Assembly (NCBI GenBank): GCA_029863005.1
Contig: JAOTWF010000019.1
Coordinates: 1-37,152, forward strand
Length of the DNA: 37,152 bases
Source: Gammaproteobacteria bacterium
GTDB lineage: Bacteria > Pseudomonadota > Gammaproteobacteria > Acidiferrobacterales > Sulfurifustaceae
Direction of reading: 5' to 3'
The notes below the pieces were generated by a model that was not told the DNA's origin, did no database searches, and worked only from the letters and a program-made list of their open reading frames with translations. Shown here piece after piece: positions 1 to 37,152 of this stretch; position 1 is the first letter of the stretch; each line of letters begins with the position of its first letter. A program made the position numbers and the translations under genes.

Positions 1-137
1 TCCAGCATTTCCATGCGCCCACCGCGCGCGACGTATTTGCCGCCGAAGCCGGCGATCGAGCCCTGCGCAAGTTTTTTGTATTCCTCGAATTTGACCGGAT
101 CGGTCACGTGGATTTCGACAATGACGTAGGCAGCCAT
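1..137 (-). CDS. DUF1330-family protein (N-terminal part, runs off the left edge)
   Basis: The first 45 residues are visible, from an ATG at 137 read leftward. The start MAAYVIVEIHVTDP, then a FEEYKK stretch and GGKYVARGG, matches DUF1330 proteins. These are small (about 95 residue) dimeric alpha/beta ferredoxin-like barrel proteins without an agreed function. The gene lies 21 bp downstream of the purL stop on the same strand, so it is probably the last member of the dapA-bamC-purL transcription unit. The family assignment rests on the N-terminal half only. Confidence 0.8.
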   Translation of the reverse strand, partial: MAAYVIVEIHVTDPVKFEEYKKLAQGSIAGFGGKYVARGGRMEML

Positions 138-158
138 GGGTGCTCCGTATGCTGGAAA

Positions 159-3100
159 TCAACCGACCCAGACGCGGGCGTTACGGAACATCCGCATCCA
201 TCCCCCATCCTCGCCCCAGTCATCCGGGCGCCAAGAATTGGCGACGGCGCGGAACACGCGCTCGGGATGCGGCATCATGATGGTGAAGCGCCCATCCGGC
301 GTGGTGAGGCCACAGATGCCATACGGCGAGCCGTTCGGGTTGTCCGGATAGGTCGTGGCGAGCTTGCCGCGGTTGTCGACGAAGGCCAGTGCCACCTGCT
401 TATCCAGTATCACCTGCTCAGCCTGATCGGGGTCGCGGAATTCGGCGCGGCCCTCGCCGTGCGCCACCGGAATCGGCAGCAGCGAACCCTGCATGTCTTT
501 AAGGAAAATCGAGGGATTCTGCGGGATCTGTACCATGACCACGCGCGCCTCGAACTGCTCGGAGCTGTTGCGCACAAAATGCGGCCAGCGTTCCGCCCCC
601 GGGATGATCTCGTGCAGGTTCGACATCATCTGGCAGCCGTTGCAGATGCCGAGCGCGAACGTGTCCTGGCGTGCGAAAAATGCCGCGAACTCATCCCGCG
701 CGCGCGAATTGAAAAGGATGGATTTCGCCCAGCCCTCGCCGGCCCCAAGCACGTCACCGAACGAAAATCCGCCGCAGGCGGCGAAACCCTTGAAGTCCTT
801 GAGCGAAAGCCGTTCCTCGATGATGTCGCTCATGGTGACATCGATCGTTGAAAAACCGGCGCGGTCGAAAGCCGCGGCCATCTCCACCTGGCCGTTAATA
901 CCCTGCTCGCGCAGGATCGCGAGACGCGGTTTTATCCCGCGACCAATATAGTGTGCCGCGATTTTCTCTTCCAGATCATAAGTCAGCGTTGCGCTTAATC
1001 CGGGGTCAGTCGTATCCAGAATGCGGTCATATTCCTCCTGTGCGCACTGTGGATTGTCGCGCAGAGCCTGCAGTCGATACGTGGTCTCGGACCAGGCGCG
1101 CTGCAGATTTACGCGCGAGTCGTAAAAGATTTCCTTATGGTCGTGGCTGAAGCTGATGATGTCATCATTGGTCAATGTGCCAATAATGTGGGTGTGGCGC
1201 GCAAGGCCGGCCTTCTTGAGCGCGCCGGTGATGCCTTCGCGCCGTGCGCGCGGCACTTGCAGCACCGCACCCAGCTCCTCGTTGAACAAGGTAGCCAAAG
1301 GATCGCTGCCAAGGTCCGAGAGATCAATGTGCACGCCGGTGCGCCCAGCGAAGGCCATCTCACATATGGTCGCCAGCAGCCCGCCGTCGGAGCGGTCATG
1401 ATAGGCATAGGCAAAACCCAGCTCGTTCAGCGCCTGGATGACATGAAAGAACAGGCGCAGCACGCGTGGGTCGTCTACGTCCGGCGCGGTGTCGCCAAGC
1501 TGCCCGAAAACCTGCGCCAACGCCGAGCCGCCGAGGCGGTTGGCGCCTTTGCCGAGATCCACCAAGATAAGATCCGTCTCGCCCTTGTCGGTGCGCAATT
1601 GCGGGGTGAGCGTTTTGCGCACGTCCATCACCGGCGCGAAAGCCGAAACGATCAGCGACAGCGGCGCGGTCACCGCGCGCTCCCGCCCTGCGTCATCCTG
1701 CCACACGGTTTTCATCGACATCGAATCCTTGCCCACCGGGATGGAAATGCCGAGCGCCGGGCATAACTCGAGGGCCACCGCACGCACGGTGTCGTAGAGC
1801 GCGGCATCTTCGCCCGGGTGGCCCGCGGCCGCCATCCAGTTGGCGGAGAGCTTCACGTCCGGGAGTTTCTGAATGCGCGCGGCAGCAAGATTGGTCAACG
1901 CCTCGCCGATGGCCATCCGCCCGCTGGCCGGGGCATTGATCAGCGCCAGCGGCGTGCGCTCGCCCACGGCCATGGCCTCGCCGGTATAGCCGTCGTAACC
2001 GCTGGCGGTGACGGCGACGTCCGCCACCGGCACCTGCCACGGCCCCACCATCTGATCACGGCACACCAGACCGGAGACCGTGCGATCGCCGATGCTGATG
2101 AGAAACGTCTTGTTGGCCACCGTCGGCAGGTGCAGCACGCGGTAAATGGCTTCCTTGATATCGAGGCCCTTGGTCTTGAAGCGCTCGAATTTGCGCTTCA
2201 CGCGCATGACATCGCGCTGCGTCTTCGGCGGCTTGCCGAACAGTACTGACAACTCCATGTCGATGGGACGGGCCTCACGCTCGCCATGGTTCATAAACTC
2301 ACTGTCTTCGAGCACCAGGCGCGGTTCTTCTGTCGCCTCACCGACCACGGAATAGGGACAGCGTTCGCGCTCGCACAGCGCGCGAAAGGTTTCGAATTCT
2401 TTTTCTTCCACCGCCAGGACGTAGCGCTCCTGCGCCTCGTTGCACCAGATTTCCATGGGCGACATGCCGGGCTGATCGTTCGGCACCGCGCGCAGGTAGA
2501 ACTGGCCGCCACGCCCCGCGCCATTTATCAGTTCGGGGAGGGCGTTCGACAGGCCGCCGGCGCCAACGTCGTGGATGGAAAGAATCGGATTGTCCTCGCC
2601 CAGCGCCCAGCACTGGTCGATGACCTCCTGGCAACGGCGCTGCATCTCGGCGTTACCGCGCTGCACCGAGGCGAAATCGAGTTCCTCGTGGCTTTGGCCG
2701 GAGGCCATGCTCGAAGCCGCCCCTCCGCCAAGACCAATAAGCATTGCCGGACCGCCGATGACGATGATCTTCGCACCCGGTGGAATCTCACGCTTGTGCA
2801 CGTGTTGAGAGCGAATGTTACCCAGGCCGCCCGCGAGCATGATCGGCTTGTGATACCCACGCACCTCGCCATCCACCTCCATCTCGAACGTGCGGAAATA
2901 GCCGCTGATGTTGGGACGGCCGAATTCATTATTAAAGGAAGCGCCCCCAATCGGCCCTTCGAGCATGATCGAGAGCGCCGAGACGATGCGCCCGGGCTTG
3001 CCGTGGTCCTGCTCCCACGGTTGAGCCGCCCCGGGGAGGCGCAGGTTGGACACGGAGAAGCCGGTGATGCCGGCTTTCGGCTTGGCGCCGCGACCGGTCG

Positions 3101-4121
3101 CGCCCTCGTCACGGATTTCTCCGCCGGAGCCGGTGGCCGCACCCGGGAACGGCGAGATTGCCGTGGGGTGATTGTGGGTCTCGACCTTCATGAGGATGTG
3201 GGTGTCGTCCTCGTGATAGGTGTAAACGCCCGTGCCCGGCTCGGGGAAAAACCGCCCGATGCGCCCGCCTTCGATGACCGCGGCATTGTCTTCGTAAGCG
3301 CTGAGTGTGCCTTTGGGATTGGCGGCGTGGGTCTTTCGGATCATGCCGAACAGGGAATCTTTTTGTGGTCTTCCGTCGATGGTCCAGCTGGCGTTAAAGA
3401 TTTTATGCCGGCAATGCTCGGAGTTGGCCTGTGCGAACATCATGAGTTCAACGTCGGTGGGATTGCGGTGGATGCGTTTGAAATTCTCGACCAGGTATTC
3501 GATCTCGTCGTCCGACAGGGCCAAGCCCCATTCGCGATTCGCCATCACGAGCGCCTCGCGCCCGCCCGCCGCCAGATCCAACACACGCAGGGCCGCCGGC
3601 GCGTCGTCGCGGAACAACTCGGCGACATGGGCCAACCCGGGAAGCACGTTCTCCACCATGCGGTCGTGGATCAGCGGCATGAGCACCTCGCGCTCGGTCG
3701 CGCCCGGCACCCGGCCATCGTTCATGGCGAATTGCCACGCCACGCCGCGTTCAATGCGACGAATCTGTTTTAACCCGCAGCAATGCGCGATGTCCGTGGC
3801 CTTGGTGGACCAAGGCGAAATCGTGCCTAAGCGCGGAATCACCAACAGCGGCTTGTTCACCGGATTTGCCGGCACGGCATCGGCCGCGGGTCCGTAGGTC
3901 AGCAGGCGCTTCAACAGCGCGCGTTCGCGCGCGTCCAGCTCGTCGTCGAGTGCCGCGAAATGCCAATAATGCGCCGTCACGCCCGCGAGTTCCGGCACGC
4001 GTTCCTGCATATCCTCCAGCAGCCGGTCGCGCCGGAACGGCGACAGCGCCAGTGCGCCCGATAGAGAAAGGACCGTCGCGGGTTTCGGTGAAAAAGGAGA
4101 AGATTCGGACTTTCTGTTCAT
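159..4121 (-). CDS. purL: Phosphoribosylformylglycinamidine synthase (FGAM synthetase)
   Basis: This is the large single-chain PurL of purine synthesis. It converts FGAR, glutamine and ATP to FGAM in the cytoplasm. At 1320 residues it has the usual proteobacterial length. An N-terminal PurS-like domain is followed by two AIR-synthase-like halves: [20 protein letters not shown] is the first nucleotide-binding signature, and [17 protein letters not shown] lies further on. A C-terminal class I glutamine amidotransferase domain carries its nucleophile in GICNGCQ (around residue 1157) and the His/Glu of MMPHPER near the end. The start at 4121 gives a short charged leader before the conserved [11 protein letters not shown] region; a slightly later start cannot be excluded. 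It lies 12 bp downstream of the MBL-fold gene, which suggests cotranscription. Confidence 0.97.
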
Positions 4122-4133
4122 GTTGCCGCGAAT

Positions 4134-4913
4134 TTATACCCAGGCTTCAGCGATATGGTGAAACGCGAGTCCTTCCTCCTGCTCGGCAATGTCAATCCAT
4201 TCAGGCTCGCAACCCATAGCGCGCGCCAACGCCGCCTGCGCCAGCGCAGGCGTGTTGTTGGTTTCGCTTAGGTGTGCCGCCGCGACATAGCGCAGCCGCG
4301 AAGACACCACGCGCGCGAGCAGTTCAGAGGCCGCCGCATTGTCCAAATGGCCATGCTCGCCCGCAATGCGCGCCTTGAGCGACGGCGGATATGGTCCGTC
4401 GCGCAGCATGCGAGCATCGTGATTGCATTCGAGCACCAGCGCGTCACAGTCGCTCAGCATTTCCTCGACGTGCGCGGTAATGGAACCGATGTCAGTGAGG
4501 AAACCGAAGCGTGAATCCCCGTCGGAAAACACGAACTGGCACGGTTCGCGCGCATCGTGCGGTACCGGGAACGGCTGCACCTCGATATCGCCCACGGCGA
4601 ATTTTTCATGCGGGTTGATGATGTGGATATCCGCCTCCCCATCGAACTGCCCCTTCAGCGCGGACCAGGTCCCGGCGGTCATCCACACCGGCACCCCGAA
4701 GCGGCGCGCACAGCTGGCGACGCCGCGACAGTGATCATTGTGTTCGTGGGTGATGAGGATGGCGCTGAGCCGGCTGTGGTGCCGGTCATGGCGTTCCAGG
4801 CGCGCGACGGTTTCGCGCGCGGAAAATCCGCAGTCGAGCAGGAGGGAGCTGCGGCCGCCCTCGATGAGGGCGGCGTTGCCGCGGCTGCCGCTGCCGAGTA
4901 TCGCGAACCGCAA
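4134..4913 (-). CDS. MBL-fold metallo-hydrolase (YycJ/VicX-like)
   Basis: This 259-residue protein begins MRFAILGSGSRGNA and carries the metal-binding signature THEHNDH (H56, H58, D60, H61) of metallo-beta-lactamase-fold enzymes. Later conserved positions include the His of VPHDARE, the Asp of LTDIGS and the His of AAHLSETNN. The GSGSxGNxxLI opening and the overall length resemble the YycJ/VicX/WalJ group, for which nuclease activity has been proposed. The substrate is unknown here. It lies between bamC and purL on the same strand. No signal peptide is seen, so it is cytoplasmic. Confidence 0.88.
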   Translation of the reverse strand: MRFAILGSGSRGNAALIEGGRSSLLLDCGFSARETVARLERHDRHHSRLSAILITHEHNDHCRGVASCARRFGVPVWMTAGTWSALKGQFDGEADIHIINPHEKFAVGDIEVQPFPVPHDAREPCQFVFSDGDSRFGFLTDIGSITAHVEEMLSDCDALVLECNHDARMLRDGPYPPSLKARIAGEHGHLDNAAASELLARVVSSRLRYVAAAHLSETNNTPALAQAALARAMGCEPEWIDIAEQEEGLAFHHIAEAWV

Positions 4914-4966
4914 TCCGGTTCTGTCAGCCCGCGCCCGTTTCCCCGTTTTCAGCAGTCGTAACCCGC

Positions 4967-6082
4967 CTATTTCAGTTGATGGTGAAGCAGCGTCAGAATG
5001 CGTTCGCTGGTCTTGGACGACTCCGGTGCACCCTCTTTGGTTAGGACGTCCACTCGGGTCTCAGAGTTGCTCCCCTTGAGGACAATCTGGTATTCGTTGG
5101 TCGGTGCCTTTTCCTTGCCGCTGAACAAGCTCCGAAACCAGCCCTTTTCCTTCTGAACATTATCCGGATCAATATAGCGCACGAAATATATTCCCCTCGA
5201 GCGGTCGCGGTCTTCCACGGTGAAACTGGTCCGATCCAGCGCCAGTCCCACGCGCCGCCAGGCGCGCTCAAAATCCTCGCTGAGACTCAAGCTCACGCCA
5301 TTGTCCTTCCGCTCCAGCCGGGCGCGTTCGGGCGGCGTGTCCGCGCCGATCGAGGCGACCATGGTTTTGGCTTTTTCCTCCTTCACGCCGAGACTGGCCA
5401 TGAGGAGGCGCAGCATTTCCGCTTCCAGCCCCGGGTCCGAAGGCCGGGACTGCCACCGGGTCTCGCCGATGTCGGCGGCATCGTTGGTGACAATGGTTTC
5501 GACCATGCCACGATGGCTCAGGTAAATTTCCGTGGTGCCTGGCGCGGCGCCGCGCTCGAGGCGGAAGCGGTATTTGTCGCGGGTGCCGGTGGAATACAAG
5601 GTGCCGAGCGATTTCGCCAGCACCTTCTGGATGCCGGAGCCGATATTGGCGCGGTTCTCCGCCCAATCGGTTTCCAGGATCCCGGTTTGTGGATTCTCCT
5701 TATCGACGATGAGGCCCCGGTTGAGTATGAATTCACGCACCCGCGGCCAGAGTTGTTCCGGGGTCAATTTGACCACCAGCCAGCGTGCCTGGCCGTCGCG
5801 CTCGATACGGATCCCGTCGTATTGCGGCAAAACATCGCTGCCGACCTCTGATTTTTTCTGCGCCTCACCGCTGACAAATCCGGAATAGGTCGCCGTGCTG
5901 CTCGCCCCCGGCACCGGCCCCCGAATGCTATCGGGGGTGGCCAATTCGGGCGGAATATCGAGCGGCGGTAACACGCGTGTCGATTTGTAGTCGATCTTGC
6001 GTTTTTCGGAAATCGTCTGACAGGCGCCGACGGCCACGGCCGCCAGCAGGCAAAGCAGGAAATTGGCAAGCTGTCGCGTCAT
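4967..6082 (-). CDS. bamC: Outer membrane protein assembly factor BamC (lipoprotein)
   Basis: BamC (NlpB) is a lipoprotein subunit of the BAM machine that inserts beta-barrel proteins into the outer membrane. I chose the ATG at 6082, giving 371 residues, because it follows a GAGG ribosome site and yields a clean lipoprotein signal: MTRQLANFLLCLLAAVAVGAC, with the lipid-modified Cys at residue 21. An ATG at 6121 would add 13 residues that overlap dapA and spoil the signal. After the Cys, the YKSTRVLPPLDIPPEL segment corresponds to the unstructured BamC N-terminus that contacts BamD. Two helix-grip domains follow. The gene lies 31 bp after dapA, the arrangement also found in Escherichia coli. 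Confidence 0.9.
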   Translation of the reverse strand: MTRQLANFLLCLLAAVAVGACQTISEKRKIDYKSTRVLPPLDIPPELATPDSIRGPVPGASSTATYSGFVSGEAQKKSEVGSDVLPQYDGIRIERDGQARWLVVKLTPEQLWPRVREFILNRGLIVDKENPQTGILETDWAENRANIGSGIQKVLAKSLGTLYSTGTRDKYRFRLERGAAPGTTEIYLSHRGMVETIVTNDAADIGETRWQSRPSDPGLEAEMLRLLMASLGVKEEKAKTMVASIGADTPPERARLERKDNGVSLSLSEDFERAWRRVGLALDRTSFTVEDRDRSRGIYFVRYIDPDNVQKEKGWFRSLFSGKEKAPTNEYQIVLKGSNSETRVDVLTKEGAPESSKTSERILTLLHHQLK

Positions 6083-6113
6083 GGAACCTCGTCTGGTGAA
6101 TAAAATCATTGGG

Positions 6114-6992
6114 TCAGCCAATCACACCCGCGGTGCGCATGGCCTGGCGCACGGTTTCATGGTGCCGGTCCGACAGCGGCGTCAACGGCAGGCGAATCCC
6201 GCCCTGGATCAGCCCCATCTCCTTTAGCGCCCACTTCACCGGGATGGGATTGGCCTCGAGGAAAAGGTTCTTGTGCAGGCCCATTAGACGATCATTGATG
6301 GCGCGTGACTCCTTTTCCTGGCGTGCCAGCCCAAGTTTGCACATTTCGTGCATCAGCTTCGGGGCCACATTGGCCGTGACCGAGATATCGCCCTTCCCTC
6401 CGAGCAGCATGCAGTCAAGGGCCGTGGCATCGTCACCGGAATAAAGATCGATCTTGTCGCCGCAACGACGCAGGATGTCTCGTGCGCGATCCATGTTACC
6501 CGTTGCTTCCTTGATGCCCACGATGTTGGGAATGGCAGCCAGGCGTTCGACGGTTTCGGGCAGCATGTCGCAGGCGGTGCGTCCGGGCACATTATATAGT
6601 ATCTGCGGGATCGGCACGGCTTCGGCAATGGCCTTGTGGTGAAGATATAACCCTTCCTGCGTTGGCTTGTTGTAATAAGGCGTGACCAGCAGGCAGGCAT
6701 CGGCGCCGGATTGCTCGGCGCAACGGGTCAGCTCGATTGCCTCAGTGGTGGAATTGGCGCCTGTCCCGGCAATCACCGGCACTCGGCCCTTGGCATACTC
6801 GACCGTGCGGCGGATAACCTCACAGTGTTCATCCATGTCGAGTGTCGGCGATTCACCGGTGGTTCCCACTGCCACGATGGCATCCGTGCCGTTCTCGAGG
6901 TGGAAATCGACCAGGCGACGCAGCGCGGACAGATCCAGCGACCCGTCCTCGTTCATGGGCGTGACCAGGGCCACCATACTGCCGTGAAACAT
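6114..6992 (-). CDS. dapA: 4-hydroxy-tetrahydrodipicolinate synthase
   Basis: DapA condenses pyruvate with aspartate semialdehyde, the first committed step to lysine and meso-diaminopimelate. From the ATG at 6992 the protein is 292 residues, the normal length, beginning [13 protein letters not shown]. The Schiff-base lysine is K161 in VGIKEATGN and the proton-relay tyrosine is Y133 in ILYNVPGRT, exactly the positions in the E. coli enzyme. The pyruvate-binding GTTGES motif is at 43-48. A longer frame to 7073 adds 27 non-homologous residues and is rejected. It is first in the leftward dapA-bamC-MBL-purL run. Its promoter must lie in 6993-7147, shared with the divergent GalT-like gene. Confidence 0.97.
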
Positions 6993-7147
6993 AAGATGAG
7001 GACCTGAAAATAAACGGGGAAAAGCACATGGTACTTGCCGCCTCCGCCCATGACAAGACACCACATGATGCATTGGCGGCGGATTTCATGGCTCAAACAG
7101 CTTGCAGCCGTGGCGCCATGACCGCACCTGCTTTAAGCTGCCGGCCC

Positions 7148-8233
7148 ATGGCAGATTCCACCCCGAAGCCTGTCCGCGAAATCCGCATCAATCCGATCGT
7201 GCCGAGCGAATCGGTGCTGGTGGCGACCGCGCGCGGCATGAGACCGAAAAAGGCCGAGGCGCCCGCGCCGCGCGATACCCGCGGACATGTCGAGACTTGC
7301 CCATTCTGCGCCGGCAACGAACACATGACACCGCCGGTGATTGCCGCTTATCCGGATGAGAAAAACTGGGAGATACGCATTGTCGAGAACCTCTATCCGG
7401 TGCTGGGCGATGATCGAAGCAACCCCAACCTCTCGTTCGGGCTGCAACAGACCATTGATGGTTACGGCCGACACGAGGTCATGATCGACCACAATCGGCA
7501 CGGTATCGCCATTCACGAGATGAGCGAGCCGCATCTGGCGATGTTGTTCACCGCTTATCGCGACCGCATGGAACAGCTCTACCAATCCAATTCACGCCTG
7601 CGCTACGTGCTGGTGTTCAAGAATTTCGGCCCCGCGGCCGGGGCCTCGATCACGCATACCCACAGCCAGATGGTCGCAACACCCGTGATCCCGGACAACG
7701 TGCAGACCGAGGTTTCAAACAGCCGTGCCTACTACCGCCAGCATCATCATTGTATTTTCTGTTCCCTGATCGATGAGGCCTTGACCTTCGAGGCAACCCT
7801 CTACGACCGCGAATCCGGCGAGATTCGGCGCAAGATCAGCGTCGGGCAGTACGTCATCGAGCGGTTGGGGAAATTCATCGCCATCAAGCCTTTCGCCAGC
7901 CGCTACGAGTGGGAGGTGCATATCCTGCCGCTCGCGCATCAAAGTGATTTCCTGCGAATTGCGAAGGAAGATATGACTGATCTCGCGCGCTTGATGCGTC
8001 GCACCATGGCGCGCCTCGACGCCGTGCTGGGTGGCGCCCAGTACAACTATTTCCTACATTCGCTTCCGCATGACAAGAACAGCGAAGATTGTGACGCGAG
8101 CTATCACTGGCACCTGGAGATTACGCCACGCACCAGCATTCCTTCCGGCTTCGAGCTCGGCTCGGGATTATTCGTCAATACGGTGGCCCCAGAAACGGCG
8201 GCGGAAAAATTGCGGGCGGTGAAACTGGAATGA
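7148..8233 (+). CDS. GalT-family nucleotidyltransferase (galactose-1-phosphate uridylyltransferase-like)
   Basis: The protein is 361 residues from the ATG at 7148; the frame stays open for 40 further residues upstream that look non-coding. A zinc-site-like CPFCAGNE is at 51-58. The catalytic HxHxQ signature of the GalT/HIT superfamily is at about 170-174, in a GAASITHTHSQ context. A second HHCIFC pair follows at about 200, and the C-terminal HWHLEITPR motif closes the second half-domain. GalT enzymes move a nucleotide monophosphate between a nucleotide sugar and a sugar phosphate through a His intermediate. True GalT has HPH; the Thr here leaves the substrate open (hexose-1-phosphate or ADP-glucose-type chemistry). 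No other galactose genes are nearby. Confidence 0.8.
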   Translation: MADSTPKPVREIRINPIVPSESVLVATARGMRPKKAEAPAPRDTRGHVETCPFCAGNEHMTPPVIAAYPDEKNWEIRIVENLYPVLGDDRSNPNLSFGLQQTIDGYGRHEVMIDHNRHGIAIHEMSEPHLAMLFTAYRDRMEQLYQSNSRLRYVLVFKNFGPAAGASITHTHSQMVATPVIPDNVQTEVSNSRAYYRQHHHCIFCSLIDEALTFEATLYDRESGEIRRKISVGQYVIERLGKFIAIKPFASRYEWEVHILPLAHQSDFLRIAKEDMTDLARLMRRTMARLDAVLGGAQYNYFLHSLPHDKNSEDCDASYHWHLEITPRTSIPSGFELGSGLFVNTVAPETAAEKLRAVKLE

Positions 8234-8252
8234 ATGTGCTAACCGATTACAT

Positions 8253-8450
8253 TTATTTCCGGTAACCACCCGGCAAAGCCGTGATCACGGACTCAAGATC
8301 GAGCGACCGTATGGCCGCGATCGCGCACTCCCACCGCCCATCCTGACACAGGCCGCTGATGCCGGCATTTTCATAGGCGTTCTGCGCAGCCTTGAGACAG
8401 GCAGCGCGCACGGCTTCGGCCAACCGCTGTTCTAACTTCTGTTGGTTCAT
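8253..8450 (-). CDS. Small hypothetical protein (65 aa)
   Basis: A short leftward gene with a soluble, mostly helical composition. It opens MNQQKLEQRLAEAVRAAC and has a compact centre, AGISGLCQDGRWECAIAAIR, with two of its three cysteines. The regular heptad-like hydrophobic spacing and the sensible start at 8450 suggest a genuine small protein rather than noise. I do not recognise the family. It is convergent with the GalT-like gene (19 bp between stops) and divergent from the BCAM0308-family gene. Their 120-bp spacer holds an FNR-like box, so low-oxygen control is possible but unproven. Confidence 0.6.
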   Translation of the reverse strand: MNQQKLEQRLAEAVRAACLKAAQNAYENAGISGLCQDGRWECAIAAIRSLDLESVITALPGGYRK

Positions 8451-8491
8451 GCTTTTATCTCCCAGAAAGTGTTGCGCCCATTAAGATGGCT

Positions 8492-8505
8492 TTGACCTGC
8501 ATCAA
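8492..8505. promoter_or_regulatory. Near-perfect FNR/Anr box upstream of the BCAM0308-family gene
   Basis: TTGAC-CTGC-ATCAA differs from the FNR/Anr consensus TTGAT-N4-ATCAA at one position. It lies 67 bp before the ATG of the BCAM0308-family gene. Its centre is about 41 bp upstream of a start point positioned by a weak CATGTT -10 element at 8528-8533. Caveat: the right half also belongs to a separate inverted repeat (CCTGCAT-CA-ATGCAGG), so the match could be partly fortuitous. Confidence 0.5.
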
Positions 8506-8572
8506 TGCAGGCGCCAATCATCCGGAGCATGTTGTGCAATGTTACAGCAACAATGTCATGAGGGATGTCGTC

Positions 8573-9079
8573 ATGGGAACCGCAGCCCGTAAAGTCAGTA
8601 CCAGCCCCCGTCGCATACGTCGTGACCGATTATTAAAGGAATTCGAACACGATACCTACAAAACCAGGGGCAAACTGCGCGAGCCCACCGTCTGTCCCGA
8701 GTGCGGCGCGGTGTTTCACAAGGGGCGCTGGCAGTGGCTGGCGCGCCCGCGCGGTGCGCGCGAAAGGCTCTGTCCCGCATGTCATCGGCAGCAGGATAAA
8801 TATCCCGGTGGCTATTTAACCCTGAGCGGGCCATTCCAGAAACAGCACCGTGACGAAATCCTGCGCCTTGCCCGCAACCTCGAGCGGCGCGAGAAAAAAG
8901 AACATCCGCTGCGGCGCATCATGTTACTTCAGCAGCAGGGCAACGATATCCTGATCACCACGACCACGATGGGCATGGCGCGGGCCATCGGTGACGCCGT
9001 GCATAACGCCTACAAGGGCGAGCTCTGCTTTCAGTATACGGACGAAGCCAACATCCTACACGTAGCGTGGAAACGCTGA
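8573..9079 (+). CDS. BCAM0308-family protein with two CxxC motifs
   Basis: The protein is 168 residues from the ATG at 8573, which has an AGGG ribosome site 8 bp upstream; an earlier ATG at 8486 overlaps the regulatory box and lacks such a site. After a basic leader (RRIRRDRLLKEFEHD) come two zinc-binding pairs, CPECG at about 42 and CPACH at about 68, flanking GRWQWLARP. A basic helix follows, then a C-terminal alpha/beta segment (GNDILITTTTMGMARAIGDAV). The family is named from a gene of the low-oxygen-activated locus of Burkholderia cenocepacia, and the layout suggests a nucleic-acid or ribosome-associated zinc-ribbon protein. Function is unknown. It heads a rightward unit with the next two genes. 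Confidence 0.75.
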   Translation: MGTAARKVSTSPRRIRRDRLLKEFEHDTYKTRGKLREPTVCPECGAVFHKGRWQWLARPRGARERLCPACHRQQDKYPGGYLTLSGPFQKQHRDEILRLARNLERREKKEHPLRRIMLLQQQGNDILITTTTMGMARAIGDAVHNAYKGELCFQYTDEANILHVAWKR

Positions 9080-9108
9080 CACGCTACGTGCCGTGCGAGG
9101 AACACTTT

Positions 9109-9378
9109 ATGGATCTGACTACCAAGAATCTGGCCGAAGCAAAGGAAACGGTGGGAAATCTGCTAGAGCAATTAGGACTGACCAATTACCTTTTCGAAGT
9201 GGAACCTCGTGCCGATGGTTGGGAGGTTCGCGTGGAATGCCCCTTCAACAGTGCTTGGCAATCTTCCGTTTTCACCCTGGAGGATACGGCATTGCGCGCC
9301 TGCCGCACCGATCGGCTCATGCGTGATCATGTGCTGAGTGAACTGCACAAACGCCTCGCTCCGCCGGGCATTGGTTGA
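9109..9378 (+). CDS. Hypothetical protein (89 aa)
   Basis: The start at 9109 (MDLTTKNLAEAKETVGNLL) has a GAGG ribosome site 8 bp upstream and avoids overlap with the preceding gene. An N-terminal helix is followed by alternating beta-type segments (YLFEVEPRADGWEVRVEC) and a helical tail. It has no membrane segment, no signal and no motif that I recognise. The two-strand-plus-helix pattern could be a small alpha/beta substrate- or protein-binding domain. It sits 29 bp after the BCAM0308-family gene and 36 bp before the CheR-like gene, so the three are probably transcribed together. Confidence 0.65.
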   Translation: MDLTTKNLAEAKETVGNLLEQLGLTNYLFEVEPRADGWEVRVECPFNSAWQSSVFTLEDTALRACRTDRLMRDHVLSELHKRLAPPGIG

Positions 9379-9414
9379 GTCCAATACCGCCACCCCGGTT
9401 GGGGAAGCTGCTTC

Positions 9415-10236
9415 ATGCAAGACTCCGATTGCGTTGAATTCCTGCAATGGGTGCTGCCGCGGCTCCATCGGCGCTGGCCCGGGTTTCGTAAGGTGCGCGC
9501 GCAGGTCTGCAAGCGTATTGACCGTCGCTGCAAAGCGCTTGGCCTCGCGGGACCGCGAGCTTACCGCGACTATCTCGAAGGTCATCCGGACGAATGGGAA
9601 CCGCTCGACCGGCTCTGTCCTATCACGATATCCAGTTTCTATCGCGACAAGGCAGTCTTTGATTTTCTTGGTTGCACGCTATTACCGCATCTTGCACGAG
9701 ATGCGCACGAACGCGCCGCCGAAGATCTGCGCGCGCTGAGCATAGGCTGCGCATCCGGAGAAGAACCTTATACGCTGAAACTCGCGTGGCATTTTCATGT
9801 CGCGCCGGATTATCGTCAAATTTCGCTGCATATCGTTGCTACCGACGTGGTATCGGAAATGCTTGAGCGCGCGCGCAAGGCCTGTTATCCCCCCGGCAGC
9901 CTCAAGTGGCTGCCCGAAGCGTGGCGCACCCAGGCGTTTGAGCCCGTGGCAGGCAAATACTGTCTGCGCGCGGCATTCCGTCAGGGGATTGAGTTCATAC
10001 AACAGGATGTGCGCGCAGCGCTGCCGGAGGGGAGTTTTAACCTGATTCTGTGCCGCAATCTGGTGTTCACGTATTTTGACGAGGGTACGCAGCAGCAGAC
10101 CCTGGAGCAGTTGCTGACTCGCCTCTCGACCGGTGGCGCATTGGTCATTGGACGTCATGAAACCCTGCCGTCGAGGACCGGGGGGTTAATACCTTGGCCA
10201 GGGACCAAGACACGGGGCATCTTCCAGCGTCGCTAG
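9415..10236 (+). CDS. CheR-like SAM-dependent methyltransferase, solo
   Basis: The 273-residue protein has the CheR order: an N-terminal helical domain with ITISSFYRD (the ITTNxTxFFR equivalent) near 70-78, then a Rossmann SAM-binding domain with SIGCASGEEPYT at about 109-120, ATDV, and LCRNLVFTYF near 215. CheR enzymes methylate glutamates of chemoreceptors. No receptor, CheB or kinase gene is in the window, and the protein sits in a stress island. It may therefore methylate another protein or belong to a distant receptor array. The SAM-binding residues look intact. The ATG at 9415 follows a GGGGAAG purine stretch. Confidence 0.85.
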   Translation: MQDSDCVEFLQWVLPRLHRRWPGFRKVRAQVCKRIDRRCKALGLAGPRAYRDYLEGHPDEWEPLDRLCPITISSFYRDKAVFDFLGCTLLPHLARDAHERAAEDLRALSIGCASGEEPYTLKLAWHFHVAPDYRQISLHIVATDVVSEMLERARKACYPPGSLKWLPEAWRTQAFEPVAGKYCLRAAFRQGIEFIQQDVRAALPEGSFNLILCRNLVFTYFDEGTQQQTLEQLLTRLSTGGALVIGRHETLPSRTGGLIPWPGTKTRGIFQRR

Positions 10237-10283
10237 CCCGTCGTGCAGGAACAAGGTTATTCTCTCAGGCCAGTCAACCGCCA

Positions 10284-10652
10284 TTACCGGGCGGATTCGT
10301 CCCTCTGCATGATCCCGAAACGGTTGCCCTCAGTATCCATACAAACTGCCAAGTACCCGATTCCTGGTATGGTTTGTTTGGGTTGAACGATCTTTCCACC
10401 ATTCGCCATGATGCTGGCGCTAATGTCAGCCAACGACGCCACATCGATAAAGTTTATGATGGAATCCCCGGCGTGCTCGCGTCTGGCCAATCCACCATCG
10501 ATGCCAGGCTCGTTCGGCTCGCCGGTTTTGACGAGCCAGTATTCGAAAGGCCCACTCCACTTTTCCACCTTCCACCCGAAAACGTCGCGATAGAACCTGA
10601 TCGCGCGTTCGGGGTCGTCCGCACTGATGTCAAAATGAACCATCCTTGGCAT
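10284..10652 (-). CDS. VOC (glyoxalase/bleomycin-resistance fold) family protein
   Basis: A 122-residue single-domain VOC protein. It opens MPRMVHFDISADDPERAIRF, the usual first beta strand and helix, followed by FYRDVFGWKVEKW. It ends with GIGYLAVCMDTEGNRFGIMQ, the strand bearing the second-half metal-ligand region. Proteins of this size dimerise to form one metal site, and they act as lyases, dioxygenases or drug-binding proteins. The substrate cannot be told. It is last in a leftward series after hsp20, the DUF2934 gene and the PfpI remnant, and may share their promoter. Confidence 0.85.
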   Translation of the reverse strand: MPRMVHFDISADDPERAIRFYRDVFGWKVEKWSGPFEYWLVKTGEPNEPGIDGGLARREHAGDSIINFIDVASLADISASIMANGGKIVQPKQTIPGIGYLAVCMDTEGNRFGIMQRDESAR

Positions 10653-10678
10653 ATGATGATCCTTCGGTCTAATCGGTG

Positions 10679-11017
10679 TTATTTCACCGCCACGCGCTGG
10701 CTCTTCTCTCCTTGGGTTTGAATCTTTTTCATAATTTCGCGCAGGAATGCCAGCAGGTCGGAAGGCTGGCGCGACGTCACGAGATTGCTATCCACCATGA
10801 AATCGGCGTCATGATAACTGACACCAGCGCCCCGAAGCTCTTCCGCCACCGATCGGTAACAGGTCGCGGTTTGGTTCATGAGCACGCCGGCAGAAATCAG
10901 AATCTGCTGTCCGAGACAGAAGGCGGAGACAGGGTTTTCCACAGACATCATTGCCGGCATCACCAATTCCTCGCTGAGGATGTATGTCCTCGCGAACCCA
11001 AGTGTGGAACTGCACAC
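10679..11017 (-). pseudogene. DJ-1/PfpI-family C-terminal remnant
   Basis: The readable frame is 112 residues from a GTG. Only its later part is family-like: NPVSAFCLGQQILISAGVL is the nucleophile elbow, then ATCYRSVAEELRGAGVSYHD and VDSNLVTSRQPSDLLAFLREI, the C-terminal pattern of PfpI/YhbO proteins (normally about 170-190 residues). The N-terminal half, with the first Rossmann strands and the catalytic glutamate, is absent, because the upstream sequence belongs to the neighbouring zinc-ribbon gene. The usual His after the nucleophilic Cys (CHGP) is Leu here. Just upstream, a neighbouring frame encodes VREDI, which would fit the family better and suggests an added frameshift. Best read as a decayed stress-protein gene in the hsp20 unit. 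Confidence 0.72.
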
Positions 11018-11024
11018 TGGAGAA

Positions 11025-11717
11025 CTACACGCGCCGGAAATCCACTTTGCGGCACTTGGCGCACGGCGGAAGATGCGCAGGGGTATTCAAGACAACACGC
11101 TCACCGCAACCGGTGCATTCGAAGGTTCCGCTGTGAACCATCTCACCGGACTGATAAACCTGTTGCTCCAGCTTGCTTCCCGCCTGGTGCAACCAATCGG
11201 CCATGGCATCGGCGGCGCCCGCGAGAAACATGTTGCTGCGGTCACGCCACACTCCGAAGAGATCGGATGATTTTTCCGAAAAGGCTTCCCATTTCGGTCC
11301 CATCTTCATGGCCGCGCTGGTCATGTCCTTGCGCAGCGAGGTGGAGATCTTGCCGACAGTTTCCGCAGTATATTCTCCGGTCTTTTTGAGTTCCGCCGTC
11401 GCCCGCTCGAACGCGTGCTTTAACGTTTCGGCATTTACCGTGTCACGCGCTTCAGCAAGGACTTTCGTCACGCCCGCGCGCAGCTTGTCATACGCTGCGC
11501 GTTCCTGTTTCTGCTGTTGCGGTGACGGAAGCAGACGGTTAATTTCTCTTTCAGCTGCCAACCAGTCATCAAGCGAGCTACCGCCGTTAAAGCCGCGCTG
11601 CATGGCGCGGAAATAGGCCGCTTCGGCAATCATGCGCTGACGTTCCTCGGTGGAAATGGACTGCCCAGGATTGATGCCGGCCGTATCTTCTGTCGCTGAC
11701 TTTGCTTTTCTCGCCAT
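11025..11717 (-). CDS. DUF2934 plus C-terminal zinc-ribbon protein
   Basis: A 230-residue protein with two recognisable ends. Residues about 21-63 (EERQRMIAEAAYFRAMQRGF, then DDWLAAEREI) are a DUF2934 motif. The last 40 residues hold a zinc ribbon: GTFECTGCGE, then LPPCAKC, four cysteines in two pairs, of the type in DUF1451-like proteins. Between them is a long charged helical region, likely coiled-coil or amphipathic (ATAELKKTGEYTAETVGK). No membrane segment is seen. A strong AGGAGGA ribosome site precedes the ATG. It follows hsp20 by 36 bp on the same strand, so it is probably in one operon with it. Function is unknown. Confidence 0.8.
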   Translation of the reverse strand: MARKAKSATEDTAGINPGQSISTEERQRMIAEAAYFRAMQRGFNGGSSLDDWLAAEREINRLLPSPQQQKQERAAYDKLRAGVTKVLAEARDTVNAETLKHAFERATAELKKTGEYTAETVGKISTSLRKDMTSAAMKMGPKWEAFSEKSSDLFGVWRDRSNMFLAGAADAMADWLHQAGSKLEQQVYQSGEMVHSGTFECTGCGERVVLNTPAHLPPCAKCRKVDFRRV

Positions 11718-11753
11718 GGCATTCCTCCTGTCAATCCGTGTATTGCAAAACGC

Positions 11754-12284
11754 TTAATCCAGTTTAATGCTGTGCCGTTCAACTTTTCCTGTCTTGGGCA
11801 GCGTCAGTTCCAGCATGCCGTCCTTGAAGCTTGCCTTCGCCTTAGTGCCATCCACGTCGGTGGGCAACGCCACCATGCGGTTGTAGTCATGAGTCGAGAT
11901 TTCGTGACGGTAGTAATCGCCCTTTTCTTGCTTTTCCTCATGCCGAGTGGAACCCTTAATCGTCAGCGTGTTATCGCTGACTGAAATGTCCAGATCCTTC
12001 TTGTCCACACCCGGCACCTCGGCCCGCACCACAACCTCATTATCCCGTTCAATGACATCGATCTTCGGCAGTTTGGCAAGCGTCGCGAACTCAGGAAATG
12101 ACGGCCATTTGAAACCCCATGGTCGCATCCAACCCTCTTGCATGAAGTTATCGAACATACGATCCATTTCTTCGAACGAGCCCCTCAAGCCTGATGATGT
12201 TGCCTTCTGAATTTCCTTCCCTTTTTCGGCGTGGGCTTGTTCCCCTTTACCTTCAGTCTTTCTGGATTCTGTCGTGGTTTCCAT
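11754..12284 (-). CDS. Hsp20/alpha-crystallin small heat-shock protein
   Basis: The 176-residue protein has a charged, flexible N-terminus, then the alpha-crystallin domain from about residue 68. This contains VVVRAEVPGVDKKDLDISVS, LTIKG and the closing GMLELTLPK (the G-x-L signature region). A short C-terminal tail, KVERHSIKLD, follows. Such proteins are ATP-independent holdases that form oligomers and keep stressed proteins soluble. It is first of a leftward group with the DUF2934/zinc-ribbon gene, the PfpI remnant and the VOC gene. A perfect FNR/Anr box lies 96 bp upstream of its start. I found no convincing sigma-32 promoter, so low oxygen rather than heat may be the trigger. Confidence 0.95.
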   Translation of the reverse strand: METTTESRKTEGKGEQAHAEKGKEIQKATSSGLRGSFEEMDRMFDNFMQEGWMRPWGFKWPSFPEFATLAKLPKIDVIERDNEVVVRAEVPGVDKKDLDISVSDNTLTIKGSTRHEEKQEKGDYYRHEISTHDYNRMVALPTDVDGTKAKASFKDGMLELTLPKTGKVERHSIKLD

Positions 12285-12581
12285 GATCGCACCTCTATTA
12301 CTCAGAGTTCACGAAATATCTCCCTTATGTTTATTAATATTAATTTTCTGAAAGATAATATTTAAAGGGAATATATGCTTTGATAATTATCAAAATACTC
12401 AAGCTGCCCACACTATTTTAACTTCATCGGGGCAATCAATGGATTTTATGACTTTAGTTCAGATTTAAAATGGAAACAGACTGGACCTAGTATTTTTAAC
12501 AATTTTGACACGCATTTTTTCTCTTCGACAATATCGGCATATGTCGCTGTGCCAAAATAAACACTCCACGAAATATCGCCG
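12285..12581. other. AT-rich intergenic region carrying the hsp20 promoter
   Basis: About 300 bp with markedly higher A+T than its flanks. It contains the FNR/Anr box at 12380-12393 and, for leftward transcription, a TATTAT -10 element at 12360-12355. The half towards 12581 holds no gene I can support. A rightward frame at 12505-12690 is antisense to the DUF6763-like gene and is not credible. Confidence 0.7.
12380..12393 (-). promoter_or_regulatory. Perfect FNR/Anr box upstream of hsp20
   Basis: TTGAT-AATT-ATCAA matches the FNR/Anr consensus fully and extends to a 16-bp perfect palindrome (12379-12394). A leftward -10 element, TATTAT, at 12360-12355 would place the start near 12347. The box is then centred about 40 bp upstream, the class II activator position. 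This would switch on hsp20 and the genes behind it when oxygen falls. The core also resembles part of a Fur box, but the exact 5-4-5 spacing favours FNR/Anr. Confidence 0.78.
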
Positions 12582-12923
12582 TCAATTTTCTTTGCGCTCT
12601 TCTTCCTCCTCTTCTGCTTCTTCCGTCGATATTACTTTCTCTTCCAATGGTTCAGTCCAGTCTTCAGGCGCCATGTCGGTTTCGGTATAGCCGAGATCGT
12701 CACGCTCGACGTCATCCACCGGTCCGGTCCAGTCCTCGGGTGGCTCAATAGCTTCGAGGGAAAGCTCATGCCAGTCGTCAAAATCCATTTCTTCCACATC
12801 GCCGTCGAAATGCTGAATTTCAACTGTGCCTTCCTCGTCGTCAATGGCGGTCACAAAAAATTGCTGGCCTTTGTCCAGATGCCGGTACCACTGTGATACC
12901 AGGGGTTTAAGCGTTGTGGTCAT
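12582..12923 (-). CDS. Acidic DUF6763-like protein
   Basis: The 113-residue protein opens with a small beta-rich module: VSQWYRHLDKGQQFFVTAID, then GTVEIQHFDGDVEEMDFDDW. This resembles a Tudor/SH3-like barrel. A very acidic, probably disordered tail follows, ending in a run of glutamates (EEAEEEEEERKEN). I believe it corresponds to DUF6763, known from gammaproteobacteria, but the name is from memory. No signal or membrane segment is seen. The start at 12923 is preceded by GAGGGGGAA. The 141-bp spacer to the divergent PRPP synthetase holds a perfect FNR/Anr box that could serve both genes. Confidence 0.7.
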   Translation of the reverse strand: MTTTLKPLVSQWYRHLDKGQQFFVTAIDDEEGTVEIQHFDGDVEEMDFDDWHELSLEAIEPPEDWTGPVDDVERDDLGYTETDMAPEDWTEPLEEKVISTEEAEEEEEERKEN

Positions 12924-12992
12924 GAATTTCCCCCTCTCTTGTCACTAGGCTCTTAATAAAGACAATTTAGTTACATTTAAGCATTAACATCA

Positions 12993-13006
12993 TTGATCAC
13001 TATCAA
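12993..13006 (+). promoter_or_regulatory. Perfect FNR/Anr box upstream of the PRPP synthetase paralogue
   Basis: TTGAT-CACT-ATCAA is an exact consensus match, with outer A/T pairs extending the palindrome to 16 bp. A TAGAAT -10 element at 13026-13031 predicts a start near 13038, so the box is centred about 39 bp upstream (class II geometry) and 65 bp from the ATG. The site is symmetrical and lies between divergent genes, so it may also act on the DUF6763-like gene. Confidence 0.8.
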
Positions 13007-13064
13007 TATTATTAATATAAAAATATAGAATAATTCTACGCGGAATTAACCGGTATCGAAAGCA

Positions 13065-14051
13065 ATGTCCCACGATACGCCAGTTCTTTTTGCCCTTCAG
13101 TCCAGCCGTTCGTTCGGTGAAGATGTGGCGCGGCAACTTGGCATCGCTCTGAGCGCGCACGAAGAAAGAGAATTCGAGGATGGTGAGCACAAATCCCGCC
13201 CGCTAGTGAATGTCCGTAACCAAGACGTCTTCGTCATTCAATCGCTTTATGGCGACAACCAACAGAGCGTCAACGACAAACTATTGCGCTTGTTGTTTTT
13301 CATCGGCGCGCTCAAGGATGCTTCTGCGAAATCCGTTACGGCCGTGGTTCCATATCTCGCCTACGCGCGCAAGGACGCCAAAACCCAGACGCGCGACCCG
13401 GTCACGACACGCTACATGGCGCAGTTGTTCGAGGCGGCGGGGACCGACCGTCTGCTCACCCTGGATGTACATAATCTCGCGGCGTTCCAAAATGCCTTCC
13501 GAATTCGCTCCGATCATCTGGAAGCAACGAAATTATTCGTGACACAGCTCGCGCCGCTGTTGGGCAACGAGCCGCACGTCACGGTGGTGTCGCCCGACAT
13601 CGGCGGCATCAAGCGCGCCGAGCGCTTCCGGCAGGCGCTGGCGCGCACTTTGGGTCGAGAATTGAACCTGGCCTTCATGGAAAAGTCACGAGCGAAGGGA
13701 ATCATGCGCACTGGCAAGCTCGCGGGCGACGTTGGGGGGGTTGCCATTATCATCGATGACCTGATCAGCACTGGTAAGACGTTGTTGCAGGCCGCGGTTG
13801 CCTGCCGCGAACGCGGCGCGATCAAGGTCCATGCCGCCGCCACCCATGGCCTGTTCCTCGGGGACACGGCTTCCCTTTTCGCTGCCAGCGAATTCGACAA
13901 GATCATCGTCACCGACACCATCCCGCCCTTCCGGCTCGACCCGGAAGCGGCGCGGCGCAAGCTCACGGTACTGTCCTGCGCGCCGTTGTTCGCCGAGGCG
14001 ATTCGGCGCATCCACGGCGGCGGCTCGCTGGTGGAGTTAATGGAAGTCTAG
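13065..14051 (+). CDS. Ribose-phosphate pyrophosphokinase paralogue (PRPP synthetase)
   Basis: PRPP synthetase moves diphosphate from ATP to ribose-5-phosphate. This 328-residue protein has the two-domain family layout: EFEDGE near 36, [20 protein letters not shown] at about 101-120 (the catalytic flexible loop, with K and R), the metal-site region [18 protein letters not shown], and the ribose-phosphate loop [12 protein letters not shown] at about 226-237. In the housekeeping enzyme that last loop usually reads DDMIDTAGT, so this is a divergent second copy. It is not in a nucleotide operon but beside an APH-fold kinase and two phosphoribosyltransferase genes, which suggests PRPP supply for a dedicated pathway. 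Its end overlaps the convergent kinase gene by 4 bp. Confidence 0.88.
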
Positions 14052-15076
14052 AATCTACCGCCATAACTATCCGCAAGACGCAGGTATTCTTCAGCCATGG
14101 CGCGCCAGCGAGGCCAGACATTGCGCCCGAGATCGCGCAGGTGCCAGATGGCGAGCCGGGCGCGCAGGCAGGCGCGGTGTGCCTTATAAAAATAGACAAG
14201 CGGCGGGAGTGGATAATCACCGGTAACGCGACGGTAAGCACCGAAAAGCTCCGGCTCCACTTGCGGCGCGCCCAGGCGCTCGCATTCCATGGCGAGAAAC
14301 GCCAACTCATCGACGGGATCGATAACGCGAAAAGTGCGATTGAATTCCAGGCGGTCGAAAATCACCGGCGGCGATTCCACACACACATGCTCTGGTCGCA
14401 GATCGCCATGGCCCTCTATGATCCTGCCGTCCGCGGCGCGGCGCTCGAGTAGCTCCGGCGAACGGTGCAGGAAATCCGTCTGCGCCCGATGCACGGACTC
14501 GACCAGCGCCGCGGGCAATCCATACGCCGGATCTGCCAGCTCCTCGTGATTGGCCCTGACCTTGTGCTCGTACAACCGACGGTATTCCTCGCCTTCGAGA
14601 TCGAGCGCGGCACTTTCTGAGTAAAACCGAGCCAGCACTTCCGCTACCGCGTGTGTTTCCATCGGCTCGAGAATATTCTGGCGGATCAGGGAATCCAGCA
14701 TCCGTTCCTTCGGCAAACGACGCATCTTCACGAGCCAGTCGATGATCTTGCCCTCCCCCCCGAGACGCATCTGTCCATGCCTGTCCAGCGCCAGGGGAAT
14801 GGCATCGAAATAAACGCCGGGAGCAAGACGCTGGTTCAGCCGCAGTTCTTCATGGCAGTTCCTTTTGCGCGCCGCCACCGTGCTGAAATCCAGATAGTCG
14901 TAGCGCACCGGCTTCTTGAGCTTGTAGGCATGTTGCGGTGTCAGGAAAACCCATGACATGTGGGTTTCGATGATCTCGATGCGCGCCGGTTTTTCAGGAT
15001 AGGTTTGCGGTTGCCGCAGAAAGGCAATCCTGGCCTCCTGATCTGGTTCCGTTTCGTGGCTGGTCAGGGGCTTCAT
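14048..15076 (-). CDS. Aminoglycoside-phosphotransferase-fold small-molecule kinase
   Basis: The 342-residue protein has an APH-type kinase fold. The N-lobe lysine region is [20 protein letters not shown]. The catalytic loop is [13 protein letters not shown], with Asp in HGD, and the metal-binding acid is in VIFDRLEFN, equivalent to the DFG motif. Many homologues carry a second P-loop ATPase domain at the C-terminus; here the protein stops after the APH domain. It probably phosphorylates a sugar or other small metabolite; antibiotic resistance is not implied. It is third in a leftward operon after the phosphoribosyltransferase and the hydrolase (4-bp overlap with the latter), placing it in the putative FNR-controlled PRPP module. 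Confidence 0.82.
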
Positions 15077-15735
15077 GTATTCCTTCTCTTTCCGGCCAAG
15101 TGGCGCTCAAACCAGTGAGCCGCGGTGGTGGCGACTTGTTCCAGCGTCCCAGGTTCCTCGAACAGGTGGGTAGCACCGGGGATGATTTTCAACTCCTTCT
15201 CGCAGCGCAACGCGCCATAGGCCTTGCGATTGAGAGCAATCACCTGATCATCGTTCCCGCCCACAATCAGCAGCGTCGGCGCCTGCACGCGCGGGAGATC
15301 CTCGAGCGCCAGGTCGGGACGCCCGCCGCGCGATACCACCGCGCGAACGTCCGGCCCCAGGGCGGCGGCCGCCTTGAGCGCGGCCGCCGCGCCGGTGCTG
15401 GCGCCAAAATAGCCAATCACCAGATACTGTGTGGCCGGCTCCTGATCGGCCCATTGCGTGGCGAACAACAGGCGTTGCGTGAGCAGATCGATGTCAAAGC
15501 GATTCTCGTAAATCCGGTCTTCCGCTTCGGTCAGAAGATCGAACAATAGCGTGGCGACGCCGCTCTGGCGTAACACATTGGCGACATAGTTGTTCCGCGG
15601 ACTCAGGCGACCGCTGCCGCTCCCGTGTGCGAACAGCGCAAGGCCCTTCGCGCCGGATGGGACTGCCAGCGCGCCCTGGTGGATAACAGCATCCATCGGG
15701 ATACCGACACTCTGCTCATGCTCACGGATGGCCAT
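15073..15735 (-). CDS. Dienelactone-hydrolase-type alpha/beta hydrolase
   Basis: The protein is 220 residues from the ATG at 15735, chosen for its GAGGAAA ribosome site; an ATG at 15780 would overlap the upstream gene more and add a Cys/Arg-rich stretch. The alpha/beta hydrolase elements are in order: LFAHGSGSGRLSPRN for the oxyanion region, nucleophile Ser113 in GYFGASTGAAA, the acid in VGGNDDQV, and the catalytic His in GATHLFEEPG. The substrate is unknown; this clade is commonly called dienelactone hydrolase without proof. It overlaps the phosphoribosyltransferase by 14 bp and the kinase by 4 bp, so the three products are translationally coupled. Confidence 0.88.
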   Translation of the reverse strand: MAIREHEQSVGIPMDAVIHQGALAVPSGAKGLALFAHGSGSGRLSPRNNYVANVLRQSGVATLLFDLLTEAEDRIYENRFDIDLLTQRLLFATQWADQEPATQYLVIGYFGASTGAAAALKAAAALGPDVRAVVSRGGRPDLALEDLPRVQAPTLLIVGGNDDQVIALNRKAYGALRCEKELKIIPGATHLFEEPGTLEQVATTAAHWFERHLAGKRRNT

Positions 15736-16384
15736 GTTTCCTCGCCTGCTCCTTCGCGACCACCGATCGCAGCAGGGCAATCACTTCTTCATCGGTAACC
15801 TGGAGGAATCGATCGTAATAGGCACCGACCGCGCCGAGATAGAAGGGCGAAGCATCCAGGACCATGAATTCATCGACTTCGCGTGATAGCCGTTCCACCG
15901 TATCGGCAGGGGCGACCGGCACCGCGACCACCAGGTGCTTCGGCCGGCGGCGCCGCGCATCGCGAATGGAAACCTCCATGGTAAGGCCCGTGGCAATGCC
16001 ATCGTCCACGATGATCGCCGTTTTTCCTTCCACGGCCGTCGGTTTGCGACCGCCCAGATACAGTTCGCGGCGGCGGCGCGCCTCGCCGCGCTCGGCCTCC
16101 ACCTCTTGCCGGAACCACTCTGGGTCCACGCGCGCGACTTCCTGCTGATTGCACACGAGCTCACCGTTTTCCACGACGGCGCAGATGGCATATTCGGGTT
16201 GCAGGGGATGTCCGATTTTTCGGGGAATAAGGAGATCGAGCGGCATGCCCAAGGCGCGCGCCACTTCCACGCCCAACACCACGCCGCCGCGCGGCAAGGC
16301 GTACACCACGCCCTCGTGTTTCTGGTATTTTTTCAGCGCTTTCGCAATTTGCTTACCCGCGTCGACGCGGTCCCGGAAGCGCAT
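15722..16384 (-). CDS. Phosphoribosyltransferase, stress-island type (copy 1)
   Basis: A 220-residue type I phosphoribosyltransferase fold. It opens with FRDRVDAGKQIAKAL. The diphosphate loop ALPRGGVVLGVEVA is at about 29-42. After a variable hood, the PRPP-binding loop IIVDDGIATGLTM is near residue 125. The two acidic residues and TG are the PRPP signature. The acceptor base is unknown: the hood lacks motifs of known purine, pyrimidine or nicotinate enzymes. Homologues are commonly found near stress genes. It is first of the leftward operon with the hydrolase and the kinase and has a perfect FNR/Anr box 63 bp upstream. Confidence 0.88.
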   Translation of the reverse strand: MRFRDRVDAGKQIAKALKKYQKHEGVVYALPRGGVVLGVEVARALGMPLDLLIPRKIGHPLQPEYAICAVVENGELVCNQQEVARVDPEWFRQEVEAERGEARRRRELYLGGRKPTAVEGKTAIIVDDGIATGLTMEVSIRDARRRRPKHLVVAVPVAPADTVERLSREVDEFMVLDASPFYLGAVGAYYDRFLQVTDEEVIALLRSVVAKEQARKHGHP

Positions 16385-16446
16385 GGCAAAGCCCCCATCT
16401 CCCCTGGATTAAAAAAACCAGATTATTCTTTTAGCGCGATTCGTCC

Positions 16447-16460
16447 TTGATAAGGATCAA
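16447..16460 (-). promoter_or_regulatory. Perfect FNR/Anr box upstream of the phosphoribosyltransferase-hydrolase-kinase operon
   Basis: TTGAT-AAGG-ATCAA is an exact consensus match. For leftward transcription an AATAAT -10 element at 16426-16421 predicts a start near 16413, about 40 bp from the box centre: the class II FNR geometry once more. The target would be the operon beginning at 16384. The site lies between that operon and the stop of the upstream AmmeMemoRadiSam A gene, which is transcribed in the same direction. Confidence 0.8.
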
Positions 16461-16487
16461 TATCGCGCTGTGGCCACAGAGGCGCGC

Positions 16488-17072
16488 TCACGGGATGGAT
16501 TCGACAGTGTAACGCTGCACACGAATGCGGTTCGACCAGTAGTCGGGCGGCAGGCCGGCCTTGTGCTTGAGCTGACGCAGGAATTCGCGTGGATCAGCCA
16601 GCTGATCCCACACCGAAGGCAGGAACGTGCCACGGCGGTAATCTTCTTCGAGGATCAGGCCATCCACCCGCGGACGCAGCTGCGTCAGTAGTTCCTCTTC
16701 CGTGGAAAATTGCAACGGTTCAGGCAGACTCAGCACGGAAATGTGTATATCGAGGCGCTCATATTCCGGCCAAGTGAGCGTTGAAAAACGAGGATCCCGA
16801 AACGCCGCGTTGTAAGCATTGCTCGCCACGTCCTGCACCAGCGTTTGACGCGCTTCGAGCGTGCCGATGCAGCCACGCAAGTTTTCATCGAGATGCAACG
16901 TAACAAACGATGCGCGCAGTACACGCAACGGTTCCGGATAATCGATTGCCCGAACGTTCAGCGTTTCTCCGCACAGGCCTTTCTTGATCGATTCTCCCGC
17001 CAACTGCAAAAGTTGCTGTTTGTGCGATGGCGTGAAGGCCGGGGAATTGTTACTCAATGATATAAGCGCCAT
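16488..17072 (-). CDS. amrA: AmmeMemoRadiSam system protein A (AMMECR1 domain)
   Basis: The protein is 194 residues from the ATG at 17072, which overlaps the end of the protein B gene by 23 bp and suggests translational coupling. An earlier ATG at 17126 lies further inside the upstream gene and adds residues unlike the family. The conserved AMMECR1 core, LRGCIGTLEARQTL, is at about 68-81, followed by SNAYNAAFRDPRF and the HISVLSLPEPL strand. AMMECR1-domain proteins are conserved from archaea to humans, without a settled biochemical role. In prokaryotes they co-occur with a MEMO protein and a radical SAM enzyme, both of which are adjacent here. Confidence 0.92.
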   Translation of the reverse strand: MALISLSNNSPAFTPSHKQQLLQLAGESIKKGLCGETLNVRAIDYPEPLRVLRASFVTLHLDENLRGCIGTLEARQTLVQDVASNAYNAAFRDPRFSTLTWPEYERLDIHISVLSLPEPLQFSTEEELLTQLRPRVDGLILEEDYRRGTFLPSVWDQLADPREFLRQLKHKAGLPPDYWSNRIRVQRYTVESIP

Positions 17073-17835
17073 AACCCACCACCCGGTCGCGTGGACCAGC
17101 CGTATCGCCAGAGTTGCGCAAATCAACGGTTTTGGCCTTGAGACCGAGTTTTTGTGCCAGAAGCAGCAAGCCGTTCACCGGATTGCGTCCGCAAGCAGAA
17201 TCGTAATCGATCGCTTCCGGCCGCAACTGCTCAATCGCCTGCGAGGTCGCGCGATCCATTTTCTGAGCGGTTTTATAGTCGTGGTAGTGGCTGAGATCCG
17301 AACTGATGACGATCAATGTTTCCTCGCCACCCCAAAGGAGATTGAGCACCTCGGCCACCTCATTGGGCTCGGCATCGCCCACCACCAGCGGCACCAAGTC
17401 GAAGTCTCCCAGCACTTCCTGGAGAAACGGCAGATGCACCTCAAGGCTGTGTTCCTGCGCATGAGCGACTTCCATTTCATGCACCTGGGGTAGATGGGAA
17501 ATTTTTTTGATGGCCTCCTGATCGATGCTAATGCGCCCCAGAGGGGTTTGGAAGTAATCCGCGCTGGAAAATGCCAGCCCCTGGAACCCGACTCGATGCG
17601 CGGGGCCGAGCAGCACGACGCGCGTGATCTGTCCGCGTGCTGACTGGACACGCGCGTAAGCGGAGGCGGCGACAGGGCCGGAGTAAATATAACCCGCATG
17701 GGGCGCAATAATGGCCTTCGGGATAGCGCCGCTCGCGGTCACCGCCGCGAGATAACCCGTCACCAGCGTGTGCAATTCGCCCGGATTGTCGGGGTAAAAC
17801 AGGCCGGCCACCGCCGGTTTACGTATTTTCGTCAT
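17050..17835 (-). CDS. amrB: AmmeMemoRadiSam system protein B (MEMO family)
   Basis: The 261-residue protein starts MTKIRKPAVAGLFYPDNPGEL, the usual opening, after an AGGA ribosome site. Metal-type histidines of the MEMO fold (related to class III extradiol dioxygenases) are visible in IIAPHAGYIYSG (about 41-52), LGPAHRVG, HAQEHSLEVHLPFL (about 145-158) and SDLSHYHDY. MEMO proteins have been linked to redox and copper handling in eukaryotes; the prokaryotic reaction is not established. The gene is upstream of protein A and divergent (160 bp) from the radical SAM gene, so the system is split across two transcription units with a shared control region. Confidence 0.94.
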   Translation of the reverse strand: MTKIRKPAVAGLFYPDNPGELHTLVTGYLAAVTASGAIPKAIIAPHAGYIYSGPVAASAYARVQSARGQITRVVLLGPAHRVGFQGLAFSSADYFQTPLGRISIDQEAIKKISHLPQVHEMEVAHAQEHSLEVHLPFLQEVLGDFDLVPLVVGDAEPNEVAEVLNLLWGGEETLIVISSDLSHYHDYKTAQKMDRATSQAIEQLRPEAIDYDSACGRNPVNGLLLLAQKLGLKAKTVDLRNSGDTAGPRDRVVGYGAYIIE

Positions 17836-17995
17836 GACAGTTCCTGCAGAAACATGATTATAACAATGTGCCCACCCGGCGTTATTTTCAAGTGAAACCG
17901 CGCAGGCGTAGTATGAACGTTGATTTGTGGGGCCAATGGCCGCATTTACCTTTTAACTTCGTCACCGCGCTGTTCTTTGCGCAGTTTTTCAGTCC

Positions 17996-19099
17996 ATGGA
18001 AACGAAAATTCTCGATTCAGAGTCGGTGGTCCCGACGCGCTACTGGCACAGGCTCGACGACGGGCGTGTGCAGTGCGATGTCTGCCCGCGTTACTGCAAA
18101 TTGCATGAGGGTCAGCGCGGGCTTTGTTTCGTGCGTGGTAACTATAACAATCAGATAGTCCTGACGACTTATGGACGCTCCAGCGGTTATTGCGTCGATC
18201 CCGTCGAAAAAAAGCCGCTCAATCATTTTCTTCCCGGCACACCGATCCTGTCGTTCGGTACCGCCGGCTGCAATCTCGCCTGCAAATTCTGCCAGAATTG
18301 GGACATCAGCAAGTCGCGTGAACTCGACACGCTGATGGACCAGGCCTCGCCCGAGGCCATTGCGCAGGCGGCCAAGAAGCTCGATTGCCGCAGCGTGGCC
18401 TACACCTATAACGATCCGGTGATATTTCTGGAATACGCCATTGACGTGGCCAAGGCCTGCCACGAGGTTGGCATCAAGTCGGTGGCGGTAACAGCGGGCT
18501 ACATGTGCGACGAGCCACGGCGTGAGTTCTATCAATACATGGACGCGGCCAACGTGGACCTGAAGGCCTTTACCGAGGATTTCTACTGGAAGGTAACGGG
18601 CTCGCATTTGCAACCCGTGCTCGACACGCTCAAATATCTGAAACATGAAACCAAAGTATGGTTTGAACTCACGACGCTGCTCATTCCCGGCCTCAATGAC
18701 GCGGAAAAGGAAACCGAGGAAATGACGCAATGGGTGGTGGAAAATCTCGGTCCGGATGTGCCGATGCATTTCACCGCTTTTCATCCGGACTGGAAAATGC
18801 GTGACATTCCGGCCACGCCCGCATCCACGCTCATCAAGGCGCGTCAAATTGCGATGAAGAACGGCGTGCGCTATGCCTATACTGGCAATGTGCACAATGA
18901 AGAGGGAGATTCCACTTTTTGTCATCAATGCGGAATCCGCCTCATCGGGCGTGACTGGTACAACATGACGGCGTGGAACCTCGACGCCGTTGGGAAATGC
19001 AAATCCTGCGGCACCCCCTGTGCCGGCGTGTTCGAGGCTCAACCCGGCAACTGGGGCGCGCGGCGACTGCCGGTGCGCCTGGCCAACTTCGCCGCCTGA
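17996..19099 (+). CDS. amrS: AmmeMemoRadiSam system radical SAM enzyme
   Basis: The 367-residue protein has its [4Fe-4S] cluster motif CNLACKFC (C92, C96, C99) after the conserved SFGTAGC region. The N-terminal part has additional cysteines (C27, C30, C34, C44), as in pyruvate-formate-lyase-activating-enzyme relatives. The C-terminal part has CHQC and a CKSCGTPC pair, perhaps for auxiliary cluster or metal binding. VAVTAGYMC and FTAFHPDWKM are typical of the family. The clusters are oxygen sensitive, which suits an island with FNR boxes. The ATG at 17996 has only a weak ribosome site. It is divergent from protein B; the substrate is unknown, and a modification made with A and B is the usual proposal. 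Confidence 0.94.
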   Translation: METKILDSESVVPTRYWHRLDDGRVQCDVCPRYCKLHEGQRGLCFVRGNYNNQIVLTTYGRSSGYCVDPVEKKPLNHFLPGTPILSFGTAGCNLACKFCQNWDISKSRELDTLMDQASPEAIAQAAKKLDCRSVAYTYNDPVIFLEYAIDVAKACHEVGIKSVAVTAGYMCDEPRREFYQYMDAANVDLKAFTEDFYWKVTGSHLQPVLDTLKYLKHETKVWFELTTLLIPGLNDAEKETEEMTQWVVENLGPDVPMHFTAFHPDWKMRDIPATPASTLIKARQIAMKNGVRYAYTGNVHNEEGDSTFCHQCGIRLIGRDWYNMTAWNLDAVGKCKSCGTPCAGVFEAQPGNWGARRLPVRLANFAA

Positions 19100-19136
19100 T
19101 CTCATTTCGTCTGCCTTCTCGCCACGGTTTGCCGGT

Positions 19137-19167
19137 TTGACAACCGTCATGTTTCCGCGGGTATAAC
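19137..19167 (+). promoter_or_regulatory. Promoter of the phosphoribosyltransferase-archease-rtcB run
   Basis: TTGACA at 19137-19142 and TATAAC at 19162-19167 make a recognisable sigma-70 promoter with a long (19 bp) spacer. The -35 element is embedded in TTGAC-AACC-GTCAT, which has FNR-like symmetry but departs from the consensus at three positions. A basal promoter is the safer call; FNR-family control is only a possibility. Confidence 0.45.
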
Positions 19168-19185
19168 GGTGTTATATGTAAATTC

Positions 19186-19893
19186 ATGCCAGGCTCTGCG
19201 AACAGGGTCGTCGAGCTTCCTGAAATGCGCAACCGGGGACGGGTGTTCCGTGACCGAACGCACGCAGGGGTGGTATTGGCCGATATGCTTGGAACGTTCC
19301 ACGGGACGCACACGCTGGTGCTCGCGATACCCGCGGGCGGCGTACCGGTGGCGGCGGAAATCTCAAAACAACTCGGACTTGCGTTCGATTTGGCGGTGGT
19401 GAGCAAAATCACGCTCCCCTGGAACACGGAATCGGGATACGGCGCCGTGGCATTCGACGGCACCGTGCGGCTCAACCGGGACCTGATCGCGGCACTGGGC
19501 CTGCCGGAGACAGCGGTTCAGGAAGGTATCGCGCGAACGAAGGAAAAGGTGACGCGGCGCGTCAAACAGCTGTGGGGAGACCACCGTCTGCCCGACCTGA
19601 CGCGACGTGCCGTCATCCTGGTCGACGATGGACTGGCATCCGGCATTACAATGCACACCGCCATCGACGCCTTGCATCACCTTGAAGCACACAAAGTCGT
19701 CATTGCCATACCGACCGGGCACGCCGAAGCCGTCGCGCGAATGGCCGCCATCGTTGAATCGCTGTACTGTCCGAACGTTCGCCAGGGACGGAGTTTCGCC
19801 GTGGCCGATGCCTACGAACAGTGGACAGATGTGAGCGAGGCAACGGTCGCCGGGATCATGCAATCTATTTCCCGCACATGTCACACGGCATGA
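19186..19893 (+). CDS. Phosphoribosyltransferase, stress-island type (copy 2)
   Basis: A second type I phosphoribosyltransferase, 235 residues. Its order is ELPEMRNRGRVFRDRTHAG near the N-terminus, the loop AIPAGGVPVAAEI, and the PRPP loop VILVDDGLASGITMHTAIDAL near residue 140. It is clearly paralogous to the copy at 15722-16384 but divergent, and it keeps the two acidic residues and the SG of the loop. The acceptor is unknown. No good ribosome site precedes 19186 and the predicted transcript start is close, so translation might be leaderless or begin at a later ATG (19225). It overlaps archease by 4 bp, which ties a PRPP-using enzyme to the RNA ligase system. Confidence 0.86.
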   Translation: MPGSANRVVELPEMRNRGRVFRDRTHAGVVLADMLGTFHGTHTLVLAIPAGGVPVAAEISKQLGLAFDLAVVSKITLPWNTESGYGAVAFDGTVRLNRDLIAALGLPETAVQEGIARTKEKVTRRVKQLWGDHRLPDLTRRAVILVDDGLASGITMHTAIDALHHLEAHKVVIAIPTGHAEAVARMAAIVESLYCPNVRQGRSFAVADAYEQWTDVSEATVAGIMQSISRTCHTA

Positions 19894-20312
19894 GCGTCAT
19901 GCGCTGGGAACATTTTCCACACGAGGCCGACATGGGGATACGCGGCATCGGCAATACCCGGGACGAGGCCTTCGAGCAGGCGGCGCTCGCCATGACCGCC
20001 ATCATCACCGACCCCACGCAGGTCAAAGCCGTGGAAAAAGTGGAAATCACGCGTCAGGCGCCAGACGATGAATTGCTGCTGGTGGACTGGCTGAATGCCC
20101 TGGTTTATGAGATGGCCACGCGCAAACTGCTTTTCGGTCGTTTTGAAGTTCACGTGAAAGACCACACACTGACTGCCCGTGCCTTTGGCGAGCCGATGGA
20201 TTTCACAAAGCATCATATGGTTGTCGAGATCAAGGGGGCAACCTATACCGCGCTGCGGGTCGCACAGGAGAGCAACGGAGAATGGGTTGCCCAGTGTATC
20301 GTTGATGTATAG
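19890..20312 (+). CDS. Archease (RtcB activator)
   Basis: The protein is 140 residues from the ATG at 19890, which forms an ATGA overlap with the stop of the preceding gene; an ATG at 19899 is also possible. The opening WEHFPHEADMGIRGIG matches the archease signature, with acidic residues that bind the activating metal. DDELLLVDWLNALVYEMATRK and the C-terminal VEIKGATYTALRV follow. Archease speeds guanylylation of RtcB and allows multiple turnover. It lies 17 bp upstream of rtcB, a classical pairing, so function is confidently inferred. The canonical C-terminal KAxTYH motif is changed to KGATYT. Confidence 0.9.
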   Translation: MSVMRWEHFPHEADMGIRGIGNTRDEAFEQAALAMTAIITDPTQVKAVEKVEITRQAPDDELLLVDWLNALVYEMATRKLLFGRFEVHVKDHTLTARAFGEPMDFTKHHMVVEIKGATYTALRVAQESNGEWVAQCIVDV

Positions 20313-20329
20313 CCGGGAGTGATGCCGCC

Positions 20330-21760
20330 ATGGATATCGCGCTCTTTGCCCGTCACACCGATTACGAATGGGAGATTGCTCCGCAGGGCACGATGCGCGT
20401 GCCCGCGATAATCTACGCGGACGAAACCCTGATCCGTGCAATGGACCACAAGGTGTACGAACAGGTCTGCAATGTTGCCACCCTGCCCGGCATTGTGAAA
20501 GCGTCGTACGCCATGCCCGATGCCCATTGGGGCTACGGCTTTCCCATCGGCGGCGTGGCCGCTTTTGATCCCCACGAAGGCGGTGTGGTATCGGCGGGCG
20601 GTGTCGGATTCGACATTTCCTGTGGCGTGCGTTGCTTGCATACCGGCCTCAACACCGAGGATGTCATGGCGGCTCAGAAAATGCTTGCCGATACCTTATA
20701 TAGAGAAATTCCGGCGGGACTGGGCAGCACCGGGGGCATCCGTCTGAACCAATCCGAAATGGACGCGATGCTTTTGGGCGGCGCAGCCTGGGCCGTGAAA
20801 AAGGGCTACGGCAACGTGGCTGATCTCGATCACATCGAGGAGCATGGCCAAATGCGCGGTGCGCGTCCGGATTACGTGTCCGAGCATGCGAAGAAACGCC
20901 AACGCGATGAGATGGGCACGCTCGGTAGCGGGAATCATTATCTCGAGATTCAGAAGGTCGCGCAGCTCTTCGACACGAAAACAGCGAGCGTGTATGGCAT
21001 TCGCGAGAACGACGTCGTCGTCAGCATTCACTGCGGGTCGCGCGGCCTCGGGCATCAGATCGGCACCGAGTTCCTGAAAGAGATGGTGATGGCCGCATCA
21101 CTGTACGGCATCACGCTTCCCGATCGTGAGCTTGCCTGCGCGCCGATCAACTCCCCCTTGGGCGAGAAATACCTGGGCGCCATGCGAGCCGCCATCAATT
21201 GCGCGCTGGCCAACCGCCAGATTCTGACTCATCTGGTGCGAGACGCCTTTTCGCAAGTCATCCCGAAGGCGCGGCTGCCCCTGCTTTATGACGTTTCCCA
21301 TAACACCTGCAAGGTCGAGGAACACGTCGTCGACGGCAGGGTGCGCAAGCTTTACGTACACCGCAAGGGCGCCACGCGCGCTTTCGGTCCCGGCCATCCG
21401 GATATTCCCGATGTCCTGCGGCCTGTCGGTCAGCCGGTATTGATCGGCGGTTCGATGGGCACCGGCTCCTATATACTCACCGGCGCCGCGAAAAACGAGG
21501 CATTGTCATTCAGCTCCGCCTGTCACGGCGCGGGGCGCGCCATGAGCCGGCACCAGGCGTACAAGACCTGGAAGGGCCGGCAGGTCATCGATGACCTGGC
21601 CGCGCGCGGCATTCTGATCCGCAGCCCCTCCGGCCGCGGCGTGGCCGAGGAGGCGCCGGGTGCTTACAAGGACGTGTCCGCCGTGGTGGACGCCGCCGAG
21701 GCCGCCGGGCTGGCGCGTAAAGTGGCGCGCCTCGAGCCGCTCGTCTGCATCAAGGGATGA
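20330..21760 (+). CDS. rtcB: RNA-splicing ligase RtcB
   Basis: RtcB joins RNA 2',3'-cyclic phosphate or 3'-phosphate ends to 5'-OH ends, using GTP and Mn2+. The 476-residue length is typical. Metal ligands are visible in GVGFDISCGVRC (D95, C98), GTLGSGNHYLEIQ, SIHCGSRGLGHQIG and DVSHN. The guanylylated histidine is in CHGAGRAMSR (about 399). The C-terminus, ARLEPLVCIKG, is family-like. Bacterial RtcB acts in repair of broken tRNA or rRNA, and here it sits with archease in a stress island rather than with rtcA and rtcR. DUF72 and PolX genes follow with 2-3 bp gaps, forming a nucleic-acid repair operon. Confidence 0.97.
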   Translation: MDIALFARHTDYEWEIAPQGTMRVPAIIYADETLIRAMDHKVYEQVCNVATLPGIVKASYAMPDAHWGYGFPIGGVAAFDPHEGGVVSAGGVGFDISCGVRCLHTGLNTEDVMAAQKMLADTLYREIPAGLGSTGGIRLNQSEMDAMLLGGAAWAVKKGYGNVADLDHIEEHGQMRGARPDYVSEHAKKRQRDEMGTLGSGNHYLEIQKVAQLFDTKTASVYGIRENDVVVSIHCGSRGLGHQIGTEFLKEMVMAASLYGITLPDRELACAPINSPLGEKYLGAMRAAINCALANRQILTHLVRDAFSQVIPKARLPLLYDVSHNTCKVEEHVVDGRVRKLYVHRKGATRAFGPGHPDIPDVLRPVGQPVLIGGSMGTGSYILTGAAKNEALSFSSACHGAGRAMSRHQAYKTWKGRQVIDDLAARGILIRSPSGRGVAEEAPGAYKDVSAVVDAAEAAGLARKVARLEPLVCIKG

Positions 21761-21763
21761 ACC

Positions 21764-22498
21764 ATGGCCAGCCGCGCCTATATCGGCACCAGCGGTTGGA
21801 ATTACGATTCGTGGCGCGATGACTTTTATCGTGGCAATTCGCGCAAGAACTGGCTTCAGTACTGCGCCGAACGTTTCAGCGGCATAGAAGTCAACGCTAC
21901 CTTCTACCGGCTGCAAAGCCAGGAAACATTCCGTCGCTGGCGAGACAATACGCCGGCCAATTTTCGTTTCACCATCAAGGGCAACCGCTACCTGACACAC
22001 AACAAAAAACTTGCCGACCCGCTGGCTGCTATTCGCCTTGAACGCGACCGCGCCAAGGGCCTGGGCCACAAGCTCTCGGCCGTTGTTTGGCAATTGCCGC
22101 GGCCGTTTCGCAAAAACATGGATCGTCTTCGCCAATTCGCCAGGGCGCTGAAATCCTGGCCCCAAGCCCGGCATGCAATCGAATTTCGCCATGATTCCTG
22201 GTTCGATGACGAGGTCGCCGAATGCCTGCACGCCCACCGGCTGGCCGTTTGTCAATCGGATGCCGCTGATTGGGCTTTGTGGGACGCCGTGACCACTGAC
22301 ATGGTATACGTCCGGTTGCACGGACATGCTGTTACCTATGCCTCGGCCTACGGCATGAAAGAATTGCGACAGTGGGCCAAACGTATCCGCCGCTGGCTCC
22401 GTCAGGGTCGCGACGTCCACGTATATTTCGACAACGATGCCAGGGGGGCGGCGCCGCAAAATGCCCTGGAGCTGATCGCGCTGGTCAGAAGGAACTGA
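21764..22498 (+). CDS. DUF72 domain-containing protein (TIM-barrel)
   Basis: The 244-residue protein starts RAYIGTSGWNYDSW after the initiating Met-Ala-Ser, then has GIEVNATFYRLQS at about 42-54, FRFTIKGNRYLTH and AIEFRHDSWFDDEV. All are signatures of the DUF72 (YecE-like) family, which adopts a TIM-barrel fold. Later VYVRLHGHA and VYFDNDARGAAPQNALEL also match. The biochemical function is unknown, although conserved Asn, Glu and His residues line a pocket in the family. Translation is coupled: 3 bp after rtcB and 2 bp before polX. Confidence 0.93.
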   Translation: MASRAYIGTSGWNYDSWRDDFYRGNSRKNWLQYCAERFSGIEVNATFYRLQSQETFRRWRDNTPANFRFTIKGNRYLTHNKKLADPLAAIRLERDRAKGLGHKLSAVVWQLPRPFRKNMDRLRQFARALKSWPQARHAIEFRHDSWFDDEVAECLHAHRLAVCQSDAADWALWDAVTTDMVYVRLHGHAVTYASAYGMKELRQWAKRIRRWLRQGRDVHVYFDNDARGAAPQNALELIALVRRN

Positions 22499-22500
22499 TC

Positions 22501-24228
22501 ATGCCTGTTCACAACGCCGACATTGCCAAGATTTTTGAGGAGATCGCCGACCTCCTTGAAATAGAAAATGCGAATCCCTTCCGTGTACGCGCCTACCGCA
22601 ATGCCGCGCGCCAGCTGCAAGGCATGGGTGAGTCGGTCGCGGAGATGATATCCCGAGGGGAGGACCTGACCGGATTGCCCGGCATTGGTGATGATCTCGC
22701 GGGCAAGATCGCGGAAATCGTAGAAACCGGCGATTCAAGGTTACTGCAGAAACTGCAGAAACAAACCCCGCCCAGCATCACGGAACTGCTCAAGATCCCG
22801 GGTCTGGGGCCCAAACGGGTGCGTGCGCTCTATCATGAGCTCGACGTGCAAACCGTCGAGCAGCTTGCGCGCGCCGCCCAGGACGGACGCATCCGCGAAC
22901 TGCCGGGCTTTGGCACCAAAACCGAGCAGACCATTTTGCAGGCCATCACGGCGCATGTGACCAAGCAGAAACGCTTCAAGCTGGCGGTGGCGGCCCAATA
23001 TGCCGAGCCGCTAAAGAAGTATCTGGAAAAAATCCCGGATGTCAGCCAAGTGATGCTCGCGGGTTCCTATCGGCGTTTCAAGGAGACCGTCGGTGATATC
23101 GACATTCTGGTAACAGCGACCAATGCTGAAAAGGTGATGGATCGGTTCGTTGCCTACGACGAGGTCAAAAAAATAAGTGCCAAGGGCGGTACGCGCGCCA
23201 CCGTGATTCTCCAATCCGGCCTGCAAGTGGACGTGCGAGTGGTGAAGAAAGAAAGTCTCGGTGCCGCGCTGCAATACTTCACCGGTTCCAAGGCGCACAA
23301 CATTGAAATCCGCCGGCTCGCCCAGGAGCGCAAACTCAAGATCAGCGAATACGGCGTCTTCAAAGGCAACAAGCCTGTTTCCGGCAGCACGGAGGAATCC
23401 GTCTACCGCGCTATCGGCCTGCCGTGGATTGCGCCCGAACTGCGCGAGAACCGTGGCGAAATCGAGGCGGCTCGAGCCGGTAAGCTGCCGAAACTCGTGG
23501 AATTCGCCGATCTTAAGGGTGATCTGCACGCTCACACCCAAGCTACCGACGGCCACGATACCCTGCGGAAGATGGCCGAGGCCGCACGCGAACACGGCTT
23601 CGAATACATCGCCATTACCGAGCACTCGCGCCGGCTCACCGTTGCGCATGGGCTCGACCCGCAGCGTCTGCGAAAGCAGATTCTCGAGATCGACAAACTG
23701 AATGGCCAACTCAAGAATATCACCCTATTAAAGGGCATTGAAGTGGACATCCTCGAGGACGGCCGCCTTGATCTTCCCAACGACGTGCTTTCCGAGTTGG
23801 ATCTCGTGGTTGGTGCGGTGCACAGCAAATTCCATCTGTCGCGCGCGAAGCAGACCGAACGCATCCTGCGCGCCATGGATCATCCATACTTCACCATCCT
23901 GGCTCATCCCACCGGACGGCTTATCGAAAATCGTGAACCCTACGATGTGGATATGCTCAGGATCATCCGACAGGCACGCGAACGTGGTTGTTTTCTGGAA
24001 CTCAACGCGCACCCGGAGCGAATGGACCTGCTGGACATCTACTGCCAGATGTCGCGCGACGAAGAGGTGCTCGTGGCCATCAATTCCGATGCGCACAGGA
24101 TTCAGGACTTTGATAATCTCGTCTATGGCATAGGTCAGGCCCGGCGTGGCTGGCTGGAAAAAAAGGATGTGCTCAATACCCGGCCGCTTAAGCTGCTGCG
24201 ATCACTGCTTAAGCGTACAATGACTTGA
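22501..24228 (+). CDS. polX: DNA polymerase/3'-5' exonuclease PolX
   Basis: The 575-residue protein starts at 22501; an open frame to 22372 is only overlap with DUF72. Its domains are: an N-terminal lyase-like region with helix-hairpin-helix motifs (LTGLPGIGDDLAGKIAEI and LKIPGLGPKRVRALY), an X-family nucleotidyltransferase centre with AGSYRRFKETVGDIDILV (two metal Asp at about 200) and the third Asp in LQVDVRVV, and a C-terminal PHP domain (GDLHAHTQATDG near 340, ITEHSRR, AHPTGRL, NSDAHR). Bacterial PolX fills short gaps in base-excision repair and has Mn-dependent exonuclease activity in the PHP domain. All catalytic motifs look intact. Confidence 0.95.
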   Translation: MPVHNADIAKIFEEIADLLEIENANPFRVRAYRNAARQLQGMGESVAEMISRGEDLTGLPGIGDDLAGKIAEIVETGDSRLLQKLQKQTPPSITELLKIPGLGPKRVRALYHELDVQTVEQLARAAQDGRIRELPGFGTKTEQTILQAITAHVTKQKRFKLAVAAQYAEPLKKYLEKIPDVSQVMLAGSYRRFKETVGDIDILVTATNAEKVMDRFVAYDEVKKISAKGGTRATVILQSGLQVDVRVVKKESLGAALQYFTGSKAHNIEIRRLAQERKLKISEYGVFKGNKPVSGSTEESVYRAIGLPWIAPELRENRGEIEAARAGKLPKLVEFADLKGDLHAHTQATDGHDTLRKMAEAAREHGFEYIAITEHSRRLTVAHGLDPQRLRKQILEIDKLNGQLKNITLLKGIEVDILEDGRLDLPNDVLSELDLVVGAVHSKFHLSRAKQTERILRAMDHPYFTILAHPTGRLIENREPYDVDMLRIIRQARERGCFLELNAHPERMDLLDIYCQMSRDEEVLVAINSDAHRIQDFDNLVYGIGQARRGWLEKKDVLNTRPLKLLRSLLKRTMT

Positions 24229-24325
24229 TAGCTGGATTGGAATCGAAACCAACGCCGTATGCCGCTGATTTCGCCAGAACGTCGGGGCGATGAGGCTGCG
24301 CGATATTATGCAGAATTGAACTGCC

Positions 24326-26146
24326 ATGACCACTGATCCCTTCCTCACCGAAATTTCGCGTCACATCTGGGACAGCAAGTACCGGTTCCGCGACGGCGAT
24401 CAGGTTCATGACCGGACCGTGGACGATACCTGGCATAGGGTCGCGCGCACGCTGGCGGCGGTGGAAAAAGACGACGGGAATCGCTGGGAAAATTATTTTT
24501 ACGAAGCCTTGCGCGATTTCCGGTTCCTGCCCGGTGGCAGGATTCAGGCAGGGGCCGGTACCGGTCGGCGCGTAACGCTGTTCAATTGCTTCGCCATGGG
24601 AACCCTCGAAGACTCGATGGATGGAATATTCGATGGGCTCAAAGAAGGCGCACTCACCATGCAGCAGGGGGGCGGCGTGGGGTATGACTTCTCGACGTTG
24701 CGCCCAAGCGGCACACAGGCCAGAAGCGTCGGGACTGTCGCCTCCGGCCCGGTTTCCTTCATGCAGATCTGGGATGCCATGTGCGGGACATTGCTGTCCA
24801 CCGGCGCGCGGCGCGGCGCGATGATGGCCACGCTGCGCTGCGATCATCCCGACATTGAGATGTTCATTGCTGCCAAGCGCGACAGCCAGGCCTTGCGCCG
24901 GTTCAACCTCTCGGTGCTGGTGACGGATGCCTTCATGGAGGCGGTGCACGGCGACCGGGATTGGGCGCTGGTCTTTCCGCAGGAGTCCTCCCCCGCAGGA
25001 ACGGAAACGGTTATGCGGCCCTGGTCGGGTGCAGCGGCGCCGATACGCTGCCGTATTCACCGCCGAGTCCGGGCGCGGGAATTGTGGGACAAACTGATGC
25101 GGGCGACTTATGAATATGCCGAGCCAGGCGTTTTGTTCATCGACCGCATCAACCAGGCCAATAATCTCTGGTATCGCGAACAAATTTGTACCACGAATCC
25201 TTGCGGCGAGATTCCGTTGCCACCGTATGGGGCATGTGATCTCGGTTCCCTCAACCTAACCGCCTTCGTGCACGATCCGTTTACCGACAAGGCACGACTT
25301 GATCTTGACGGCATCAGCAAAGCCACGGCCTTTGCCACGCGCATGATGGACAACGTCATCGATGCTTCCCAATTCCCGCTGGACAAGCAGGCAGCCCAGG
25401 CGCGGGGTACGCGTCGCATCGGGCTCGGGCTAACGGGACTGGCGGACACACTAATCATGCTCGGCCTGCACTATGCTGAAAAACCGGCGCGCGAGCTGGC
25501 GGCACGCGTGATGCAGGCTATCTGTCATAGTGCCTACCGGACCTCGATCGCCCTGGCGGAAGAAAAAGGCGCCTTCCCGTTTTTCGATCGGGAAAAATTC
25601 CTGAAAGGAAAATTCATTCAGAGCCTGCCGCACGATATTCGGGACGGAATTTCCAGGTATGGCTTGCGCAACAGCCACCTGACCGCGATCGCACCCACCG
25701 GCACCATCAGCCTGCTGGCCAACAACATTTCCAGTGGGCTGGAGCCAGTGTATAAATTCAACTACGTGCGACGCGTGCTGGAGCTGGATGGCCGTCACAC
25801 GGAGCATCGTTTGACTGATTTTGCACTTCAGCGCAGGCGCGAACGTGAGGAGGGAGGAAATCTGCCGCCGGCGTTCGTGGACGCGGGCGCACTCGCCCCC
25901 TCGGCGCACCTTGGCATGCAATCGGCACTTCAGCCTTACGTCGACAATTCTATCTCGAAAACTATCAACGTCCCGCGCGAATACCGCTTCGAAGACTTCA
26001 AAGAGATTTACCAACAGGCCTATGATCTGGGACTCAAGGGATGCACCACCTTCCGCCCCAATCCCGTGACCGGTGAAGTCCTGCGTGAGGGTTTAGATGG
26101 CGAATCCGCGCCGCATTGCTGCACCGTCGAACGCGAGGCGGACTGA
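24326..26146 (+). CDS. nrdJ: Adenosylcobalamin-dependent (class II) ribonucleotide reductase
   Basis: The enzyme makes deoxyribonucleotides with a B12-generated radical, so it works with or without oxygen. This is a short form of 606 residues without an N-terminal ATP cone. Visible elements are LPGGRIQAGAG, the first disulfide cysteine in LFNCFAMG, GGGVGYDFSTLRPSG, STGARRGAMM, the active-site TNPCGEIPLPPYGACDLGS (Asn, radical Cys and Glu, then the second disulfide Cys), and the phosphate-binding APTGTISLLA. It ends in HCCTVEREAD, whose Cys pair probably reduces the active-site disulfide. Being the last gene after polX (97-bp gap), it may have its own promoter. Confidence 0.93.
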   Translation: MTTDPFLTEISRHIWDSKYRFRDGDQVHDRTVDDTWHRVARTLAAVEKDDGNRWENYFYEALRDFRFLPGGRIQAGAGTGRRVTLFNCFAMGTLEDSMDGIFDGLKEGALTMQQGGGVGYDFSTLRPSGTQARSVGTVASGPVSFMQIWDAMCGTLLSTGARRGAMMATLRCDHPDIEMFIAAKRDSQALRRFNLSVLVTDAFMEAVHGDRDWALVFPQESSPAGTETVMRPWSGAAAPIRCRIHRRVRARELWDKLMRATYEYAEPGVLFIDRINQANNLWYREQICTTNPCGEIPLPPYGACDLGSLNLTAFVHDPFTDKARLDLDGISKATAFATRMMDNVIDASQFPLDKQAAQARGTRRIGLGLTGLADTLIMLGLHYAEKPARELAARVMQAICHSAYRTSIALAEEKGAFPFFDREKFLKGKFIQSLPHDIRDGISRYGLRNSHLTAIAPTGTISLLANNISSGLEPVYKFNYVRRVLELDGRHTEHRLTDFALQRRREREEGGNLPPAFVDAGALAPSAHLGMQSALQPYVDNSISKTINVPREYRFEDFKEIYQQAYDLGLKGCTTFRPNPVTGEVLREGLDGESAPHCCTVEREAD

Positions 26147-26217
26147 TCGCCAGCACCATCACTGTTATCCGAAACCGCACGACGCTACAATTCACCGACA
26201 GGACTCAAAGCAACCCT

Positions 26218-26709
26218 ATGAAAAAGGCAGTAGCTGGTAAACCCGTCCCCGACGTGGAAATGCTGACCACCGGCGGTAAGACTCTTCGCCTGCACGATCT
26301 CAAGGGAAAATACGTGGTGTTGTACTTTTACCCGAAGGATGACACGCCCGGTTGCACCCTGGAAGGTCAGGATTTCCGCGACAAACATGCCCAATTCAGG
26401 AAACTCAAAGCATTGATCTTCGGCATATCGCGCGACAGCCTCGCCTCGCACGAAAAATTCAAGGCCAAGTTCAAATTCCCCTTCGAGCTCATCGCCGACG
26501 AGGATGAAAAGCTGTGCAAGCTCTTCGACGTCATCCACGAAAAAAGCCTGTATGGAAAAAAATACCTGGGCGTGGACCGCAGCACCTTCATCCTCGACCA
26601 GGACGGGGTGTTATGCCGCGAGTTCCGCGGCGTCAAAGTGAAGGGGCACGTGGACGAAGTCATTGAGGAAATCCGGAAAATGCAATCATCCGTCTCAAAG
26701 CGTCAATGA
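26218..26709 (+). CDS. Bcp/PrxQ-type peroxiredoxin
   Basis: The 163-residue thioredoxin-fold peroxidase from the ATG at 26218 opens GKPVPDVEMLTTGGKTLRL. It has the peroxidatic Cys in YPKDDTPGCTLEGQDFRD (about 46) with the conserved Thr and, later, Arg. In most Bcp proteins a resolving Cys lies five residues after the first; here that position is Gln, so the enzyme is a 1-Cys or atypical form. Other cysteines are in KLCKLFDV and VLCREF. It reduces hydroperoxides at the expense of thioredoxin-type donors. Its stop overlaps the PhoH-family start (ATGA), indicating cotranslation. Confidence 0.92.
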   Translation: MKKAVAGKPVPDVEMLTTGGKTLRLHDLKGKYVVLYFYPKDDTPGCTLEGQDFRDKHAQFRKLKALIFGISRDSLASHEKFKAKFKFPFELIADEDEKLCKLFDVIHEKSLYGKKYLGVDRSTFILDQDGVLCREFRGVKVKGHVDEVIEEIRKMQSSVSKRQ

Positions 26710-28106
26710 CCTCCAATAGAAAGCTTTTCGTCGTCGACACCAATGTTCTGATCCACGATCCCACCGCGATTCTGCGGTTCCAGGAACATGACGTTTACAT
26801 TCCCATCGTGGTGCTGGAAGAGCTCGACAACATCAAGGTCGGGATGTCCGAGATTGCGCGCAACGTACGACAGGTGAGCCGCCTGCTCGACGATCTCGTG
26901 GAGAAGGCGAACGGCGATATCAGTCATGGTATCAAGCTGCCTTCCGCTTCGTCCGATATTCCAACCGGTCATCTGTATTTTCACATGGAAGAAGCGCACA
27001 GCCCACTTCCTTTCGGCCTCTCCGGGCGTAGCTCGGACAATGCCCTGCTCGGTATCACCCTGGACCTCGGCAAAAATCATCCCGACCGCCAGTCGATCCT
27101 TGTCACCAAAGACATCAACCTGCGCATCAAGGCGCGCGCGCTCGGGATCCTGGCCGAGGATTACACCAATGACCAGGTGTTGGATGATGCTAACTTGCTG
27201 TTTAGCGGTGCGGACAGGCTGGATGCCGATTTCTGGGAAACGCACAGCAAGAACATGGAATCGTGGAAAGAGGAAGGCCGTACGTTCTACCGCTTGCGCG
27301 GTCCGAAAGCGCGCGCCTGGCTTCCCAACCAGTTTTTGTACATCAATGGAATAAACAATGAACGTGGCTTCGAGGCCGTGGTGCGACGATTGGAGAAAGA
27401 TTCCGCTATTATTGAGGTCGTCAAAGATTATGCCTCCGAACGCAACAAGGTCTGGGGAATCAGCGCCCGCAACCGTGAACAGAATTTTGCCTTCAACCTG
27501 CTTATGGATCCGGAAGTCGATTTTGTCAGCCTGCTCGGCCAGGCCGGCACAGGAAAAACCTTGCTCACACTTGCCTCGGCGCTAATGCAAACGCTGGAAT
27601 CCAAGCGCTATACGGAAATCATCATGACGCGCATGACTGTGCCGGTGGGTGAGGATATCGGTTTCCTGCCGGGGACAGAGGAGGAAAAAATGGGGCCGTG
27701 GATGGGTGCGCTCGAGGACAATCTGGACGTGCTCCAGGAAACGGCCACGCAGGAACACGGCGCCTGGGCGCGCGCCGCCACGCATGACCTGCTGCGCCAC
27801 CGCATCCGCATCAAGTCGCTGAACTTCATGCGTGGACGCACGTTCCTCAAGAAATTCCTGATCATTGACGAGGCGCAGAATCTCTCCCCGCACCAGATAA
27901 AAACTCTCGTCACCCGTGCCGGACCCGGCAGCAAGATCGTCTGCCTCGGTAACATTGCTCAGATCGATACGCCTTATTTAACGGAAACGACTTCCGGACT
28001 GACCTACGTGGTGGATCGTTTCAAGCGGTGGGAACACAGCGGGCACATCACTTTGCAGCGCGGCGAACGTTCGCGGCTGGCGGATTACGCTTCGGAGATC
28101 CTGTAA
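26706..28106 (+). CDS. PIN domain plus PhoH-type ATPase (PhoH2-like)
   Basis: This 466-residue fusion has an N-terminal PIN nuclease domain, FVVDTNVLIHDP (acidic Asp at 11), with further acids in VLEELD and TKDINLRIKA. The C-terminal PhoH helicase/ATPase domain has Walker A GQAGTGKTLL near 278 and Walker B FLIIDEAQNLSPHQ near 383, plus the sensor region CLGNIAQID. PhoH2 proteins of this architecture are reported to unwind and cleave RNA. With RtcB upstream, an RNA turnover or repair role is attractive but inferred. The gene overlaps the peroxiredoxin gene by 4 bp and ends convergently with the unknown gene at 28140. Confidence 0.93.
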   Translation: MTSNRKLFVVDTNVLIHDPTAILRFQEHDVYIPIVVLEELDNIKVGMSEIARNVRQVSRLLDDLVEKANGDISHGIKLPSASSDIPTGHLYFHMEEAHSPLPFGLSGRSSDNALLGITLDLGKNHPDRQSILVTKDINLRIKARALGILAEDYTNDQVLDDANLLFSGADRLDADFWETHSKNMESWKEEGRTFYRLRGPKARAWLPNQFLYINGINNERGFEAVVRRLEKDSAIIEVVKDYASERNKVWGISARNREQNFAFNLLMDPEVDFVSLLGQAGTGKTLLTLASALMQTLESKRYTEIIMTRMTVPVGEDIGFLPGTEEEKMGPWMGALEDNLDVLQETATQEHGAWARAATHDLLRHRIRIKSLNFMRGRTFLKKFLIIDEAQNLSPHQIKTLVTRAGPGSKIVCLGNIAQIDTPYLTETTSGLTYVVDRFKRWEHSGHITLQRGERSRLADYASEIL

Positions 28107-28139
28107 TTCAGAAATTGTTTTTTTGATATGGGCCCGTGA

Positions 28140-28580
28140 TCAATAAGACTCGCCATGGTTATCTTTGTCCATTTCCATCATTTTCTCGTAATGCGTCCGG
28201 AACAGAATTTCCAACTCCTCGATCACTTCAACAGCTTCCCTGCCCTGCACAATGTGCTGCGTCATTAGCTCGGATGTCTGATTCAAAAGTCTGCGTGGAT
28301 CCAACATCGGATAGGTGGTGCGCAGGCGCTTCACGGCTTTGACGACGGTTTCTTCGGGAGGACGGGGAATTTCCAGCGGTTTCTGAATTTCAACACGACC
28401 TGCTGTAGTTTCCGCCTCCCGTCCAGACACTCCATGGCGTACCAGCAAGTACTCGGCGAAATCGAGCAGAGCGGAAGTTTGCTCCGGCGGAAGCTTCCGC
28501 AGAATCTCCGTCAGTCGTTTTTCAGACTCACCCGCCACAGGTAATGATAGGGAAATTACTGCGTGGAGCGTTTTTCGCAA
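28140..28580 (-). CDS. Hypothetical protein downstream of a LysR regulator
   Basis: The protein is up to 146 residues and soluble. The frame begins at a TTG (28580) inside the end of the LysR gene; the family-like part starts around SLSLPVAGESEKRL, so the true start is uncertain. LRKLPPEQTSALLDFAEYLLVRHG resembles the short helical motif of DUF2281/VapB-like proteins, but the rest does not. A proline-rich linker follows (QKPLEIPRPPEE), then a helical domain (DPRRLLNQTSELMTQHIVQG) and an acidic tail. I do not recognise the family. The overlap with the LysR gene suggests cotranscription and possibly a linked role. Confidence 0.7.
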   Translation of the reverse strand: MRKTLHAVISLSLPVAGESEKRLTEILRKLPPEQTSALLDFAEYLLVRHGVSGREAETTAGRVEIQKPLEIPRPPEETVVKAVKRLRTTYPMLDPRRLLNQTSELMTQHIVQGREAVEVIEELEILFRTHYEKMMEMDKDNHGESY

Positions 28581-29461
28581 TGCTCATGGGCGAAAACCAT
28601 GAATTCTTCCATGGCGCGCAGACGGAATTTCTGGCGCTGGAAAACAATGGAGAAAGGACGCTCGAGTTGTGGCTCTAGCGGACGCGCTGCCAGGGTGCCC
28701 AGCTTGAGCTCTTTCACGATCGTTGCCTGCGAAACAATGGAAACACCCAATCCCGCCTCGACCGCGCTCTTGACGGCCTCCGGATTGCCGACTTCCAGGT
28801 TGAGATTGAGATCATGAAATTGCATGTTGTATTTTTCGAGATACTCACAAATGAATTCTCGCGTGCCTGAACCCTCCTCGCGGCACACGAAGGGTAGCCC
28901 CAAGAGATCTTCCGCCATGATTTTCGGCTTCTTGGTCAGCGGATGCTCCGGCAGACTAATGAAGACGAGCTTGTCGTACCAGCAGACCTCAACAACGAGA
29001 TTCTTATTTGAAATCGGCGATTCCACGATTCCTACATCCACAGAGTTATCTTCCACCATGTGCACGATCCCCTCGGAATTCGATACCTTGAGACGGATAT
29101 TGATCCCGGGATGCTTTACCTTGAACTCGCCGAGCAGGCTCGGCAGCATGTACTCCGCAATCGTGGTGCTGGCGCCGATGATCAGAATACCGCTGACATC
29201 ACCCGTGAGCTCACGCACGCGGATGTCCATCTCCGAATAGAGCGCGATGATCCGTTCCGCGTATTCGTATACCCGCTCGCCCGCGGCCGTGAGACTAATG
29301 CGATTATGAGTGCGGTCAAACAGTCTGGTATTGAAATAATCCTCCAACTGACGTATCTGGAAGGTCACTGCTGGCTGCGTCATATGCAGCGTTTCCGCCG
29401 CTTTGGTGAAACTGAGCAGCCGCGCCACGGTGTGAAAAACCTGGAGTCTCCGATCCGCCAT
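28556..29461 (-). CDS. LysR-family transcriptional regulator (CbbR/CysL-like)
   Basis: The protein is 301 residues from the ATG at 29461 (AGGA upstream); a frame to 29554 adds non-family residues. The N-terminal winged helix is LQVFHTVARLLSFTKAAETLHMTQPAVTFQIRQL in two adjoining stretches, with the linker helix after LFDRTHNRISLTAAG. The effector domain opens IGASTTIAEYMLPSLLG and contains CREEGSGTREFI and EAGLGVSIVSQ. This wording occurs in CbbR, CysL/YwfK and related regulators. A chemolithoautotroph would be expected to use a CbbR for the Calvin cycle, but no cbb gene is in view. A near-palindrome GCAA-N5-TTGC at 29571-29583 could be its own binding site. Confidence 0.88.
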   Translation of the reverse strand: MADRRLQVFHTVARLLSFTKAAETLHMTQPAVTFQIRQLEDYFNTRLFDRTHNRISLTAAGERVYEYAERIIALYSEMDIRVRELTGDVSGILIIGASTTIAEYMLPSLLGEFKVKHPGINIRLKVSNSEGIVHMVEDNSVDVGIVESPISNKNLVVEVCWYDKLVFISLPEHPLTKKPKIMAEDLLGLPFVCREEGSGTREFICEYLEKYNMQFHDLNLNLEVGNPEAVKSAVEAGLGVSIVSQATIVKELKLGTLAARPLEPQLERPFSIVFQRQKFRLRAMEEFMVFAHEHCEKRSTQ

Positions 29462-29616
29462 CGAGTTTATCCTGCAAGCCCCGGAAGGCTCTCGCTGTTC
29501 TTGGAAGTACGGATTATGGGGGACGACACCGTGCAACTCAAAGCCGGTTGACAACGCCCGAGAAAAGCCCGCAAATTAATTGCGCCATGCGAAAAAGCGA
29601 ACAGTTCTGCGTGAGT

Positions 29617-30777
29617 CTAGGCAAATCCTTCCAGTTTGAGCTTGAGGTCGGTCGGGCTGGTCGCATAGAACAGCGCGGTATCCTCATCAATGTGGCCCTG
29701 TCTCACCAGATCTAGCAACGAGACATCGAAGCCCAGCATGCCCTCGGCCATGGTGCCCTTGCGGATAAGGTCACCCAGTTCCTTGATCTTGAGCGGATCG
29801 AGGATGTATTCACGCGCCAGTGCCGAAACCGTCAGGACTTCACATGCCACAATCCGACCCTGGTTGTTCTTGCGCGGCAGCAGACGCTGGCTCACTACGC
29901 CGCGGAGGTTCTGGGCAAGTTTGGCGCGAACGCCGACCTGGGCCTCCGGTGGGAAGCTGGTGACGATGCGCGAGATCGTTTCGGCCGCCGCCGGTGAATG
30001 CACCGTTGATAACACGAGATGCCCGGTTTCCGCCGCCGTCATGGCCGTTTCGATGGTCTCCGGGTCACGCATTTCACCCAAGAGGATCACGTCCGGATCC
30101 TCACGCAAGGCGGCACGCATGGCTTCGGCAAACGTGTTGGTGTCAATGCCGACTTCACGCTGTGTGATGATCGAACGTTTTTCGGAGAACAGAAATTCGA
30201 TGGGGTCTTCAATGGTGATGATGTGTTCGCTGCGCGACAAGTTGATGCTGTTGATGAGCGAGGCAAGCGTCGTTGACTTGCCCGAACCGGTGGCCCCCGT
30301 CAGTAATATAAGCCCGCGCTCCAGCTTGGTGAATGCCGTGACGATGTCCGGGAGAAACAGTTCCTCGGGCGCGGGGATGTTGGTACTGATGACACGCAGC
30401 ACCATGCCGATCGAACCGCGCTGGTAGAAAATATTGGCGCGCACACGGCCAATGTCCTTGAAACCGATGGACAGGTCCACCTGGTGGGATTTCTCGAAGA
30501 CGGACAAGAGGCGCGCCGACATCATGGTGCGCGACAGGCGCTCCATGAAATCCGGCGGCAATGGGGGAATCTCGCGCAAGGCCCGCAGATTGCCGTCGAC
30601 CCGCAGGATCGGATGATTGCGCGTGCGCAGATGGATATCCGAGGCATTGACGCGAACCGCGTGCGCCAGCACCTGACTGAGGAGCTTCAGGGGGTCTGTC
30701 GTCCCGCTGATGGAGGCCGTGGTGCTGGGGGAATCGACCGGGACGGTGCCGGCTTTCTCACTGGTGGATTCGGACAT
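29617..30777 (-). CDS. PilT/PilU-family type IV pilus retraction ATPase
   Basis: The 386-residue hexameric secretion ATPase has an N-terminal PAS-like domain (NASDIHLRTRNHPILRVDG at about 44-62), Walker A GATGSGKSTT at 161-170, the Asp box ITIEDPIEF, Walker B ILLGEMRDPETI, and the His box TAAETGHLVLSTVH. A Ser/Thr-rich leader of about 27 residues precedes it. The C-terminal ending TSPTDLKLKLEGFA is more PilU-like than PilT-like. It powers pilus retraction, as in twitching motility or DNA uptake. No other pilus gene is adjacent, as is common for pilT and pilU. Confidence 0.9.
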   Translation of the reverse strand: MSESTSEKAGTVPVDSPSTTASISGTTDPLKLLSQVLAHAVRVNASDIHLRTRNHPILRVDGNLRALREIPPLPPDFMERLSRTMMSARLLSVFEKSHQVDLSIGFKDIGRVRANIFYQRGSIGMVLRVISTNIPAPEELFLPDIVTAFTKLERGLILLTGATGSGKSTTLASLINSINLSRSEHIITIEDPIEFLFSEKRSIITQREVGIDTNTFAEAMRAALREDPDVILLGEMRDPETIETAMTAAETGHLVLSTVHSPAAAETISRIVTSFPPEAQVGVRAKLAQNLRGVVSQRLLPRKNNQGRIVACEVLTVSALAREYILDPLKIKELGDLIRKGTMAEGMLGFDVSLLDLVRQGHIDEDTALFYATSPTDLKLKLEGFA

Positions 30778-30885
30778 GATTACCTTGTTTGTGCCATCAT
30801 CGATTAGTGTAGATCATTCTGTCTTGCGCGCGACCGGGATTTTCCATCTGATTTCACCGCTGGAATCCTTAAAAAACCGTGTAAA

Positions 30886-30915
30886 TGAACAGACACGCGT
30901 GAGCGTGTCTGTTCA
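30886..30915 (-). terminator. Perfect 13-bp inverted repeat, probable terminator of the DUF302-like gene
   Basis: TGAACAGACACGC, a four-base loop, then its exact complement. It lies 51 bp beyond the stop of the leftward DUF302-like gene and 108 bp upstream of the pilus ATPase start. On the leftward strand a T6 run follows only after about 9 bases, so it is an imperfect intrinsic terminator. A protein-binding site or an mRNA-stabilising hairpin is the alternative. Confidence 0.5.
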
Positions 30916-30966
30916 ATAGCAAGGCGGATTGTTATTGTCAGGCAAATCAGCCCGTTCAACCGTAAA

Positions 30967-31905
30967 TCAGAGATTGCGCACGAATCCGGCCACCGCTTCC
31001 AGGGCCACCTGAATGCCCCAGGGCGAGGTCATGATTTTGGTGAAGCCATGGTCACCATACATCTTCGTATCGGGGAAATTCAACGCGATACGATAGCGGG
31101 CCCGTAGCGCGATTACGCGATTGCCATCCACCATCAATTCGTACGGCAAATAGGCCGTGTGTTTCAGATCTTGGTAATCGACGATATCCATGATCTCTTT
31201 GTCGGTGTCCTTGTTTCCTTCCGGACCATCCCCCTTGGGGATCGCCACACCAAACACGCTGACTTCCTTGCCTGGCAGATCGATGCGGTAGACCTTCATG
31301 GTGCCGCCGACCCCGGCGGCCAGGTTTTTCTCCACGGTTTCCACCGCCGTCTTGTAATCCGGATGTTCCTTCAGAAAATCCACGTCCTTGAAATAAGGCA
31401 TCATCATGGCGTAGTGGTATTGTCCCGGGCCCAGATTCTCCTCCGCGATGCCGTTCTCCGATCCGAACGGTTTGACCGCTCCCAAGGCCGCTTTCATTTT
31501 GGCGGACACGCTTTCCAGCTTGCCCATGCCGTAGGCCGTTCCCATATAGGCCGGATTGACATACGACACCTGGATCTTTCCTTTCACTTCCGTGACCGCG
31601 ACACGCTGTGCCACGCCGAACCCGCCGTTGAAGGCCTTGGCGGCGGCGCTTTTGAGATCGTTATTCGTAACGCAGATGACCATGGCAGCCGGATACGGCG
31701 AATAGGCCCCGACGATTTGAAAATCCTGCGCCGCCAGCTTGGTCTTCACCAGCTCCGACACCTGTTTCACGTCCCCGGTGAATGTGTCGCCCAAGATGAA
31801 AGGTTTGAGCGCTTCGGCTGACGCTTTTCCGGGCAGCCACAGGAAGGCAAAGGACAGTACCAGCCATGCCATGAAATTAAATCGGAACTTACGATTACTC
31901 AACAT
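30967..31905 (-). CDS. Secreted DUF302-like protein
   Basis: The 312-residue protein has a Sec signal peptide (basic MLSNRKFRFN, hydrophobic AWLVLSFAFLWLP, cleavage probably after KASA, about residue 30), so it is periplasmic or exported. The segment IVGAYSPYPAAMVICVTNNDLKSAA resembles DUF302 domains in two adjoining pieces. A second half, FKDVDFLKEHPDYKTAVETV and beyond, ends PWGIQVALEAVAGFVRNL. Function is unknown; DUF302 proteins are frequent in sulfur-oxidising bacteria. The start is preceded by a GAGGAGA ribosome site. It is separated from the FadL-type gene upstream by a clear terminator, so it has its own promoter. Confidence 0.72.
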   Translation of the reverse strand: MLSNRKFRFNFMAWLVLSFAFLWLPGKASAEALKPFILGDTFTGDVKQVSELVKTKLAAQDFQIVGAYSPYPAAMVICVTNNDLKSAAAKAFNGGFGVAQRVAVTEVKGKIQVSYVNPAYMGTAYGMGKLESVSAKMKAALGAVKPFGSENGIAEENLGPGQYHYAMMMPYFKDVDFLKEHPDYKTAVETVEKNLAAGVGGTMKVYRIDLPGKEVSVFGVAIPKGDGPEGNKDTDKEIMDIVDYQDLKHTAYLPYELMVDGNRVIALRARYRIALNFPDTKMYGDHGFTKIMTSPWGIQVALEAVAGFVRNL

Positions 31906-31972
31906 TGTCGTCTCCTCGTAATGGCAAGTAATTCTGTTGTTGTTACAAAAAAGAATAAGCCAACCCAGAAGG

Positions 31973-32001
31973 AAAAGGGGGCCGGTCTCCCGAGCCCCCT
32001 C
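31973..32001 (-). terminator. Intrinsic terminator of the FadL-type gene
   Basis: On the leftward strand a GC-rich stem, GGGGGC(T)CGG paired with CCGGCCCCC around a GAGA loop, is followed at once by TTTT. It lies 29 bp beyond the stop of the outer-membrane protein gene. One T bulges out. It is a standard rho-independent signal and separates this gene from the DUF302-like gene. Confidence 0.8.
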
Positions 32002-32029
32002 TTGTGTGATGTGCTACAAAAATCTACCT

Positions 32030-33352
32030 CTAGAATTTCCAGCCCCAACTGGCGGCAACTTCATACTGCTGCATCTTAAGCTCAACAGTCTGGCCCGGGT
32101 CGGCGAAGGCCGATCCAGTTGACGGCATTCCCGAGATTTTTTCTTCGGGCGCTATCATGAAGGCGAAATTGAACTCACTGGCTTTGTTAATCTGGTTGGT
32201 AAATCCAAAGGTAAAATGTTTCTCAATGACCCCGGGGGCCAAAATATTAAAGAGAACCTCTGAATTAGGGATAGGCTGATCGCCCTGGCTATAACCAACA
32301 CGCCATGTCCAATTAGAACCACTTTTCCACTGATATCCGAGTTTGTAGATGGTCATGTCTTCCCAGCCAAACCCGATACCATCGGAACCGCCTAGACAAG
32401 TCGGATGTGGCGGCCCCACTGCGCCACAGGTGTCCAGTTTTCTGAAAGGATTCGAGACTGATTTTATGTCCGTATAGTTAATCCGCTGGATGTCGAAAGT
32501 AAGATCAGAGTCGGGTGTCGTCTTCCATGCCAGACCAACTGTCCAGGTCGAAGGAATATCAAAATCGCCATTCTCAGCAAACAGTCCCTTGTATTTATCG
32601 AACTCGCCCATCGCGATTTTGGACTGATAGGATGCCCCCAAAGTCACACCCGGACCAACCTCACCCTGGACACCAAGTTTAGCGCCAAATCCGGTCGACG
32701 AATCGTGACCTTTGTCGCTCAAGTTTGAGGGATCATTCGAGATGACGCTGAAAGCAGAAACACCATGGGCCTTGAATCGTTGGTAGGCAAAAATGATACT
32801 GCCTCCCCATGATGCTGTTGGAGAAAACTTTTGAGAATAAGTACCGTTTATAAACAATTGCGCAAGATTGACACCCGCTGTCCCTGCACCGAAAGTCCCG
32901 GCGCCAAACGGCGTATCGGAGGCAACCCATTTCGTATTCATGCCGCCATTACCATAAACGGAGACGCCGACTGACCGATCCGGATCGAGCATCCAATTCC
33001 GCCCGAAATGCGGAATAATAAAAAAGTCGTTGTCACTCTCAACTTCTGTGCCGTTTCCATTTGCTGCAAAAAATGGCGGTCCGACAGCTGGGCTCGAGGC
33101 AGTATAGTTTCTAGGGCTTGGGCTGAATAATGAGGCTCCCAAATCCATGCGTTCTCCTACCATAACCATTCCCGCAGGATTGGTGGCTCCGGCGAGGGAA
33201 TCCTGCGCCATCGCCGCGCCTGCTCCGGCGAGAGCTTTTTCCTTAATACTGTAACCGTGAGCGAAATATCCGTTCGTCGCCCATGCGCTCGGTGCCGCCA
33301 CGGCAGCGGCAACGGCGAAAGCCAAAACCACATTTCGTTTTAAGTCCGACAT
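32030..33352 (-). CDS. OmpP1/FadL/TodX-family outer-membrane transporter
   Basis: The 440-residue protein has a Sec signal peptide cleaved after SAWA (residue 25), giving a mature start TNGYFAHGYSIKEKALAGAG that is typical of FadL-family proteins. The conserved SLAGATNPAGM region follows, at about 52-62. The rest alternates amphipathic beta strands with aromatic girdles, consistent with a 14-strand barrel, and ends in a Trp-Lys-Phe terminus (SWGWKF) recognised by the BAM machine. FadL-type channels import hydrophobic compounds. In a sulfur oxidiser, transport of elemental sulfur or hydrophobic sulfur species has been suggested for such proteins; that is inference here. A strong AGGAGG site precedes the ATG. 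Confidence 0.93.
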   Translation of the reverse strand: MSDLKRNVVLAFAVAAAVAAPSAWATNGYFAHGYSIKEKALAGAGAAMAQDSLAGATNPAGMVMVGERMDLGASLFSPSPRNYTASSPAVGPPFFAANGNGTEVESDNDFFIIPHFGRNWMLDPDRSVGVSVYGNGGMNTKWVASDTPFGAGTFGAGTAGVNLAQLFINGTYSQKFSPTASWGGSIIFAYQRFKAHGVSAFSVISNDPSNLSDKGHDSSTGFGAKLGVQGEVGPGVTLGASYQSKIAMGEFDKYKGLFAENGDFDIPSTWTVGLAWKTTPDSDLTFDIQRINYTDIKSVSNPFRKLDTCGAVGPPHPTCLGGSDGIGFGWEDMTIYKLGYQWKSGSNWTWRVGYSQGDQPIPNSEVLFNILAPGVIEKHFTFGFTNQINKASEFNFAFMIAPEEKISGMPSTGSAFADPGQTVELKMQQYEVAASWGWKF

Positions 33353-34039
33353 GTCAGCTTCCTCCTAGTAAAATTAATAAGCTTTATGCCCGTATTACGA
33401 ATTATGTATTTTTGATTTTTGACACTGAAAATCGCCTTACGGATAAATTTCCGCAATGACCTTTTCCAATTTCAATGAAGGGCCCCCTGGTTATGACTGC
33501 CTTTATCCCATGCTGATACCATGGCAAAAATCCCTTAATTCTTCCCTGCACGAATGGCAGTAAACGGTGGCTCGGTAGAATTGTCAAATATTTTTGTATT
33601 AGTATTTACTAATATACTTGAATGGCAAGGGCTTCCTTGAAGCCTGTAACTTTTCTTTATGGATGTCCCCCTCCCTCCACATCCCACAGCAATCATTTCC
33701 TTCGCGAAGGGAAAAAAGTGCAAGTCAGACTGAAAGGTATCGCGCCGATTGCTCATGCCGTCACTGGTGTTGTGGTAGTAAATCACGGGCTTCTCGCGTC
33801 CCATGGCAAATAATATCCACGATCAAACTCGCACATACCACGAGGTCCCCGTGATCCAGTGTATTTTGGGGATAGCTTTGAATTGAACATGAAAAAGGGC
33901 GCCAAAGCGCCCCTTTTAAGCTACTGCCAAACGATTGGTATACCGTAAATCAGCCTTTGCCGTCCTACAACGTCGTCTGACACCACTCCCCCATCCCCAT
34001 TTCGTACAGTGATTTCTCGATGTTCTATCAGAACAAAGG
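33353..34039. other. Gene-free AT-rich spacer between the FadL-type gene and tusA
   Basis: About 690 bp in which I find no convincing gene on either strand; the open frames of 60-90 codons overlap one another and lack ribosome sites and family resemblance. The part next to 33353 must carry the leftward promoter of the FadL-type gene, for which only weak AT-rich candidates are visible around 33400-33430. The part next to tusA holds its terminator. An unrecognised small RNA is possible. Confidence 0.6.
33892..33917 (-). terminator. Bidirectional intrinsic terminator downstream of tusA
   Basis: The stem GGGCGC (33897-33902), loop CAAA and GCGCCC (33907-33912) are flanked by A5 on one side and C-T4 on the other, so the hairpin has a U-tract in both directions. 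It lies about 120 bp beyond the leftward tusA stop and is the likely end of the tusA transcript. Confidence 0.82.
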
Positions 34040-34264
34040 TCAGGCTTTTTTCAGCAAAAAGGTATATTCACCGTTGGCTTCATTGGATTCCAGCAACTGG
34101 TTGCCCGTCTGCTTGGCAAAGGCCTGGAAATCCTTCACCGATCCCGGATCGGTCGCCACGATGCGCAGCGTCTGACCTGCAGTCAAGGCGTTAAGCGCCT
34201 TCTTGGCGCGGAGAATCGGGAGCGGGCAATTGAGTCCACGTGCATCTAGCTCTTGATCGGCCAT
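34040..34264 (-). CDS. tusA: TusA/SirA-family sulfur carrier protein
   Basis: The 74-residue protein starts MADQELDARGLNCPLPILRAKKAL in two adjoining pieces. Cys13 sits in the CPxP motif that carries the persulfide. The fold is a small two-layer alpha/beta sandwich. TusA relatives relay sulfane sulfur in tRNA thiolation, and in sulfur oxidisers they feed cytoplasmic oxidation by the rDsr or sHdr pathways. Its location 2.3 kb from soxX and near a FadL-type porin suggests the dissimilatory role, although the usual rhodanese-DsrE-TusA cluster is not present. AGGAGGAAAG lies directly upstream. It appears to be a single-gene unit ending at the hairpin near 33900. Confidence 0.92.
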   Translation of the reverse strand: MADQELDARGLNCPLPILRAKKALNALTAGQTLRIVATDPGSVKDFQAFAKQTGNQLLESNEANGEYTFLLKKA

Positions 34265-34590
34265 CTTTCCTCCTCGGATAAAAGCGTAATTCGAGACAAT
34301 AAATGATTAGCAGTTTGAGATCGATATATTATAGATTTCTAAATTCCTATCAAAGCAGGACTATATCCACCTGTCATTTCACCTATTCGCTCATATTATC
34401 CTTTTTTCGGGTAACAAGGGGAGGACATGTTCCTGAAAATCATTGATACATGTAACCTCTATAAGCTATTGAAAAACATGTAATTAGACACCATCTTCAT
34501 TAACCAAGCTTTGCTTGAAATGCATGGCAACAATCGAGACGGTTACTCAACCATCAAGAGCAGTAAAGGTCATAGAAACTAATGAAGTAA
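34265..34590. other. AT-rich divergent control region between tusA and the M48 protease
   Basis: This 326-bp spacer must hold the promoters of both divergent genes. It contains three copies of the palindrome ACATGT (34425, 34448 and 34476) and, overlapping them, a tiny reading frame (34427-34483) with an excellent ribosome site. No longer gene is supported. Confidence 0.6.
34427..34483 (+). CDS. Possible 18-residue leader peptide
   Basis: An ATG at 34427 follows AAGGGGAGGAC, a near-ideal Shine-Dalgarno sequence at good spacing, and opens MFLKIIDTCNLYKLLKNM before a TAA stop. The strong ribosome site in an otherwise AT-rich leader is the only evidence. The peptide is hydrophobic and basic. 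It might be a leader peptide for the protease gene 108 bp downstream, or simply coincidence. Confidence 0.3.
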   Translation: MFLKIIDTCNLYKLLKNM

Positions 34591-36063
34591 ATGATTCTTC
34601 CCATGAAAGATACATATCGAGTTATTGGTCGGGTTGTTCTGGCGGCAAGCCTGCTTTACCCGTCGAGTTTTCTCTCTGCCTTTGCCGCCATTACCAATCT
34701 CCCCGACCTCGGTGATGAATCCATCGCCGTAATTTCGCCGGCACAGGAACGCAAACTGGGCGAAGAATTGATGCGACAGTCGCGCCAGACGCTCGCCTTC
34801 ATGAATGATCCGGAAATCAGCGACTACATCCAATCGCTGGGGCAGCGACTTGTGGCAAATAGCGACAACCCGCAGAAGGATTTCCGCTTTTTCGTCATCA
34901 ACAATCCAACGATCAATGCCTTCGCTGTACCGGGCGGATTTATCGGGGTGCACACCGGATTAATCCTCGCGTCACAAAACGAGGCTGAACTCGCCTCGGT
35001 TATGGCGCATGAAACGGCACATATCACGCAACGTCATATTCCGCGTTTGATTGCGGAATCGCAGCGCACCAACCTTCCGGCCATGGCGGCCATTCTGGCG
35101 GGAATCCTTCTCGCGAGTTCTGGCCATCAGGGCGGCGAGGCGGCGATTGCGCTCACCAGTGCAGCAGTAGCCCAGAAAGGAATCAACTACACGCGCAGCT
35201 TCGAAGAGGAAGCTGACCGCATCGGCATGCAAATCCTGGCGCAATCGGGTTTCGATCCACGTGCCATGCCGGCGTTTTTTGAGCAGATGCAGAATCTCAA
35301 TCGCTTGAACGATACAAGCCTTCCTGAGTTTCTGCGCACGCATCCAGTCACCACCAACCGCATCGCCGACTCGCGTAACCGCGCCGAGAAATTCATAGTG
35401 CGCCAGGCACCCGACAGCAGCGACTTTCAGCATGTCCGCGCAAAAATCCGTGCGCTGGCTCCCGGGAACGTGGATGAAATCACTCGTGGGTTCAGAGATA
35501 ACCTGACGCAGGGAAAATATCTTAATGCGGAGGCCGAACGCTACGGTTATGTCGTCGCCTTGCTGCGTGCGCGGCAAATCCCGACGGCGCGGGCGGAAGT
35601 TCAAAAACTGCTCGCAAAACAGCCAAACAAGATTTCCTATCGTATCCTCGAGGCCGAAACCGAAATGGCGGCGGAAAAATATCCTCAGGCCCTTGCCACT
35701 TATGCTGATATTTATGCCAAAGCCCCCACGAGCGCACCGCTGATGCGATACTATGTCAGCGCCCTGCTTACAATCGGAAAGCACCAGCAAGCTAAAGACC
35801 TGCTGAATACCGCCCTGCAACAACGGCCGGAAGACCCTGAACTCTATCGCATGCTGGCTCAGGCTTCGGATGGGATCGGCGATAAATATGCGGCCCATAA
35901 AGCCATGGGTGAACACTACTACCTGAGTGGAAGTCCTCGAGCCGCCATTGAACAGTTTCAGCTCGCCGGCCGCTACGCCGGAGACAATTTCTACTTGCAG
36001 TCCAGCCTTGAGGCGCGAATTACCACCATTAAGGAAGAGATGGCGGTATATCAAAAAAAATAA
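34591..36063 (+). CDS. BepA-like periplasmic M48 metalloprotease with TPR domain
   Basis: The 490-residue protein has an N-terminal signal peptide (hydrophobic VIGRVVLAASLLYPSSFLSAF). The zinc site is in VMAHETAHITQRH (H140, E141, H144), with the third ligand in FEEEADRIG near 208. A membrane-associating segment, AILAGILLASS, lies between them. The C-terminal half, with repeated helical pairs such as AEVQKLLAKQPNKISYRILEA in adjoining pieces, forms TPR repeats. BepA works as a chaperone and protease in outer-membrane assembly, notably of LptD. Starts at 34591 or 34603 (MKDTYR) are both possible; neither has a strong ribosome site. It may check the FadL-type barrel and other outer-membrane proteins. 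Confidence 0.92.
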   Translation: MILPMKDTYRVIGRVVLAASLLYPSSFLSAFAAITNLPDLGDESIAVISPAQERKLGEELMRQSRQTLAFMNDPEISDYIQSLGQRLVANSDNPQKDFRFFVINNPTINAFAVPGGFIGVHTGLILASQNEAELASVMAHETAHITQRHIPRLIAESQRTNLPAMAAILAGILLASSGHQGGEAAIALTSAAVAQKGINYTRSFEEEADRIGMQILAQSGFDPRAMPAFFEQMQNLNRLNDTSLPEFLRTHPVTTNRIADSRNRAEKFIVRQAPDSSDFQHVRAKIRALAPGNVDEITRGFRDNLTQGKYLNAEAERYGYVVALLRARQIPTARAEVQKLLAKQPNKISYRILEAETEMAAEKYPQALATYADIYAKAPTSAPLMRYYVSALLTIGKHQQAKDLLNTALQQRPEDPELYRMLAQASDGIGDKYAAHKAMGEHYYLSGSPRAAIEQFQLAGRYAGDNFYLQSSLEARITTIKEEMAVYQKK

Positions 36064-36524
36064 CTGGCACGAAAAACAATTAACCGATTATAATTATGGT
36101 TATTATTCTTATTTTTTTATAGTAATTTTTATAATAATTTTAATTTCCAAATCCTGCATAGCTGGATGATCTAAGTTTTAAGTATTATATAGATGCGTAA
36201 TATTAGAGATACATTAACAAATGCTTATTTAAACTTTTTTATCATCCGATTAATAACTATTGGTTTAGAGGGCTTGTCATTCTCTATAAGAACGGTATCC
36301 TGTTTCCCCTTGCACATTCCCCGGGTTACAGGGAATAATCAGGTAAATATCAGGTCTATTTAAGTAACTGAAGTTTCAAATAATTAAGAGCTGGGAGTGT
36401 TATTTAATTTTAATAATTAAAGCTGGCACATAAAGCCGCTATTTTTTGATCCGTTGGTTTAGATTCATCTCTCACAGACTGATAATAATCGCAACGTTTA
36501 ACAGACTACAAAGCAGGAGGAGCA
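36064..36524. other. Very AT-rich sox promoter region
   Basis: 461 bp of exceptionally AT-rich DNA between the protease and soxX, with no credible gene. The first 120 bp are almost pure A/T and could form curved or melted DNA. A weak hairpin, ATTCCC-N9-GGGAAT, is at 36316-36336. The soxX promoter must lie here, but several TATAAT-like elements compete and I cannot choose among them. Confidence 0.6.
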
Positions 36525-36938
36525 ATGCAGAAATTTTTCGGCATAATGTTAACCGGCACCGCCACGGTGCTTTTGGCGCTCGGGTCTTTCCTGGCCTCGC
36601 CAGTCGTCCAAGCGGGTGAAGAAGATTTTACTCCTGCCATGTGCAAGGACAAGGACAACCCGCCCACGGAGATAGTTGCACAGGGCTATTGCCTGGTGGT
36701 TGACCGGAGGAAAGGCAATTGCATGGGTTGTCACCTTATCCAAGGCATGTCATCCGGGAATATTGCCCCGCCGATGGTTGGCATGAAACAACGTTTCCCC
36801 GAAAAGGACAAGCTGCGCACACAGATTTACGATTCCACCAAGGCGAATCCGGATTCCGTCATGCCGCCGTATGGAAGGCACAACATTCTGTCGGGCGATG
36901 AAATTGACAAGATCACTGAGTACGTCTGGACTTTATAA
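36525..36938 (+). CDS. soxX: Sulfur-oxidation c-type cytochrome SoxX
   Basis: The 137-residue protein has a Sec signal peptide cleaved after VVQA (residue 30), so it is periplasmic. A single haem c site, CMGCH, is at 66-70, and the distal ligand is probably Met113 in DSVMPPYG. SoxX pairs with SoxA as the SoxXA cytochrome, which links thiosulfate oxidatively to the SoxYZ carrier. Cys40 and Cys56 before the haem are spaced as in other SoxX proteins. A strong AGGAGGAGC ribosome site precedes the ATG. The gene starts a rightward sox cluster that continues out of the window; a small hairpin (36945-36962) follows its stop. Confidence 0.95.
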   Translation: MQKFFGIMLTGTATVLLALGSFLASPVVQAGEEDFTPAMCKDKDNPPTEIVAQGYCLVVDRRKGNCMGCHLIQGMSSGNIAPPMVGMKQRFPEKDKLRTQIYDSTKANPDSVMPPYGRHNILSGDEIDKITEYVWTL

Positions 36939-37035
36939 TTTCAGTTCTCACTGTGCTGAGAATAATCTGCACGGCAAACGAAATTATATTTTTTAATTTT
37001 TAATTATTATTAATTTAAATTTATTGGAGGATCCC

Positions 37036-37152
37036 GTGACTCACCATCCCCGCCGTTTGTTCCTCAAAAACACGCTTGCCACCGCCGTGCTGCTCGGCGC
37101 CGGCAGCGTTGGCCTGTTCCGTGCCCCCTGGGCCTTTGCCGCCGAATGGCCC
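37036..37152 (+). CDS. soxY: Probable SoxY (N-terminal Tat signal only, runs off the right edge)
   Basis: Only 39 residues are visible, from a GTG that follows TTGGAGG at ideal spacing. They form a Tat signal peptide: the twin-arginine motif RRLFLK at 6-11, a hydrophobic stretch ATAVLLGAGSVGLF, and AFAA just before the edge. SoxY, the thiosulfate-carrying subunit, uses a Tat signal and commonly follows soxX in gene order. The identification rests on position and signal type; the GGCGG-Cys carrier tail lies outside the window. Confidence 0.75.
   Translation, partial: MTHHPRRLFLKNTLATAVLLGAGSVGLFRAPWAFAAEWP

Follow-up and report, generated by a model that had tools for sequence, protein, structure and literature searches.

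The window, that is, the whole 37,152-nucleotide stretch of DNA that was analysed, encodes an AMMECR1 protein (AmrA), a Memo-like protein (AmrB) and a radical SAM enzyme (AmrS) within an island of FNR-linked genes. The locus raises the question of whether this trio belongs to a low-oxygen response or merely adjoins one, and of what its three proteins do together. The trio is an ordinary copy of the widespread AmmeMemoRadiSam system; its neighbours look oxygen-controlled and the trio genes do not. The preferred reading, to which a probability of roughly 0.55 is assigned, is that the three proteins act as one complex or pathway, with radical chemistry by AmrS and a metal-dependent step by AmrB, expressed from their own promoters and outside FNR control.

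Gene content and co-inheritance

All three genes are full-length and each scores far above its NCBIfam cut-off, with the AmrS match spanning model positions 1-349 of 349 (Table 1). Membership in the AmmeMemoRadiSam system is indicated by the family cut-offs, co-location, the CX3CX2C motif of AmrS, the LRGCIG motif of AmrA and the metal residues of AmrB, and the initial annotation was right to call the system complete. Its coordinates were also correct overall; the more likely start of AmrA, however, is the ATG at 17072 and not an upstream TTG, giving a 23-bp overlap with AmrB. Among the control genomes, the trio was present in both bacteria and archaea. No reaction for AmmeMemoRadiSam is reported in the literature passages retrieved, in agreement with the earlier statement that it is unknown.

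Table 1. Features of the trio and the surrounding island (window coordinates).
Feature	Position	Strand	Basis or remark
Perfect FNR box upstream of Hsp20	12380..12393		pattern scan
Perfect FNR box between DUF6763 (-) and Prs (+)	12993..13006		site at corresponding place in L032, L034, L117
Phosphoribosyltransferase PRT1, first gene of left-hand unit	15722..16384	-	PF00156
Perfect FNR box TTGATAAGGATCAA, upstream of leftward PRT1-DLH-hyp14048 genes, downstream of amrA	16447..16460		site at corresponding place in L032, L034, L117
AmrA, AMMECR1 protein, 194 aa	16488..17072	-	TIGR04335 197 bits (cut-off 99); PF01871
AmrB, Memo-like protein, 261 aa	17050..17835	-	TIGR04336 269.5 bits (cut-off 26)
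Divergent promoter region of amrB-amrA and amrS, 160 bp	17836..17995		no FNR-type site, <=2 mismatches
Candidate extended -10 TGTTATAAT for amrB-amrA	17857..17865	-	putative; read from sequence
AmrS, radical SAM enzyme, 367 aa	17996..19099	+	TIGR04337 666 bits (cut-off 220)
Weak FNR-type site TTGACAACCGTCAT before PRT2-archease-RtcB	19137..19150		1 mismatch to TTGAYN4RTCAA
Phosphoribosyltransferase PRT2, start of right-hand unit	19186..19893	+	PF00156
Archease	19890..20312	+	PF01951
RtcB-family RNA ligase, 476 aa form	20330..21760	+	PF01139 570 bits

The two divergent units and the exact 160-bp length of their shared region stand as first described, yet this split is the norm for the family, being found in 112 of the 119 loci having both amrB and amrS. 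The loci compared (160 in total, 116 of them non-redundant at <80% AmrS identity) comprised the 80 nearest named relatives and 80 amrS places of a class sample, some genomes being reached twice. Among 274 genomes of the class, AmrS was present in 141, AmrB in 139 and AmrA in 138. With four weak-AmrS genomes excluded (G056, G088, G193 and G245; best AmrS E 1e-66 to 1e-73), AmrS and AmrB occurred together in 135 genomes, AmrS without AmrB in 2 and AmrB without AmrS in 4 (phi 0.956, from raw counts without kinship correction). The 137 AmrS genomes retain G116 (weak AmrS, 272 bits) as well as G123 and G186 (partial AmrS). In 14 of 80 class loci amrB lay outside the stretch compared (up to 8 kb on each side of amrS), and in all 14 it was found elsewhere in the genome; likewise, AmrB was found in 15 of 17 named genomes, most of which had been picked because none was seen beside amrS. 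The link is looser in the phylum of locus L097 (149 genomes), where Memo and AmrS co-occur in 72 genomes, Memo occurs alone in 15 and AmrS alone in 5, Memo being counted there by PF01875, which is wider than AmrB.

Fusions were also observed. AmrB-AmrA fusions occur in 11 of the 160 loci, and all three domains are joined in one protein in two domain orders: a single open frame of 1078 codons (AmrS-AmrA-X-AmrB) in two genomes and a 733-aa ORF (AmrB-AmrA-AmrS) on an IMG/VR contig. Long frames around amrS or amrB in L286 and L288 look like overlapping reading frames and were left uncounted as fusions, and long amrS frames in L132-L134 overlap amrB on the opposite strand. AmrA, AmrB and AmrS are thus largely one inherited unit. 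Fusions prove association, not chemistry; natural single-chain versions would fix the stoichiometry of the trio in one expressible protein.

FNR-type sites and neighbouring genes

The FNR-linked island reported in the initial annotation is real. Three perfect TTGATN4ATCAA boxes, all between called genes, fall within 4.1 kb of the window (0.33 expected, Poisson P about 0.005), compared with 22 in the whole 2.45-Mb genome. The FNR-type sites upstream of PRT1 and between DUF6763 and Prs are kept in four of four members of a Sulfuricaulis-like clade having those units, and the weak site before PRT2 in three of three (the same place and the same mismatch in L032 and L034). These conserved predicted sites support FNR-type control of the units flanking the trio. 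Furthermore, the genome encodes a Crp/FNR-family regulator (L192) with an N-terminal CX2CX5C, the cluster motif of FNR.

The region between amrB and amrS gave a different picture. No FNR-type site with up to two mismatches, and hence no conserved FNR box, was found in this gap in any of five clade members (the window and four close relatives). A de novo motif search of 82 non-redundant gaps yielded no new operator, and the top dyads resemble parts of sigma-70 promoters. A consensus promoter scan of 15700-20400 returned 3 sites (1.7 in shuffles), of which one, at 17834-17861, falls in the gap, on the amrS side; the candidate -10 element for amrB-amrA was absent from its output and had no exact match in relatives. 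Across relatives, FNR-type sites with at most one mismatch were present in 9 of 112 gaps (0.41 per kb, compared with 0.23 per kb across the remaining gaps at those loci), a number reached by 1 of 200 shuffled copies (first-order Markov, as also used for the motif search and for the narrower pattern below). With these nine gaps, FNR control could still apply in some relatives.

The initial annotation had suggested that the trio functions under oxygen limitation. As an explanation, this would place the trio in a low-oxygen response, regulated jointly with the FNR-controlled genes around it and required chiefly in anoxia. The nearby perfect boxes, the conservation of the neighbours' sites, the encoded FNR-like protein and the modest enrichment of near-match sites in relatives' gaps are in line with it, as is the sometimes variable expression of the trio: the portion of PMC7701253 consulted gives amrB, at a value of 2.03, as one of the genes whose transcription differed in Bifidobacterium longum. 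However, the gap itself is devoid of such sites in the clade, and a narrower FNR pattern occurred in just 4 of 112 gaps compared with 1.3 expected. AmrS was not associated with the anaerobic ribonucleotide reductase NrdD in the 274 class genomes (14 of 141 with AmrS vs 12 of 133 without; Fisher P 0.84, uncorrected for kinship), and named trio carriers include the methanotrophs Methylobacter and Methylocaldum, which are aerobes. Taken with the neighbourhood data below, a low-oxygen role is improbable.

Any of 16 island families was found near amrS in only 18 of 140 loci (at least 9 kb in length), of which 4 belong to the Sulfuricaulis-like clade and the other 14 had one or two hits. The stress-gene neighbourhood is specific to this clade, and homologues showed no preference for stress-gene neighbours, the outcome that the initial annotation had itself named as speaking against its proposal. 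Clustering of the neighbours at the 116 non-redundant loci revealed FliK (18 loci), a cluster of long unannotated proteins (16), pentapeptide-repeat proteins (15), FlhB-like C-termini (15), a ParA family (11), ABC-transporter ATPases (10), RimP (8) and NusA (7), and no functional partner stands out among them. The flagellar/chemotaxis and rimP-nusA neighbours look like conserved chromosome neighbourhoods.

Archease and RtcB deserve separate attention, for the trio could modify or repair RNA together with them. Both follow amrS in the window (after PRT2), L032, L033 and L117, while the L034 stretch ends after archease. Beyond the clade, RtcB is encoded near amrB on a Segatella plasmid and, as seen by eye, about 1 kb from amrB-amrA in G302 and 6.5 kb from amrS in G295. 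In the phylum of L097, RtcB is present in 68 of 77 AmrS genomes vs 39 of 72 others, raw counts uncorrected for kinship, and 35 of 39 carriers of a high-scoring form have AmrS, the line of 540 bits or more having been set after the table was seen. PIN and Zn-ribbon proteins are among the neighbours of archaeal AMMECR1 given in the part of PMC6393860 consulted. Nevertheless, just 4 of 140 loci, every one from the Sulfuricaulis-like clade, have archease or RtcB near amrS, and RtcB is common in genomes lacking AmrS; a joint role in RNA modification or repair is unlikely. Less likely again is a broader version that sees AmmeMemoRadiSam as a module for RNA modification or repair, linked in function to archease and the long form of RtcB and placed in this clade in an FNR-type island with two phosphoribosyltransferases; were it true, RNA repair in the Sulfuricaulis-like clade would be reset when oxygen runs out.

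Conserved residues, folds and proposed chemistry

In addition to the cluster motif C92/C96/C99, AmrS carries N-terminal C27/C30/C34/C44 and C-terminal C309/C312/C335/C338. The extra Cys groups noticed at both ends are genuine: in 135 aligned sequences, covering bacteria and one IMG/VR contig, conservation was 1.00 at every one of these end positions except C335 (0.99). In AmrB, the metal site H46, H80 and C215 is invariant (each 1.00 in 111 rows) and lines up with H49/H81/C244, which bind iron in human MEMO1. C68 of AmrA is likewise invariant in 111 rows. Structure matches paired AmrB with MEMO1 and AmrA with archaeal AMMECR1, and an AmrB-AmrA model was predicted with a pTM of 0.80. The His-His-Glu/Asp ligand set of an extradiol (PCAD) dioxygenase was not found in AmrB, the third ligand position being C215.

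The predicted AmrS model (mean pLDDT 89.4, pTM 0.90) best matched pyruvate formate-lyase activating enzyme (PFL-AE), with Z 22.0 over 225 residues at 2.6 A compared with Z 16.3 for the next family. AmrS might accordingly be imagined as a glycyl-radical activase whose target is a PFL-type enzyme or else the C-terminal RVVGYG of AmrB, in which V252-V253-G254-Y255 are at 1.00 in 111 rows. Because AmrS is predicted to fold like PFL-AE and AmrB ends in RVVGYG, it was asked whether Gly254 tracks AmrS. It does not: AmrB-AmrA proteins beside a diverged AmrS have Ser in place of Gly (VSY; L211/L284, L215/L285, L225 and L282), as does MEMO1. In the 15 Memo-only genomes of the L097 phylum, two ends were readable, one keeping Gly (L210, G381) and one having Ala (L213, G304), the profile match stopping before that end in the others. 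In the predicted model, moreover, RVVGYG sits in a beta strand. AmrS scored 61.2 bits against TIGR02493 (cut-off 231.75) and below cut-off against the other activase families listed. A PFL-like enzyme was detected in 5 of 274 class genomes, only 2 of them among the 141 with AmrS, and none in the window's own genome (95% complete). An activase role is therefore highly improbable.

Returning to the ordinary AmmeMemoRadiSam reading, inheritance as one set, usually with amrB-amrA opposite amrS and sometimes fused, suggests that AmrA, AmrB and AmrS share a substrate, on which they act as a single complex or in a single short pathway. The CX3CX2C cluster of AmrS, set on a barrel like that of PFL activase, would generate a 5'-deoxyadenosyl radical. 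Metal, probably as an auxiliary Fe-S site and as zinc, would be bound by the four-Cys group at the N terminus of AmrS and the CxxC...CxxC ribbon at its C terminus. AmrB would carry a MEMO1-like His2Cys iron site and perform a second, metal-dependent step, and AmrA may bind or present the substrate. The trio would be transcribed from its own promoters and not itself be under FNR, merely adjoining FNR-controlled units in the Sulfuricaulis-like clade. Eukaryotes keep Memo and AMMECR1 without the AmrS of the trio, so that not every function of AmrA and AmrB can require AmrS.

A modified nucleobase or an isoprenoid-like molecule, reportedly proposed by Burroughs in 2019, is tentatively ranked first as the substrate. 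According to the sections of PMC3857490 consulted, most archaea have a Memo homologue encoded in the mevalonate operon, which fits an isoprenoid substrate, but tests of archaeal Memo MJ0403 for mevalonate-pathway decarboxylase activity failed, which counts against the proposal. One inherited unit, single-chain forms and the near absence of PFL-like partners in the class narrow the experiments, and two of the three trio proteins have disease-linked human relatives, MEMO1 and AMMECR1.

Comparison with known systems

AmrS shares its core fold (residues 58-296) and the CX3CX2C motif with PFL-AE (3CB8, 3C8F), and differs in its added N- and C-terminal Cys modules, in scores below activase cut-offs and in lacking a PFL-like partner here. 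AmrB has the fold and the His/His/Cys metal site of MEMO1 (7KQ8, 3BCZ) and, unlike MEMO1, retains an NSGDTAG...RVVGYG end. The fold is also common to extradiol dioxygenases such as DesB, in which the Cys of AmrB is replaced by a Glu/Asp ligand; MEMO1 likewise has Cys at this position, as stated in the excerpt of PMC11081632 consulted. In its described gene content, the island resembles the lxa locus of Burkholderia cenocepacia, a low-oxygen locus with heat-shock and metallo-beta-lactamase proteins in the passages of PMC6127331 consulted. The terms 'phosphoribosyltransferase', 'ribonucleotide' and 'dienelactone' are absent from the main text of that paper, and 'AMMECR1' and 'radical SAM' from PMC9104464. 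The closest correspondence is with the AmmeMemoRadiSam system itself: no difference was found in the trio, which has three curated families over cut-off, adjacent and in the commonest gene order, and what is particular to the clade is the neighbours only, namely the FNR-type island and archease-RtcB.

The AmmeMemoRadiSam trio and its layout

The initial annotation described a complete AmmeMemoRadiSam system (AmrA, an AMMECR1 protein; AmrB, Memo-like; AmrS, a radical SAM enzyme), and this was confirmed, as all three proteins score far above their NCBIfam cut-offs and Pfam concurs. The leftward course of amrA and amrB, which overlap by 23 bp, and the rightward course of amrS across a 160-bp gap likewise follow from the gene coordinates. 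At the search thresholds applied, the window's genome contained one copy each of AMMECR1, AmrB and AmrS. Sulfuricaulis MAGs were the closest named relatives (90% AmrS identity), and genome G082 was assigned to the same genus as the window's genome. The earlier observation is sound, the trio being a typical example of a known system that is still unsolved.

Coordinates of the trio and of the island PolX gene in the window
Feature	Position	Strand	Assignment or occurrence
AmrA	16488-17072	-	TIGR04335 (NCBIfam)
AmrB	17050-17835	-	TIGR04336 (NCBIfam)
AmrS	17996-19099	+	TIGR04337 (NCBIfam)
PolX/PHP DNA polymerase	22372-24228		Island gene, also in relative L032; directly beside AmrS or AmrB in loci L118, L128 and L149

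Gene order was compared across 160 AmrS-bearing loci, comprising the 80 nearest named relatives and 80 places of a class sample (274 genomes of the window's class). AmrB lay within the fetched stretch in 119 loci and AmrS stood alone in 41. Where both occurred, they were back to back within 1.5 kb in 112 of 119 loci, the others being divergent but farther apart (2), on the same strand (4) or placed otherwise (1); the divergent layout in the window is not special. On an Ideonella dechloratans plasmid (NZ_CP088082.1), amrB and amrS share a strand, with a SIR2-family gene on one side and an arsenic-resistance cluster on the other.

Co-inheritance and fusions

AmrA, AmrB and AmrS are largely one inherited unit. 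The class sample contained AmrS in 141 genomes, AmrB in 139 and AmrA in 138. Leaving out four genomes with a weak AmrS match alone, 135 encoded both AmrS and AmrB and 133 lacked both, whereas AmrS occurred without AmrB in 2 and AmrB without AmrS in 4 (phi 0.956, Fisher P ~2e-70, statistics that ignore kinship). AmrB fell outside the stretch covered in 14 of the 80 class loci and was found elsewhere in all 14 of those genomes, as well as in 15 of 17 named genomes chosen mostly because AmrB was not seen next to AmrS. The link is looser in the phylum of locus L097 (149 genomes), where 72 genomes contained Memo and AmrS, 15 Memo only, 5 AmrS only and 57 neither.

AmrB and AmrA form a single protein in 11 of 160 loci, and all three proteins occur as a single chain in two orders. 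An AmrS-AmrA-X-AmrB open frame of 1078 codons is present in L270 and L271 (genomes G338 and G359), with an X segment of ~210 residues separating AmrA from AmrB, for which no Pfam family was reported in L270. The order AmrB-AmrA-AmrS is represented by a 733-aa ORF (L199:3905-6106) on IMG/VR contig IMGVR_UViG_3300024262_001784, in which Memo, AMMECR1 and radical SAM domains are consecutive and near which lies a D12-type DNA methyltransferase. If this contig is a virus, the whole system is carried by a virus. Other AmrB-AmrA fusions end in VSY in place of VGY (L211/L284, L215/L285, L218, L225, L281, L282), and those whose stretch extends further adjoin a diverged AmrS (~300-400 bits), so that these systems may constitute a subtype of their own.

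Conserved residues and a candidate mechanism

By mean pairwise identity over 110 loci, AmrS (70%) is the best-conserved member, followed by AmrB (57%) and AmrA (52%). Its radical SAM motif is C92/C96/C99, and the extra cysteine groups noted earlier at both ends were borne out: across 135 rows, C27/C30/C34/C44 and C309/C312/C338 had a conservation of 1.00 and C335 of 0.99. Both groups are also kept in more distant AmrS (L270, L271, L282, L284, L225, L285 and L054), so they characterise the family as a whole; the C-terminal ribbon is absent from the AmrS part of the L199 fusion, and two further rows were truncated where the stretch ended. In AmrB, H46, H80 and C215 (1.00 in 111 rows) align with MEMO1 H49, H81 and C244, which bind iron or copper (PMC11081632). 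AmrA contains an LRGCIG motif with an invariant C68, a motif altered in a human AMMECR1 patient family (PMC5502304).

The AlphaFold model of AmrS (mean pLDDT 89.4, pTM 0.90) best matched PFL-activating enzyme, with 225 residues aligned at an rmsd of 2.6 A (Z 22.0). RlmN came next (Z 16.3), and Foldseek likewise placed PFL-activating enzyme first. The match covers residues 58-296, so that both cysteine-bearing ends lie outside it. PFL-like enzymes were found in 5 of 274 class genomes, 2 of them with AmrS, and not in the window's genome, so AmrS does not serve as activase for any canonical PFL-type enzyme in this organism. AmrB itself as glycyl-radical partner was tested and rejected.

Family membership, co-inheritance, fusions and conserved metal residues of the trio are established. 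We infer that AmrA, AmrB and AmrS may form a complex in which AmrS would initiate a radical reaction, AmrB would complete it at its His2Cys metal site and AmrA would bind the substrate. One published proposal reportedly places the trio in nucleobase or isoprenoid modification. An archaeal Memo sits in the mevalonate operon, but testing it for decarboxylase activity gave a negative outcome (PMC3857490).

A link to RNA is weakly hinted at by the order AmrS-(PRT2)-archease-RtcB in the window's clade (relatives L032, L033, L034 and L117), and by the phylum of L097, where RtcB occurred in 68 of 77 AmrS genomes vs 39 of 72 others and its high-scoring form was accompanied by AmrS in 35 of the 39 genomes encoding it, kinship being ignored in these statistics. 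Adding to this hint, a Segatella hominis plasmid (NZ_CP137560.1), from a phylum far from the window's, carries an RtcB-family gene ~1.2 kb from amrB-amrS.

Stress-gene neighbours and the FNR island

NrdD, a marker of anaerobic growth, occurred in 14 of 141 AmrS genomes vs 12 of 133 others in the class sample. Among 140 loci of at least 9 kb, any of 16 island families was near in 18, of which 4 were the clade and 14 had one or two matches (29-70% identity); the strongest outside the clade was PolX (55-70%), in L118, L128 and L149. Archease or RtcB was near AmrS only in the four clade loci. Published passages list amrB among expression-changed genes of Bifidobacterium longum under inflammatory factors (PMC7701253) and, for Acidithiobacillus caldus, in a table related to OmpR (PMC9861516), neither passage giving an oxygen context.

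Perfect TTGATN4ATCAA boxes occur at 12380, 12993 and 16447, all intergenic, representing 3 of the 22 in the genome (expected 0.33, P ~0.005). Sites of the wider pattern TTGAYN4RTCAA lie upstream of PRT1, the phosphoribosyltransferase gene heading the left-hand unit (at 16447 in the window), and between DUF6763 and Prs in the window, L032, L034 and L117; in L033 the PRT1, DUF6763 and Prs genes are absent from the stretch covered. A one-mismatch site ahead of PRT2, which heads the right-hand unit, is common to the window, L032 and L034. Furthermore, the FNR-type site TTGACCTGCATCAA at 8492-8505 lies at the start of an NMD3-like gene, for which the ATG at 8486 probably precedes the true start codon, and L117 has an identical site.

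The proposed FNR link stands in part. The FNR island adjoining the trio is genuine and is shared by close relatives, yet the evidence gives no ground for assigning the trio to it: the AmrB-AmrS gap contained no FNR-type site with up to two mismatches in the window or the four clade relatives (0/5), making such control unlikely in this clade. Control is possible in some relatives, as sites with at most one mismatch occurred in 9 of 112 gaps (a count reached by 1 of 200 Markov copies), with a density of 0.41 per kb, compared with 0.23 per kb for the remaining gaps in those loci; the narrower pattern gave 4 of 112 vs 1.3 expected.

Next to FNR boxes, the window groups Hsp20, Prs, a PRT, a protein resembling dienelactone hydrolase, a 342-aa protein with no Pfam match and a ribonucleotide reductase (11754-16384 and 24326-26146). 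The hydrolase gene overlaps the 342-aa gene by 4 bp, and its frame overlaps that of the PRT by at most 59 bp. This set of genes resembles the mycobacterial DosR regulon.
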